DNA from: Elusimicrobia bacterium GWC2_64_44
GTDB taxonomy: Bacteria; Elusimicrobiota; Elusimicrobia; Elusimicrobiales; UBA9959
NCBI GenBank assembly: GCA_001799845.1
Contig: MGUG01000030.1
Location: 124,001-188,000, forward strand
DNA: 64,000 bases
Direction: 5' to 3'
The position numbers were made by a program, and so were the translations under genes. The notes below the pieces were generated by a model. It did not search any database, was not told the DNA's origin, and saw only the letters and a program-made list of their open reading frames with translations. Below are positions 1 to 64,000 of the stretch, piece after piece (the first letter of the stretch is position 1; the number at the start of each line of letters is the position of its first letter).

Positions 1-1
1 G

Positions 2-34
2 CTGCTCTACTGCATGGACATCAAGCTAGTGTAA
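2..34 (+). CDS. 3' end of an upstream CDS (partial; ...LLYCMDIKLV*)
   Basis: Open frame from the window edge to TAA at 32-34, just before the next ORF. Confidence 0.35.
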   Translation: MLYCMDIKLV

Positions 35-44
35 GGGGGAAACT

Positions 45-389
45 ATGGGAGCCAGAACCATCAAGACGCGCGAGGGCTTCGACTCAGAGCTGAAGCCGGG
101 CGAAGGCTGCTTCGCGCTCTTCTACTCGGCCTGGTGCCCGTTCTGCACCAGCTTCATGGCCGCCTACGACGGGGAAGCTAAAGCAGGCGGAGGCGCATAC
201 ATCAAGGTCTGCACCGACGACCTGCCCGAGCTGGAAGACCGCTTCTCCGTCGAGGTGGTGCCCACCGTGCTCTATTTCAAGGACGGCAAGCTGGCGCGCC
301 GCCTGGACGGCGTGCTGGGCCGCGGCCTCAGCGCCGACGGGCTGCGCGCTTTCGTGGCGGCCTGCGCCGCCCCGGGGAAGGGGAGATAG
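45..389 (+). CDS. Thioredoxin-family protein
   Basis: Trx-like active site YSAWCPFCTSF and a 'VVPTVLYFKDGK' Trx-fold segment. Confidence 0.8.
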   Translation: MGARTIKTREGFDSELKPGEGCFALFYSAWCPFCTSFMAAYDGEAKAGGGAYIKVCTDDLPELEDRFSVEVVPTVLYFKDGKLARRLDGVLGRGLSADGLRAFVAACAAPGKGR

Positions 390-390
390 C

Positions 391-1470
391 ATGAAGGCCG
401 CGCTCAGCCTGACCGCCCTTTGCCTCTTAGCCGCGCCGGCCCGCGCGGCCGGCCCCCTGGACGGCAGGCCTACCGCCGCGGCCGAAGCGGACCTGCGGGC
501 TCCGGGGGCTGAACTCGTGGAGATAGATGGCTTCGTCGCTCCCGACGGCGACATCCCGTGCAAAGGCAAGTCCTTCTCCAACGCCTGGCACTACAAGTTC
601 TACGTCCCCGGTTCCGGGGAGTGGCTGATAGTCAACGCCTGCGGCGATAATTTCATAAACGCGGCCAAGCATTTTCCCTACATGAAGGCCGACGAGCCCG
701 ACAAGAAGCTGCCCTACACCCTGGCCTCGCCGGCGGCGGTGCTGAAGAAGCTCAAGGACGAGGGTCTTTTCGACCCCGCGCCCAACCCGTTCAGCCGCGA
801 CATACAGCTGAAGGCCCGCATGCTTCCTGAGAAGCAGGGGCGCCCCGCCGGCTGCTATTGGACCGTCTCCCAGGGCAAAGCCAGGGCGATCACCGATTGC
901 GCGGCCGGGCAGGCCTGGAAGATCACCGCGCCCGCCGGCAAGGCCAAGGCCGCGGCCGGCTCGCTGCAGCCGGCGGTCAAGGGCAAGGATACTGCGGGCC
1001 GCTACGCCAGCCTGGCCGTGGACTACATGGGCAAAAAAGTCCCGGGCTCCAGGCTGGTCATGGTAGAAACGCTCGCCGACCGCACCGGCAGCGCAAAATG
1101 CATAGACCCGAAGGACGGCTGGGCCTTCGTTTTCGCCTCCCGCACGGCCGGCGTCTCCGTCTTCGGGGGCTGCCGCGGCAAGACCTCGGTGGAGCTGACG
1201 GATTTCGACAACAAGCACCCCGTGGACGTGAACGCGCTGGACACCATCATCCTGCCTTTCAGGGACAGCGACGCGGCCCTGGCCCAGGTGCCCAAGGACT
1301 GCGTGGGCGCGCACCCGACCGTCGCCATGAAGCTCGCCAACTACAAGGCCGGGCATTCGCCGGCGGCGGGCCGCAGCCAGCTCTGGACCGTCAACTGCGG
1401 CTCCAGGAAGTTCCACGTGGACGCCAACACCGGGCAGCCTGTGCCGGTGGACGTAAAGACCGGAAAATAG
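391..1470 (+). CDS. Secreted protein of unknown function
   Basis: N-terminal signal peptide MKAALSLTALCLLAAPARA; follows the previous stop by 1 nt. Confidence 0.7.
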   Translation: MKAALSLTALCLLAAPARAAGPLDGRPTAAAEADLRAPGAELVEIDGFVAPDGDIPCKGKSFSNAWHYKFYVPGSGEWLIVNACGDNFINAAKHFPYMKADEPDKKLPYTLASPAAVLKKLKDEGLFDPAPNPFSRDIQLKARMLPEKQGRPAGCYWTVSQGKARAITDCAAGQAWKITAPAGKAKAAAGSLQPAVKGKDTAGRYASLAVDYMGKKVPGSRLVMVETLADRTGSAKCIDPKDGWAFVFASRTAGVSVFGGCRGKTSVELTDFDNKHPVDVNALDTIILPFRDSDAALAQVPKDCVGAHPTVAMKLANYKAGHSPAAGRSQLWTVNCGSRKFHVDANTGQPVPVDVKTGK

Positions 1471-1481
1471 AGAGGACCCTC

Positions 1482-2219
1482 ATGAAGATCACAAAACAAA
1501 AGACCAAAGCGGCCGGGCTGGCCGGAGTGATAAAATTCGTGGAGAAGCGGACGGCTGAAAAGAGCTCTACCCTGGCCATCTTCGACCTCGACGGGACGCT
1601 GTTCGACAACCGCACCCGCACCATCTTCATCCTGCGCGAGATCTCGGAAAAGTTCGACAGCCGCGTACCGGCGCTGGCCGCCGCCTTCTGCAAGTTCCGC
1701 AACCTCTCCATAGTGGATTACAGCCTCGACGTTACCCTGGCCCGCCTGGGCGTGAAGGCCCGGCTGGAGATAGAGTTCATCAAGCAGGAGTGGGCGAAGC
1801 GCTTCTTCTCCGACGAATACCAGAAGTACGACATGCCGCTGCCCGGCGCCAAGGCTTACGTGGAGCGCGTGCACAAGGCCGGCGCCACGGTCATCTACCT
1901 GACCGGCCGCGACGTGGGCCGCATGCTGGTGGGCACCACCGAGGTGCTGCGCCTCTACGGCTTCCCGGTGGGCGTGGCCGGCACGATGACCATCGTGAAG
2001 AAGGAGTTCGAGCAGGACGACGAGATCTTCAAGAAGGAAGTCAGCGAATACATAGACCGGCTGGGCGAGGTGGCCGCGGTCTTCGAGAACGAACCGGCCA
2101 ACTCCAATATCCTGCACGCGCGCTTCCCGGCGGCGGCCTCGTTCTTCGTCGAGACGCAGCACCGGCCCGGCGCCCCGGCCCTGGCCGCGGGCATCACCCG
2201 CCTGAAGGATTTCAAGTAA
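1482..2219 (+). CDS. HAD-superfamily hydrolase
   Basis: Motif FDLDGTLFDN; ATG at 1482 after GAGAGGAC; internal start within the 858..2219 ORF. Confidence 0.8.
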   Translation: MKITKQKTKAAGLAGVIKFVEKRTAEKSSTLAIFDLDGTLFDNRTRTIFILREISEKFDSRVPALAAAFCKFRNLSIVDYSLDVTLARLGVKARLEIEFIKQEWAKRFFSDEYQKYDMPLPGAKAYVERVHKAGATVIYLTGRDVGRMLVGTTEVLRLYGFPVGVAGTMTIVKKEFEQDDEIFKKEVSEYIDRLGEVAAVFENEPANSNILHARFPAAASFFVETQHRPGAPALAAGITRLKDFK

Positions 2220-2221
2220 CC

Positions 2222-2935
2222 GTGGAGGTCCGCGTCATCCTGGCCAGGCCCCGCAACCCCGACAATATCGGGGCGGCTGCCCGCGCTATGGCCAACTTCG
2301 GTCTGAAGGAGCTAGCCCTGGTGAACGCCTTCCCCAACGACTGGGGGGAAGCCGTGCGCACCTGGCGGGCCGAGGCCTCGGTCTCGGCCATAGGCGCGAT
2401 GGACGTGGTTAACGCCGCCCGCCTCTGCGCCTCGGTACCGGAAGCCGCAGAAGGCTGCGACCTGCTGCTGGGCACTTCCTCGCTGCATTTCCTCAACCCG
2501 GAGCGCGACGTGGTGCTGCTGAAGGACGCCGCGGCCTTCGCCGGTGAACGCGGGGCAAAAAAGATAGCGCTGCTGTTCGGCGCGGAAAAGACGGGCCTCA
2601 CCCGCGAAGAGCTCTCCTTCTGCTCCGCCGTGGTCAACATCCAGACCTTGCCGGACCAGCCGTCCATGAACCTGGGGCAGGCGGTAGCCGTGGCCTGCTA
2701 CGAGCTGGCAGGCAGGCCTCTCCCGGAACCGCGCGCCGGGCGCAAGAGCGCGCCGCCGGCCCCGCCGGCGGAAATAGCCCGCGTGGCGGACCTGGTCTCC
2801 GAAAAGTTATGCCGGGAAGGGGCTAAGCACTGGGCGGGCGCGGCGCAGCTGCGCGAGATCCGCCAGGCCCTGCTGGACGCCCGTCTCACCAAGGGCGCGA
2901 TGACCGCGCTCAAGCTCCTGCTTAAAGACAAATAA
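2222..2935 (+). CDS. TrmJ/SpoU-family RNA methyltransferase (GTG start)
   Basis: 'VRVILARPRNPDNIGAAARAMANFGL' and 'IALLFGAEKTGLTREEL...MNLGQAVAVACYEL' motifs. Confidence 0.85.
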   Translation: MEVRVILARPRNPDNIGAAARAMANFGLKELALVNAFPNDWGEAVRTWRAEASVSAIGAMDVVNAARLCASVPEAAEGCDLLLGTSSLHFLNPERDVVLLKDAAAFAGERGAKKIALLFGAEKTGLTREELSFCSAVVNIQTLPDQPSMNLGQAVAVACYELAGRPLPEPRAGRKSAPPAPPAEIARVADLVSEKLCREGAKHWAGAAQLREIRQALLDARLTKGAMTALKLLLKDK

Positions 2936-2938
2936 AGG

Positions 2939-3766
2939 TCAGGACCCGAGGAGGTCCCGCACGCCCCTGTAAGCGCCGGAAGGCACGTTGGGCCGCGCGA
3001 GCATCAGGTATTGCTCGCGCGTCATCGGGGGAGAGGGGAAGAGGGAGAACAGCGGCAGCAGCGGGCGGAAGAAGACCCGCGGCAGCCCGAGCACAGGGCG
3101 GCGCACGCCGGCCCCGGCCAGCGCCGCGGACAGCAGTTCCCTGAAAGTCAGCACCTGGTCTCCGCCGAGCTCGAAGAGTTCGTTCTTTACCGCGGGGTCC
3201 TCGGCGGCCCGCGCGAAGCAGGCGGCCACCGTGGCCGCGGCCACCGGGGCGACCCGGGCGTCCGAGGGGGCGGCGAAAACCGGCAGGAAGCGCGCGAGCG
3301 CCTTCAGGTCCTGCGTGAGGCGCTGGCCTTCCCCGGTTATAAAGGAGGGCCGGAAGATCACGTAAGGCAGGGCAAAAGACCGCACGGCCTCTTCCCCGGC
3401 GTACTTGCTGCGCTGGTAAGCGGAGGGGGAATCCGGCGCCGCGCCGAGCGCAGACATCTGGATGAATTTTTTCACGCCTGCCGCGCGCGCCCCGGCGAGC
3501 AGGCGGCGGGTGTACTCTTCGTGCACCAGGAAAAAACCGGCCCCGGGGGTTTCGCGGATAACGCCCAGCAGGTTTATCACCACCTCTGGCGCCGCGGCCG
3601 AGACCAGCCCGGCCAGGTCTTCGGTGAACGGGGGGAACTCTCCCTTTACGCCGGCGCTCCTGAATTTTCCGGGTTCCCTCGAGGGCAGCACGAGGTCGTG
3701 CCCGGCCAGGCGCTTCAGCAGCGCCCCGCCCACGAAACCGCCCGCTCCCGCTATGAATATTCTCAT
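2939..3766 (-). CDS. NAD(P)-binding epimerase, NDUFA9-like
   Basis: Rossmann motif GAGGFVGGALLKRL, YxxxK-like YQRSKYAGE; divergent from nuoA. Confidence 0.75.
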   Translation of the reverse strand: MRIFIAGAGGFVGGALLKRLAGHDLVLPSREPGKFRSAGVKGEFPPFTEDLAGLVSAAAPEVVINLLGVIRETPGAGFFLVHEEYTRRLLAGARAAGVKKFIQMSALGAAPDSPSAYQRSKYAGEEAVRSFALPYVIFRPSFITGEGQRLTQDLKALARFLPVFAAPSDARVAPVAAATVAACFARAAEDPAVKNELFELGGDQVLTFRELLSAALAGAGVRRPVLGLPRVFFRPLLPLFSLFPSPPMTREQYLMLARPNVPSGAYRGVRDLLGS

Positions 3767-3822
3767 TAGCGCTTAAATTATATAATATGGGAAAGAGCCC
3801 GCAGCCGCGGGCCTCTGCGGGG

Positions 3823-3851
3823 TTAACTTAATCGGACATTTTTGGTAGAAT
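3823..3851 (+). promoter_or_regulatory. Sigma70-type promoter for the nuo operon
   Basis: TTAACT (3823-3828) - 17 nt - TAGAAT (3846-3851); ATG of nuoA only 7 nt downstream. Confidence 0.6.
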
Positions 3852-3858
3852 TAAACTG

Positions 3859-4212
3859 ATGCGCCAGTACCTGCCCTTCCTTTTTACCGCCGCCTTCGGC
3901 CTCGCCGTGGCGGGGGGCATGATCGCGCTTTCCATACTCTTCGGGCCCAGCAAGAAGACGCCGGTAAAGCAGGAACCCTTCGAGTGCGGCATGCCGCCGG
4001 CCATGGAGCCGCGGGGCATGGCGCGGGTGAACTTCTACCTGGTCGCCATCCTCTTCGTGATGTTCGATATAGAAATCGTCTTCCTCTACCCGTGGGCCGT
4101 CTCTTTCAGGCAGCTCGGCCCCTCCGCCTTCTACGCCATGGCCGCCTTCCTGGCGGTGCTCTTCGCGGGCCTGGTCTACGCCGTTAAGAAAGGAGCCCTC
4201 GAATGGGACTAG
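3859..4212 (+). CDS. nuoA: NADH-quinone oxidoreductase subunit A
   Basis: 'KQEPFECGMPP' motif and three TM segments; first gene of an ordered nuo operon. Confidence 0.92.
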   Translation: MRQYLPFLFTAAFGLAVAGGMIALSILFGPSKKTPVKQEPFECGMPPAMEPRGMARVNFYLVAILFVMFDIEIVFLYPWAVSFRQLGPSAFYAMAAFLAVLFAGLVYAVKKGALEWD

Positions 4213-4688
4213 AGACCGTCTTCGGCCATTCCTACCTGACCACGCGCCTCGACGAGGCCGTCAACTGGGGCCGCAAGTATTCCTTCTTCCAGTATCCTTT
4301 CGTCACGGCCTGCTGCGGCATGGAGTTCATGTCCGTCTGGGCCTCCACCTACGACATAGCCCGCTTCGGCGCCGAGTACCCGCGCTTCTCGCCGCGCCAG
4401 GCCGACGTGCTGTTCGTCGTCGGCACCGTCAACGAGAAGCTGGCCCCCGTGCTCAAGCGCGTCTACGACCAGATGTGCGAACCCAAATGGGTGGTCTCCT
4501 TCGGCGTCTGCGCCACATCGGGCGGCTTCTACGACAATTACGCCACCGTGCAGGGCATAGACAAGATCATCCCGGTGGACATCTACATCCCCGGCTGCCC
4601 GCCGCGCCCCGAGGCCGTCCTCGACGCGCTGGTGAAGCTGCAGGAAAAGGTGGCCAGGGAATCGGTCCTCGACCGCAAATATAAATGA
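4203..4688 (+). CDS. nuoB: NADH-quinone oxidoreductase subunit B
   Basis: 'TACCGMEFM' and 'YIPGCPPRPEA' cluster-N2 motifs. Confidence 0.95.
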   Translation: MGLETVFGHSYLTTRLDEAVNWGRKYSFFQYPFVTACCGMEFMSVWASTYDIARFGAEYPRFSPRQADVLFVVGTVNEKLAPVLKRVYDQMCEPKWVVSFGVCATSGGFYDNYATVQGIDKIIPVDIYIPGCPPRPEAVLDALVKLQEKVARESVLDRKYK

Positions 4689-5158
4689 ACAGCTACCTGC
4701 TAGGCACCTTCCGGGCCAAGTTCCCCGACGCTACACTGGAGACGCACGCCTTCCGCGGCGACGAGACCGTCACTATAAAGAAGGAGGCGCTGGCGCTGGC
4801 CGCCGCCTGGCTGCGCGACGACCTCGGCTTCGACTTCCTGATGGACCTGACCGCAGTGGACTACCTGCCGCGAGAGCCCCGCTTCGAGCTGGTCTGCCAC
4901 CTGTACTCGTCCAAGCACAACTACCGCCTGCGCCTGAAGTGCCCGGTGGGCGCCGAGGACCCGCAGGTCGACTCGCTCACCGGAGTCTGGTCCGGGGCCA
5001 ACTGGTTCGAGCGCGAGGTCTACGACATGTTCGGCCTGAAGTTCCGGGGCCACCCCGACCTGCGCCGCATCCTGATGTACGACGGCTTCGAAGGCTACCC
5101 GCTGCGCAAGGACTACCCCCTCAAGAAGCGCCAGCCGCGCATAGCCCACAGGGATTAA
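4685..5158 (+). CDS. nuoC: NADH-quinone oxidoreductase subunit C
   Basis: 'NWFEREVYDMFGLKFRGHPDLRRILM' signature. Confidence 0.95.
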   Translation: MNSYLLGTFRAKFPDATLETHAFRGDETVTIKKEALALAAAWLRDDLGFDFLMDLTAVDYLPREPRFELVCHLYSSKHNYRLRLKCPVGAEDPQVDSLTGVWSGANWFEREVYDMFGLKFRGHPDLRRILMYDGFEGYPLRKDYPLKKRQPRIAHRD

Positions 5159-5164
5159 GCTTTA

Positions 5165-6381
<1,217 letters not shown>

Positions 6382-6382
<1 letters not shown>

Positions 6383-6879
6383 TGGCCTTCAAACTGACCG
6401 AGGAATTCAAGGCCAGGGCCGAAAAGGTCTGCGCCAAATACCCGCGCCGCGACGCAGCGCTGATACCGCTGCTGCAGGAACTGCAGGCCGAAGCTGGCTA
6501 TGTGGCCGAGGAAGGGATGGACGAGCTGGCCGCCTTCCTGGGGCTGCCCTACGCCCGCGTAAAAGCGGTAGTCACCTTCTACACGATGTTCAACCGCGAG
6601 CCCTTAGGCAAATACCACCTGCAGGTCTGCCGCAACATCTCCTGCCACATGGCGGGCGCGCCCGGCCTGCTCAACCGCCTGCGCGAGAAGCTGGGGATAG
6701 AGGAGGGGGAGACCACCAGGGACGGGATGTTCACGCTCTCCGCGGTGGAATGCCTGGGCGCCTGCGGCGCCGCCCCCGTGATGCAGGTGAACGAGGAATA
6801 TTTCGAGAAGCTCGACGAGGCCAAACTGGACGCGCTGCTGGAAGACCTGCGGCACGGGCGCCGCGTGGCCGGCCGCTAA
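6382..6879 (+). CDS. nuoE: NADH-quinone oxidoreductase subunit E
   Basis: [2Fe-2S] pattern CRNISC...[14 protein letters not shown] at 6382 overlaps the nuoD stop. Confidence 0.93.
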
Positions 6880-6880
6880 G

Positions 6881-8146
6881 ATGGACAACATACTGCTTAA
6901 AGATAAAGTCTGCGACCTGCCCGGCTATTTCGCCGCGGGGGGCTACAAGCCCCTGAAGAAGGCGCTCGGCCTGAAACCCGCGGACATAATCGAGGAAGTC
7001 AAGAAGTCCGGCCTGCGCGGCCGCGGCGGCGCCGGCTTCCCGACGGGCCTGAAGTGGTCCTTCATTCCGAAGGACGCCAAGGGCCCGCGCTACCTGGTCT
7101 GCAACGCCGACGAGGGCGAGCCCGGCACTTTCAAGGACCGCGAACTTATTTTAAAGAACCCGCACGCGCTGATAGAAGGCATGGCCATCGCCGCCTACGC
7201 CATCGGCGCCGAGACCGGCTACATCTATATCCGCGGAGAGTTCGCGGCGGAGGGAGCGCTGCTGGAGCGCGAGATCTTCTCGGCGCGCGCCAAGGGCTTC
7301 ATCGGCGCCAACATCCTGGGCTCCGGTTTCAATTTCGAGCTGCACGTGCACCGCGGCGCCGGCGCCTATATCTGCGGCGAGGAGACGGCCCTGCTGGACT
7401 CCCTGGAAGGATTCAAGGGCCAGCCCCGCCTGAAGCCCCCGTTCCCGGCGGTGAAAGGCCTGTTCGCCTCGCCGACGGTGATCAACAACGTGGAAACCCT
7501 GGCCGCCGTTCCGGCCATCATCGCCGGTGGCGGCGAATGGTACGCCGCCATCGGCACGCCCAAGAGCACGGGCACCAAGCTTTTCTGCGTCAGCGGCCCG
7601 GTGAACAAGCCCGGCGTTTACGAGCTGCCGCTGGGCGTCACCTTCCGCGACCTGCTGGAGCAAAGCTGCGGCGGGCTGAAAGAGGGCAAGCGCCTTAAAG
7701 CCGTGATCCCCGGCGGCTCTTCCACTCCGGTGCTGACCGCCGAGGAAGCCTGGGCCGTCAAGCTGGACTACGAAGCCCTCGCCACCGCAGGCTCCATGCT
7801 GGGCTCCGGGGGCGTGATCGTCATCGACGAGGGCCAGTGCATGGTGAAGCTCCTGCAGGTGCTGGCCCGCTTCTACCACCACGAATCCTGCGGCCAGTGC
7901 ACGCCCTGCCGCGAGGGCTGCGGCTGGATAGAAAAGATCCTCAACCGCCTCGAGTGCGGGCGCGGCACCAGGAAGGACATAGACACACTCGTCTCGATAG
8001 CCGAGGGGATGACGGGCCGCACGATCTGCCCGCTCGCCGACGCCATGGCCATGCCCGTGATAAGCTTCGTCAAGAAATTCCGCGCCGAGTTCGAGGCGCA
8101 CGCCGCCGGGAAATACTGCCCGCCCGACGCGCCGGTGAAACGCTGA
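6881..8146 (+). CDS. nuoF: NADH-quinone oxidoreductase subunit F
   Basis: '[16 protein letters not shown]', '[14 protein letters not shown]', '[13 protein letters not shown]'. Confidence 0.96.
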
Positions 8147-9618
8147 TGCCCAAGATAACCATAGACGGGAAAACGCTGGAAGTCGCCAAAGGCACCTCGG
8201 TCCTGGAGGCGGCCCAGCTGCTCGGCGTCTATATCCCGCGCTACTGCTACCACCCCAAGCTTTCCGTTTCCGGCAACTGCCGCATGTGCCTCGTAGAGGT
8301 GGAGAAGGCCCCGAAACTGCTGACGGCCTGCTCCACCGAGGCCGCCGACGGCATGGTGGTGCGCACCGACAGCGACAAGGTTAAGACCGCCCGCCGCGAC
8401 GTGCTGGAGTTCCTGCTCATCAACCACCCGCTGGACTGCCCCATCTGCGACCAGGCGGGGGAATGCGGCCTGCAGGACTACTACATGGATTACAGCCGCG
8501 CCAAGAGCCGCTTCGCGGCCGAGGACAAGGTCCGCCGCCAGAAGCGCCGCGTACTGGGCCCGCACCTGGTGCTCGACAACGAGCGCTGCATCCTCTGCAC
8601 CCGCTGCGTGCGCTTCTGTTCCGAGGTGACCAAAACCTCCGAGTTGGACGTCATGGAGCGCGCCGATCATTCCTATATAGATCTGAAAGAAGGCAGGTCC
8701 CTGGACAACAACTATACCCTCAACATCGCCGACATCTGCCCCGTCGGCGCCTGGACCTCGCGGGATTTCCGCTTCAAGTCTCGCGTCTGGTTCCTTAAGA
8801 AGGCGCCGGTCGCCTGCCTGGGCTGCGCCACCGGCTGCCTGGCGGAAGCCCACCACAACGAGAACGTCATTTACCGCCTGTTGCCGCGCCCCAACGCCGA
8901 GACCAATACCTGGCTGTGCGACCGCGGCCGCATGACCTACAAGGCCGTGCAGGCCGGCGACCGCCTGGCCAAGGGCGTTATAAAGAACGGCCTGATAGAC
9001 CTGGAGCCCGCCCTGCGCGAGGCCGCCACGCGCATAGACGAGGCCAAGGCCGCCGTCGGCGTGCTGGGCTCGCCCTGGCTGTCCGTGGAGGACAACGCCG
9101 CGCTGGCCCTGCTGGCGGCCGGGATGAAGACCGCGAACTTCTGCTTCGATTTCAAGTTCGAGACCGGCATCGCCGACGGGATCCTGGTCAACAAGGACCC
9201 CTCGCCCAACGCCGCCGGCGCGGCCAGGGTGAAAGCCGTCCGCGGCGGCCTGGAGCTGCAGGCTTTCGCCGCCAAGGTGGCCTCAGGCGAGATCAAGACC
9301 GTGCTGGCCGAGGCGCGGGCCGCCGGGCTCATCAAGGACGCCCTTAAAACTTCCGGCGCCAGGCTCATCACCTTCGCCACCAACAAAGGGGATATCCCGG
9401 CCGGCGCCTACGCCACCCTGCCCTACGCCTCCTATTTCGAGACGGCGGGAACCTTCGTCAATTACCAGGGCTTCGAGCGCAGGCTCGAGCCCGTAGTGGC
9501 GGCGCCGGAAGGCGTGAAGCCATTCTGGGCGGTGGTCAATAAACTGGGCGCCTACAGCGGCGTATTGCTGCGCCTCGATTCTGCGGACGACGCCATGAGG
9601 GGGCTGGAGAAGAAATGA
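8146..9618 (+). CDS. nuoG: NADH-quinone oxidoreductase subunit G (short form)
   Basis: N-terminal [2Fe-2S] and 'CPICDQAGECGLQDYYM' motifs; 490 aa only; ATG at 8146 overlaps the nuoF stop. Confidence 0.92.
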   Translation: MPKITIDGKTLEVAKGTSVLEAAQLLGVYIPRYCYHPKLSVSGNCRMCLVEVEKAPKLLTACSTEAADGMVVRTDSDKVKTARRDVLEFLLINHPLDCPICDQAGECGLQDYYMDYSRAKSRFAAEDKVRRQKRRVLGPHLVLDNERCILCTRCVRFCSEVTKTSELDVMERADHSYIDLKEGRSLDNNYTLNIADICPVGAWTSRDFRFKSRVWFLKKAPVACLGCATGCLAEAHHNENVIYRLLPRPNAETNTWLCDRGRMTYKAVQAGDRLAKGVIKNGLIDLEPALREAATRIDEAKAAVGVLGSPWLSVEDNAALALLAAGMKTANFCFDFKFETGIADGILVNKDPSPNAAGAARVKAVRGGLELQAFAAKVASGEIKTVLAEARAAGLIKDALKTSGARLITFATNKGDIPAGAYATLPYASYFETAGTFVNYQGFERRLEPVVAAPEGVKPFWAVVNKLGAYSGVLLRLDSADDAMRGLEKK

Positions 9619-10733
9619 CGCCCTTCCTGTACGCTCATCAGGACCTCCTCCTTTTCGCCGGCGTCGGCCTGGCCAAGGTGATAGTCTTCATGGGCGGCGT
9701 GATGACCTTCGCCGCGCTGCTGACCCTGGCCGAGCGCAAGGTCAGCGCGCTGATGCAGGACCGCGTAGGCCCTAACCGCGCCTCGGTGTTCGGCTTCGCG
9801 TTCAACGGCCTGTTCCACCCCATCGCCGACGCCCTCAAGATGATCTTCAAGGAAGACTTCGTGCCGGCCAAGGCGGAAAAGTTCCTCTTCACGCTAGCCC
9901 CGTTCTTCGCGATAGCGCCGGTGATAGCGCTGTTCGCCTTCATCCCTTTCGGCGACTACGTGACCGTGCTGGGCTACCGCGTGGACCTGCAGATAGCCGA
10001 CCTGCCGAGCGCGCTCTTCTTCATCCTGGCCCTCTCGGGCCTGGCCATCTACGGCACCTTCCTGGCCGGCTGGTCAGCCAAGAACAATTTCGCGCTGCTG
10101 GGCGCCATGCGCGGCGCGGCGCAGATGATCTCCTACGAGGTCGCCCTCGGCCTGACCCTCGTAGGCCTCCTGATGATCTACGGCACGGCCGGCCTGCAGG
10201 AGATGGTGCGCGCCCAGGGCGCGCTGCTGCTGGGCTTCATCCCGGCCTGGGGCGTGGTGCTGCAGCCGTTCGCCTGCGTCCTCTTCCTGATAGCAGCTAT
10301 CGCCGAGAACAAGCGCACGCCTTTCGACCTGGTGGAGGGCGAATCCGAGATCATCGGCTATTTCATGGAATACAGTTCCATGCGTTTCGCCGGCTTCATG
10401 TTCGCCGAATTCCTGGAAATGATAGTGATAGCCATGCTGCTCACCACGCTATTCTTCGGCGGCTGGCAGGTGCCGTATCTTTACGAGGCCGGCTTCACGC
10501 TGCCCGGCGGCAGGGCCATACCGCTTGACCATTACATCGTCTCGGCGCTCCAGGTGGGCTCGTTCACGGTAAAGGTCGTTTTCTTCTCCTGGTTCATGCT
10601 GATAGTGCGCTGGACACTGCCGCGCTTCCGCTTCGACCAGCTGATGGCGCTGTGCTGGAAAGGCCTGCTGCCGCTGGCGCTGCTCAATATCCTGGCCACC
10701 GGCGCCGCGCTGCTGTTTTTGGGAAAACTATGA
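9615..10733 (+). CDS. nuoH: NADH-quinone oxidoreductase subunit H
   Basis: 'LAERKVSALMQDRVGPNRAS', 'PFDLVEGESEIIGYFMEYS'. Confidence 0.96.
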   Translation: MTPFLYAHQDLLLFAGVGLAKVIVFMGGVMTFAALLTLAERKVSALMQDRVGPNRASVFGFAFNGLFHPIADALKMIFKEDFVPAKAEKFLFTLAPFFAIAPVIALFAFIPFGDYVTVLGYRVDLQIADLPSALFFILALSGLAIYGTFLAGWSAKNNFALLGAMRGAAQMISYEVALGLTLVGLLMIYGTAGLQEMVRAQGALLLGFIPAWGVVLQPFACVLFLIAAIAENKRTPFDLVEGESEIIGYFMEYSSMRFAGFMFAEFLEMIVIAMLLTTLFFGGWQVPYLYEAGFTLPGGRAIPLDHYIVSALQVGSFTVKVVFFSWFMLIVRWTLPRFRFDQLMALCWKGLLPLALLNILATGAALLFLGKL

Positions 10734-11284
10734 TAAGCGTGAAGAAGGTAAATAACAGGCCGCTGAACTTCCTGGAAAGGATCTACCTCCCCGAGATAGT
10801 CCGCGGCATCGCCGTCACCGCGCGGCATTTCTTCACCAACCTCCTGCGCCCCGGGAACATACTGACGGTGCGGTACCCGGAGCAGACCATCCCGCTGCCC
10901 GGGGCCGCCAACCAGCGCACCCGCCACCGCCTCAAGCTCCGCGCCGACGGCTCGCCCAAGTGCGTGGCCTGCTTCATGTGCCAGACCGCCTGCCCGGCCT
11001 ACTGCATACACATCGAGGCGGCCGAGTACGCAGAAAATTCCGTGGAGAAATACCCCGCCGTTTTCGACATCGACCTCTCGCGCTGCGTGGTATGCGGCAT
11101 GTGCGTGGAGGCCTGCCCCGAGGACGCCATAGCGATGGATACCAAGGAGATCCCCGGCGGCGCGCTGACGCGTCGGGACATGCTGCTGACCAAGGAAGAC
11201 CTGCTGCGGAACCTCCCCGGCGAGCCCTCCCTGCTGGGCGCCTCCAACCGCCTGGCCAACGAATACCTGGAGGGCAAGAAATGA
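10730..11284 (+). CDS. nuoI: NADH-quinone oxidoreductase subunit I
   Basis: Two [4Fe-4S] motifs: CVACFMCQTACPAYC and CVVCGMCVEACPEDA; ATG at 10730 overlaps nuoH. Confidence 0.95.
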   Translation: MISVKKVNNRPLNFLERIYLPEIVRGIAVTARHFFTNLLRPGNILTVRYPEQTIPLPGAANQRTRHRLKLRADGSPKCVACFMCQTACPAYCIHIEAAEYAENSVEKYPAVFDIDLSRCVVCGMCVEACPEDAIAMDTKEIPGGALTRRDMLLTKEDLLRNLPGEPSLLGASNRLANEYLEGKK

Positions 11285-11775
11285 TAGCCGCCGCCGTCTA
11301 CGCCTTAGGCGCCCTGGCCGCGCTGGCCACGCTGCTGATGCTGTTCCAGCGCAACCCGGTGAAGGCCGCCATGCTGATGCTGACCGCGCTGCTGGCCACC
11401 GCCGGCATTTACCTGGCGCTCAGCGCGCAGCTGCTGGCCGCGCTGCAGATCATCCTCTACGCCGGCGCCATCATGACGCTTTTCATCGTCGCGCTCACGG
11501 TGCTGCCGCAGGCCTGGCGCGACCACCCGGCCCGCGCGCCCTTCATAAAAGTGCTGGGCCTGGCCGCCGCGGCCGTGATCCTCACCGAGCTGGTGCAGGC
11601 CGCCGCCGCGCTTAAGACAGCCGTCCGGCCAACCGGCTTCTCCGAAACCGGCGCGCTGGCCCTGGCGCAGCAGCTGTTCGGCCGCTTCGCTTTCCAGTTC
11701 GAGCTGCTCTCGCTGGTGATACTCGCCTCCATCGTCGGGGCCGTGGCCCTGGCGGCCAAGAGGAGGGACGCGTGA
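11281..11775 (+). CDS. nuoJ: NADH-quinone oxidoreductase subunit J
   Basis: Five-TM protein, 'QIILYAGAIMTLFIVALTVL'; position in operon. Confidence 0.9.
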   Translation: MIAAAVYALGALAALATLLMLFQRNPVKAAMLMLTALLATAGIYLALSAQLLAALQIILYAGAIMTLFIVALTVLPQAWRDHPARAPFIKVLGLAAAAVILTELVQAAAALKTAVRPTGFSETGALALAQQLFGRFAFQFELLSLVILASIVGAVALAAKRRDA

Positions 11776-12061
11776 GCGCTTACAACCTGGCGGCCCTGAG
11801 CTTCCTGCTCTTCGCGCTGGCCGCGGCCGGCTTCCTGACCTGCGGCTCCCTGGTGCGCATGCTGATGTTCCTGGAGCTGATGCTCAACGCGGCCAACCTG
11901 GCGCTGGTGGCCCTGAACCCGCAGCCCGCCTCGCAGGCCTACGCCGTGATGCTGTTCGCCATAGCCGCCGCCGAGGCCGGCGTGGGCCTGGCCATCCTGA
12001 TCACCCTGGCGGCCAATTTCAAGACGCTGCAGGCCGAGAACATAAAGGAGCTGAAGGGCTG

Positions 12062-12062
<1 letters not shown>
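11772..12062 (+). CDS. nuoK: NADH-quinone oxidoreductase subunit K (GTG start)
   Basis: 'LMFLELMLNAANLALVAL' and 'AAAEAGVGLAILI'. Confidence 0.93.
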
Positions 12063-13957
<1,895 letters not shown>

Positions 13958-15502
13958 ATGGAACTGCTCACCAACCCGCTTTCACTCACCGTGCTCCTGC
14001 CCGCCCTGGCGGGCCTGGGCATCTTCGCCATCCCGCGCGGTAACGCCGCCGCGCTGAAGGGCTACGCCCTGGCCGCCTCCCTGGTAATTTTCGCGCTCTC
14101 GCTGCGCCTCTGGGCGGGCTTCAACCCGGACCTGGCGGCCATGCAGTTCGCGCTGGACAAGCCCTGGCTGCCGTCCTTCGGCATCAGCTACTCGGTAGGT
14201 CTCGACGGCATCAGCCTGCTCATGGTCCTGCTTACCACCTTCCTGATGCCGGTCTCGGTGCTGGCCTCGTTCAATTACATCAAGGAGAGCCCTCGCGCCT
14301 ACTACGCAGCCCTGCTGTTCCTGGAGGCGGGCATGGTGGGCGTGTTCGCCGCGGCCGACCTGTTCGTCTTCTTCCTGTTCTGGGAGGCCATGCTGATACC
14401 GATGTACTTCCTCATCGGCGTCTGGGGCGGCCCGCGCCGCGTCTACGCGGCCCTCAAGTTCTTCATCTACACCATGGCCGGCTCGGTGCTGATGTTCGCG
14501 GCCATCCTGTGGGTGGCCGCCGCGCACCATACCGCGACCGGCGCGTGGACCTTCAATATCCCGGCCCTCTACGCGGGCGCCCTGACGGTGCAGGCCCAGT
14601 TCTGGCTGTTCGCCGCCTTCGCGCTGGCCTTCGCGGTGAAGGTGCCGCTGTTCCCGTTCCATACCTGGCTGCCCGACGCGCACGTCGAGGCCCCGACGGC
14701 GGGCTCCGTGCTCCTGGCCGGCGTGCTGCTGAAGATGGGCGTATACGGCTACCTGCGCCTGGCGGTGCCCATGTTCCCGCAGGCCGCGCAGACCTTCGCC
14801 CCGTGGCTCGCGGGCCTCGGCGTGGTCGGCGTGATCTACGGCTCGCTCGTGGCCTGGAGCCAGCGCGACATGAAGAAGATGGTGGCCTACTCGTCGGTGG
14901 CCCACCTCGGCACGGTGATGCTTGGCGTGATGGCCTTCGAGCCCGCCGCCGTGGCCGGCGCGGTGCTGCAGATGGTCAACCACGGCCTGTCCACCGGCGC
15001 GCTGTTCCTCCTGGTCGGCGTGCTCTACGAGCGGCGCCACACGCGGCTGATAGAGGATTACGGCGGGCTCGCCAAGGTGATGCCCGGTTTCGCCGCGGTG
15101 TTCATGATAGTGACGCTTTCTTCCGTCGGCCTGCCCGGCCTCAACGGCTTTATCGGCGAGGTACTGGTGCTGTTCGGCTCTTTCCGCGTGTACCCGTGGC
15201 TGGCCGGCGCGGCCGTGGCCGGCGTGATACTTTCCGCCGTGTACATGCTCGGCATGTACCAGCAGGTGGTGTTCGGCCCGCTGCGCCACACCGAGAACAA
15301 GATCCTCAGGGACCTGGACCTGCGCGAGTGGCTGTACCTGCTGCCGCTGCTGGTCTTCATAGTGCTCATAGGCGTTCGGCCCAATCCTTTTCTCCGGCCG
15401 GTGCTGCCCGCCGTTAACGCCTACATTACCCTGTCCGGGGCCCGGCCGGCCCCGCCGTCGCCTGCAGTGAACATCGCCGTCGGCGGGGAGGAGCGGAAAT
15501 GA
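13958..15502 (+). CDS. nuoM: NADH-quinone oxidoreductase subunit M
   Basis: 'FFLFWEAMLIPMYFLIGVWGG', 'HTWLPDAHVEAPTAGSVLLAGVLLKMG'. Confidence 0.95.
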   Translation: MELLTNPLSLTVLLPALAGLGIFAIPRGNAAALKGYALAASLVIFALSLRLWAGFNPDLAAMQFALDKPWLPSFGISYSVGLDGISLLMVLLTTFLMPVSVLASFNYIKESPRAYYAALLFLEAGMVGVFAAADLFVFFLFWEAMLIPMYFLIGVWGGPRRVYAALKFFIYTMAGSVLMFAAILWVAAAHHTATGAWTFNIPALYAGALTVQAQFWLFAAFALAFAVKVPLFPFHTWLPDAHVEAPTAGSVLLAGVLLKMGVYGYLRLAVPMFPQAAQTFAPWLAGLGVVGVIYGSLVAWSQRDMKKMVAYSSVAHLGTVMLGVMAFEPAAVAGAVLQMVNHGLSTGALFLLVGVLYERRHTRLIEDYGGLAKVMPGFAAVFMIVTLSSVGLPGLNGFIGEVLVLFGSFRVYPWLAGAAVAGVILSAVYMLGMYQQVVFGPLRHTENKILRDLDLREWLYLLPLLVFIVLIGVRPNPFLRPVLPAVNAYITLSGARPAPPSPAVNIAVGGEERK

Positions 15503-16917
15503 CTTTCGATCCCGTAGCTTACGCCTCCGCCGCCCTGGCCGGCCCGCTGCTGCTGGTGCTGGCCGCCTTCTGCTGCCTGCTGCTGCCGCTGTTCTTCAAA
15601 GGGCTGCGCGGCGTGCAGGGCATGATCTCCCTTGGCGCAGTGCTCGTGGCGCTGGCCTTCTTCCGCCACGCGCCGCCGGCGCAGTTGGCCCTCTTCAGCG
15701 GCGCGCTGCAGGTGTCGCCGCTCTCGGCCTACCTGTGGGCCTTCGCCATGGGCGTTCTCGCGCTCTTCATCGCGCTCTCGCTGGCCAGGCCGCCCGCGCC
15801 CGAGGGCAGCGAAGGGGAATACTATTTCCTGGCCTTCATGGCGGTTATCGGCCTCTTGGTAATGATGGCGGCCGGGGACCTGTTCACGGCCTTTATCGCC
15901 CTGGAACTGCTGAGCCTGCCGGTCTACGCGCTGGCGGGCATCCGCCGCAGCAAGCCCGGCATAGAGGCGGCCTACAAGTATTTCATGCTGGGCGCCTTCG
16001 GCTCGGGCATGACGGTGATGGGCATAGCGGTGCTGAACGCCCTTTACCCGTCGCTGGATTTTGTCTCTTTAAAGGCCGCCGCGCCGGCCGATCCCCTTGC
16101 CCTGGCTGGTTTCCTGCTGGTGATGTCCGGCTTCGCTTTCAAGACGGCGCTGGTGCCCTTCCACATGTGGGTGCCCGACGCCTACGAGGGCGCGCCGACG
16201 CAGGTTTCAGCCTTCATGGGCGCGGCGGTCAAGGCCGGCGGCGTGGTGCTGCTGTGGCGGGTGTTCAGCCTCTTCGACGGCGGGCCGGTACGGGAGATCT
16301 TCTGGTGGCTGACCGTCATTACCGCAGTGTTCGCCAACCTGGCGGCGCTGGGCCAGAGCGGCCTCAAGCGCCTGCTGGCCTATTCCAGCGTAGCCCACGC
16401 GGGCTACATCGCGGTGGCTTTCTTCGGCGGTACTCGCGGCTGGGAAGCCGTCCTTTACTACCTGCCGGTTTACGCCATGGCCACTATAGGCGCCTTCGGC
16501 GTTACCCTGATACTTGAAAAAGACGAGAAGGGCCCCAAGATAGAAGACCTGGCCGGACTCGGCAGGACCAGGCCCTGGCTCGCGGCCGCCATGGCCGCCT
16601 TCATGTTCTCGCTGGCCGGCGTGCCGCCGCTGGCGGGCTTCTTCGCCAAGTTCTACGCCTTCTCCGGAGCGGTGGCGGGGGGCTACACCAGCCTGGTCGT
16701 CATAGCCGTTATCATGAGCGCCGTCTCCGTCTTCTACTACCTGCGCGTGACCGTGATCATGTACATGAAGCCCGCGCCTGCCGAGGCCGCGGCCGAGCCC
16801 CGCCCCACCGGCCTGGCAGAGGCGGTAGTCTTTCTGATGGCCGCAGGCGTCCTCGCCGCCGGCCTGCTCTCCCGCCCGCTACTCGCCCTTGCTGCCGAAG
16901 CCGCCCGCTGGTTCTGA
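15499..16917 (+). CDS. nuoN: NADH-quinone oxidoreductase subunit N
   Basis: 'FIALELLSLPVYALAG', 'PFHMWVPDAYEGAPTQVSAFM'. Confidence 0.95.
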   Translation: MTFDPVAYASAALAGPLLLVLAAFCCLLLPLFFKGLRGVQGMISLGAVLVALAFFRHAPPAQLALFSGALQVSPLSAYLWAFAMGVLALFIALSLARPPAPEGSEGEYYFLAFMAVIGLLVMMAAGDLFTAFIALELLSLPVYALAGIRRSKPGIEAAYKYFMLGAFGSGMTVMGIAVLNALYPSLDFVSLKAAAPADPLALAGFLLVMSGFAFKTALVPFHMWVPDAYEGAPTQVSAFMGAAVKAGGVVLLWRVFSLFDGGPVREIFWWLTVITAVFANLAALGQSGLKRLLAYSSVAHAGYIAVAFFGGTRGWEAVLYYLPVYAMATIGAFGVTLILEKDEKGPKIEDLAGLGRTRPWLAAAMAAFMFSLAGVPPLAGFFAKFYAFSGAVAGGYTSLVVIAVIMSAVSVFYYLRVTVIMYMKPAPAEAAAEPRPTGLAEAVVFLMAAGVLAAGLLSRPLLALAAEAARWF

Positions 16918-16950
16918 ACCAGCGGAACCTAACAAATACGGATCCTATTC

Positions 16951-16970
16951 CCCGGCCGCTGACGGCCGGG
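16951..16970 (+). terminator. GC-rich hairpin after nuoN (no U tract)
   Basis: CCCGGCCG-CTGA-CGGCCGGG, perfect 8-bp stem. Confidence 0.4.
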
Positions 16971-17115
16971 ACCTTCCCGCCGGCAGCGAGCCCGCGGGGC
17001 CGGATGAGGAACCGCGAGGTTCCGCAGGCGGAAAGAAGTTCATCAAAAAGGGAAACAGCCGCTATGGATAGCGGCAGTATTACTGTAATATTTCCGAAGC
17101 AGTGGGGACGTGCCT

Positions 17116-17835
17116 ATGAGAGAAAACCACCTTTGGCTCATAATCGGGGTCTTAACGGCTTTAACGCTGGGGCAGGCCTGCTACATCTACCAGGGGCAGG
17201 CGGCGGCCGGCGAGAATTCCGGGCCGCCGGCGCTGCAGCCGGAGATCCACCATAGGCTGCACGCCGAAAAAGCCCACGACGCGCAGTGGGAGGAGTTCGA
17301 GAAATGGCGCGCGAAGGTGAGGGAGCAGGTCGGGCGCGGCGCCCCCCTGCTCGAGAGGGACTTCGACGTCTTCTTCAACGACCGCTTCTTTTCCGGGAAG
17401 CTGAGCCCGTTCGCCGAGATGGAGCGGATCCGCCGGGACCTGTCCGGCGGCTTCGGCCTGTCCGAGCGGCTCCTCTTCGACGGGTATTGGGACAAGTGGT
17501 TCGAGCAGAGGATGCGGCTCGGCGAATTCAAGACCGACGTGCTCAGAACGGATAAGGACGTGACCATCAGCCTGACCATTCCCGGGCTTTCAGAGGAAAC
17601 CCTTAACATAGACGTGACGGACGAGAGGATAAGGATAGTTTTCAGCGCGCGAGAATCTTCGGAGGAGAAGCTGATAGGCGGCGCCGTGAAAAAAGAAACC
17701 TACAGGAGTTTCGTCAAGATCCTGCCGCTGCCGGTGGACTCCGCACCTGGCACCGGCAAGGTCAAGGTGGAGGGGGAGAAAGTAAAGATAAAGTTCGATC
17801 GCAGGAAGCCCGACGCCGCCCCGAAAGGCAGCTGA
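17116..17835 (+). CDS. Membrane-anchored Hsp20/alpha-crystallin-like protein
   Basis: N-terminal hydrophobic helix LWLIIGVLTALTLGQACYIY; C-terminal ACD-like 'DVTISLTIPGLSEETLNIDVTDERIRIVF...YRSFVKILPLP'; GGGGA 8 nt before the ATG. Confidence 0.7.
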   Translation: MRENHLWLIIGVLTALTLGQACYIYQGQAAAGENSGPPALQPEIHHRLHAEKAHDAQWEEFEKWRAKVREQVGRGAPLLERDFDVFFNDRFFSGKLSPFAEMERIRRDLSGGFGLSERLLFDGYWDKWFEQRMRLGEFKTDVLRTDKDVTISLTIPGLSEETLNIDVTDERIRIVFSARESSEEKLIGGAVKKETYRSFVKILPLPVDSAPGTGKVKVEGEKVKIKFDRRKPDAAPKGS

Positions 17836-17855
17836 CGCGGCAGGAGGACACGGCT

Positions 17856-18113
17856 ATGAAGACCTGTTCAGAAAAATTCGGCCTGCTCCTGGCCCATTTT
17901 TTCCTGGGCGAAAGGGAGGCGCTTACAGTCTCAGGGGCCGCCAGGCTAAGCGGCCTGCGGCCCCGCGAGGCGCGAGTGCTGCTGGAAATACTGGCGCAGG
18001 AGGGGCTGCTCTGCGCGGGCGGTCAGGGGGAACGCACCTTCCTGGCCGACACGTGGTCGTCCCGCTACAGGTGCTGCCTTAAGGCCTATCGCCGGCAGGT
18101 GCGCACAAGTTGA
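17856..18113 (+). CDS. Small winged-helix/HTH protein
   Basis: 'LTVSGAARLSGLRPREARVLLEILAQEGLL' HTH-like segment. Confidence 0.5.
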   Translation: MKTCSEKFGLLLAHFFLGEREALTVSGAARLSGLRPREARVLLEILAQEGLLCAGGQGERTFLADTWSSRYRCCLKAYRRQVRTS

Positions 18114-18142
18114 GCTCTGGCACGGAAACACGGGAGGGAAAA

Positions 18143-18235
18143 ATGCTGAGGGATCTGAACGACTGAAGGCTTCGCGATACACGCCGCGGACGGAACGCTC
18201 GGCACGTGGAAGACCATATCGCAGACTAAAGCTAC
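18143..18235 (+). pseudogene. Remnant of a PRC-barrel-like gene (frameshifted, truncated)
   Basis: ATG...MLRDLND then TGA; a different frame continues GFAIHAADGTLGT, matching the usual PRC-barrel N-terminus (L..L.GY.I.A.DGEIG). Confidence 0.5.
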
Positions 18236-18257
18236 GGGATCAAGAAACCGTAGCAAA

Positions 18258-18290
18258 TTAAAAGACCGCCTCTTTAGGCGGTCTTTTAGC
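18258..18290 (+). terminator. Intrinsic terminator
   Basis: AAAAGACCGCC-TCTTTA-GGCGGTCTTTT. Confidence 0.85.
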
Positions 18291-18368
18291 TTAGATTATG
18301 TATCTATTCGTACAATTAATTGTATTTATAAACGCACACCTCACCGGCGGCATCATTCGGCGGACATC

Positions 18369-18971
18369 CTAGAGGAAGCCGTTCTCCTTAAGGAATTCTC
18401 TGGTTATGCCGGTGGATCTGGCGGCGACGTACTTGCCGAGGATGTCGTATTCGATATTGAGCAGGGAGCCGGGTTTAAGGTTCTTCAGGGCGGTATTGGC
18501 CCAAGTGTGGGGGATGACGGCGGCCTTGAAAGAGGCCGGTGACAGGCCGTAGACGGTCAGGCTAATGCCATCCAGCGCCACCGAGCCTTTTTCCACCATG
18601 ACCGAACCCTCTGTCCGCTCGACCGTTACGATACGGCTGTTGCCTTCATCCCTGACGGCCAGCAGCCGGACGGCGGCGTCGATATGGCCCGTCACGAAGT
18701 GGCCGCCCAGCCTGGCGCCCACGGCCAGCGCGCGCTCCAAATTCACCATACTGCCTGTCCTCAGGCCGCCCAAGGTGGTGCGGGAGAAGCTTTCAGGGCT
18801 GACGGCGAAGGCGGCCACTCCGGGCTTATGGGAAACCACGGTAAGGCAGGCGCCGTTGACGGCCACGCTCTCGCCCGCGGCCAGCGCCCAGTCCCCGGGC
18901 ACGGAGACTTCAAGCTTCCCCGGGGAAACCGAGTTAATTTTCTCCACCGCCTCTATGATCCCCGTAAACAT
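18369..18971 (-). CDS. ribE: Riboflavin synthase, alpha subunit
   Basis: 'MFTGIIEAVEKI', 'GESVAVNGACLTV', 'HFVTGHIDA' duplicated lumazine-binding motifs. Confidence 0.95.
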   Translation of the reverse strand: MFTGIIEAVEKINSVSPGKLEVSVPGDWALAAGESVAVNGACLTVVSHKPGVAAFAVSPESFSRTTLGGLRTGSMVNLERALAVGARLGGHFVTGHIDAAVRLLAVRDEGNSRIVTVERTEGSVMVEKGSVALDGISLTVYGLSPASFKAAVIPHTWANTALKNLKPGSLLNIEYDILGKYVAARSTGITREFLKENGFL

Positions 18972-20062
18972 CAGTCGAACCTCAGGTCCAGCATCAGATC
19001 GGGGCCAGCTTTGGTCACCGAAACCAGGCGGGGCCGCAGGCCCAGCTCCTTGCGCGCCGCGTTGAGCTCATCGGGCCAGACCATGGAATTCTTGGAATCG
19101 GTGCCGCCTATGAGCATCGGCGCCACGAAGCAGATGAACCTGTCGGCCAGGCCCTCGCTGACGAAAGAGCCTGCCACCCGGCCGCCGCCCTCCACCAGCA
19201 CGTGCGCTATTCCCAGCTTGCCCAGCTCCTTCAGCAGCGCCTGCAGCGAAACCCGGCCGTTCTCCGACGGCAGAACCATTATCCTGGCGTTGTGGGGGAA
19301 TTTCTTCATGGCCGTGACCGAAGCCTTGCGGGTGGTGGCTATCAGCACGCGCTCGTTCTGGAAGATCTGCGCCTTGCGCGGCACGCGGAAAGAAGAATCC
19401 AGCGCCACTATCCACGGCTGGCGCAGCACTTTCACGCCGCGCACGTTAAGCCTCGGGTCGTCGGCCAGCAGGGTGCCTATGCCCGCCAGCACCGCGTCGG
19501 CCTCGGCGCGCAGTTTATGCGCCTCCAGCCGCGACTCGGGGCTGGAGATCCAGCGCGAACGCCCGGCCGCGTCCGCGATGCGCCCGTCGAGGCTCTGCGC
19601 TATTTTCACCGTAACGTACGGCAGGCCGGTACGCATGAACTTATTAAAAGCGGGGTTCAGCGCTTCGCAGTCGCGGCCCAGCACGCCCGCTTTCACCTTG
19701 ATGCCCGCCCGGCGCAGTATGGCCGCGCCGCGTCCGCTGTGCGCGGGGTTAACGTCTTTGGCGCCGTAATAAACTTCCTTAACTCCGGATCTTATAAGCA
19801 GTTCGGTGCAGGGCGGCGTCTTGCCGTAGGTGGAGCAGGGCTCGAGGGTCACGTAGACAGCCGCGCCGGCGGGGCTGGTCTTGCAGGACCGCACGGCGTT
19901 CACCTCGGCGTGCGGGCCGCCGTAGCGCAGGTGGGCCCCTTCGCCTATTACCTTGCCGCCCTTAACCAGCACGGCGCCTACCATCGGGTTAGGATGTGCG
20001 GCGTAGCGCCCGCGCCGGGCCAGTTCGATGGCGCGGGCCATGTAGCCCTCGTGCCGGTCCAT
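18971..20062 (-). CDS. ribD: Bifunctional deaminase/reductase RibD
   Basis: 'HAEVNAV...PCSTYGKTPPC' deaminase zinc site; C-terminal reductase domain 'SLDGRIA'. Confidence 0.95.
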   Translation of the reverse strand: MDRHEGYMARAIELARRGRYAAHPNPMVGAVLVKGGKVIGEGAHLRYGGPHAEVNAVRSCKTSPAGAAVYVTLEPCSTYGKTPPCTELLIRSGVKEVYYGAKDVNPAHSGRGAAILRRAGIKVKAGVLGRDCEALNPAFNKFMRTGLPYVTVKIAQSLDGRIADAAGRSRWISSPESRLEAHKLRAEADAVLAGIGTLLADDPRLNVRGVKVLRQPWIVALDSSFRVPRKAQIFQNERVLIATTRKASVTAMKKFPHNARIMVLPSENGRVSLQALLKELGKLGIAHVLVEGGGRVAGSFVSEGLADRFICFVAPMLIGGTDSKNSMVWPDELNAARKELGLRPRLVSVTKAGPDLMLDLRFD

Positions 20063-20520
20063 TACAAGTGCTTGAACAGGTTCGCCATCTCTATGGCGCT
20101 CACGGCGGCCTCCGCGCCCTTGTTGCCGTGCTTGACTCCGGCGCGCTCTATGGCCTGCTCCAGGTTGTCGGCGGTGATGATGCCGAAGGCCACCGGCACC
20201 TTGTGCTTCATCGAGACCGAGGCGATGCCCTTGGCGGTCTCCTGCGCGACGAAGTCGAAGTGGGGGGTGTCGCCTTTAATGACCGCGCCCAGGCAGATGA
20301 TGGCGTCGTAGGGCCCGGAGGCGAGTTTCTCGCAGACCACCGGTATCTCGTAGGCGCCGGGGGTTTTCACGACGGTGATATCCTTCTCTTCGGCGCCGTG
20401 GCGCTTCAGCGAATCCACCGCCCCTTCGAGCAGGCGCCCGGTGATGAAATCGTTGAACCGGGAAACTATGATCGCGAACTTCAGCTTGTCGGCCTTGAAG
20501 CCGCCTTCTATGGTTTTCAT
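20062..20520 (-). CDS. ribH: 6,7-dimethyl-8-ribityllumazine synthase
   Basis: '[20 protein letters not shown]', '[17 protein letters not shown]'. Confidence 0.96.
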
Positions 20521-20530
20521 TTTATTCTCC

Positions 20531-21751
20531 TTAACCTTCCAGCCCGGGTCTGACGCCGAGCAGATGTCCCATCTTGTCTTTCTTGGTCTTCAGATAGCGC
20601 GCGTTGTGCCGGTTTGGATGTATGACCAGAGGCACACGCCCGGCGATCTTCAGGCCGTAGCCTGAGAGGCCGGCCAGCTTCTTGGGGTTATTGGTGATCA
20701 GGCGCAGGCGGTGCAGGCCCAGATCGCAGAGTATCTGCGCGCCTATGCCGTAATCGCGCAGGTCGGCGGGGAAGCCCAGCGCCTCGTTGGCGGTAACCGT
20801 GTCGTAGCCCTTGTCCTGCAGGCTGTAGGCCTTGATCTTGTTGCCCAGGCCAATGCCGCGGCCCTCCTGCCGCATGTAAAGTATGGCGCCACCGCCTTCC
20901 TTGGCTATCAGGCGCATCGCGGCGTGCAGCTGCGGGCCGCAATCGCAGCGCCGGGAGGCGAATACGTCGCCGGTGAGGCACTCGGAATGCACGCGCACCA
21001 GCGCCGGGTCGCCGATCTTGCCATAGGTAAGCGCGGCGTGTTCCAGGCCGGTCAGCAGTTCCTTATAGACCGTGATGGTGAAAGTGCCGAACTCGGTGGG
21101 GAGGGTGGAAGAGGACATTTTCTCTACCAGCGATTCTTTGCGGCGGCGGTAGGCTATCAGGTCCGCTATTGTGGCCATCTTCAGCTTGTGGCGGGCGGCG
21201 AAGCGGGCCAGCTGCGGCAGCCGGGCCATGGTGCCGTCGGGGTTCATGATCTCGCAGATGACGCCGGCGCCCGTGAGGCCCGCCAGGCGCACCAGGTCGG
21301 TGCAGGCCTCGGTGTGGCCGGCGCGCGCCAGCACGCCGCCGGTCCTGGCCTTGAGCGGGAAAATATGGCCGGGCCGGGTCAGGTCGCCGGGAAGGGAGGC
21401 GGGGTTGGCGAGGATCTTTATCGTGCGCGCGCGGTCGGCGGCGGAGATGCCGGTGGTGACGCCCTTGGCGGCGTCGACGGAGATCAGCCAGTTGGTCTTG
21501 AACGGGTCTTTGTTCTCGCGCTCCATCTGGAACAGGTCCAGCGCGGCGGCGCGGTCGGCGGTGAGCGGGGCGCAGATCAGGCCGCGGCCGTGCCTGGCCA
21601 TGAAGTTTATCTTTTCGGGAGTAGCGAAGCGGCCCGCCATCAGCAGGTCACCCTCGTTCTCGCGGCCCTCGTCGTCGGTGATCACCACCATGCGGCCCCG
21701 CTTGACGTCCGCTATGATATCTTCGATGGGGGAGAAAAGTTTTTTTGCCAT
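20531..21751 (-). CDS. ribBA: Bifunctional DHBP synthase/GTP cyclohydrolase II
   Basis: '[15 protein letters not shown]' RibB motif; '[22 protein letters not shown]' and 'RQEGRGIGL' RibA motifs. Confidence 0.96.
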
Positions 21752-21782
21752 AAAAAAGCCCCGAAGCTGTCTTCAGGGCTTT
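21752..21782 (-). terminator. Intrinsic terminator of the rib leader, adjacent to the ribBA start codon
   Basis: Minus strand AAAGCCCTGAAG-ACAG-CTTCGGGGCTTTTTT then ATG. Confidence 0.85.
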
Positions 21783-21816
21783 AACGCAAGGCGAACGGCA
21801 AGCCGTCCTCATGCGT

Positions 21817-21930
21817 AGGTTCTTCTTTCATCCGGACTACACCGTCGGCCCCGGAATCACACCGGATCTGCTCGTGAGAGCTTGCGGGCTTTACCGCCGG
21901 TGGGGAATTTCGCCCCGCCCTGAAGAACTA
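21817..21930 (-). ncRNA. FMN riboswitch (RFN element)
   Basis: Minus strand ...TTCAGGGCGGGGCGAAATTCCCCACCGGCGGTAAAGCCCGCAAGC...GCAGATCCGGTGTGATTCCGGGGCCGACGGTGTAGTCCGGATGAAAGAAGAAC; P1 GTTCTTC/GAAGAAC. Confidence 0.96.
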
Positions 21931-21948
21931 CAGGGATATTATACAACT

Positions 21949-24900
21949 TTAGTTAAAACAGTTATCAAGGCCTTTGGAGCCGGCCAGGGCCCACTGGCCG
22001 ACGGCCGTGCCGGTAGAAACGCAGAGGTCGTTGATGCTCGAGTTGAAAACGACCGCTCCGACAGACGGAGGCGACGCCGCCTGCAGGGCGGCGGTGTCCA
22101 GGGAACGGGGCATCCAGAAGCCTTCAGCCGTGAAGGTGGACTTGTTTACCCCGGAGCCGAACTGCGCCGTGCCGTTAACGTCCAGCGTAGCCGCCGGGAG
22201 AGCCGCGCCTATGCCCACTCGCCCGTCGTTACGGACCAGCAGCGCGCCGCTCTTTACATTGAGCACGTCTTCAGTGCCGGCCAGGCCGCCGCCGAGTACC
22301 GTCAGGGAGGAATTGAACAGGGCATAGCCGGCCACGTTCAGTTTAGCCGCGGGGGAGCCGGTGCCGACGCCGGTATAGCCGGTCTGCGTGCTGACATAGA
22401 GCGCCGCGCCGGCGCGGTCGCCGCCCACCAGCAGGCTGGACCCGACGTGAAAGCGCTCTTTGGGCGTACCGGTGCTGATCCCGACCCAGCCGCCGGTACC
22501 GGTCGAGATAAACACTACCGGCGGGCTGTTCTCAACTCCTACGGCCATGTTCGTCAGCACCCTGAAGAACTCAGGCGGCGCATAGGCGGCGACCTGGGGC
22601 ACGCCTATTATGAAGCCGCCGCCGTACTTGATGCGGAAAACTCCGGAACCGCCAGTCAGGTTTCCGGAGACGGATCTGTACACCATGTCCTTGGTGACAT
22701 TGTCCACGCCCAGCGCCGCGATTGCCCCGACGAAGGGATCGGACCAGCTGATAAGGGAATCGCCGCCGAAGTTCGGGTAGAACTGAAGCTCCACGTTCTC
22801 GCTGGTCTTCTGGTCCAGCCTCACCGGCCCGCGCACGTGCAGCGCGGCCAGCGGGTCGAACGGATCGTTTAAGCTGTCGGTGCCTACGGAGAGCTTGGAG
22901 GTAGCGTAGATGGTGGTGGAGAAAACCACTCCGTCGTAAGTGCCGCCGCCGAGGGCGGTCACGGAAGCGACCACGATGGTCTGGGGGATGGCCGAGGCCG
23001 ACAGGCCGGTCAGCCCGGCGCCGTTGCCGAAGAAGCCGCCCTGCGCGGTTATGGATGAGACCGCGCTTATCCCGCCTTCTACGGTCAGTGCGTGCGTCGG
23101 AGCCAGCGTCCGGATGCCCACCCTGTCGGTGGTCGTACTGACGAAGAAGATGGGATTCGTCGCCGCGGTGCTGACCAGGACGTTGCCTACCACATGAAAG
23201 CGCTCCGCAGGGTCGCTTGTTCCTATGCCGAAGCGCCAGTAGGCGAAATCGTCCGAAGTAATGCGGAACACTTCCTGCCCGCCGGCCTCGGAGCTGGTGC
23301 CCATCGCCCTGTAGACGAAGTCGCGCTCCCTGCCGAACGCCGTGGGGTACCCCAGGGCGCCCTGGGCCGGCCCGTTGGCCGAGAGGAGGGTGTTTTTCCA
23401 GCTCAGGTAGCTGCTCCCGGCGAAACTCTGGAAATCCAGGTGCGCAAGACCGTTCGGGTTGGAGATCTTCATCCACTCGTTCACTTCCAGCGGCGCGTCG
23501 GGGTTATTGACCTGCACTCCCACGCGGCCGCCGGTAGTTACGGCAAGACTATAGTTGTTGACCGACACCGCCGTAGCCACGGTGAGCGCGTAATAATGCG
23601 CGCCGTTGTCGGCGATGGTAACGCTGGAGCCGGCCAGCCGGAGGTTGCCTGTCATGGTGTCGCCGGCTTTCAGCAGGCGGCTGCTGTCAGTGCCCTGCAC
23701 GGCCGTCAGCAGCGAGCCGTTACCCACGAAGTAAGGGGCGTCCACTATTCCGGCGCGCACCTTGATGCCGCTGGCCGTGTCCACGCTGTAGCCGGCGCCC
23801 ATGGTATCCCACGACCAGAAAGTGCCGCTGGCCGCCGTCACGTTATAGAACTGCCCGAGACCGGCGACCTTCGCGTTATCGGCGAAAAGCCCTCCCTGGG
23901 CCGTGATGCTGGAGGTGGCCAGAATACCGCCCGTCACGGAGAGCCGGACCGGGTAGGTGTACCCGCCCACGGCTACACTGCCGCCGAAGACGGAAAAGGT
24001 GGAGCCGGTGACCGAGAAAGCGTCCCCGGTGACGGTCAGGGTAGAGTTCAGCAGCGTGAGCTGGCCGGTCATGGTGTCCCCGGCCTTCAACACCTTGGAG
24101 CTGTCCTGCGTGGTGAGGTTGTAAAGCCCGCTGCCGTCGCCGTAATAAGTCGCGCCGGGAGACAGGTAGACGTGGGAACTTATCATGAGGCCGCCGCGCA
24201 CCGAAGCTGGAGCGGAAGAGATCTCCACGCCGGGCCCCAGGCGCAATTTGGGGATGGTCGCGCCCAAGGGGGAAGTGACGGTGAAGCTGGAGTTGCCCAT
24301 GGTCAGCTGGCCGGTCATGGTGTCGCCGCCCTTGCGCACGATGTTGCCGAGAGTGGAACCGTCGCCGTAGAATGAGCCGCCGTAAACCTGGCCGTCCGCG
24401 TTGACCCGGAACAGCTGCGCCTGGGCGGCGGGGGTAGGGCCGGTGGAGATCAGCAGCAGGTCGCCCGCGCCGGGGGCCGAGGAAATATGCAGGCGCGCGA
24501 GCGGGTTGGTGATGCCGCCGCCGATATTGGTATTGCCCTCATTGATGGTATACAGGTTGAGGCCGAGCACGTCCCACATGGTCAGGGCGGCCGCCTTCAC
24601 CTGCACGGAGCCGTCGGGGAACTTAAAGCCGCAGGTGTAGTCGGGCGCCGTGGCGCAGCTGGGCCAGTTTCCGGTGCTTTCCACCACGCCGGCGACCGCC
24701 AGCTTCTGGCCGGGCGAAATGCTGCCGACGGAGATGCCGCCCTGCACGAACAGGTTGGTGGAGATCGTGATGGCCCCATAGGTGGTGTTCGGCAGCGCCG
24801 CGATGATGTCGGCGCTGAAGACGGTGGTGGCGGCGGAGGCCGTGGAGGCGTAGAGGGAGTTGAAGGCGTAGGGCGAGGCCTGCAGCTTGACGCGGGGGGT

Positions 24901-25287
24901 CATGGGCTCGTAGGCGCCGGAGCAGTCGTTGTCCGAGTCCACCTGCACCTCGAGCCAGAGCGCGGTATAGTCCATGAAGAGCCCGCCGGGTATGCCGCCG
25001 GGGGTCGAGGACCCTATCTCAACGTCGTAGCGGCCCTTGCTTACGCGCAGGTTGCAGCGGTTCTCGGTGAAAAGAGGGGCGCCGCCGGTGGCCGCGCCGT
25101 AGATGAGGAACTTGAGGTCCTGCGGGGCGTCCACGGCCTCGTTGGTGACTTTACTGAGCAGGAAACCCTGGTAGTTAATGGTGGGGGCGATGACCGCCTG
25201 CGCGCGCCCGGCGAAGAGGGGAAAGAGCGCCAGCGAGGCGAGCAGCGCCGCGCGGCCGCAGGTGAACAGGGTTCTTGCTGAAGTCAT
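21949..25287 (-). CDS. Large secreted repetitive fibre-like protein
   Basis: Signal peptide; repeated 'K(A/G)GDTMTGxLxL' motifs and repeated 'VGIGT..PxxxLxVxG' units as in tail-fibre-like proteins. Confidence 0.7.
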   Translation of the reverse strand: MTSARTLFTCGRAALLASLALFPLFAGRAQAVIAPTINYQGFLLSKVTNEAVDAPQDLKFLIYGAATGGAPLFTENRCNLRVSKGRYDVEIGSSTPGGIPGGLFMDYTALWLEVQVDSDNDCSGAYEPMTPRVKLQASPYAFNSLYASTASAATTVFSADIIAALPNTTYGAITISTNLFVQGGISVGSISPGQKLAVAGVVESTGNWPSCATAPDYTCGFKFPDGSVQVKAAALTMWDVLGLNLYTINEGNTNIGGGITNPLARLHISSAPGAGDLLLISTGPTPAAQAQLFRVNADGQVYGGSFYGDGSTLGNIVRKGGDTMTGQLTMGNSSFTVTSPLGATIPKLRLGPGVEISSAPASVRGGLMISSHVYLSPGATYYGDGSGLYNLTTQDSSKVLKAGDTMTGQLTLLNSTLTVTGDAFSVTGSTFSVFGGSVAVGGYTYPVRLSVTGGILATSSITAQGGLFADNAKVAGLGQFYNVTAASGTFWSWDTMGAGYSVDTASGIKVRAGIVDAPYFVGNGSLLTAVQGTDSSRLLKAGDTMTGNLRLAGSSVTIADNGAHYYALTVATAVSVNNYSLAVTTGGRVGVQVNNPDAPLEVNEWMKISNPNGLAHLDFQSFAGSSYLSWKNTLLSANGPAQGALGYPTAFGRERDFVYRAMGTSSEAGGQEVFRITSDDFAYWRFGIGTSDPAERFHVVGNVLVSTAATNPIFFVSTTTDRVGIRTLAPTHALTVEGGISAVSSITAQGGFFGNGAGLTGLSASAIPQTIVVASVTALGGGTYDGVVFSTTIYATSKLSVGTDSLNDPFDPLAALHVRGPVRLDQKTSENVELQFYPNFGGDSLISWSDPFVGAIAALGVDNVTKDMVYRSVSGNLTGGSGVFRIKYGGGFIIGVPQVAAYAPPEFFRVLTNMAVGVENSPPVVFISTGTGGWVGISTGTPKERFHVGSSLLVGGDRAGAALYVSTQTGYTGVGTGSPAAKLNVAGYALFNSSLTVLGGGLAGTEDVLNVKSGALLVRNDGRVGIGAALPAATLDVNGTAQFGSGVNKSTFTAEGFWMPRSLDTAALQAASPPSVGAVVFNSSINDLCVSTGTAVGQWALAGSKGLDNCFN

Positions 25288-25297
25288 AGTTCCTCCG

Positions 25298-26911
25298 CTA
25301 CTTTATCACTACGACGGTGCCGTTATAGACGGTGCCGTCAGCTTCGAGCTGGTAGATATACACGCCGCCGGGCACCGTCTGCCCTCCGGCCTTGGCGTCC
25401 CAGGCCAGCGAATTCGAGACCGGCCCGGTCTTCATCGCGGCCACCTGGGCGCCGCGCAGGTCGTAGATGCGCCCTTTGACCTGCTTGTCCTGCGGGTTAT
25501 CGAAAATAAAAACCATCGTATCATTTTTGCCGTCGCCATTAGGGGTTATCAGGCGGTTCAGCAGCCCGGCCTTGTCGGCGGCGAAGCTGCCGCTGCGCTC
25601 GGTGGTGCGCAGCTGGTAGCGGCCCAGCAGGCTGGTCTCGAGCTGCACGCTGCGCTCCGCCTCGTTGACCTTGCCGAAAAGCTGCAGCCAGCGGGAGCCG
25701 TTATTATAGAACATGCTCAGCGCCTTGCCGTCCGTGGCGACGGAGGGGGTAATGGTGCCGCCGGCCTTGGCGTAAAAGAGCTTGAGCGTGCCGCTCTTGG
25801 CCAGTTTGAAGGCGCTGTCCGCCTGGATACCGCCGCGGAAGGCGGAGAATTCCACGGACTTCATTACGCGCCCGCCCAGGTCCTCGGCGTGGGAGGAGAT
25901 CTCGATGGTATAGGAGTCCATCGGGTCTCCGGAGGCCGAGTAAAAGGACCCGCCGGCCTCGGCCGGCACTTCCAGCATGCTCTGGTTGTCCGGCGCCAGG
26001 AAATACAGGCCGCCCGGGGTGCTGCCGCGCCCGTAGGAGGGAATGGATTCGCCCGCCTGGTTCACGGACCGCGCGTGATAGTAATAGACGTCGCTCGCGC
26101 CGATGATGTCCGTCCAGCTGAGCGTACTGGAAGAAGTCTCGCCGATGAATTCCCAGTCGGCGGCCGCGGGGGCCGTAGCGCGGTAGAGCGCGTATTTCTT
26201 TATTTCGTAGGGATAGGCCGGGCTGAACCGGTCGTTGAAGGGGATGCGGTTCTGGAAGCCCGCCGGCGGGATCCAGGTCATCGTCACGGAATTGCCGGCG
26301 CGGGTGATCTGGAAGTTCATCGGGGCGAGCGGCACCAGCGCGAAGGAGGCCACCTGGTTGGAAAGCTCGGAACGGATGGCGTGGGCGTTCACGGCCTCGA
26401 CGGCGAAATAATAGGTGGTCCCGGCGTTGAACCCTTCGAGCAGCCGTGTCTCCGTCCCGCCCGCCTCCAACGGGGTCCAGGCCGAAACGTACGGGGAAGC
26501 CGTCCTGAACTGTTCGTCGGTGGTGATGTACCCGGAGGTAGTGTAGCGCAGGACATAGTCGTCGGCAGCTCCGTACTGCCGCCGGGCGTCGGCGTAGGGG
26601 GCGGTCCAGGTGATGCGGAGGCCGGAGCTGGAAACGATGACCACGGCGAGGTCGGAGACCGGGGCCGGGGCGGGAAAAAAGGACAGCTTGCCGCTGCGCT
26701 GCGAGAAGGAGGGCGCCTCCTGCGTCGAGACCGAGACTTCCTGCACGTTGCCGTCGCCCTCGAAGTTGGCCGAGACCATGGAGGCGGAGCCGAAGCCGTA
26801 AGTCCCGGAAAGGTCCGCGAAGCCGGGTGAAGACAGCCCGGCGGCAAAGAGGGAGCCCGCCCACAACAGGAGGGCGGCCGGCAAGAGGGAAATGGTCAGC
26901 CTGGCGTTCAC
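25298..26911 (-). CDS. Secreted fibronectin-type-III-like protein with 'TPNGDGxND' C-terminal domain (GTG start)
   Basis: 'APAPVSDLAVVIVSSSGLRITWTAP' and 'PLAPMNFQITRAGNSVTMTWIPP' FN3-like; C-terminus 'LITPNGDGKNDTMVFIFDNP...GGVYIYQLEADGTVYNGTVVVIK'. Confidence 0.7.
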   Translation of the reverse strand: MNARLTISLLPAALLLWAGSLFAAGLSSPGFADLSGTYGFGSASMVSANFEGDGNVQEVSVSTQEAPSFSQRSGKLSFFPAPAPVSDLAVVIVSSSGLRITWTAPYADARRQYGAADDYVLRYTTSGYITTDEQFRTASPYVSAWTPLEAGGTETRLLEGFNAGTTYYFAVEAVNAHAIRSELSNQVASFALVPLAPMNFQITRAGNSVTMTWIPPAGFQNRIPFNDRFSPAYPYEIKKYALYRATAPAAADWEFIGETSSSTLSWTDIIGASDVYYYHARSVNQAGESIPSYGRGSTPGGLYFLAPDNQSMLEVPAEAGGSFYSASGDPMDSYTIEISSHAEDLGGRVMKSVEFSAFRGGIQADSAFKLAKSGTLKLFYAKAGGTITPSVATDGKALSMFYNNGSRWLQLFGKVNEAERSVQLETSLLGRYQLRTTERSGSFAADKAGLLNRLITPNGDGKNDTMVFIFDNPQDKQVKGRIYDLRGAQVAAMKTGPVSNSLAWDAKAGGQTVPGGVYIYQLEADGTVYNGTVVVIK

Positions 26912-27029
26912 GAATTAAATTATAGCGGGCCCGTGCGACTAAAATATTACAAAGAGGTTGCGTTCGTCCGCCGTAAAATCCATAAATCCGCAACAAAACA
27001 GTCACAATTGAAAACTAGAATTATCATGT

Positions 27030-27404
27030 ATGAAAGCCTTAAGGTATTTCGCCGCGCTCGCGGCGGCGGCCCTGCTAGCGCCCGCCGCGGCTTTTTGCGC
27101 CGCGTCGGCCCTGGGCCAGTCCCTCGCCCTCAACAGGCTCGTCACGCCCAACGGGGACGGCTTCAACGATACCTTCGTCTTCCGCTGCCACAACCCGCGT
27201 GATTCCGGCATCGACGCCAAGATCTTCGACGTGGCCGGCAGGGAAATAGCGGTAATGCGCGTAAAGCGCATCGGCACTACGGATTTTTATTACGACTACG
27301 AATGGAACCCCAACGCAGCCGGGAAAGCGGAAGGCGGGGTCTACATCTACCAGGTCAGGGTGGAAACCAAGGTCTATAAGGGAACTGTAATAGTAATAAG
27401 GTAG
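27030..27404 (+). CDS. Secreted small protein: signal peptide plus a stand-alone 'TPNGDGxND' domain
   Basis: 'LNRLVTPNGDGFNDTFVFRCHNP...GGVYIYQVRVETKVYKGTVIVIR'. Confidence 0.7.
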   Translation: MKALRYFAALAAAALLAPAAAFCAASALGQSLALNRLVTPNGDGFNDTFVFRCHNPRDSGIDAKIFDVAGREIAVMRVKRIGTTDFYYDYEWNPNAAGKAEGGVYIYQVRVETKVYKGTVIVIR

Positions 27405-27412
27405 CGCGGACT

Positions 27413-29383
27413 ATGAACACCGCTAAGAACCAGAAACTGCTGCCGGCAGCCCTCGCGCTCTGCGCGTGGCTGGCCGCGCCCGCCTGCGCCGCCTTCGAGG
27501 ACCTCGGCTTCGGAGCGCGCGCGCCGGGCATGGGCGACGCTTTCACCGGCGTGGCCGACGACATCTCCGCGGTCTACTACAACCCGGCCGGCCTCTCAAG
27601 CATCGAGCGCACCAAAGTGCTCGCCTCCCACTCTCTTTTCTACACCGGGCTGAGCGACGGCTCCAACCTCGGACTCAGCGTGGCCGCCCTGGCCGTACCG
27701 ATAGGGAGCGGCCGCAACGGCACCCTGGGCCTGGCCTGGCAGCAGTTCTCGCTCTCCGGCGTCTATTTCGAAAAGACAGGGCAGGTAAGCTGGGGGTACA
27801 AGTTCGACAAGGCTTCCAAATACAGCGACCTGGCGGTAGGCGGCTCGCTGAAATACCTGAGCCACGGCTTCACCCGCCTGGACGAGACTTATAACGCGGT
27901 GGAGGCAAACCTGGGCCAGAACGGCGCCACCGACCCGGTGCTGGCCGGGGCCAACACGCGCTCCGCGCTGGACGCCGACGTGGGCGCGCTCTACCGCCTG
28001 ACCCGCCGCTGGACGCTGGGCGCCGCGCTGCTCAACGCCATGCAGGCCAACGTTTCCTTCACCGACTCGGGCAAGGACCGGGTCCCCATGAAGACGCGGC
28101 TGGGGGCCTCGTACAAGAGCCTCTGGCTGCTGCTCTCGGCCGACGCGCGCTTCCAGAAAGCGCCCGACGGCAGCCTGGACAAGCAGGTGGTGGTGGCGGC
28201 GGAAAAGATCTTCCCGAGCCTGGACAAGGGCGACATCGGAGTGCGCGGCTCGCTGGGCGCCGGCGACCGCGAATTCAAGCAGGCCACGCTGGGCCTCTCC
28301 TACAAGATCCAGCGCATACAGCTGGACTACGGCTTCGCGCTGCCGCTCGGCACCGTGAAGGAGACCGCGGGCAACCACAAGGTGGCGCTCTCTTATCACT
28401 TCGGCGCGCCAACCCAGACAGAGCTGGCCGAGACCGAACTGCTGGACCAGTTCAAGCGCCTGCGGGAGGCGCAGAACTACAAGAGCCCGCGCGACACCGC
28501 CAGCCTCAACGACCCGCGCCTCGCCGAGGTGAAGGAACAGGTGCGCAAAGAGAATTACTACGCGGCCAACAAGCTGCTGCTGGAGAAAGCAAACGAGCTG
28601 CTGCCGGATTCTTCGGTGGTCAACATGACGCGTCGCCTCTCGGCGGTGGCCGCCTTCTTCCCGTCGCTGGCCGTAGAGAACCGGCAGAAGGCCCGCTGGG
28701 AAGAGCTGCTCTCCGCCGGCGCGCGCGACCTGATAGCAGGCAACGACCTCCGCGCGATGAAGGAGCTGACCTACGCGCAGAGCCTTAACCAGCAGGACTC
28801 CGCCCTCTCCAATTTCCTCGACCGCGCGAGCGAGCTGACCCGCGTGGCGCCAGACAGGGTACCGTCGGATTTCAGCCGCGGCTGGGCGGAATTCAAGCTG
28901 GCGGAATCCGACGATTTCTACGCCAAGAAGCGCTACAACGAGGCGCTGCGCAAGCTCGAAGAGCTGCTGGAGATAGAGCCCAACCACCTGATGGCGCTCA
29001 AGAAGAGCGGCTCCTGCAACTATATGCTGGGCAACTTCGCCCGCGCCGCCGGCGCCTGGGAGCGCGCACTGCGCTACGAGCCGGACAATGCGGAGAAGGT
29101 CAAGCTGGGCAAGATGTCTGACGAGGCCAAGACCAAGAGCGCCGGCGCAACCTGGGAACCCGGCGGCCCTCAGCCAGGCGCGCCCGAGCCGGAAGCGGAG
29201 GCCGCCAGCGGCAAGAGCGCCGACGCCCGCGAGATAGAGAAGATCTACCAGACCGGCGCTGATCACTACGCTAAGGGGGAATACGGCAAGGCGGCCGACG
29301 CCTTCCGCAGGATCCTGACGCTGGATCCGCAGAATACGCAGGCCAAGAAGGCCCTGGAGCGCATTATACGGCTGTCGCGGTGA
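27413..29383 (+). CDS. PorV/UPF0164-family outer-membrane protein with C-terminal TPRs
   Basis: 'FGARAPGMGDAFTGVADDISAVYYNPAGL' family signature; TPR-like repeats after about residue 500. Confidence 0.75.
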   Translation: MNTAKNQKLLPAALALCAWLAAPACAAFEDLGFGARAPGMGDAFTGVADDISAVYYNPAGLSSIERTKVLASHSLFYTGLSDGSNLGLSVAALAVPIGSGRNGTLGLAWQQFSLSGVYFEKTGQVSWGYKFDKASKYSDLAVGGSLKYLSHGFTRLDETYNAVEANLGQNGATDPVLAGANTRSALDADVGALYRLTRRWTLGAALLNAMQANVSFTDSGKDRVPMKTRLGASYKSLWLLLSADARFQKAPDGSLDKQVVVAAEKIFPSLDKGDIGVRGSLGAGDREFKQATLGLSYKIQRIQLDYGFALPLGTVKETAGNHKVALSYHFGAPTQTELAETELLDQFKRLREAQNYKSPRDTASLNDPRLAEVKEQVRKENYYAANKLLLEKANELLPDSSVVNMTRRLSAVAAFFPSLAVENRQKARWEELLSAGARDLIAGNDLRAMKELTYAQSLNQQDSALSNFLDRASELTRVAPDRVPSDFSRGWAEFKLAESDDFYAKKRYNEALRKLEELLEIEPNHLMALKKSGSCNYMLGNFARAAGAWERALRYEPDNAEKVKLGKMSDEAKTKSAGATWEPGGPQPGAPEPEAEAASGKSADAREIEKIYQTGADHYAKGEYGKAADAFRRILTLDPQNTQAKKALERIIRLSR

Positions 29384-29390
29384 CGCGGCC

Positions 29391-30704
29391 ATGAAACTCT
29401 TCCACAAACTCAGCGCGGCTCTGATGGCCGCCGCCCTGGCGGCGGCGCTGCTGCTTTCCGCCATCTTCTTCAGCTTCCAGAACCGCACTGTCAGGCAGGC
29501 CCAGGAGGCCCGCCTTCAGGCGTTGGAGCAGTCCGTCGCGGCGATGATAGGAGAAGCGGAGCTGGCCGGCGACCCGCTGATGGCGGTGGACTATCTGTCC
29601 GGAGTCTGCTCGTCAAAACCGGAAATAGATTTTTGCGACGTAGACATAGGGCGCGGGGCGCGGCCGGTCCATACTACCCGCAAGAAAGCGCCGCACAAGA
29701 GCGACTCCCTGATCACGAAAGAGATAAGGGGTAAAAAGTTCGCGGCCCGCATTAATTTCTCATCCCAGGCGCTAGAGCTGGAGCGCCGCGTAGCGCTGGC
29801 GGGCGTCTGGCGCGACCTGGCAGCCGCCTTCCTGGTCTCTATGGTCGCGGCGGCCCTTATCGGCCTGCTGCTGGCCCGCCGGCTGACGCGCCGGCTGCGG
29901 CGGCTCGCAGCCGAGGCCGCCGAGGTAGGCGAAGGAAAGTTCGGCGTGAAGACCGACGCTTCGGGCTCCGACGAGGTGGCCGAGCTGGCCGGCGCGCTCA
30001 ACACCATGTCCGACCGGTTGCTTGAGCTGGACGCGATGAAGAAGAATTTCACGGCCTCCGTCACCCACGAACTGCGCTCCCCGCTAGGCGTGATAGAAAC
30101 CTACGCCGCCATGCTGCTCAAAGAAAAAGAACATTTCCGGGCAGAGGACCTGGAGGTTTTTGCGCGCATAAAGGAGAACGCCGGCCGCCTGGCCAATTTC
30201 GTCACCGCGATGCTGGACCTTGCAAAGCTGGAGCGCGGCAAGATGGAGCTGCGCGCGGCGCGCGAAGACCCGCTGGCCCTCGCGCGCGACGCGGCCGACT
30301 TCCTGCGCCCGAAGGCGGAGGAGAAAGGCGTGACGCTCGTAGTGGAGGCGGCCGGGACCGGCGCGGCCCTGCTGGACCGCGAGCTCCTGACCCACGCGCT
30401 CACCAACCTGCTCTCCAACGCCATTAAATTCACGCCGGAAGGGGGCAAAGTGACGGTGCGCGCCCTGCTGTCCGGCGGCAAGTTCCGCGTCGAGGTGCAG
30501 GACACCGGCCCCGGCCTCAAGGACTGCGAGGGAGACAAACTCTTCGCGCCCTTCGCCCAGGGATCGGCCGCCCCCGGCCACGGCGGCACCGGCCTCGGCC
30601 TCGCCCTCGTCAAATCCATCGCCGAGCTCCACCAAGGCACCGCCGGCTGCGCCCCCGTCCCCGCAGGGGGAGCCCTGTTCTGGATAGAAATACCAGTTGC
30701 ATGA
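29391..30704 (+). CDS. Sensor histidine kinase (HAMP, HisKA, HATPase)
   Basis: Two TM segments, H-box 'VTHELRSPLGV', N-box 'LTNLLSNAIKFTPEGG', G-box 'GTGLGLALVKSI'. Confidence 0.92.
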   Translation: MKLFHKLSAALMAAALAAALLLSAIFFSFQNRTVRQAQEARLQALEQSVAAMIGEAELAGDPLMAVDYLSGVCSSKPEIDFCDVDIGRGARPVHTTRKKAPHKSDSLITKEIRGKKFAARINFSSQALELERRVALAGVWRDLAAAFLVSMVAAALIGLLLARRLTRRLRRLAAEAAEVGEGKFGVKTDASGSDEVAELAGALNTMSDRLLELDAMKKNFTASVTHELRSPLGVIETYAAMLLKEKEHFRAEDLEVFARIKENAGRLANFVTAMLDLAKLERGKMELRAAREDPLALARDAADFLRPKAEEKGVTLVVEAAGTGAALLDRELLTHALTNLLSNAIKFTPEGGKVTVRALLSGGKFRVEVQDTGPGLKDCEGDKLFAPFAQGSAAPGHGGTGLGLALVKSIAELHQGTAGCAPVPAGGALFWIEIPVA

Positions 30705-30752
30705 GTTCTAGCGGCCTACAGTGAGGACAGGAACGAGATTAGTAGCTCGTAT

Positions 30753-30890
30753 TCGGCGGCCTACCGCAGGGGCAGGACCGCAAAACACGTTCGCGCACAC
30801 CGTGCGCTCACTCGACACTCGGCCTCGGCGCTACGCAAGCCTCGGCCTCGCGACGGTTTTACTTGTCCTACCCCTGCGGTCTCCGCCGAC
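30753..30890. repeat. Imperfect palindromic intergenic element, copy A
   Basis: TCGGCGGcctACCGCAGGGGCAGGAC (30753-30778) complementary to GTCCTACCCCTGCGGTCTCCGCCGA (30865-30889); core resembles copy B. Confidence 0.75.
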
Positions 30891-30929
30891 TTCTAACTGT
30901 TACAGCGAAGAAAGAAACAAACGGAGGGG

Positions 30930-31130
30930 TGGCAGGGGTGCTGCCCCCCGAACCCTTTGCGGAAGGGGGGGCCCCGCACTGCGGATTTGAATCTGTAAGC
31001 GCTGTTCAACAGGCGGAAATCATTCGGAGAAGCAGAGACGAAGCGACTGTTGATACTAAATCCACAGTGTGGGGGGAAACCGACGCAAGGGTTTCCATCT
31101 TCCAGGGTTCGGGGGGTAGTACCCCTGCCA
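30930..31130 (+). ncRNA. ~200-nt long-hairpin element (candidate structured RNA or MITE-like repeat)
   Basis: Arm 30931-30956 GGCAGGGGTGCTGCCCCCCGAACCCT pairs fully with 31104-31129 (24 WC + 2 G.U on the + strand); inner stem 30972-30988/31058-31074. Confidence 0.5.
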
Positions 31131-31225
31131 GGCCCCCGACTGGGCTTCTCGCGGTTCTCAGGAAGGCGGGTTTAACTTCGCCGTAATAACTTTGTAACCT
31201 GCTTAATATAGAATTAAAGAGAACT

Positions 31226-32662
31226 ATGAACCCGATTTCACGCCTTTTCGCCATTTCCGCTCTTTGCTTCGCCGTCAGCGCGGGCGCGCAGGAACAGCCC
31301 GCGCCCTCGCCCAGCGCGCAGGCGGCCGAGCTCTCGTCGCGCATGCAGGCCGACGTCTCCGCCCTGCTCGAGCAGCTGGTGGGCCGCGGCCGCTCCCAGG
31401 CCTTCGTCTCCGTAGAGGGGGAAATAGTCCTCAAGAGCAAGAGCGAATCGGGCCCCACGCCCGAAGAGAACCTCACCCTGCCCGGCTACAATTCAGTCAA
31501 CATCCTCGAAAAGACCGGCGAGTTCATAAAGCAGCAGCGCGAGGAAAGCCAGAAAACCACCGAATTCCGCGTCAAGAAACTCACCGTCTCGCTCGTCTTC
31601 GACAGGTCCATCCCCGACACCCGCGCCAACGCCATCAAACTGCTGATCTCCCAGGTGCTGCGCGTCAACGAGGCCCGCGGCGACACCATCATCAGCGACA
31701 AGTCCGAGATGATGCCGTGGTGGAAGAGCGCCCTGGAAGCACCCGAGATACGCCCCGTGCTCGTGGCCGCCGCCTTCGGCGCCCTCGCCCTCGCCGTGCT
31801 GTTCGTGCTCGGCTATATTCTCGCCTCCAAGCTGCTGTCAGGCTTCGTGGACTACGCCCGCATCAACGCGCCCTCGCCCGCCGGTCCCGCCGGCGCTGGC
31901 CCCGGCGCCGCGCCGGCCGGCCTGGAAGGCCCCGGGGGGGAGATGGGCGAGATCATTGACGTCGAGGCGCGCGCCGCCGGGAGCGGCGGCATGCTGACCG
32001 CCGGCTCCGCTTTCGAATTCATGGAGAAGCTGCCGCCCGCCGAGAGCGCCGAGCTCCTGGCCGACCTCCCCGACGAGGACGCGGCCATCATCATCGCCAA
32101 CCTCGCCGACCGCAGGCCGCACATCTCCTCCAAGATCCTGCTAGCCCTCCCGCCGGTAAAGAAACAGTCGGTCTCGGCGCACCTGCTGGGCCTTAAGCAG
32201 GCCGAGCCCGAGCGCGTCTACGAGATAGAGAACGACCTGCGCCTCAAGCTCGAGAAAAGCCTGAAGGGCGCCGAAAAGCTGGGCCGCCTCCTGTCCCTGG
32301 TGGACGAGGGCGCCCGCAGCGAGATCATGGACAACCTCGCGCGCGCCAACCCCAAGGGCTCCGAGGAGCTGCGCCGCAAGATGGTCACCTTCGACGACCT
32401 GTGCCGCCTCGACGACAAGAACCTGCGCCCGCTGGTAGTCTCCATGCCCTACGCGGAATGGGCCGCCGCGCTCTACGGCGCCGGGGAGACCCCCGCCGGC
32501 AACGTGCTGCGCCTGCTGCCCGAGGACGTGCGCCTGGTGGTCAAGGACATGCTGGCCACCCGCCCCGAAGAGGAAAAGATCATCGGCGCCAGGGCCAAGA
32601 TAATTTCCGCGGCCATCGAGCTCAGCGCCAAGGGCCGCATCATCATCAAGGAGGGCATGTGA
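31226..32662 (+). CDS. FliF-C-terminus-like / FliG-like composite membrane protein
   Basis: Signal peptide; 'VKKLTVSLVFDRS...EARGDTIISDK' resembling the FliF C-terminal region; single TM 'PVLVAAAFGALALAVLFVLGYILA'; cytoplasmic part 'FMEKLPPAESAELLADLPDEDAAIIIANL' resembling FliG. Confidence 0.6.
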   Translation: MNPISRLFAISALCFAVSAGAQEQPAPSPSAQAAELSSRMQADVSALLEQLVGRGRSQAFVSVEGEIVLKSKSESGPTPEENLTLPGYNSVNILEKTGEFIKQQREESQKTTEFRVKKLTVSLVFDRSIPDTRANAIKLLISQVLRVNEARGDTIISDKSEMMPWWKSALEAPEIRPVLVAAAFGALALAVLFVLGYILASKLLSGFVDYARINAPSPAGPAGAGPGAAPAGLEGPGGEMGEIIDVEARAAGSGGMLTAGSAFEFMEKLPPAESAELLADLPDEDAAIIIANLADRRPHISSKILLALPPVKKQSVSAHLLGLKQAEPERVYEIENDLRLKLEKSLKGAEKLGRLLSLVDEGARSEIMDNLARANPKGSEELRRKMVTFDDLCRLDDKNLRPLVVSMPYAEWAAALYGAGETPAGNVLRLLPEDVRLVVKDMLATRPEEEKIIGARAKIISAAIELSAKGRIIIKEGM

Positions 32663-34641
32663 GCCGCCCTTCCGACGCCTTCAATTCCGAAATGGATTAC
32701 CTCTGGCGCGCCGTGGGCGACGCCCAGGACGCCTCGGCCCGCTCCGAGAAAGAGCGCGCCGAAGCCCGCCACGCCCTGGAGCAGGCGGCCTCGAAAGCGG
32801 GCCACCTGGAGCGGCAGCTGGCCGAAAGCCGGACCCGCGAGCGCCAGCTCAAAGCGGAGACGGAGCACCTGAAAGAAGCGGCCAGGAAGGACGAAGACAC
32901 CCTCTCCCGCGCCGCCGGCAAGGCGAGAGCCGCCTCGGAGCTGCAGACGCAGCTGCGCAGGAAAGAGAACGAGAGCACCCTGCTCGACGCCGAGCTGCAG
33001 GGCCTGAGGGCCGAGACCGCCAGCCTCCGCGAGGCCCTGGCCGCCCGCGAAGCCGCCATAGAAACTTTCAAGCAGCAGATAGCCGGGATCACCTCGCTGC
33101 CGGAGATAGCGCGCACCCTGAAAGAAGACTCCCGCGCCTCCGGCAAGCAGAGATCCGTCTACGAATACCTCCTCGGCAGCCTGGAAACCGGCCGCCGCGA
33201 GGCAAAGCAGGCGGCCGACGAACTGGCCGCGACCGCGGAGCGGGAAAACCAGGCGCGCGCGGCGCTCGCCGTCTCCGAGAACGAGCTTTCCGGCCTCCGG
33301 GCCGAGCTGGTCATCAAGCGCCAGGGGCTGGCCTCGCTTGAGGCGGCCCTGGCCGAGTCGAGCGCGAAAGAGAACCTCTCCGCCGAAGAGCGGGCGGCCC
33401 TCCGGGCGCGCGCGGCCGCACTGGGCGCGGCCCTGGAAGAGAAGGAGCGCTCGCTGGGCGCCGCGCTGAAAGACTGCGCCGCGCTGCGCAGCGCTCTGGA
33501 CGCCTCCAAGCTGGAGGCGCAGCGCCTGCGCCAGGCCGCCGACGAGCACGCCCAGAGCGCGCAGGAGCAGCGCAACAATTTCACCGGGGCGGTAGCCCAG
33601 GTTTTCGACCTGCAGAAGCGGGCCTCGGAGTTTAAGAGCGCCCTGGCGGACGCCCAGGAGCGGGCCGGCGCCCTCGCGGTCGAACTGAAGCAGCGCGACG
33701 CCGACATTGAGAAGGTCAACGGCCTGCTGCGCGAAGCCAAACTGGCCGGGGGACAGGAAAAGGAGATTTCCAGGCGCGCGGCGCTGAAGATCAAAGCGCT
33801 CGAGAACGACCTGGAAGGGCTGAAGACCAGGCTCGCCGCCTCCGACGACTACTCCGCCCGGCTGCTAAAAGCCCTGGAGGCGCGCGACCAGCAGATAGCC
33901 GCGCTGCACAACGATCTCAAGCGCATCCCCGAAGTGGAACTGGAGAACGAGGACCTGCGCCGCAAGAACATCAAGTTCAGCGGCCTGCTGCTGCGCGAGC
34001 AGGCCGACTTCACCGCCAAGATGCTGGCGTCGCTGGAAAAGACGGCGCGCGACCTGAAGGCCTTCAACCTGCGCATCCCCGCCGCCGAGCGCAAGGCGCT
34101 GGAGCCGGGCCTCAAGAACCTGCTGGGCTCGGTGAACCTGCTCAAGGGCTGGCAGGAATACCTGGACCCGGAAACCCCGGAGCTGGAGGAGACCGACCTG
34201 GCCGGCTTCGTACGGGGAGAGACCGAGAAGTGGGAGCGCGCCTTCAAGCAGCGCAAGATCTCCGTTACCTCGGCCATCCTGAACCCGCGCCTGCGCGCAC
34301 GCGTCTCCGTCGAGCGGCTGAAAATGCTGTTCTACCAGCTGGTGAAGAACTCCTACGAGCGCCTGCAGCAGGGCGGCAGCCTGCGCGTGACGCTGAAGGG
34401 CTCGGAGGACGGGCGGGAGGCCGTGCTCGCCTTCGAGGATACCGGCCCCGGCTTCGCCCGCGAGGCGCTGGACAAGCTTTTCGCCCCTTTCAACACCACG
34501 GATAAAGGCAAAGCCGGCATCGGCCTCGCCGTAGCCCGCCGCATAGCCGAGAAACACGGCGGCACGCTGACCGTAGCCAACAAGGCGGAGAGAGGAGCGG
34601 TGGTGGAAGTGAGGCTGCCGCTGGGAAACGCGGCGCCGTGA
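32659..34641 (+). CDS. Long coiled-coil protein with C-terminal histidine-kinase HATPase domain (GTG start)
   Basis: Coiled coil then N-box 'QLVKNSYERLQ', 'FEDTGPGFA', 'GKAGIGLAVARRIAEKHGG'; overlaps the previous stop by 4 nt. Confidence 0.75.
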   Translation: MSRPSDAFNSEMDYLWRAVGDAQDASARSEKERAEARHALEQAASKAGHLERQLAESRTRERQLKAETEHLKEAARKDEDTLSRAAGKARAASELQTQLRRKENESTLLDAELQGLRAETASLREALAAREAAIETFKQQIAGITSLPEIARTLKEDSRASGKQRSVYEYLLGSLETGRREAKQAADELAATAERENQARAALAVSENELSGLRAELVIKRQGLASLEAALAESSAKENLSAEERAALRARAAALGAALEEKERSLGAALKDCAALRSALDASKLEAQRLRQAADEHAQSAQEQRNNFTGAVAQVFDLQKRASEFKSALADAQERAGALAVELKQRDADIEKVNGLLREAKLAGGQEKEISRRAALKIKALENDLEGLKTRLAASDDYSARLLKALEARDQQIAALHNDLKRIPEVELENEDLRRKNIKFSGLLLREQADFTAKMLASLEKTARDLKAFNLRIPAAERKALEPGLKNLLGSVNLLKGWQEYLDPETPELEETDLAGFVRGETEKWERAFKQRKISVTSAILNPRLRARVSVERLKMLFYQLVKNSYERLQQGGSLRVTLKGSEDGREAVLAFEDTGPGFAREALDKLFAPFNTTDKGKAGIGLAVARRIAEKHGGTLTVANKAERGAVVEVRLPLGNAAP

Positions 34642-34647
34642 GCGAAT

Positions 34648-35328
34648 TTACAGTTTGAAGATGTAGCCCAACCCGAACACAGTCCGTATCTTGGAGCCGA
34701 AGCGGCCCAGCTTCGAGCGCAAGGCCTCTATGCGCTTGTCCACGGCGCGCGTCCCGGCTTCCGTCCCCAGCTTCCAGACCTGCTCCAGCAGCACGGTCCG
34801 GGCGACCACGCGCCCAGGATTGCGCAGGAAATAGAGCAGCAAGTCGAACTCCAGGGCCGTCAGGCGCACCTTGACGCCGCCTACCGCGGCGCTGCGCGCC
34901 TCCGGCGAGACCGTCAGGGCCCCGTAGGAGTACTCGGACGGCTTTGCGGGCGGCGGCGCTCCCGCCGCGGCGCGGGCGAGCAAATTCTGCACGCGGGCCC
35001 GGAACAGCGCGGGCTCGGGGGGAAAGGAGAAATACTCGTCGGCCCCGTTCTCGAGGGAGAGGGCGGCGGCCGCCGGGGAGTAGGGCCCCGGGCCCGTCAG
35101 CACCAGGAGCAGCCCCGCCGTGGCCTTGTCGCCGCGCAGCACGGCCGTCAGGTCACGGCCGGACATGTCCGGCAGGGACGCCTCTATAACCGCCAGGCGC
35201 TCGCCGGCCGGGGACTTCAGGAAGGCCGCGGCCGAGGGATAAGTTTTAAGGCGGAAGCCGTGCAGGGCCTCCGCCAGGAAGGCGGCAAGGGCCGGAGAGC
35301 CCACGCAGGCCGCGGCCGGTTTTTTCAT
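34648..35328 (-). CDS. OmpR-type response regulator with degenerate receiver
   Basis: C-terminal 'LTALEFDLLLYFLRNPGRVVARTVLLEQVW...VDKRIEALRSKL...RTVFGLGYIF'. Confidence 0.85.
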   Translation of the reverse strand: MKKPAAACVGSPALAAFLAEALHGFRLKTYPSAAAFLKSPAGERLAVIEASLPDMSGRDLTAVLRGDKATAGLLLVLTGPGPYSPAAAALSLENGADEYFSFPPEPALFRARVQNLLARAAAGAPPPAKPSEYSYGALTVSPEARSAAVGGVKVRLTALEFDLLLYFLRNPGRVVARTVLLEQVWKLGTEAGTRAVDKRIEALRSKLGRFGSKIRTVFGLGYIFKL

Positions 35329-35702
35329 GCGGGGCGGACCGCGGCCTTGATGCGCCGCGACAGCTCGTCGGGATCGAAGGGCTTGAGCACGTAGCCGGCG
35401 GCCCCGAGCTTGAGGCCCTCGGAGACCATGTCAAGCTCCGAGCGGACGGTGAAGAAGATGATGGGGACCTTGGCCAGCGCCGGCACCTTGCGCAGGCGCC
35501 GGGCGGCCTCGAAGCCGCTGATATCCGGCAGGCCCACGTCGAGCAGGATCAGGTCCGGCGGGTCTTCCTCGGCCAGTTTCAGGCCCGGCAGCGCGGCCGG
35601 CGCCGTAACCACCGAGCAGCCGGCCTTGCCGGCTATGCGGGCGGCGATGCGGAGGTAATCCGGCTCGTCGTCCACCACGAGCACTCGGGGACGGGGGGTC
35701 AT
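35325..35702 (-). CDS. CheY-like receiver protein
   Basis: 'VLVVDDEPD', 'DLILLDVGLPDISG', 'KPFDPDEL'. Confidence 0.9.
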   Translation of the reverse strand: MTPRPRVLVVDDEPDYLRIAARIAGKAGCSVVTAPAALPGLKLAEEDPPDLILLDVGLPDISGFEAARRLRKVPALAKVPIIFFTVRSELDMVSEGLKLGAAGYVLKPFDPDELSRRIKAAVRPA

Positions 35703-36085
35703 TTATTGGGCAGCAGGGCGAGGACTTTCTTCTCCAGGTAGGACAACTCCACGGTCTTGCTCATGAACTCGCGGCAATTGGCTTCCTGGCGGAACAGCTC
35801 GCTCATGTTCTTGTCGAAAAAAGAGCCGGTAATGACGAGGACGGGGATGGAGCGGGTCTCGTCCTCCACCTGCAGGTTGCGGATGACCTCGATGCCGCCG
35901 ATGTCCGGCATCATCACGTCGCAGAGGATGATGTCCGGGCGGATCAGCTTGGCCTTGGCCAGGCCCTCGCGCCCGTTCTCCGCGATATCGACGGCGAAGC
36001 CGAGGTCGGTAAAGTAGTCGCAGACCATGGTGCGGAACTCGACATTGTCGTCTATGATCAGCATCTGGTTCTTTTTAGGTTCCAT
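35699..36085 (-). CDS. CheY-like receiver protein
   Basis: 'MLIIDDNVEFR', 'DIILCDVMMPDIGG'. Confidence 0.9.
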   Translation of the reverse strand: MEPKKNQMLIIDDNVEFRTMVCDYFTDLGFAVDIAENGREGLAKAKLIRPDIILCDVMMPDIGGIEVIRNLQVEDETRSIPVLVITGSFFDKNMSELFRQEANCREFMSKTVELSYLEKKVLALLPNK

Positions 36086-36118
36086 AAGGATTTAGTATAT
36101 GTCAATTCGCCCGCGTTT

Positions 36119-38242
36119 TCAAGAGGGGGACGGGATGGGCGGCGGGGGGGCGGCCATGGTCTTGGACACGGTGAAGATGAACTTGCTGCCCTTGCCCACC
36201 TCGGACTCGACCCAGATCTTACCCTTGTGCAGCTCTACGGTCATCTGGCACATCGCCAGGCCCAGGCCGAAGCCCTGGCTCTTGTGCTCCTCCATCTGGG
36301 AGTACTTCTCGAAGATCTCCTTGCGCTTGGCCTCGGGAATGCCGGGGCCGGTGTCCTCCACGGCGAAGAACACCTGCTGCGCGTCGTCCCAGGCCGACAG
36401 CGTGATGCTGCCGCCGCCCGGGGTGAACTTCAGCGAGTTGCCCATCAGGTTGGTGATGACGCGCTCCAGCAGGATCGGGTCCGCCGTGAACTGGAGCTTG
36501 GCCGCGGGCGCGGAGACCGAGAGCTTGATGTTCTTGGGCCCGGCCACCGGCTCGTGGTTGTCCTTAACGCGCGTGATCAGGGCCTCGGCGTCGATAGTGT
36601 CGAGCTGCAGCGACATCGTGCCGCGTTCCAGCTTGGTCACGTTCAGGATGTCGTCTATCATGCCGCGCAGGCGGCGCGAAGAATAAAGCATGCTGGCCAG
36701 GTACTTGTCGGTAGCCGGCGACGGGCCGATCTTCTTCATCAGCAGCTCGGTGTAGCCCTGCAGCGTGGAGAGCGGGGCGCGCATGTCGTGCGTGATCATG
36801 TGGAAGAAGTCTTCCTTGGCCTTCTCTATCTCCTTCTCGCTGGTGATGTCGCGGATGATGATGACGCGGCCGGGGCGCTTCAGCGTGGCGAGCAGGAACT
36901 GGTTGGAGATGATGCGGAAGCTCTTGGTGACGGGATTGCCGCCCTCGTTGGAGAGCGGCGCGTCCACTTCCTGCTTCAGGTATTTTTCCTTCACCGCCAG
37001 CATGTCGGTGAGCGCCTTGAAGAAGGCCTCGTTCTTCACCGAGCGGGGCACGCCCACCTCGGGGGAGATCTTGGGGATGCCCAGCAGGCGCAGGGCGGTA
37101 TTGTTGGAGTAGATCATCGAGCCGCGGTCGTCTATCAGCAGCACGCCGTCGGAAATGGTGTCTATCAGCGCCTGGGCCTTGCCCTTCTCCTCCACGATCT
37201 GGTTCAGCTGGAAGGCGCGGTAGGCCTGCAGCTCGAGCATCAGCCGGTTCAGGATGCCGACCAGGACCTTTATCTCCGGCCAGCCCTCCGACGCTATCAC
37301 CTGGTCGAGGTGCTGGGTCTTCAGGAACTGCTTGACCCCGTTGACCATGTTGTTCACGGGGCGGATGATGCGGGCCGAGACCATGAACACCACCACCATG
37401 GTTATCACGAAAATTATGACGGCGAGGAAGGAGAAGACCGCTATGGACTTGCGCTGCTTGCCGTAGAGCTCGTCCTCGGACTGCACCGACACGGCCGCCC
37501 AGTCAAGCTTGTCGATGGCGGCGTAAGCGCCGGAGTAATCCTCTCCCGAGAAGGCGAACTTGGCCAGCGTGCCGGTGCGGGCGCCGCCGCGGAAAACTTT
37601 CTTCAGGTCGGCGGGCGTGTAATCCAGGCCCTTCATGTCCTGGCAGGGCAGCGGCCGGCCCTGTCCGTCGGAGATGAAGACGCGGCCGCTGCGGCCGGCC
37701 TGCTGGGAATTGATCTTGCCCAGCAGCTTGTCCATCGAGAAATGAAAGAGCACCACGCGGCCGTCCACCAGCGGGTAGGCGAGGGGGAAATAGGCCTGGC
37801 CTTTCAGACAGACCACCTCCCCGGTGGAGACCACCCCGGACTCGCTCGCGCGGGTGGTGAGCGCGACCGCGTAGGAGGCCAGGGACTTCTTCTCCTTTAC
37901 TTTCTCGCTCTGCAGGAAGAACAGCTCCTTGCCGTTCTTGTCCAGCACGCTGAGGGACATGATGTCGGAATTGATGCGGGCGGCCTGCTGTATCACCTGG
38001 GCTTCGTCCACCTTGCGGCCCCGCAGCGGGTTCTCCAGCTCGTAGAGGAAGGCCAGGTTGCGGTTGGTGTTGAGGAACCACTCGTCCACGTTGACGGCGG
38101 AGAGGCGGGAGAGCCCCTTGTGCAGCTCGAAGTAGCTGCCCACCGAGGAATTGTACTGGTAGACGTTCCAGCCGACGGCCAGCACCAGCGGCAGCACCGC
38201 TATGCCCAGCAGGATCAGCAGGAACCTCGTGGTCAGTTTCAT
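36119..38242 (-). CDS. Sensor histidine kinase with extracellular domain, HAMP-like, PAS-like, HisKA and HATPase
   Basis: H-box 'MITHDMRAPLSTLQGYTELL', N-box 'ITNLMGNSLKFTPGGG'; two TM segments. Confidence 0.92.
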   Translation of the reverse strand: MKLTTRFLLILLGIAVLPLVLAVGWNVYQYNSSVGSYFELHKGLSRLSAVNVDEWFLNTNRNLAFLYELENPLRGRKVDEAQVIQQAARINSDIMSLSVLDKNGKELFFLQSEKVKEKKSLASYAVALTTRASESGVVSTGEVVCLKGQAYFPLAYPLVDGRVVLFHFSMDKLLGKINSQQAGRSGRVFISDGQGRPLPCQDMKGLDYTPADLKKVFRGGARTGTLAKFAFSGEDYSGAYAAIDKLDWAAVSVQSEDELYGKQRKSIAVFSFLAVIIFVITMVVVFMVSARIIRPVNNMVNGVKQFLKTQHLDQVIASEGWPEIKVLVGILNRLMLELQAYRAFQLNQIVEEKGKAQALIDTISDGVLLIDDRGSMIYSNNTALRLLGIPKISPEVGVPRSVKNEAFFKALTDMLAVKEKYLKQEVDAPLSNEGGNPVTKSFRIISNQFLLATLKRPGRVIIIRDITSEKEIEKAKEDFFHMITHDMRAPLSTLQGYTELLMKKIGPSPATDKYLASMLYSSRRLRGMIDDILNVTKLERGTMSLQLDTIDAEALITRVKDNHEPVAGPKNIKLSVSAPAAKLQFTADPILLERVITNLMGNSLKFTPGGGSITLSAWDDAQQVFFAVEDTGPGIPEAKRKEIFEKYSQMEEHKSQGFGLGLAMCQMTVELHKGKIWVESEVGKGSKFIFTVSKTMAAPPPPIPSPS

Positions 38243-38246
38243 GGCG

Positions 38247-38873
38247 TCAGATCTCGTGGCGGACTATGTTTATCTCTATGCGCCGGTTCTTCGAGCGCCC
38301 CTCGGGGCTCTCGTTGGACTGCACTGGCTTGAACTCGCCGTAGCCCACCGCGGAAAGCTTCTCGGGGGCGACGCCTTCCTTGACGAAGAACTGCAGCACC
38401 GTGAAGGCGCGCGCGCTGGACAGCTCCCAGTTGGAGCGGAAGCGCGTACCGCGGCCCAGCGGCCTGTTGTCGGTGTGGCCCTCTATCTGTATGGGGTTCG
38501 GCAGGTCCTTGAAGACCGCCGTCAGGCGGCGCAAATGGGGATAGGAGGACTCCTTCAGCACGTCGCTGCCGGGGGCGAAGAGGATCGGGTCAGAGAAGTT
38601 GATGCTGATCTTGTTGGCGGAGATCTCCACCTGGGCTATCTGCTGGATGCCGTGCTTGGAGAACAGCGTGCTGGCCACCTGCGTATCCCGCCCGAAGGTC
38701 TCCTCTATGGCCTTCTGGGAGAACTGAGAGGTGATGCTCTTGGAGCTGTAGAAAGCGAACAGGATCATGAAGAAGATCATGAGGTAGCTCATCATGTCGC
38801 CGTAGGTGATGGCCCACAGCGCGCCCCGGTTGAGCTCGTTCTCCAGTTCGTCCTCGCGTTCGTAGAAGCGCAT
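38247..38873 (-). CDS. MotB/OmpA-like stator protein
   Basis: 'LWAITYGDMMSYLMIFFMILFAFYS' (plug/TM with Asp) and OmpA-like 'IQIEGHTDNRPL...NWELSSARA'. Confidence 0.88.
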   Translation of the reverse strand: MRFYEREDELENELNRGALWAITYGDMMSYLMIFFMILFAFYSSKSITSQFSQKAIEETFGRDTQVASTLFSKHGIQQIAQVEISANKISINFSDPILFAPGSDVLKESSYPHLRRLTAVFKDLPNPIQIEGHTDNRPLGRGTRFRSNWELSSARAFTVLQFFVKEGVAPEKLSAVGYGEFKPVQSNESPEGRSKNRRIEINIVRHEI

Positions 38874-38879
38874 AGATCC

Positions 38880-39650
38880 TTATTTGGCCTTCGCGCCGGC
38901 GGAGTCCGTGGGCTGGTAGCCGCGCAGGTGCATCTCTATCAAATGGGGCGTCTTGCCCGACATGATGTCTATCACGCCCTCGAGGATGAGCTGCAGCACC
39001 AGCGTCTCCTCCATGGCGCGCAGGCGGATCTTGTTGGCCACCGGCACGCAGAACATATTGGAGAAGCCGATGCCGAACAGGGCCGACGTGATGGCCACGG
39101 CCATCGAGCGGCCTATCGCCGTGGGGTCTGAGATATTGCTAAGCGTCTGGATGATGCCGAACAGCGTGCCGATCAGGCCGAACATCGGGCTCAGCACGCC
39201 GGCGGTGCGGTACAGGTTGGAATCCTCCTGCACGTCGAGACGGCGGCGGCGGATCTCCTCTTCCAGGATGGCCCGGGTCTCGCGGGACTCTGCGCTGATC
39301 ATGGCCACGGAGACCGCGCGCTTGAGGAAGCCGCCGGCGAAGGAGGGGTCGGTGCTGGTCAGCGCCATGATGCCGCCCTGCTTCTGCGCCGTCTCGGCCA
39401 TGCCGACCAGCGTGCGCACGGCCTCCTCCACGGAGGGGATCTTGGGCGAGGCGAAAGTGTCGGCCAGGGCCCGCAGGCCGGCCAGGAAGCGCTTGTAGGA
39501 GGTGTTGATGAAGATGGCCGCCAGCGTGCCGCCCAGCACTATTATCATGCCGTGCGCGTTGAACAGCTTGTCGCCTACTCCGGAGGAGACGGCGCCCCAG
39601 GCCACAACAGCGGCGCCGAGGAGGAAACCGATCAGTGTCATTATGTCCAT
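38880..39650 (-). CDS. MotA/ExbB-family stator protein
   Basis: 'GMIIVLGGTLAAIFINTSYKRF', 'MFGLIGTLFGIIQTL...AVAITSALFGIGFSNM'. Confidence 0.9.
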   Translation of the reverse strand: MDIMTLIGFLLGAAVVAWGAVSSGVGDKLFNAHGMIIVLGGTLAAIFINTSYKRFLAGLRALADTFASPKIPSVEEAVRTLVGMAETAQKQGGIMALTSTDPSFAGGFLKRAVSVAMISAESRETRAILEEEIRRRRLDVQEDSNLYRTAGVLSPMFGLIGTLFGIIQTLSNISDPTAIGRSMAVAITSALFGIGFSNMFCVPVANKIRLRAMEETLVLQLILEGVIDIMSGKTPHLIEMHLRGYQPTDSAGAKAK

Positions 39651-39843
39651 AGTTAAATTCTCCCGAAAAGACCGCCGCGCGGAAAGCGTATGCCGCGGTC
39701 TAATTATTCTACCGCGGGCATGTTACCGAATTTTTACATATATATAATATAAAATTGCGCGCCCATTTTAGATTTTGATACCATTTATACAGGAACGCCC
39801 GGATAACGGCATAGGGGCGCGATTTTTGCAGCAGGAGCAACAC

Positions 39844-40998
39844 ATGGACTACTTACTGACCGAACAGCAGGCGATGATACGGGACCTGGCGCGCAAAATA
39901 GCCCAGGAGAAGATCAAGCCCGTGGCGGCGCAGTACGACGAAAGCGAAGAGTTCGCCTGGCCGATCATGAAGATCCTGGGCGAGAGCGACCTGTTCGGCA
40001 TCTACCTGCCAGAGGCCTACGGCGGCCTGGGCGGGGGCATCTTCGACATGTGCCTCGTCACCGAGGAGCTGTCCCGCGCCTGCGGCGGCATAGCCCTGGG
40101 GTTCGCGGGCTCCGCGCTGGGCGCGCTGCCCATAGCCCTGCACGGCTCCGACGAGCAGAAAAAGAAATACCTGCCCGACATAGCCGCCGGCCGGCGCCTG
40201 GCCGCCTTCTGCCTCACCGAGGCCGAGGCCGGCTCCGACGCCGCCTCCATCAAGACCACCGCCCGCAAGGAAGGCGACAAGTACATCCTCAACGGCGTCA
40301 AGCAGTGGATCACCAACGCCGGCGAGGCCGAGATCTACACCGTCATCGCCCTGACCGACAAGACCAAGGGCATCCGCGGCGCCAGCGCCTTCATCGTGGA
40401 GAAGGGCACCAAGGGCATGGAGTTCGGCAAGAAAGAGAAGAAGATGGGCATCCGCGCCAGCGCCACCCGCGAAGTCATCTTCACCGACTGCGAAGTGCCG
40501 GCCGCAAACCTGATCTCCCGCGAAGGCATGGGCTTCATCGTCGCCCTCAAGACCCTCGACACCTCCCGCCCCGGAGTGGCCGCGCAGGCCGTGGGCATAG
40601 CGCAGGGCGCGCTCGACTGCGCGCTGGACTATTCCCGCACCCGCGTGCAGTTCGGCCAACCCATCTCATCCTTCCAGGCCGTGCAGCATATGCTCGCCGA
40701 CATGGGCACCCAGATCGAGGCCGCCCGCGCCCTCACCTACTCCGTCGCCAAACTGGTGGACTCCGGCGCCAAGTCCGTCTCCAAGGAATCCGCCATGGCC
40801 AAGCTCTTCGCCAGCGACGTCGCCATGAAAGTGGCCGTCGACGCCGTGCAGATCATGGGCGGCTACGGCTACATGCGCGACTACCCGGTGGAAAAATACA
40901 TGCGCGACGCCAAGATAACCCAGATCTACGAAGGCACCAACCAGATCCAGCGCAACGTCATCGCCGCGAATATGATAAAGGAGACGCTGAAGAAGTAA
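39844..40998 (+). CDS. Acyl-CoA dehydrogenase
   Basis: 'CLTEAEAGSDAASIKTTA', 'QIMGGYGYMRDYPVEKYMRDAKITQIYEGTNQIQRNVIA'. Confidence 0.93.
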   Translation: MDYLLTEQQAMIRDLARKIAQEKIKPVAAQYDESEEFAWPIMKILGESDLFGIYLPEAYGGLGGGIFDMCLVTEELSRACGGIALGFAGSALGALPIALHGSDEQKKKYLPDIAAGRRLAAFCLTEAEAGSDAASIKTTARKEGDKYILNGVKQWITNAGEAEIYTVIALTDKTKGIRGASAFIVEKGTKGMEFGKKEKKMGIRASATREVIFTDCEVPAANLISREGMGFIVALKTLDTSRPGVAAQAVGIAQGALDCALDYSRTRVQFGQPISSFQAVQHMLADMGTQIEAARALTYSVAKLVDSGAKSVSKESAMAKLFASDVAMKVAVDAVQIMGGYGYMRDYPVEKYMRDAKITQIYEGTNQIQRNVIAANMIKETLKK

Positions 40999-41008
40999 CG
41001 CGTTCAGG

Positions 41009-41146
41009 GCGGGCCCGGCGAAAGCAGGGGCCCGTCAGGCCCGGGCTCTCGCAACACCGTGCTCGACCCTCGTCACTCGGCCCTCGCGCTATGCAAGCTC
41101 GGGCCTCCGTGACGGCCTTCCGAACCCCTGCTTTCGCCGTACCCGC
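41009..41146. repeat. Imperfect palindromic intergenic element, copy B
   Basis: GCGGGccCGGCGAAAGCAGGGG (41009-41030) complementary to CCCCTGCTTTCGCCGtaCCCGC (41125-41146); core resembles copy A. Confidence 0.75.
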
Positions 41147-41191
41147 AGTTGCGCGACACCCCTTCAGCTAAAGGGGAAAGAGAAGAAAGAA

Positions 41192-41974
41192 ATGAATATC
41201 ATCGTCTGCATCAAACAGGTACCTAACACCACCGACGTCAGGATAGACCCCGTAACCAATACGCTTATCCGCGACGGCGTGGAGAGCGTCATCAACCCTT
41301 TCGACGCCTACGCCATCGAAGAAGCGGTGAGATTGAAAGAGCGCTGCGGCGGCAAAGTCACAGCCCTCACCATGGGCCCGCCCCAGGCCGAGAACGCCCT
41401 CAAAGAGGCCATAGGCCTCGGCTGCGACGAAGGCGTCCTCGTCAGCGACCGCAAGTTCGCCGGCTCCGACACCTGGGCCACCTCCTACACCCTCGCCTGC
41501 GCCATCGAGAAACTCGAAGCCTACGACGTCATCCTCTGCGGCAAGCAGGCCTCCGACGGCGACACCGCCCAGGTGGGCCCCGGCATCTCCACCCACCTCG
41601 ACATCCCGCAGGTCACCTACGTCAAGAAGATCGCCGAGATCAACGACAAGACCGCGAAAGTGGAGCGCATGACCGAAGAAGGCTATGACGTCGTGGAAAT
41701 CCCGCTGCCCTGCCTTTTCACCGTCGTCAAAGAGATCAACACCCCGCGCATGCCCTCCCTCAAAGGCATGATGCGCGCCAAGTCCGCCAAGATAGCAAAG
41801 TGGACCGCCGCGGACCTGGACGCCGACCCCGCCGCCCTCGGCCTCGACGGCTCGCCCACCCGCGTAGTCAAGATCTTCACCCCCGAAGCCCGCAAAGGCG
41901 GAGAGATGATCTCCGGCACCTGCGACGAGGTCGCCAAAGAGCTCGTCGAGCTGCTCAAAGGGGAGGTGGTCTGA
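41192..41974 (+). CDS. etfB: Electron transfer flavoprotein beta subunit
   Basis: 'MNIIVCIKQVPNTTDVRIDP', 'GKQASDGDTAQVGPGI'. Confidence 0.93.
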   Translation: MNIIVCIKQVPNTTDVRIDPVTNTLIRDGVESVINPFDAYAIEEAVRLKERCGGKVTALTMGPPQAENALKEAIGLGCDEGVLVSDRKFAGSDTWATSYTLACAIEKLEAYDVILCGKQASDGDTAQVGPGISTHLDIPQVTYVKKIAEINDKTAKVERMTEEGYDVVEIPLPCLFTVVKEINTPRMPSLKGMMRAKSAKIAKWTAADLDADPAALGLDGSPTRVVKIFTPEARKGGEMISGTCDEVAKELVELLKGEVV

Positions 41975-43173
41975 TGGCCTCCATTAAAGTACACCTCGAG
42001 AAATGCACCGGCTGCACCCTCTGCGTTAAAGCCTGCGCCTTCGGCGCCATACACATGAGCGAGCGCAAGGCCGTAATAGACATGGCCAAGTGCACCCTGT
42101 GCGGCGCCTGCGTGGCCGCCTGCAAATTCTCCGCTATCGAGTTGGAGAAATCCGGCGGCCCCAAGAAGGACCTTTCCGCCTACAAGGACGTCTGGGTCTT
42201 CTGCGAGCAGAAGAAAGGCGTCATACAGTCCATTTCCTATGAACTGCTCGGCGAGGGCCGCAAACTGGCCGACAAGCTGGGCGTAAAGCTTTGCGCCGTG
42301 CTGCTGGGCCACGGCCTGGAAGACGCGGCGCACAAGCTGGGCGAGCGCGGCGCCGACAAAGTCTACCTGGCGGACCATCCCGCCCTGAAAGCCTACCAGG
42401 ACGACCCCTATACCACCGTCCTCGTGAACCTCGTCGAGGAATACAAGCCCGAAGTGCTGCTCTGCGGCGCCACTACCATCGGCCGCAGCCTCATCTCCCG
42501 CGTGGCCATCAAGACCGAGGCCGGCCTCACCGCCGACTGCACCGGCCTCGACGTAGACCTCAAAGAGCGCCTGCTGCTCCAGACCCGCCCCGCCTTCGGC
42601 GGCAACATCATGGCCACCATCATAGCGCCCAACCACCGGCCGCAGATGGCCACCGTGCGCCACAAGGTCATGCAGGAGGCCGCCGTCCAGCCCGGGCGCG
42701 CCGCCGAGATAATCAGCAAGGCCTACCCGGAGGAAACCTTTGCCTCCCGCACGAAACTGCTCGACGTCATAGAGGAGCTGACCAACACCGTCAATATTTC
42801 CGAGGCCGATATCATAGTGGCCGGCGGCCGCGGCATGGGCGGCAAAGAGAATTTCTCCCTGCTCGAGGAGCTGGCCAAGACCCTGGGCGGCGCCGTCGGC
42901 GCGAGCCGCAGCGCCGTCGACGCCGACTGGATACCGTACTCGCACCAGGTAGGCCAGACCGGCAAAACCGTAGTGCCCAAGCTCTACTTCGCCTGCGGCA
43001 TCTCCGGGCAGATCCAGCACCTCATCGGCATGCAGTCGTCTAAGATCATCGTGGCTATCAACAGGGACCCGGACGCGCCCATCTTCAAGGTGGCCACGTA
43101 CGGCATCGTAGGGGACGCGACAGAGATCGTCCCCGCTTTGACCAGGGAATTCAAGCGCGCGCTGAACAAATAA
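41974..43173 (+). CDS. etfA: Electron transfer flavoprotein alpha subunit with N-terminal 2x[4Fe-4S] ferredoxin domain
   Basis: '[15 protein letters not shown]', '[15 protein letters not shown]', then EtfA '[11 protein letters not shown]', '[28 protein letters not shown]'. Confidence 0.93.
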
Positions 43174-43192
43174 GCGCGCCGGGGGGAGCGTT

Positions 43193-44257
43193 ATGAACAT
43201 TCAAGCGTCGGTTCTGGCTTTACTATTGGCTCCGGCTGCGCTCTCGGCGCAGCCCGGAGAGCCCGTCTCAGAAATTGTCTCCTGGAGCATCGATGCCACC
43301 ACGGTATCAGCCACGCTCACCCTCCCGGCCGCGCCGGGCCCCCACCCCGCCGTAGTCCTTGTCGCCGGCAGCGGCCCCACGGACCGCGATTGGAACTCCC
43401 GCCTGCTGCCCGGCAAGAACGGTTCCGCCAGCCTGCTCGCGCAGGGCCTGGCCCGGGCCGGTTTCGCGGTGCTGCGCTACGACAAGCGCTTCCTGGGCCC
43501 CTACGCCGCCGGCAACATGGTTGCGCTGGGCGGGAAATTATCCTTTCAGACCCACCAGGACGAGGTCGCTTCCGCCGCCGATTTCCTGCGGAGGCGGGCG
43601 GACATAGCCCCGGGCAGGCTCTTCGCCCTTACCAACAGCGAGGGCGCGCTGCACGCGCTGAACGCCCAGCTCGGCGGCCAGGCAAAGTTCGCGGGCCTGG
43701 TCCTTACCGCGCCACCCGGAAGGACCGGAAAAGTCCTGATGCGCTGGCAGATCGAAAAGCAGGTCAAACCGCTGCCCGAGGGCGCAGCCATCATGGCCGC
43801 CTACGACAAACTTATCGCCAAATTCCAGGCCGGCCTGCCCTTCGCGGCGGACCCGGTCGTACCGGCCCCCATCAACAACCTAGTCGCCAGCCTCTACGCC
43901 GGGCTTCCGTTCAGCCGTGAGCTGCTCCTGGCGTCAGCCCCGGCGCTCTTCGCCAGTGCCGACAGGCCCAGGCTGGTGCTGATAGGCAAAAAGGACATCC
44001 AGGTAGACGTGCGGCTGGACGGAAAACTGTTCGAGGATATACAGGGAGAAGAAGTCACTGTCGCCTATCCCGAAAACGCCAACCATGTTTTAAAATACGA
44101 GCCCAGGCCGGCCGCGGAGCTTCTGCCGGCTTTCGTGCAGCAGAATTATAACGCGGCGGACCGGGAACTGGACCCGGAAACTCTGAAAGCAATTATCACC
44201 TGGCTGAAGCCGCTGGCTTTCGCCAAGGAGCAGAAAGGAACTGGAGAACTAAAATGA
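43193..44257 (+). CDS. Secreted alpha/beta-hydrolase
   Basis: Signal peptide; '[15 protein letters not shown]', '[11 protein letters not shown]', C-terminal '[10 protein letters not shown]'. Confidence 0.75.
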
Positions 44258-45891
44258 CCAACGGCCTGCCCCCTCTTAAAGAGCTGAAGGAATGGAAAGC
44301 CCTCGAGGCCCATTACGAGAAGCTGCGCGGAACGCATCTGCGCGACCTGTTCGCCGCCGACGCCAAGCGCGGCGAAAAACTGGCCCTCGAGGCCGCGGGG
44401 ATATATTTCGACTACTCGAAGCACCGCGTCACCGCGGAGACGATAAACCGCCTCTGCGACCTCGCCGAAGCCGCCGGCCTGCGCGAGAAGATAGAGGACA
44501 TGTTCACCGGCGAGAAGATAAACCTCACAGAGGGCCGGGCCGTCCTGCACACAGCCCTGCGCGCCCCGAAGAACGCCACCGTTGTGGTTGACGGGGAGAA
44601 CGTCATACCGCATGTCCACGCCGTGCTGGAGAAGATGGAGGAGTTCGCCGAGAAAGTGCGCGGCGGCCATTGGAAAGGCCATACCGGCAAAACAATAAAG
44701 AACATCGTCAACATCGGCATAGGCGGCTCCGATCTCGGCCCCGTAATGGCCTACGAGGCCCTGAAGCACTATTCGCAGCGCGGCCTGGTGTTCCGCTTCG
44801 TCTCCAACGTAGACGGCGCGGACTTCGCCGAGGCCGTGCTGGACCTGGACCCGGCCGAGACCCTCTTCATAGTGGCCTCCAAGACCTTCACCACGCAGGA
44901 GACCATGACCAACGCCGAGACCGCCCGCGACTGGGCGCTCAGGGCGCTCAAGGACAAGGCCGCCATCGCGAAGCATTTCGTGGCGGTCTCCACCAACGCC
45001 GCCAAGGTCTCCGCCTTCGGCATAGATACCGACAACATGTTCGGCTTCTGGGACTGGGTGGGGGGGCGCTACTCCATGTTCTCGGCCATAGGCCTCTCGA
45101 CGATGATCGCCATCGGCCCGAAGTATTTCCGCGAGATGCTCGCCGGCGCTCACGAAATGGACGAGCATTACCGCAACGCCGCCTTCGAGGAGAACATCCC
45201 GGCGCTGATGGGCCTGCTCGGCCTATGGTACAACAACTTCTTCGGCGCGCAGACCATAGCGGTGCTGCCGTACGAGCAGTACCTCAAGCGCTTCCCGGCC
45301 TATCTGCAGCAGATGACCATGGAGAGCAACGGCAAGCGCGTGACCGTCGATGGGCGCGCGGCGGATTACCAGACCAGCCAGGTCTACTGGGGCGAGCCCG
45401 GCACCAATGGCCAGCACTCGTTCTACCAGCTCATACACCAGGGCACCAAACTCATAGCGTGCGACTTCATAGCCTTCTCGAAGACGCACCATAAACTCGG
45501 CCGCCACCACGACCTGCTCATGGCCAACGTCTTCGCGCAGGCCGAGGCGCTCGCCTTCGGCAAGACCGCGGAAGAACTTAAAACCGAGGGCGTTAAGGAC
45601 TGGCTCATCCCGCACAAGACCTTCGAGGGCAACCGCCCGTCCACCACCATGCTGCTCGACGAACTGACGCCGGCGGCGCTGGGCCGGCTGGTCGCCCTCT
45701 ATGAGCACTCCGTCTTCACCCAGGGCATGATCTGGCAGATAGACCCCTTCGACCAGTGGGGCGTAGAGCTGGGCAAGGTCCTGGCCGGGCGCATAGCCCC
45801 CGAGCTGGAGAGCGCCGCCGAGCCGGAGCTGAAACATGACTCCTCCACCAACGCCCTGATCCGCCGCTACAGGGCCTCGGCCGGCAGATGA
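44254..45891 (+). CDS. pgi: Glucose-6-phosphate isomerase
   Basis: '[18 protein letters not shown]', '[12 protein letters not shown]', '[21 protein letters not shown]'. Confidence 0.96.
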
Positions 45892-47408
45892 AATACCTGC
45901 GCAGCCTGCTGCGTATAACCGGGCTGCTGGCGGCCATTCTCGGCATCCTGGCCGGTTCGGCCGCCCTTTTCGTCTTCCTCAAGGTCCAGCCCAGCCGACT
46001 CCAGCTCCTGATGTGGTCAGGGGCGCTGGCCGCGCGGTACAATCAGGCGTATCACACGACGGTATCCCCGGCTGAGGCCGCCGAGGATACACAGCAGTTC
46101 TTCACCATGCTGGAGCGCGTGCATCCCGAACCTGCCGGCAATATCGGCCACGCCGCTTACGCCGCGTTGAAAGAGACCGCCCTGAAAGAAGCGGCGCTGC
46201 TCCCGGTAAAAGACGGAGAAGTGCGGGTCAGGGACCTTGCCTACCTGCTGTACAAGGCCGCGGCCGGGTTAAAGGACGGGCACACCGGGATCCAGCTACA
46301 GCACACTCCTTCCGACGACCACGAAAAGAAGATCTATCCGCCGGTGTCGCTGAACTGCGTCAACGGCGGCCTCTTCATCGGCTCGCATAAATACAACCTG
46401 AACGGCAGACGGCTCACAGCGGTAAATTCGGTACCCGTCCGCGAATTCCTCAGGCCGATACTGGAAAGGCAGTCGGCCGAAACGGCTGGCTACGCCTGCC
46501 TGCGCTTTACGATGAACGAAGCGTTCTGGTGGGATATCTCCGGCCTGCTCTCCGGCCAGGACCAGCTGACGCTTACCACCGAGGGTCAGGACGGCAAGAG
46601 CGAGAACACAAGGCTGCCGCTGCTCACTCACGCGGAATTCAGGCTCCTGGGCAAAACCGCTTCGGCCAGAGGCTCGGCAGGAGCGGCGGCGCTGACGCTC
46701 TATCCTGAGGAAAAGACCGCGTGGTTCTATTATCCCAGCTTCCAGTATTCCGACTCAGAGAAGAAGCGCATCTCGGCGGCCTTCGCGGCTATCCGGAAGG
46801 CCGGCGTAGAGGAACTGGTCATCGATATCGCCGACAACGGCGGAGGGGACACCAGGATCGGGGATTTCATCCTCACCCACCTGACCGACAAGCCGTTCAT
46901 CAGCTTCAGCAGGGTGCGCTGGAAGATCTCAAAGGAAGGCTTGCGTATCCTCCGCTTCCTGGCCCTGGACACCAGCAAGGTAAAATCCCGCGTCGGGGAA
47001 ATAATTGAGTCGGAAAACAAAGAGTATGCCCACCCGCGCCCGGCCGATTTTTTCAGCGGTAAGGCCTACCTGCTGGTCTCCGGCGCCACTTTCTCGTCGG
47101 CCACCGACTTCGCCACGGTCTTCCGCGACTACGGCCTCGGCAAGATAATCGGCTGGGAGACCGGCGGCGTCCCGGTCTGCTTCGGGGAAGCTATCCCGCT
47201 GTCCCTGCCGCACAGCAGGATACCGTTCTCCGTCTCCGACAAGCAGTTCTTCGGCCCCAAACCGCGCCCCGCCGACAACCTGCGCGGCGTGCTCCCAGAT
47301 CTGCCGGTATCGCAGGTCCTCCTGAAGAGGCATCGCGGCGACCTCCGGCGCGCCGTTCTGCGGGGGCTGCTGGGCAAGCGCTCCATGGACGCCGTAGCCA
47401 TAAAATGA
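45888..47408 (+). CDS. S41-family peptidase-like protein
   Basis: '[20 protein letters not shown]', '[18 protein letters not shown]'. Confidence 0.75.
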
Positions 47409-48700
47409 CTCCGAACTTCACCTCCGACACCGCGCGCAAACTGGCCGCCGCGAGGGACCTCCTGGCCGTGCTGGCTTTCTGCGCCGCCGTCTTCTACGGC
47501 GGGCGCGCCTTCATTAATTCGCCCTGGCTCCAGAAGGAGCGCGTGACGCAGCGGGAAGCCGCGGCCGACATAGAGAGCTTCTTCCGGCAGCTGCGCGAAA
47601 CGCGCCCGGCCCCGGCGCCGGGCGAGACGGCCCCGGACCTCGGTGATCTGAAGGCCGAGGCCCTAGCCCAAGCCGACGCACGCCTGGATGAATTCCGCCG
47701 CGTCAGCGTGCGCGACCTCGCCTTCATCCTCTACCGCAGCGCGGCGGCTTTCGGCGATTCCGCAACGCGCCTGACCTGGCAGCTGCCTCGCAAGTATAAA
47801 GACCCGGCGCTGAAGCTGCCGCCGTTCACGGCCGCCTACCTGGACGATAGATTCATCCTCGACCGCGCCGCCGATCCGGCGCTCGCCGGCGCGGAACTGC
47901 TGGAGGTCAACGGCGTCCGGCTGCAGGAGTTCCTGCGCCCGGCCCTCGAGCGCGTCTCCGCCGAAACCCCGCGCCTGCGCGCCTGGCTCTTCTGCCGGGA
48001 CCAGCTCTTCTGGTGGGAGTTCGCGAACCTTATAGCGCAGGATAAGCCCCTGGAAGTGAAGGTCCGGACCGAGGGAGGAAAGGTACTGCGGAAAAAGCTG
48101 GCCCCGGTCACAGCGGGGGAATTCCGACGCCTCTCGGCCCGGCACACTACGCTGACAAAAATGATCTACGCGCAGAGCCGCCTGGCCCTGCTGAAGGTCC
48201 CGGACCTGGCCCCTTCCCGCTCTTCGCGGCGCGCCTACGACGAGTTCTTCCTGGAGCTGAAAGACAAAAATGTGGAGACGCTGGCGCTCGACCTGCGCGA
48301 AGCCGCTTCCGGCGACGCGGCCGGGGCGGACTACCTGCTGGGCTTCTTCGGCGGCTGGCTCAAAGGCCCGATGGAGAAATTCTCCGGCAAGACCTTCCTT
48401 CTCACAGGGCCGGGCACCGGTCCGGCGGCGGCGCAGTTCGCGGCCCGCTTCCGGGATCTGAAGGCCGGGGAGATCCTCGGCGAAGAGACCGGCGGCACCC
48501 CCGGCTATTTCGGCGATCCGGAGACTTTTACCCTCCCGGCCAGCGGCCTGAAGTATTCGGTGGCCTCGCGCCGGTATCCGCACCCGGCCGCCATCCCCGG
48601 CGGCGTGCGCCCCGACATCGCTCTTGCCGCGGCCAGCCTGCGCCCCTTCGGGGACATAAAAACCCTTTTACTGAAACTGAAGGCCGGCCCGGTCAAATAA
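47405..48700 (+). CDS. S41-like paralogue, probably catalytically degenerate
   Basis: Same layout as 45888..47408; 'FLLTGPGTGPAAAQFAARF' replaces the Ser-containing motif. Confidence 0.65.
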   Translation: MTPNFTSDTARKLAAARDLLAVLAFCAAVFYGGRAFINSPWLQKERVTQREAAADIESFFRQLRETRPAPAPGETAPDLGDLKAEALAQADARLDEFRRVSVRDLAFILYRSAAAFGDSATRLTWQLPRKYKDPALKLPPFTAAYLDDRFILDRAADPALAGAELLEVNGVRLQEFLRPALERVSAETPRLRAWLFCRDQLFWWEFANLIAQDKPLEVKVRTEGGKVLRKKLAPVTAGEFRRLSARHTTLTKMIYAQSRLALLKVPDLAPSRSSRRAYDEFFLELKDKNVETLALDLREAASGDAAGADYLLGFFGGWLKGPMEKFSGKTFLLTGPGTGPAAAQFAARFRDLKAGEILGEETGGTPGYFGDPETFTLPASGLKYSVASRRYPHPAAIPGGVRPDIALAAASLRPFGDIKTLLLKLKAGPVK

Positions 48701-48702
48701 CG

Positions 48703-48724
48703 AAGCCCGGGCTGCCCCGGGCTT
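48703..48724. terminator. Hairpin terminator
   Basis: AAGCCCGGG-CTGC-CCCGGGCTT. Confidence 0.75.
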
Positions 48725-48741
48725 CTGCCGCGTCGCAGCCC

Positions 48742-50148
48742 TCAGCGCGCCGCCACCAGCACCGGCTGCGCGGCGTAATTCAGCGTGACAAAATCCCGCG
48801 GCCCGTCCGCGCCGAAGAACAGCGAGACGCCGCTCTCCTCTCCGTCGTAGAGGAGGTTGGAAGGCCCTGCGCTCGCGCCGAAGCTGCCCCCGGCCGCGAA
48901 GAAATCCGCCTGCGTCACCGCCTTGCTAAGCCCGCTCTCCAGCTCCTCCAGCCCGTCGGCCTCCATGAACTTTATCAGCTTATGGTCGGTGTTCTGGTTA
49001 TTGTAGCGGAACCCGGCGCCGCCTTCGTTAAGAGTAGTATCCACGTGCCAGACCACGAAGCCGCCGCCGCTGCCCAGCCTTGAGTCATTGCCGGTGCCAG
49101 AGCGCCGCTCTACGATGAAGACTTCCTCGGTGCGCCCGGGCTTGCCCGCCGGGATGACCGCCACACAGTCGCCTCCCGCGCCGGCCGCCTGCAGGTCGAA
49201 CTCGCCATCGAGGGTGACTACCCGGGGCCGCACCCAGCCCAGCAGGACCTTGCTGAAGCAGTTATGGTCGTAGCGGTTAGCGTCCATCATATCGAAGTAG
49301 CCCAGCCCGCCGTCGGGCCCCACGCCGGGCTCGTAGTCGTAATAGTCCGGCAGCCCCAGGGCGTGCCCGGTCTCGTGCAGCAGTATGCGCACCGAATATT
49401 CATCCCCGGGCTCCTGCTGGTTGCTCAGCACCGGCTGCCAGGAATACCTGCCCGGGCGCACCCCGCCGGCGCTGAAGTCCGCGTCGGAGAACCACGTGGC
49501 GCAGCCCCACCAGAAAGTGGCCCACTCGCCGGTGGGCCCGGTCCAGATAACCGCCAGGTAATCTATGACGCCGTCTCCGTTGCTGTCGTACTGGGAGAAG
49601 TCGTGATCCGGGTGGGCCAGCAGGGCCTTCTTTATGACCGCGTCCCGCCCTTCGCGGGTCTGGGGGATCTCAGAGCGCAGCCCGGCCCGGTACCAGCCCA
49701 GCACTTCGCCGCGGATCTCCAGCTGCCCGCGAGAGGAGCGCCGGTAATAGGCGGTCAGGCTCTCGTAGGGGAAGTCGCCGCCGGTCCCGAAGATCAGGTC
49801 GCTCAGGTGCGCAGGGGTATCTCCGGCACGGGCGGGGTAGTCGTCGAAATCAACCAGCAGCACCAGCATCTTGGGACTGCCCTTGGCGGGTAAGCCGCGA
49901 CCGGCGGCGGCGGCGCGGACGCCCCTGGAGGGCCTCACGGCCCGATAGAAGTTGGACACCAGGGCCGGATCTGCCGCCTGGCTGCCTATGCCGAGCCCGG
50001 CGGCGGCCCCGCGCGAACCGGACCGCGGGATAACATAGCCGGGAGGGGGCGGCTCAAGGGCGGCGGCTCCCTGGGCCAGGAAGAGAGCAGGCAGAACTGC
50101 CGATCTCAATAGTTTAGAGGCTTCGCTCAGGAAAGTGGTTTGGTTCAT
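48742..50148 (-). CDS. Secreted M6-like metalloprotease
   Basis: 'LLHETGHALGLPDYYDYE' zinc site; signal peptide; 'MLVLLVDFDDYPA' M6-like. Confidence 0.85.
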   Translation of the reverse strand: MNQTTFLSEASKLLRSAVLPALFLAQGAAALEPPPPGYVIPRSGSRGAAAGLGIGSQAADPALVSNFYRAVRPSRGVRAAAAGRGLPAKGSPKMLVLLVDFDDYPARAGDTPAHLSDLIFGTGGDFPYESLTAYYRRSSRGQLEIRGEVLGWYRAGLRSEIPQTREGRDAVIKKALLAHPDHDFSQYDSNGDGVIDYLAVIWTGPTGEWATFWWGCATWFSDADFSAGGVRPGRYSWQPVLSNQQEPGDEYSVRILLHETGHALGLPDYYDYEPGVGPDGGLGYFDMMDANRYDHNCFSKVLLGWVRPRVVTLDGEFDLQAAGAGGDCVAVIPAGKPGRTEEVFIVERRSGTGNDSRLGSGGGFVVWHVDTTLNEGGAGFRYNNQNTDHKLIKFMEADGLEELESGLSKAVTQADFFAAGGSFGASAGPSNLLYDGEESGVSLFFGADGPRDFVTLNYAAQPVLVAAR

Positions 50149-50253
50149 GCCCCATACGGAGCAACTTTTATGCCAAGGCCCGAAAATCCTGGTTTTCGAT
50201 TGGGAATCGCTTGAAATTATGCGGGGGAGCTGTCAGGACAAGGTTTAGAATTC

Positions 50254-50282
50254 TCATTTGAAAAGAACCGCTTTTCAAATGA
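50254..50282. repeat. 12-bp perfect inverted repeat
   Basis: TCATTTGAAAAG-AACCG-CTTTTCAAATGA. Confidence 0.8.
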
Positions 50283-50292
50283 AAATATGGCT

Positions 50293-51309
50293 TCAGAGCG
50301 CGGGAAGGCGCCGCAGTTCGTCTATACCCTCCGCGCGGGTCACAAGGGCGCGCCCGGCACCGGCGAACAGGTCTTTAAGGCGGGTATTATCGAAATCCAG
50401 GCTGCAGTTAGCCGCGTACAGGGCGTAGAGCGAAGGGTCCATGAAGGGACGGTCGAGGTTGAGCAGGTTGGAAACGGCCGTTATACCTGTCCCGAGCGCC
50501 CGGCCCGCCGCGAAGGGCAGCGTTACGCTTTTAAAGCTCCGCTCCGGCAGGTAGACCGAGGCCAGCAGCCGGTAGAACTCGTCCGCGCTGGTGCGCTCGC
50601 TGTCTATGACGTTCACCGCCAGCCCCGCGGCGGCCGCGGCCTCTGCGCCCAGCAGCACAGCGGCGGCCACGTTGCGCACGTGGGCCAGCGGCCAGCGGTT
50701 GGCTCCGCGCCAGCGCCCGAAATGGATGATCCAGGGCGTCAGCTTGAGGAAGTCCAGGATGCGGGGGGCGAAGGTCTTATCGCCGTGCCCCCAGACTGCG
50801 GCGGGGCGGATGATGCAGTATTTTTCCGGCGGCAGTTCCTCGCGCAGCAGGCGCTCAGCCGCTATCTTGAACTCCGGGTAAGGATTGCCGAGGTTGTCCT
50901 GCAGCGGCAGGGCGTCCTCGGCCTCGCCGGAGAAATCCCGCAGGCCGTAAACGTCGGTGGAGGATACGAAGACCACCCTCCCTACGGCGCCCGCCCGCAC
51001 CAGGCCGGCCAGGTGCCGGACCGGCTCGAGGTTGGCGCGGCGGAACTCTTCCCTGCGGCCCACGTCGGAGGCGCGCCCGGCGCAATGGGCGGCCGCGTCG
51101 AAACCGCCGGCCGCCCGCGCCGCGTCGCCGAGTGAGGCGCCGTCGGACGCGTCGCCCCGCAGCACGGTCAGCGCGCCGGGGCCCGGCTCGAATTTAGCCA
51201 TCGGCGTCCTGTGCTCCAGGGCGAACACATGCCACCCGCGCGCGGCGAATTCCCGCGCGCAGTACCCGCCGATAAAGCCGGCGGCCCCGGTGACCAGGAC
51301 TTTTTTCAT
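50293..51309 (-). CDS. NAD-dependent epimerase/dehydratase
   Basis: 'VLVTGAAGFIGGYCAREFAARG', 'VSSTDVYG'; ATG at 51309 overlapping the upstream stop. Confidence 0.85.
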   Translation of the reverse strand: MKKVLVTGAAGFIGGYCAREFAARGWHVFALEHRTPMAKFEPGPGALTVLRGDASDGASLGDAARAAGGFDAAAHCAGRASDVGRREEFRRANLEPVRHLAGLVRAGAVGRVVFVSSTDVYGLRDFSGEAEDALPLQDNLGNPYPEFKIAAERLLREELPPEKYCIIRPAAVWGHGDKTFAPRILDFLKLTPWIIHFGRWRGANRWPLAHVRNVAAAVLLGAEAAAAAGLAVNVIDSERTSADEFYRLLASVYLPERSFKSVTLPFAAGRALGTGITAVSNLLNLDRPFMDPSLYALYAANCSLDFDNTRLKDLFAGAGRALVTRAEGIDELRRLPAL

Positions 51310-52577
51310 TTTATCACGCCGTGCTTGCGGCCGAGCTCGGCGAAGAGGGCGAGTATGCGGGCGATGTCTTCCGGCGTCAGCGTGCTCATAACGCACAGCC
51401 GCAGCCGGCATTCCTTGCGGCGCACCGCCGGGTAGGTGACGATGTTGGTGTAGACCCCGCGCTCGCGCAGGTCGTTGCAAAGGGCCACCAGCCTGAGCTC
51501 GTCCCCGACGATAACCGGGATGACGGCGGAGCCGCTGCTGCCGGTGTCGAAGCCCAGCGCCTGCAGACCCGACCGCAGCGCGTCTATGTTGCGCCACAGC
51601 TGAGCGCGGCCGGCCTTGTCTTCGGTGAACAGCCGGAAGACCTCGAGCAGGCCCGCGGCTACCGGGGCCGGCAGGCTGGTGGAGAAGAAATAGGTGCGGG
51701 CGTAGAAGCGCAGGTACTGCACTACGGCGGCCGAGCCTGCGCAGTAGCCGCCCAGCCCGCCGGGGGATTTGCTGAGAACGCCCGCTGAGAGATCGATCTT
51801 GCCGGCTACGCCGCACTGCTCGGCGGTGCCGCGGCCGGTCGGGCCCACGATGCCCAGGCCGTGCGCGTCATCCACCATCACGCGGGCCCCGTAGCGCGCC
51901 GCGAGCGCGACTATCTCGCCCAGCGGGGCCAGGTCGCCGGCCATGGAGAAGACGCCGTCAGTTATGATCAGGCGGCCCTTTTTCGCCTCCGGCAGGGCTC
52001 GCAGGGTCTTCTCCAGGTGGCGCATGTTGTTGTGCAGGTAGACCTTGATGTCCGCGCCTGACAGCCGGCACCCGTCGAAGATGGAGGCGTGGTTGGCGGC
52101 GTCGTTTATAACCACGTCGCCCGGTCCGCACAGCGCGGAGATGATGCCGACGTTGGCGGAATAGCCGCAGGGGAACAGGATGGCGTCCTCCGCCCCGTAA
52201 AACTCGGCGATAGCGCGCTCCAGGCGCTTGTGCAGGTCGGTCGTTCCGGCGTAGAGGGAAACGGCGCCGGTGCCGTAGCCGTACTTGTCGCAGGCGGCCT
52301 TGCTGGCGGCCACTACTTCGGGATGGGTGGTCAGGCCGAGGTAGGAATTGGAGCCCAGCATCAGGGCCTCGTGGCGGCGGCCGTCGGCTTCCAGCAGCTC
52401 GGGCTGCCTGGAAGAGGCGCCCAGCAGCTGTACGCCGAGGGCGCTGCCGTAGCTCTGCGCGTAGCTGTGCCCCTTGAAATAGGCGTCCAGCTCGCCGGCC
52501 TTGTCGAAAAGGTCAGCCTGGCCTCCGCCGCCTATAAAATCCTCGAAGACTTTCTGTCCATTATTTTCGGTTGTCAT
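51306..52577 (-). CDS. PLP-dependent alpha-oxoamine synthase (AONS/KBL/SPT-like)
   Basis: 'LGSNSYLGLTTHPEVVAAS', 'VMVDDAHGLGIVGPTGRG', 'SKSPGGLGGYCAG'. Confidence 0.85.
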   Translation of the reverse strand: MTTENNGQKVFEDFIGGGGQADLFDKAGELDAYFKGHSYAQSYGSALGVQLLGASSRQPELLEADGRRHEALMLGSNSYLGLTTHPEVVAASKAACDKYGYGTGAVSLYAGTTDLHKRLERAIAEFYGAEDAILFPCGYSANVGIISALCGPGDVVINDAANHASIFDGCRLSGADIKVYLHNNMRHLEKTLRALPEAKKGRLIITDGVFSMAGDLAPLGEIVALAARYGARVMVDDAHGLGIVGPTGRGTAEQCGVAGKIDLSAGVLSKSPGGLGGYCAGSAAVVQYLRFYARTYFFSTSLPAPVAAGLLEVFRLFTEDKAGRAQLWRNIDALRSGLQALGFDTGSSGSAVIPVIVGDELRLVALCNDLRERGVYTNIVTYPAVRRKECRLRLCVMSTLTPEDIARILALFAELGRKHGVIK

Positions 52578-52580
52578 AAG

Positions 52581-53771
52581 TTAAGCCCCGCAGCGGCACC
52601 TGAGCGGTTCGCCGCTGTCGCAGTATATGGTGCAGAGGTTGCACTGGCTGCAAGTGGAAGCAGTGGAAACGCCATTCATGAACTTGAGCGGCAGGTCCGG
52701 CTCGCGCACCAGCGGCCGGCACAGGCTGACCGCCGCCAGGCCGTGTTCGGCAACGGCGGCCTCCATGGCCGCCGACGAGCGCAGGCCTCCGACGGAGATA
52801 ATGGGCATCGCCGCGGCCCTGGCTATACCGGCGGCTGCCGCCAGGTTGTAATTTTCCTCGTAGGGGATGAGGCGGGCGAGGTGCCGCTTCAGGCAGAAGA
52901 ATTTCCAGAGCGCGAGCGCCGGGCGGGGCAGGCGGTTGAAGAGGGGGTTCACGCGCAGCGCGGTCTCCACCGGCCAGGCCCCGCGCATGATATTGAGCGC
53001 GTACTCCATGGTGCCGTAGCTGATCTCGCAGGCCTCGACGCCCAGGCCTTCCAGCTCTTTGACCGTGCGCGCCGTGCCGTCCACGCGGACGCCGGGCGTA
53101 TTGTCGTCGGCGGCGCTCAGCTTGACCAGCACCGGGAACTCCGTGCCGCAGGCGGCTTTTACGGCGCGTACGGTCTCGCGCAGCAACAGGGACCGCTCGC
53201 CCCAGCGGTCCGTCCTGTTGTTGGTCCACGGGGACAGGAACTGGTGGAGCAGGTAGCCGTGCGCCGCGTGCAGCTGCACGCCGTCGAACCCCGCCCGGCG
53301 GGCGCGCACGGCGGCCGCCGCGAACTCGCCGATCACGCGCAGGATGCCGGCTTCGTCGAGCGGGGAAACCGCCTGGCGGAAATAGCTGCACTTGCGGCCG
53401 GACGCGCCAACGACGGGCAGTCCCGTAACCTCGCGGCGCGTCTGGCGCCCGGCGTGCGCGAGCTGCATGAAGAGCTTGATGTCCGGCGCGGCGGCTTTGG
53501 CGCGGGCAACTATATCGGCCCAGGGCCGGACCTTATCTTCGGCGTCGATACCGCACTGGCCCGGCTGCATGGCCCGCCCCTCCCGGGAGATGAACGCGAA
53601 GCCGGTGACGATGGCGCCGCAGCCTCCCTCGGCCAGGCGGGCGTAAAGCTCGCCCAGCGCTGGCCGCGGGAGGCCGTCGGCGTCGCCCAGCCCCTCGTAG
53701 GTGGCGGCCCGGAGCACCCTGTTGCGGAGGGTTATGTGCTTCAGCCGCAGCGGGGAAAAGAGTTGGCTCAT
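52581..53771 (-). CDS. Old-yellow-enzyme-family oxidoreductase
   Basis: '[16 protein letters not shown]', '[26 protein letters not shown]'; C-terminal Cys cluster. Confidence 0.88.
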
Positions 53772-54760
53772 GCCGGGCTCCCGAACAGCCGCTTTGAGAC
53801 GGCGGCTGTTTCGCGGATATAGCTTTCCAGGGAGCCGGCGCTCCTCGGGCACGGCGGGGGAGCTTTCATTTGCGCCAGGGCCCCGCCGGAGGCCGCGAAG
53901 TAAATTCCGGGCTTGCGGCCGGCGGCGGCCCACCCTACCAGAGTTGCGCCGGCGCGTCGGACCTTCCCGGCCGCCGCCGCGCCCAGGCCGGCCGGCAGGG
54001 CGAACAGCAGTTCGTATTCGCCTGCGCCGCCCAGCAGGAAAGCCCCTGGGTGCAGGCCCGCCCGCGCGGCGGCGCTCTCTACCCCCGGCGCGAACGGCAC
54101 TGCGGACAGGTCTATTTCGAACCGGAAGCGCGGGTTGCGCCGCAGCAGCAGCCACATGGCGTCGGCCAGGCCGCCGCTGGTGTCTACGCAGGCGGCGGCC
54201 CGGCCGCGCAGCGCGCGGGACTCTGGCAGCCGCAGCTCGAAGCGCGGCGTGGGCAGTCCCCGCAGGGCAGCCAGGTTGGCGTCGCCCAGGCGCCCGGTGA
54301 CCCAGAGCGTATAGTCTCCCGGCGGCAGGTCGTGACCGATGGGCCGGCGCGGGGCGGGGCCCATGGCGAAGCCGGTATAGCGCCAGGTTTCAGCGCGCCC
54401 CAGGTCTCCGCCGCAAAGAGAGCACCCCGCGGCCGCCAGGGCTTTGCGCAGGCCTGCGGAGAGCCCTTTGGCGAAGCCTTCCCCGCCGCGCTCCGGCAGC
54501 ACCAGCGCCTGCATGAACAATTCGGGCTCGGCGCCGCAGGCCAGCAGATCGCTGAGCGTCGCCACGGCCAGGTTCCAGCCGAGCGCCTCCGGTGCGCCGG
54601 AGAAATGGTCTTCCTCCGGCGAGAATTCGTCCATCGTAAGGCACCAGCGCCGGCCCCCTATGTTCAGCACTTCGGCGTCAGAGCCGAAGAGGGCATTGGA
54701 CTGCCGCGGGCTCCTGGGGAACCGCGCGGCCAGCCTGGTTATCAGGTCGTATTCGTTCAT
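53768..54760 (-). CDS. ThiL/AIR-synthase-related kinase-like protein
   Basis: '[31 protein letters not shown]', '[12 protein letters not shown]', '[16 protein letters not shown]'. Confidence 0.75.
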
Positions 54761-55668
54761 GGGCGGGCGCCTATGAGCCGGTAAGCCCGGGGGAGGACCG
54801 CTATCTCGGCCGGCAGCAGCCCGCGCGGATCGCCGTCGAACTCAACTTCGCAGGGCGCGGCTGAGCGAACCTCTATCCTGGAGCAGAACCGCAGAAAAAC
54901 GGAAGGGTCGGCCGCCACCGCGCCGGAGTAGAAGCCCGGCACCAGGCGCAGCAGGCCCAGGCGGGTCCGGCCGTGCACGGCCAGCGCGCAGAGCCGCCCG
55001 TCGTCGGGGCGCAGGTCGAGCGCCAGCTTCAGGCCTGACGCTATCTGCGGGTTCTTGGCCACGGTCAGGTTATCCACGGCCCGCAAAGGATAAGCCTGCC
55101 CGTCGAGGACGAGCGTAAGGTCAGGCGCGCTCTTGCCGGCCAGCGCCCGCAGCACGGCCAGCCCGGTGCCCCCGGCGTCGCCCAGCCAGCGGCGGTAGGT
55201 ATTGGCCCGGCGCGCCACGGCGGCCCCGAGCCCGATATTGCTGCTGCAGCCGAAATGCGCGGTAAGCCCGGCGCCGTCGTAACCGCGGTAAGTTATGCGC
55301 GCGGCGTCGCGGGGCGCGGACGCGCCTTCGAGCAGGGCCCGCAGGGCGCCCTCCGGTTCCGTTGGAACGCCGTTGAAGCGGCAGAAGTCGGGACTGGTCC
55401 CGGTGTAGAGCACCCCCAGCTCCGGGTCGGGCCTGCCGGCCTGCAGCAGCCCGTCCAGCGCGCCGTTGATGGTGCCGTCCCCGCCTACGGCCACCGGCGT
55501 TTCGTCGGGCGCAGCTTCGCGGGCCAGCCGCACGGCGTCACAGGGAGCCGCCGTAACGGCGCACCGGAAGCGGACGCCGGCGGAGGTCAGGCGCTCCTGC
55601 AGCCAGGGCCACAGGGCGCGCCCCCTGCCGGAGCGCGACCCGGGATTCATGATCAGCAATAATTTCAT
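54757..55668 (-). CDS. Diacylglycerol/sphingoid-base kinase-family protein
   Basis: 'MKLLLIMNPGSRSGRG', 'VAVGGDGTINGALDGLL', 'LGVLYTGTSPDFCR'. Confidence 0.85.
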   Translation of the reverse strand: MKLLLIMNPGSRSGRGRALWPWLQERLTSAGVRFRCAVTAAPCDAVRLAREAAPDETPVAVGGDGTINGALDGLLQAGRPDPELGVLYTGTSPDFCRFNGVPTEPEGALRALLEGASAPRDAARITYRGYDGAGLTAHFGCSSNIGLGAAVARRANTYRRWLGDAGGTGLAVLRALAGKSAPDLTLVLDGQAYPLRAVDNLTVAKNPQIASGLKLALDLRPDDGRLCALAVHGRTRLGLLRLVPGFYSGAVAADPSVFLRFCSRIEVRSAAPCEVEFDGDPRGLLPAEIAVLPRAYRLIGARP

Positions 55669-56960
55669 CGCTTGTAGATGCCCAGTTTCTTATACAGCGG
55701 CGTCGGGCGGCCGCGGGTCCAGCCCTCTACCAGGGCCTTGGTGACCGGCCACGGCAGCGGGGTCCGCTCCAGCTTCTGCTCGCGGAACAGCCGCTCTATC
55801 TCCCCGGACTGGGTGCAGCAGAGCCAGTCGGAGCAGGGCTCCGGGAAATAGGCGCGCATGCGCTGCATGATGACCCGCAGCGGTTCCTCGCGCAGGTTGC
55901 CGAAGGAAAGGTTAAGGAACTCGCAGGGCTGTACCTCGCCGTAGGCGTTGAGGTAGAAGCGGTCCACGCCGCCGGCGGTGCAGCCCAGGCGGGTTTCCTG
56001 CTCCTCCAGCACCTGGGAGACCAGGCAGGGATAGCCGCCGGGGCTGGAATTATACCGCCGGTGCAGGGCGCGCACCTGCTCTATCACGGCGGGGTCCTGC
56101 TGCATGTTCTCTTTGCGGCCCAGCCAGTTGCCGGCCGGCTTGGGGTGGATGAGCTGCACGAAATCCGCGCCGAGCTCACGTGCCAGGTCCATCAGCCGCT
56201 CCAGCCCGCCGGCCCGGAGTTCGCCCTCGGAGAGCACGCTGTTGACCGCCACAGCGACGCCGGCGGCGCGGAAAAAGCGCGCGGCGCCGCAGGCCGTCTC
56301 GAAAGAGCCGGGCACGCCGGTAAGGGCGTCGTGCGCGGCGGGGGAGGGGGAATGTACGGAGATCATGACGCCGAACAGGCGGGCGGCCTTCAGCTCCCGC
56401 AGGCCCTCCGGAGTCAGGCCCGCGCCGGTGGTGTTGATCCACAGCTCGGAGCGGTCGTCTATGGCGCGCAGCAGGTTCAGGAGGCGCGGCAGGCGCAGCA
56501 GCGGCTCGCCGCCCTCGATATCGAACATCGCCACGCCGAGGTCCTGCATGCCGCGGGCCGCGCCCAGCAGCAGGTCCTCGGGCAGGTCTTCGCCGCCGTC
56601 GCGGTGCTGGTAGCAGTGCGAGCACTTGTACGAGCAGGCCTTGGTCATGGAGAAGACCACCGTCAGCGGCATCGGCGGGGAGACCAGGAGCTTCGATTCG
56701 AGCGCGCAGAAGAAGGCGCGCGAGGGCCAGGCGGGCAGGTAGAGGTCTATCTTCCAGCCGCCAGGCGTGAGCACGGGCTTGTTGTCGCGGAAGACCAGCA
56801 GCAGGCGCAGCGCGCGGACGAGGAATCGCGCGTAGGCGGGAAGCGACCAGCCGAAGCGGCCGGGCCGCAGGGCGTAGCGCGCGGCCGCGTGCAGCGCTAT
56901 GCGCAGGTAGAGCAGGGCCTGGCCCGCCCCGGTGAGAAAGCGGCCGTCAGGACCTGGCAT
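55665..56960 (-). CDS. Radical SAM/SPASM-like protein
   Basis: 'MTKACSYKCSHCYQH' CxxxCxxC; C-terminal 'GCTAGGVDRFYLNAYGEVQPC'; start at 56960 limits overlap with UbiA (56996 also possible). Confidence 0.85.
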   Translation of the reverse strand: MPGPDGRFLTGAGQALLYLRIALHAAARYALRPGRFGWSLPAYARFLVRALRLLLVFRDNKPVLTPGGWKIDLYLPAWPSRAFFCALESKLLVSPPMPLTVVFSMTKACSYKCSHCYQHRDGGEDLPEDLLLGAARGMQDLGVAMFDIEGGEPLLRLPRLLNLLRAIDDRSELWINTTGAGLTPEGLRELKAARLFGVMISVHSPSPAAHDALTGVPGSFETACGAARFFRAAGVAVAVNSVLSEGELRAGGLERLMDLARELGADFVQLIHPKPAGNWLGRKENMQQDPAVIEQVRALHRRYNSSPGGYPCLVSQVLEEQETRLGCTAGGVDRFYLNAYGEVQPCEFLNLSFGNLREEPLRVIMQRMRAYFPEPCSDWLCCTQSGEIERLFREQKLERTPLPWPVTKALVEGWTRGRPTPLYKKLGIYKR

Positions 56961-57948
56961 CTTTATAAAGGTCGAAGAGGAACCCGACGAAGACATAGCT
57001 GGCGGCGAAGAGGTAGAGCGCCAGGGTCCCGTTGAAGATGGCTATCAGCGTGACCTGGCCCGCCACGCAGGCCCTGATGTTGGTGACAAGGCTGAAATAG
57101 GTGCGCCGGCCCTGCGGATGCATATAGTAGAGCACCGCCGTCCAGAACTGCAGGAACACCGTCATCACGCCGCAGAAGACGAAGTTCTGCGCGTAGAGGA
57201 TGTCGCCGCTGGGGATCCAGCCGGTCCAGACGAACAGCAGGAAGAGGATGGTGGGCAGGAAGGCGCCCAGCACGCCGGCCACGCGCGCCGTGCGCAGGCC
57301 GTGCCGGACGATGAAGGTGTTCTTGCCGGCGGCCTTGTCGCCGGTATAGTCCTTAAAATAGGTGAAGTAGGTCATCAGGCCGTTCATCACCGTGACGAGA
57401 ATGAAGACGCTGACGCGGTTGGTGGTGAACGCGGGGGAAGGCACCGGGCCCGCCGCGAGGAAGCCGTAGATGGTGCACATCGCTATCGACAGGCCGAAGA
57501 TCAGGTTGCCGGTCAGCGACCAGGCCTTCGCGTACTCATAAAGGACGTTGAGCAGTACGCCGAGCAGGATGGGAATGACCGACCAGGGGTTCAGGAACCA
57601 GGACAGCACCACCACGCCCGCCATCAGCACGGCGGAAAGGCGCACGGCGAGGGCGGCATTCAGTTCGCCCGTCACCATGGGCCGGTTGGGCGCGTTGATG
57701 CGGTCCTCGGGCAGGCCCAGGTAGTCGTTGATGATCTGGTTGATGCCCCAGCTCAGGAAGAGGATGGCCAGGATGCCGATGTTCCGGACGCTCAACTCCG
57801 GGGTGGCGGAGATGTAGGAGTAGAACGAGACCCCTATCCACCCGGCGATGCCGGTGACGAAGGCGTAGTAGAGCCGCATGGAGCTGATATACGCCAGCGC
57901 GAAGGCCGCGGGCCCGGTTCTTTTTGTCGCGCTCTTTGTTCCGCTCAC
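56947..57948 (-). CDS. UbiA-family prenyltransferase
   Basis: Polytopic; 'NQIINDYLGLPEDRINAPNRPMVTGEL' (NDxxD-type), 'YFKDYTGDKAAGKNTF' second motif. Confidence 0.9.
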   Translation of the reverse strand: MSGTKSATKRTGPAAFALAYISSMRLYYAFVTGIAGWIGVSFYSYISATPELSVRNIGILAILFLSWGINQIINDYLGLPEDRINAPNRPMVTGELNAALAVRLSAVLMAGVVVLSWFLNPWSVIPILLGVLLNVLYEYAKAWSLTGNLIFGLSIAMCTIYGFLAAGPVPSPAFTTNRVSVFILVTVMNGLMTYFTYFKDYTGDKAAGKNTFIVRHGLRTARVAGVLGAFLPTILFLLFVWTGWIPSGDILYAQNFVFCGVMTVFLQFWTAVLYYMHPQGRRTYFSLVTNIRACVAGQVTLIAIFNGTLALYLFAASYVFVGFLFDLYKDARS

Positions 57949-58004
57949 GGTAATCCCCTTTAAAAATAAATTATATCAAGAAAGCGGCGGGCGGGCCGCG
58001 GAAT

Positions 58005-58034
58005 AAAAAAGCCCGGGCTGCCCCGGGCTTTTTC
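58005..58034. terminator. Bidirectional intrinsic terminator
   Basis: AAAAAAGCCCGGG-CTGC-CCCGGGCTTTTT. Confidence 0.85.
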
Positions 58035-58048
58035 GGCGCCGCCGCGGC

Positions 58049-59389
58049 TTACGGCAGCTTGACTATGCCGCTGGCCTGGCGGACCTCTACGTCCTTGATG
58101 GCGCGCTTGATCATGGTCTCGGCGCTCTTGCGGAGTTCGGCCTCCGTCAGTATCTTGCGGGCCAGGCCCTGCTCTATGGCCTTCAGGCCCACGGCCACGG
58201 CCTCGTCGATATAGACCTCCGGCTCGTCCATGTGCGGCAGCAGGTAGTCCTCGCTCATCTTGCCCTTCTTTACCACGTAGCCCGCCAGCGCCTCGGCGGC
58301 GGCGACGCACATCTCGTCGGTGATGGTCTTGGCCTGCACGTCGAGCGCGCCGCGGAAGATGCCGGGGAACCCGAGGGAGTTGTTGACCTGGTTGGGGAAG
58401 TCGGAGCGGCCGGTGCCCACCACTTTAGCGCCGGCTTCCTTGGCGTCCCAGGGCCACATCTCCGGGATGGGGTTGGCGGTCAGGAAGCAGATGGCGTCCT
58501 TGGCCATGGTGGCCACCCACTCTTTCTTAATGATGTCGGGGCCGGGGGTGGAGGCGGCGCTCAGGACGTCCGCGCCCTTCAGCGCGTCCGGCAGCTTGCC
58601 CACGATCTGCGCGCCGTTGGTGACCTGGCACATATGCCATTTCTCGCGGTGGTCCTTCAGGTCGGTGCGGCCCTTGTGCAGCGTACCCTTGGAGTCGACG
58701 TAAACGAGGTTCTCCGGCTTGGCGCCGTAATGCATGTAGAGGGTGCCGATGCGGATATTGGCCGCGCCAGCGCCGAACAGGACGATCTTGACGTCCTTAA
58801 TGCTCTTCTTGACGATCTTGAGGGCGTTAATGAGGCCGGCCAGGCAGACCGTCGCCGTGCCCTGCTGGTCGTCGTGCCAGACGGGAATGGTCATGGTGCG
58901 GCGCAGCTCGTCGAGGATGTCGAAGCACTTGGGCTGGGCTATGTCCTCCAGGTTGATGCCGCCGAAGGAGGGGGCGAGCAGCTGCACGGTGCGGATGATC
59001 TCCTTAGGGTCCTTGGTGGCCAGACAGATGGGGAAGGCGTCCACGCCGCCGAGATACTTGAAGATGAGGCCCTTGCCCTCCATCACGGGGAGGCCGGCCT
59101 CGGGGCCGATGTCGCCCAGTCCCAGCACGCGGGTGCCGTCCGAGACCACGGCCACCATGTTGCCCTTATTGGTATGCTCGTAGACCTTCTCGGGGTGTGC
59201 CTGTATATCCTTGCAGACTGAGGCCACGCCGGGGGTGTACCAGATGGCAAAATCGTTGATGTCGCGGATGCAGCATTTGGGGGAAACTTCCACTTTTCCT
59301 TTATAGAAAGGGTGCAGCTGCATCGCGTCTTCGGCGGGCTTATTGGCCTTCTTCAGCAGTTCTTCCTTGGAAACTTTCACATTGGACAT
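58049..59389 (-). CDS. Malic enzyme
   Basis: 'YTPGVASVCKDI', 'PVWHDDQQGTATVCLAGLINAL', 'IVLFGAGAANIRIG'; ATG at 59389 (MSNVKVSKEEL). Confidence 0.93.
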   Translation of the reverse strand: MSNVKVSKEELLKKANKPAEDAMQLHPFYKGKVEVSPKCCIRDINDFAIWYTPGVASVCKDIQAHPEKVYEHTNKGNMVAVVSDGTRVLGLGDIGPEAGLPVMEGKGLIFKYLGGVDAFPICLATKDPKEIIRTVQLLAPSFGGINLEDIAQPKCFDILDELRRTMTIPVWHDDQQGTATVCLAGLINALKIVKKSIKDVKIVLFGAGAANIRIGTLYMHYGAKPENLVYVDSKGTLHKGRTDLKDHREKWHMCQVTNGAQIVGKLPDALKGADVLSAASTPGPDIIKKEWVATMAKDAICFLTANPIPEMWPWDAKEAGAKVVGTGRSDFPNQVNNSLGFPGIFRGALDVQAKTITDEMCVAAAEALAGYVVKKGKMSEDYLLPHMDEPEVYIDEAVAVGLKAIEQGLARKILTEAELRKSAETMIKRAIKDVEVRQASGIVKLP

Positions 59390-59538
59390 TTTTAACCCCT
59401 TTACCCGCGGAAATTGCGCGATTACATTGAGAATTGTAGTAAACAAAATTTGTCTTTACAACAACTTTTTGATATACTTTTCGTGTTCACCCGAAGGCCC
59501 TTGGCCCCCGGTGAAGAAACCAGCCCGCCAACGATTTT

Positions 59539-59611
59539 GGCACCGTAGCTCAGGGGTTAGAGCGGGCGTTTCATAAGCGCTAGGTCGGAGGTTCGAGACC
59601 TCCCGGTGCCA
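59539..59611 (+). tRNA. tRNA-Met (anticodon CAT)
   Basis: Acceptor GGCACCG/CGGTGCC, D-arm GCTC..GAGC, anticodon loop TTCATAA, T-arm GGAGG-TTCGAGA-CCTCC; no encoded CCA. Confidence 0.93.
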
Positions 59612-59685
59612 CAGATTTTCAACGCAGCCCTGTCCCGCAGACACAGTGCACAGCGGGACGGGGTTTTGTTTAAACGGGGGGAAGA

Positions 59686-60156
59686 ATGACAGACACATAC
59701 CTGACCAAAGACGGCTTTGAGAAGCTGCAGGCCGAGCTTTTGGAACTCAAGAAACAGAAAAACGACCTTTCCGTGGAGATCAACGACGCCCGGGAGCAGG
59801 GCGACCTGAAAGAGAACGCCGGCTACATCTACGGCAAACAGAAACAGAGCCAGCTCATGGCCCGCATCAACGAGATGGAGCTGCGCCTGCGCTCGGCCAA
59901 GATCGTGGACAACATGGCCGTCAACAAGGACCAGGTCAGCCTGGGCGCCACCGTGACCATGCGCGACGAGAACACCAAGGCCACGCTGGTCTACACCCTG
60001 TCCAGCGCCGACGAGGCCGACCCGGCCGAAGGGCGCATCTCGGTCAGTTCGCCGCTGGCCCAGGGGCTGCTCGGCTCTACTGTCGGCGCCTCGGTAAAGG
60101 TGCGCCTGCCCAGCGGCGAGAAGCACCTGGCCATCCTAAAGGTGGAGTACAAGTGA
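59686..60156 (+). CDS. greA: Transcription elongation factor GreA/GreB family
   Basis: 'YLTKDGFEKLQAELLELKKQK', 'AREQGDLKENAGYIYGKQKQ', 'SPLAQGLLGSTVG'. Confidence 0.93.
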   Translation: MTDTYLTKDGFEKLQAELLELKKQKNDLSVEINDAREQGDLKENAGYIYGKQKQSQLMARINEMELRLRSAKIVDNMAVNKDQVSLGATVTMRDENTKATLVYTLSSADEADPAEGRISVSSPLAQGLLGSTVGASVKVRLPSGEKHLAILKVEYK

Positions 60157-60212
60157 ATTTTGTTATAATTTTTGAAAGTCCTTCGCGAATTTTGCGCGGC
60201 TAGGAGACAGCT

Positions 60213-61553
60213 ATGGCATTCTGGGGAAACAAGCAGGAGGGGGAAAGCCCGCAGCCCGGCCAGCAGGCGCCGGTGCAGACCACCGGCACGCTGGAAGAAG
60301 GCTATAACGAGATAGTAAAGTCCAAGGGCCGAGCGCCAGGCATAGACCTCGCCATCAAGCTCAGCGACCTCATCCTCGAGCACGCCGTCGAGGAGCGCGC
60401 CAGCGACGTGCACATCGAGTCCCAGGGCGCGAACCTCCGCGTCCGCTTCCGCGTGGACGGCATCCTGCAGGACATGCTGAGCTCGCCGAAGAACTCCGAC
60501 ATCCCGCTGACCCAGCGCATCCGCGTGCTCGCCGGCTTCGATCCCGAACCCCCTACCTCTTTCCGCAACGAGGAAGGCCGCTTCCAGAAGATGCTGGCCG
60601 GCCGCGCCATCCAGGTGCGCGTTTCCTCCTTTCCGACCGTCAACGGCGAGAAGCTGGTGCTGCGCGTGCTGGACCGGCAGCAGCTGGGCCTGGACCTCGA
60701 CCAGGTGGGCCTGGACCAGGACGCGCTGACGCTGATCAAGAAGCTCATCCGCAACCCGTACGGCATCTTCTTCATCACCGGCTCCACCGGCTCCGGCAAG
60801 ACCACCTCGCTTTACGCGATACTCAAGAACATCAACACCCCGATGATCAACATCATCACGCTCGAGGACCCGGTGGAATACCGCCTCGAGGGCATCAACC
60901 AGGCCCAGATCAACGCCAAGACCGGCTTCACCTGGTCAGAGGGCCTGCGCACCATCCTGCGCCAGGACCCGGACGTCATCATGGTGGGCGAGATCCGCGA
61001 CTTCGACACCGCCGAGATCAGCCTGCGCGCGGCCCTGACCGGCCACCTGCTGTTCACCACCATCCACACCATCAACTCCGCCAGCATTATCGAGCGCCTC
61101 TTCGAGATGGGCGTGCCGCCCTTCCTTATCGGCTCTTCGATGCTGGGCGCCATGAGCCAGCGCCTGGTGCGCAAGGTCTGCCCCAAGTGCTCTCAGAACG
61201 CGGCACCCCCGTCGGAGCCGGTAGTCAACGAATTCGTAAAGAACATGGACCCCGACGAAGGCAAGATCGTCAAGGAGCTCATCCTCAAGCCCGGCGCCAC
61301 TTACAAGGTGGAGAAGGGCTGCCCGGAGTGCCGCAATACCGGCTACATGGGCCGCGTCGGCATCTTCGAACTGATGCTGATGAACGAGGAGATCCGCAAG
61401 CACATCCTCGACCACGCCCCGACCGACGTCATAAAGCGCGCCGCGATCAGGAGCGGCAAGATGCGCACGCTCCTGATGGACGGCATCCTTAAGGCCCGCG
61501 CCGGCACTACGACGCTGGCCGAGATCATCCGCGTCACCGCGACCATGGTGTAA
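60213..61553 (+). CDS. GspE/PilB-type secretion/pilus ATPase
   Basis: Walker A 'ITGSTGSGKTTSLYAIL', 'ITLEDPVEYRLEGINQAQINAKTGFTWSEGLRTILRQDPDVIMVGEIRD', Cys motif 'CPKC..CPEC'. Confidence 0.93.
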   Translation: MAFWGNKQEGESPQPGQQAPVQTTGTLEEGYNEIVKSKGRAPGIDLAIKLSDLILEHAVEERASDVHIESQGANLRVRFRVDGILQDMLSSPKNSDIPLTQRIRVLAGFDPEPPTSFRNEEGRFQKMLAGRAIQVRVSSFPTVNGEKLVLRVLDRQQLGLDLDQVGLDQDALTLIKKLIRNPYGIFFITGSTGSGKTTSLYAILKNINTPMINIITLEDPVEYRLEGINQAQINAKTGFTWSEGLRTILRQDPDVIMVGEIRDFDTAEISLRAALTGHLLFTTIHTINSASIIERLFEMGVPPFLIGSSMLGAMSQRLVRKVCPKCSQNAAPPSEPVVNEFVKNMDPDEGKIVKELILKPGATYKVEKGCPECRNTGYMGRVGIFELMLMNEEIRKHILDHAPTDVIKRAAIRSGKMRTLLMDGILKARAGTTTLAEIIRVTATMV

Positions 61554-61612
61554 GCCCGCGGCGCGGAACTGGCCCGGCCGGCCGGCATGGCGGCCGGGCC
61601 GTTTCTTTCGAG

Positions 61613-62590
61613 ATGAAAACCATAATCATAAAATTCGGCGGGAGCTCGCTGGCCGACCCGGGCAAGATACGCCGGGCGGCTGGCATGGTGGCGGCCGCGC
61701 GCCGCCGCGGCTTTTCCCCGGTCGCGGTGGTCTCGGCCCCGGCCGACGCCACCGACGACCTGCTGGCGCTCGCGGCGCAGGCGGGCGGGCAGCGCCTTTC
61801 CCCGCGCGAGACGGACGCGCTGCTGGCCTCCGGCGAGCAGATCAGCGCCGCGCTGCTGGCGCTCGCCCTGCAGGCCGAGGGGCGCAAGGCCGTCTCACTG
61901 ACGGGCGCCCAGGCGGGCATCCGTACCGACGATAGATTTTCAGCCGCGGCCGTCAGGGCCGTGGACGCGCGCCGCCTCAGGCGGGAGCTCGCCGCCGGCC
62001 GAATACCGGTGGTGGCCGGCTTCCAGGGTAGCACGGGCGGCGGGGACGTGACCACGCTGGGCCGCGGCGGTTCGGATTTCACCGCTGTGGCGCTGGCCCG
62101 CGCGCTCGGTGCCGCGCTCTGCGAGTTCCGCACAGACGTGAAAGGCATTTATACAGCCCACCCGGCCATAGTGCCGGAAGCCCGGCCCATAAAGGCCCTG
62201 ACCTACGCCGAAGTCGTGGCGCTGTCCGCCCTGGGCACCGAGGTGCGCCAGCTGGGCGCCATCGCTTACGCGGCAAAGCATTCCATCCCGCTGCACCTGC
62301 GCTCCTCGTTCCACGACGAGCCCGGCACGCTGATCAACGCCGGGGGCGGCAGGCCGGGCGTTTCCTGCCTCTCTCTGCGAAAGGCGCCGGACGGCGCCCT
62401 GGTGTCTGCCGTGGGCCGGGAGCTCTCCCGGGCGCACGCCGCCAGGGGGCTCGCTGCCGCGGGTCCCTGCGCCGCGCTGCTGCGCTCTGCCGCCGGGGCG
62501 TTCACGCTGCGCGTGCCCGCCGAAAGGGGGGAAGCGGCCCTTAAAGCGCTGCACGCCGCTTTTTTCGGCGCTTCAGGGCCGTTGACTTGA
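61613..62590 (+). CDS. Aspartokinase-like amino-acid kinase
   Basis: 'IIKFGGSSLADP', 'GFQGSTGGGDVTTLGRGGSDFTAVALARAL', 'FRTDVKGIYTAHP'. Confidence 0.9.
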   Translation: MKTIIIKFGGSSLADPGKIRRAAGMVAAARRRGFSPVAVVSAPADATDDLLALAAQAGGQRLSPRETDALLASGEQISAALLALALQAEGRKAVSLTGAQAGIRTDDRFSAAAVRAVDARRLRRELAAGRIPVVAGFQGSTGGGDVTTLGRGGSDFTAVALARALGAALCEFRTDVKGIYTAHPAIVPEARPIKALTYAEVVALSALGTEVRQLGAIAYAAKHSIPLHLRSSFHDEPGTLINAGGGRPGVSCLSLRKAPDGALVSAVGRELSRAHAARGLAAAGPCAALLRSAAGAFTLRVPAERGEAALKALHAAFFGASGPLT

Positions 62591-62610
62591 ACTGTATTAA
62601 TCTATAGAAT
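62582..62610 (+). promoter_or_regulatory. Sigma70-type promoter
   Basis: TTGACT - 17 nt - TAGAAT; ATG of the next gene 6 nt downstream. Confidence 0.65.
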
Positions 62611-62616
62611 TAACCA

Positions 62617-62853
62617 ATGGCTATCATAATACGCGCCGTCTTCGTAATTTTCTGGCTGGTCGCGACGGGCTTCATAGGCTTCCTGGCCTATATCGTCACG
62701 CAGACCGAAGCCAACCCGCAGGCGCTCTGGGCCTGGCTGGTCATGTGCGCGTTCTCCTTCGTCTCGGCCACCTTCCTCGCCTATAACATCGTCTTCGGCC
62801 ACCACGACAGGGCCGACATGCCCCATCACCACAATCATCTCGCCAAAGGCTGA
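62617..62853 (+). CDS. Small two-TM membrane protein with His-rich C-terminus
   Basis: Two hydrophobic helices; tail 'FGHHDRADMPHHHNHLAKG'. Confidence 0.7.
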   Translation: MAIIIRAVFVIFWLVATGFIGFLAYIVTQTEANPQALWAWLVMCAFSFVSATFLAYNIVFGHHDRADMPHHHNHLAKG

Positions 62854-62858
62854 CGGCC

Positions 62859-64000
62859 ATGTCTTTCGACCTGGCCATACTCGGCGGCAAAACCGTTATC
62901 GGCGGCAAAGCCGCCGTTAAGGACATTTTTGTGAGCGGGGGCCGCATAGCCGCGGTACGCCCGGCCGCCAAAACACCTCCGCGCGCCGTCCGCTCCATCG
63001 ACGCGCGGGGCCTGCTGGTCCTGCCCGGAGTGATAGACGCGCACGCCCACTTCCGGCTGAAGCTGGGGCCCGGCAGGTACACCGCCGACGATTTTACCTC
63101 CGGCTCCGCCGCCGCCGTCTGCGGCGGTACCACCACCTTCATCGATTATACCGGCCAGGGCCCGGGCGAAGACCCTCTAAAAGGGCTCAAGGACCGCGTA
63201 AAAGAGGCCGAGGGGCGCTGCTACGCGGACTTCTCTTTCCACTGCATGCTGACCGGCTGGGACCGGCTGAAAGATCCGGCAGGCCGCATGAGGGCAGCGG
63301 TAAGGGCCGGGGCTCCGACTTTCAAGATGTTCACCGCCTACGGCGCCCGCGGCCTGCTGGCGGCCGACGCCTCCCTGACCGCGGCCCTGGAGGCCGCCGG
63401 CCGCCTGGGCGCGCTTGTGTGCGTGCACGCCGAGAACGGGCCCGTCATAGACTTCCTGACCGGCATCTTCGCCCCGTCGAAGGGCATACAGGCCCTGCCG
63501 CTGTCCCGCCCGCCGTTCACCGAGACTGAGGCCGTAGGCAGGGTGGCGGGCCTGGCCGCCGCCTCCGGCGCGCCGGTCTATTTCGTGCACCTCTCCGCCT
63601 CCGGCTCGGCGGCATTGGTCGCCGCCGCCAGGGCGGCGGGCCTGAAAGTCATGGGGGAAACCTGCCCGCAGTACCTGGCGCTCGACGAAAGCTGCTTCAG
63701 GGTCAAAGACGGGCATCTGTACTCCTGCTGCCCGCCCATCAGGACCAAAGAGGATAACGCGGCGCTGTGGCGCGCCCTCAGGCAAGGCCGCCTGCAGGTG
63801 CTTGCCACCGACAACTGCACCTTCACCCGTGAACAGAAAGCCGCCTGGGGCGGCGACATCAGGAAGTTGCCCATGGGCCTGCCCGGGGCGCAGACACTGC
63901 TGGCCACGGCCTACACCTACGGCGTCAAAGCCGGCAAAATATCTTTAGCTAAAATGATACAGGTCCTGTGTGAAAATCCAGCGCGGATAATGGGCCTGTC
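62859..64000 (+). CDS. Dihydropyrimidinase/dihydroorotase-like amidohydrolase (3' truncated by window)
   Basis: Open frame from ATG 62859: 'MSFDLAILGGKTVIGG...GVIDAHAHFRLKLG...GAPTFKMFTAYGARGL...VCVHAEN'. Confidence 0.85.
   Translation, partial: MSFDLAILGGKTVIGGKAAVKDIFVSGGRIAAVRPAAKTPPRAVRSIDARGLLVLPGVIDAHAHFRLKLGPGRYTADDFTSGSAAAVCGGTTTFIDYTGQGPGEDPLKGLKDRVKEAEGRCYADFSFHCMLTGWDRLKDPAGRMRAAVRAGAPTFKMFTAYGARGLLAADASLTAALEAAGRLGALVCVHAENGPVIDFLTGIFAPSKGIQALPLSRPPFTETEAVGRVAGLAAASGAPVYFVHLSASGSAALVAAARAAGLKVMGETCPQYLALDESCFRVKDGHLYSCCPPIRTKEDNAALWRALRQGRLQVLATDNCTFTREQKAAWGGDIRKLPMGLPGAQTLLATAYTYGVKAGKISLAKMIQVLCENPARIMGL

Follow-up and report, generated by a model that had tools for sequence, protein, structure and literature searches.

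We analysed a window of 64,000 nucleotides (the whole stretch of DNA presented here) from an Elusimicrobiota MAG that is 90% complete. The locus encodes a fusion of parts of FliF and FliG, followed by a coiled-coil protein with a C-terminal HATPase domain, and on the minus strand a convergent operon for MotA, MotB, a sensor kinase, two CheY-like receivers and an OmpR-type regulator, as a preliminary description made from the sequence alone had claimed (Table 1).

Table 1. Features of the locus, with positions in the window, strand and main supporting evidence.
Feature	Position	Strand	Evidence
Secreted fn3 and CHU_C protein, candidate surface protein/adhesin	25298..26911	-	CHU_C 1.3e-7, fn3 2.1e-9
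Small secreted protein, almost only CHU_C (type IX secretion signal) domain	27030..27404	+	CHU_C 1.6e-7, above cut-off
PorV/PorQ- and PorP/SprF-like outer-membrane beta-barrel with C-terminal TPRs	27413..29383	+	PorP_SprF 1.3e-8
HAMP-HisKA-HATPase sensor kinase, conserved cluster member	29391..30704	+	domain matches, synteny
FliF(S-ring)-TM-FliG(M+C) fusion, proposed one-protein rotor	31226..32662	+	Pfam, PDB, AlphaFold/Foldseek
Coiled-coil protein with C-terminal HATPase	32659..34641	+	HATPase_c 5.2e-20
OmpR-type regulator, receiver-like N-terminus	34648..35328	-	Trans_reg_C 5e-18
CheY-like stand-alone receiver 2	35325..35702	-	Response_reg 1.2e-27
CheY-like stand-alone receiver 1	35699..36085	-	Response_reg 7.1e-19
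dCache-PAS-HisKA-HATPase membrane sensor kinase	36119..38242	-	domain matches
MotB, TM/plug with D32-equivalent Asp, OmpA peptidoglycan-binding domain	38247..38873	-	OmpA 1.4e-20, MotB_plug 1.4e-9
MotA, full-length MotA/PomA type, stator	38880..39650	-	PDB MotA 3.4e-36 over 1-246

The fusion protein (478 aa) begins with a signal peptide, which is followed by an RBM3-like FliF S-ring domain, a single TM helix, a flexible linker, FliG-M and FliG-C, in that order. Both FliG domains were recognised above the Pfam cut-offs (FliG_C, 1.5e-14; FliG_M, 5.8e-7), and a PDB sequence search retrieved FliG 1lkv at 9.2e-15. The match of the window copy to YscJ_FliF_C (0.0037) lies below the Pfam cut-off, but its FliF identity is secure because it is supported by paralogs and by predicted structure. 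The paralog C5 matches YscJ_FliF_C at 1.2e-8 over positions 1-147/147, and the AlphaFold model of the window copy contains an a-b-b-a-b periplasmic domain, a helix at 175-214 that includes the only TM segment (178-196), a disordered linker at 218-259 and FliG-like helices at 264-468. Foldseek searches with this model recovered FliG chains (best E 4.7e-9); FliF S-ring chains were matched less strongly (probability 1.00, E about 0.04-0.1). The preliminary description had proposed a FliF-C-like segment, a TM helix and FliG-like repeats, and would have been refuted had neither fold been matched; both folds are demonstrated by these comparisons. No YscJ_FliF N-terminal match was found in the window copy, which does not have the RBM1/RBM2 domains and two TM helices of FliF, and Pfam gave no FliG_N match in this copy and only a weak, sub-cut-off one in the C35 copy. 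Orthologues of the window fusion are 48-95% identical within the family. A scan upstream of the fusion for promoters and terminators found none.

With its GTG start codon at 32659, the HATPase gene shares the last 4 nt of the fusion frame, stop codon included, bearing out the coupling of the two genes that had been suggested. Trans_reg_C is the only family match of the OmpR-type protein, and its phospho-acceptor position is occupied by E (VIEASLPDMSG). The beta-barrel matches PorV_fam NF033709 at 1.1e-17, below the cut-off, while the barrel of the C35 locus exceeds the NCBIfam cut-off. The barrel with its TPRs and both CHU_C proteins had been overlooked in the preliminary description.

For the stator proteins, we compared the window MotA with solved structures, and found that it aligns over its whole length with flagellar MotA/PomA; no ExbB chain appeared among the PDB matches, and an ExbB/TolQ identity was rejected. 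The equivalents of MotA P173/P222 are conserved in all five MotA proteins of the genome, and the proton-binding Asp of MotB (D32 equivalent) in 6/7 MotB proteins, C7b having G instead. The pair thus has the characters of a MotAB stator, namely the full cytoplasmic domain and prolines of MotA, and the proton Asp and OmpA domain of MotB. In a residue comparison, most of the torque charges of Escherichia coli FliG (K264, R281, D288/D289, R297) proved not to be conserved, and conservation of MotA R90/E98 was only partial; the classical MotA-FliG charge pairs were not recovered.

Searches with protein families, on which all genome-wide statements rest, identified five FliF-FliG fusions in this genome. 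True MotA genes number exactly five as well, and every fusion has one of them as a neighbour within about 6.3 kb, indicating a dedicated MotAB pairing. The two other genes of the MotA/ExbB family are of the ExbB/TolQ type, and adjoin ExbD/TolR- and TonB/TolA-like genes. Two MotB genes accompany each MotA at the C7 and C54 loci. A further arrangement, found in many MAGs and typified by C35, has the order barrel, fusion, coiled coil, FlbD (8.7e-24, next to motA), MotA, MotB and lipoprotein. The four further copies of the module, and its spread through the phylum, were not noticed in the preliminary description.

The same family searches found neither FlhA nor any FliMN_C domain in this 90%-complete genome, including in the search for fliM/fliN that had been proposed as a check. 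The earlier claim that flagellar genes are missing nearby therefore extends to FlhA and FliM/FliN; that flagellin, rod and hook genes are absent from the genome is inferred from these missing genes only.

We investigated the distribution of the fusion across the Elusimicrobiota. FliG_C was identified in 120/295 genomes, mostly in frames of the size of the fusion, and FlhA in only three of the 295. We then took 90 fusion loci that had 6 kb of sequence to either side and scored partners within 8 kb, using neighbour HMMs built from this genome's own proteins; the loci belong mostly to two subfamilies. MotA was found at 83/90 loci (none at the other seven), MotB likewise at 83, a PorV/PorP-like outer-membrane barrel at 81 and a T9SS-type C-terminal-domain protein at 61, establishing the linkage of the fusion to barrels and T9SS-type proteins. 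Distances between FliG sequences correlate with those between the neighbouring MotA sequences (r=0.96, 0/1000 permutations), a value inflated by common species history. The ten-gene cluster of the window keeps its order in 19 of the 20 relatives compared, which answers favourably the earlier proposal to examine conservation of the neighbourhood; one relative (G213, locus L155) has no MotAB at this locus.

The identity of these proteins as rotor and stator is well supported as far as homology, gene pairing and co-divergence can support it. That part of the original proposal of a stripped-down rotor/stator device with two-component input has been strengthened, while gliding, surface motility and force transmission remain inference. 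We consider it probable, if by no means certain, that the products of the locus make up a rotor/stator device which is descended from the flagellar motor and driven by protons, operates in the absence of a flagellum, transmits force to the outer membrane and is under two-component control. Weighing against this reading are the poorly conserved torque charges, the weak FliF matches of the window copy in Pfam and Foldseek, and the fusion loci at which MotA or MotAB was missing. The fusion protein would build a ring whose RBM3/S-ring domain sits in the periplasm and whose FliG-M/C lies under the inner membrane, with one TM helix in between, the covalent link taking the place of the joint between the FliF tail and FliG-N, and without FliM/FliN. 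Peptidoglycan-anchored MotA5B2 units would push on FliG, and the periplasmic part of the ring would pass force to the PorV/PorP-like barrel with its periplasmic TPRs. From the barrel, force may reach surface proteins with T9SS-type C-terminal domains, in gliding-like adhesin movement or energised surface export, and kinases and CheY-like receivers may tune the motor. Nothing in the data shows ring assembly, torque or rotation, the direction of force, contact with the outer membrane or the cellular output, and whether the output is gliding-like adhesin movement, surface motility, envelope force transmission or T9SS-like export is inference.

Export itself might be what is energised, rather than movement, with FliFG/MotAB replacing GldLM/PorLM and driving substrates through an SprA-like translocon and PorV shuttle. 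An SprA-like homologue is present in this genome and in 58/59 genomes of the family (TIGR04189 at 2.8e-51, 174 of 200 bits, below the equivalog cut-off), which we accept as an SprA/Sov-type translocon. Used as a profile against the PDB, the SprA alignment retrieved nothing. PorV/PorP-like barrels and C-terminal sorting domains adjoin the fusions, and no GldM_1st match above cut-off was found in 295 genomes. This last search lacked a positive control genome, so the absence is weak. The SprA gene is on a different contig, where the surrounding 19 kb contain no fusion, and SprA-like genes occur in the fusion-free genomes G123, G169, G178, G212 and G260, indicating that the fusion is no general requirement for this translocon; because of these fusion-free genomes, we regard a replaced T9SS motor as unlikely. 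Alternatively, the kinases might read the FliFG ring as a checkpoint or mechanosensor, much as the Campylobacter FlgS kinase reads FliF/FliG assembly (PMC7064773), and MotAB might signal load or ion motive force instead of performing work. In the window, the fusion is translationally coupled to the HATPase protein, and the genes around it include two kinases and three receivers or regulators, all conserved. However, 21 orthologues of the HATPase protein have no conserved phospho-acceptor His, and signalling genes are missing from the C35-type operon core and the C54 locus, whereas MotAB and the barrel recur, so that a purely sensory scaffold appears improbable.

Homology to FliF, FliG and MotAB, and the FlbD gene adjoining motA in the C35 operon, would also be expected of a decayed flagellar remnant or an ordinary duplicate of a flagellar gene. 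Against this, the frames are intact and synteny is conserved across a large divergence, each of the five copies has its own MotAB, and 70 fusions are separated from 5 flagellar FliG in the tree (SH-aLRT 89), one genome (G216) holding both types. A complete flagellar regulon elsewhere would have refuted the original proposal, and the missing FlhA and FliM/FliN speak against one. Given the distribution of FliG_C relative to FlhA, the synteny and the partner linkage, we rejected this very improbable origin. We also rejected, giving it next to no credence, an anti-phage role in which MotAB would belong to a Zorya-like system: MotB matches ZorB models (3e-25), as expected of any MotB, but a match to ZorA is lacking for MotA, and the other locus proteins tested gave no convincing defence match.

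The rotor/stator device that we favour shares with the flagellar motor the S-ring domain, FliG-M and -C, the full cytoplasmic domain of MotA, the proton Asp and OmpA domain of MotB and, in one Elusimicrobiota subfamily, FlbD beside motA. It differs in that the rotor is a single polypeptide without FliF RBM1/RBM2 or the first TM helix, and without a clear FliG-N in the window copy; in addition, the genome has several modules, tied to PorV-like barrels, and no FliM/FliN or FlhA. Use of a MotAB-family motor independently of a flagellum is shared with Myxococcus AglRQS, as are, at C7 and C54, two MotB per MotA; AglRQS is not known to have a FliG rotor. SprA-like translocons, PorV/PorP-like barrels, CHU_C-type domains and TPR proteins, alongside an ion-driven inner-membrane motor, are common to the T9SS/gliding machinery of Bacteroidota (GldLM, SprA, PorV, PorP/SprF, CTD adhesins), in which the motor is not MotAB with a FliFG rotor; GldM was not found here. 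Zorya (ZorAB) shares only a MotB-type subunit, without a ZorA match or an effector among the proteins tested. FliF ring and FliG in one polypeptide have a precedent, in that a full-frame FliF-FliG fusion forms rings and a fusion mutant of Salmonella is motile (PMC6079021), although those are mutants of complete flagella, whereas the Elusimicrobiota fusion is natural, truncated and widespread.

We found no prior description of the module in Elusimicrobiota in the open-access literature, and the data suggest an undescribed envelope motor that probably moves or exports surface proteins. It may, as we propose only tentatively, represent a distinct class of ion-driven rotary machine, different from the flagellum, GldLM and AglRQS, in which a one-protein FliF-FliG rotor is driven by dedicated MotAB. 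Each cell would have several divergent versions with separate partners, working on outer-membrane T9SS-type surface proteins, across a phylum almost entirely without flagella. The presence of FliG is usually taken to indicate flagella. In 2025, a survey found that 11% of non-motile species have rotor proteins but no filaments, and raised an alternative function only as a possibility (PMC12199754); for such a function, the Elusimicrobiota module provides a concrete candidate, conserved and multi-copy, with named partners. If this is correct, the flagellar rotor/stator pair can work without export gate or C-ring partners, which bears on the origin and re-use of rotary motors, and envelope motors with links to T9SS-type surface proteins occur in one more phylum. 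Two matches to Verrucomicrobia were also recovered, both FliG-sized frames of 352 aa.

The fusion of FliF- and FliG-like domains encoded in the window yields a 478-residue product that matched the FliG_C (1.5e-14) and FliG_M (5.8e-7) profiles and, by phmmer, FliG chains in the PDB (1lkv, 9.2e-15), with a single TM helix (178-196) and a weak YscJ_FliF_C match below the cut-off (0.0037). An AlphaFold2 model (mean pLDDT 75, pTM 0.35) placed a periplasmic a-b-b-a-b domain first (H29-52, E57-69, E112-125, H131-147, E152-159), followed by a long TM helix; residues 218-259 form a disordered linker that leads into the FliG helices. This model recovered FliG-M/C chains in Foldseek (E to 4.7e-9), with an rmsd of 1.4-2.1 Å for FliG-C alone (1.8 Å for 8ucs, a chain solved bound to MotAB); FliF S-ring chains were found with probability 1.00, but with E-values of only 0.04-0.1. 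The C5 paralog matched YscJ_FliF_C from end to end (1.2e-8). Thus, the FliF/FliG composite claimed in the preliminary description is real, and, judging from sequence and predicted structure, is a half-FliF (the S-ring part only) joined to a FliG without a recognisable FliG-N.

FliG_C occurs five times in this assembly (3.09 Mb, 90% complete), always inside a fusion of 480-650 residues; identity among these fusions is only about 20-25%. PF01618 was found seven times, in five MotA proteins, one adjoining each fusion, and in two ExbB/TolQ-type proteins whose genes adjoin ExbD/TolR- and TonB/TolA-like genes. We found neither FlhA nor FliMN_C in this 90%-complete genome; flagellin and hook genes were outside the search. 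Across the phylum Elusimicrobiota, FliG_C was identified in 120/295 genomes, in up to eight copies and mostly in fusion-sized frames. FlhA was present in three of the 295, only two of which (G032, G216) contain FliG_C, and thus 118/120 genomes have FliG without FlhA. Flagellar genes had already been noted as absent in Elusimicrobia (PMC7031533). The genomes listed without a FliG_C match include many small ones (1.3-1.7 Mb) from family f2 of the same order, which suggests lineage-specific loss. In a quick tree, 70 fusions were separated from five flagellar FliGs (SH-aLRT 89) and formed several deep subfamilies, whose finer placement is unsure because of long branches.

The window cluster encodes a barrel with TPRs, a kinase, the fusion and a coiled-coil HATPase protein on one strand, and an OmpR-type regulator, two CheY proteins, a kinase, MotB and MotA on the other. 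This neighbourhood is conserved, the ten genes keeping order and orientation in 19/20 family genomes (about 30-99% identity per gene; some clusters are cut by contig ends). One window-type cluster (L155, in G213) lacks MotA and MotB but is otherwise intact. The C35 type of fusion has an operon of its own, found in many MAGs, which comprises a giant FlgD_ig protein, PorV-like barrel with TPRs, fusion with TPRs, coiled coil, FlbD, MotA, MotB and lipoprotein. Neighbours within 8 kb of the fusion were counted at the 90 fusion-sized loci flanked by 6 kb or more on each side: MotA was present in 83, MotB in 83, a PorV-like barrel in 81, a T9SS-type C-terminal domain (CTD) in 61 and FlbD in 36. Run on the 64-kb window, the neighbour models matched only genes of the fusion locus.

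The window barrel matched PorP_SprF (1.3e-8) and, below the cut-off, the PorV/PorQ family (1.1e-17); the C35 barrel exceeded the PorV_fam cut-off. At the window locus, two adjacent secreted proteins contain CHU_C domains that exceeded the cut-off of their family. Several papers describe the T9SS as specific to Bacteroidota. A SprA/Sov-like protein (TIGR04189, 2.8e-51 for the query family, below the equivalog cut-off) was found in 58/59 family genomes, including this one, where it lies on another contig. SprA-like genes are present also in genomes without fusions, so this translocon does not, as a general rule, depend on the motor. GldM had no match in 295 genomes, but no control genome was matched either, so its absence is only weakly supported.

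Window MotA aligned over residues 1-246 with solved MotA/PomA, with no ExbB chain among its matches at the threshold used. The E. coli prolines P173/P222 are present in all five MotA proteins of the genome, and the proton-carrying Asp32 in 6/7 MotB, so these residues make a working proton channel likely. Of the torque charges of E. coli FliG and the MotA residues R90/E98, most are not conserved, and the rotor contact must therefore differ in detail from that of E. coli. Distances between FliGs correlated with those between neighbouring MotAs (r=0.96, 0/1000 permutations), a value inflated by shared species history; yet different classes occur together in single genomes, and FliG and MotA classes agreed in 86/96 cases, the ten mismatches being a flagellar locus and distant loci.

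MotA5B2 units rotate, pushing FliG (PMC9389320). Ring assembly has been shown for a full-frame FliF-FliG fusion, and motility for a mutant in which FliF and FliG are fused (PMC6079021); FliF/FliG assembly can also be read by kinases (PMC7064773). By inference, the natural fusion would be a minimal rotor, whose periplasmic ring may act through the barrel and TPR partner to transmit force to CTD-type surface proteins, much as GldLM drives SprB in Bacteroidota; in the window type, receivers and kinases may tune or switch the motor. The case for rotor/stator identity and flagellum-independence is strong, and we hold it with high confidence; that this is an envelope motor acting on surface proteins is a reading we only modestly favour, with gliding or secretion undecided as its output. 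Known homologs exist for every part of the system, although rotation without a flagellum, if shown, would merit a class of its own.

Coordinates of the features discussed, by window position unless a contig or locus is named
Position	Strand	Feature	Observation
21949-25287	-	Secreted 1112-aa protein	Adjoins fn3-CHU_C protein; no convincing family match
27413-29383		Barrel with TPRs	
30922-30956 / 31104-31138		Imperfect inverted repeat of 35 nt (86%)	Lies in gap upstream of fusion gene; may be a small repeat or mobile element
31226-32662	+	FliF-FliG fusion	
32659-34641		Coiled-coil HATPase protein	No conserved phospho-acceptor His (21 orthologs)
34648-35328		OmpR-type regulator	Receiver-like part unrecognised by Pfam; E at phospho-acceptor position
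C44:97199-102481 (L220:7100-12484)		SprA/Sov-like gene	
L008:6672-6896		FlbD/SwrD homolog (8.7e-24)	Directly 5' of motA in C35-type operon; genome without FlhA or FliM/FliN
C7		Second MotB	Gly at Asp32 position
L010:11022-12466; L011:7505-8835		MotB genes	Two per MotA, as in AglRQS
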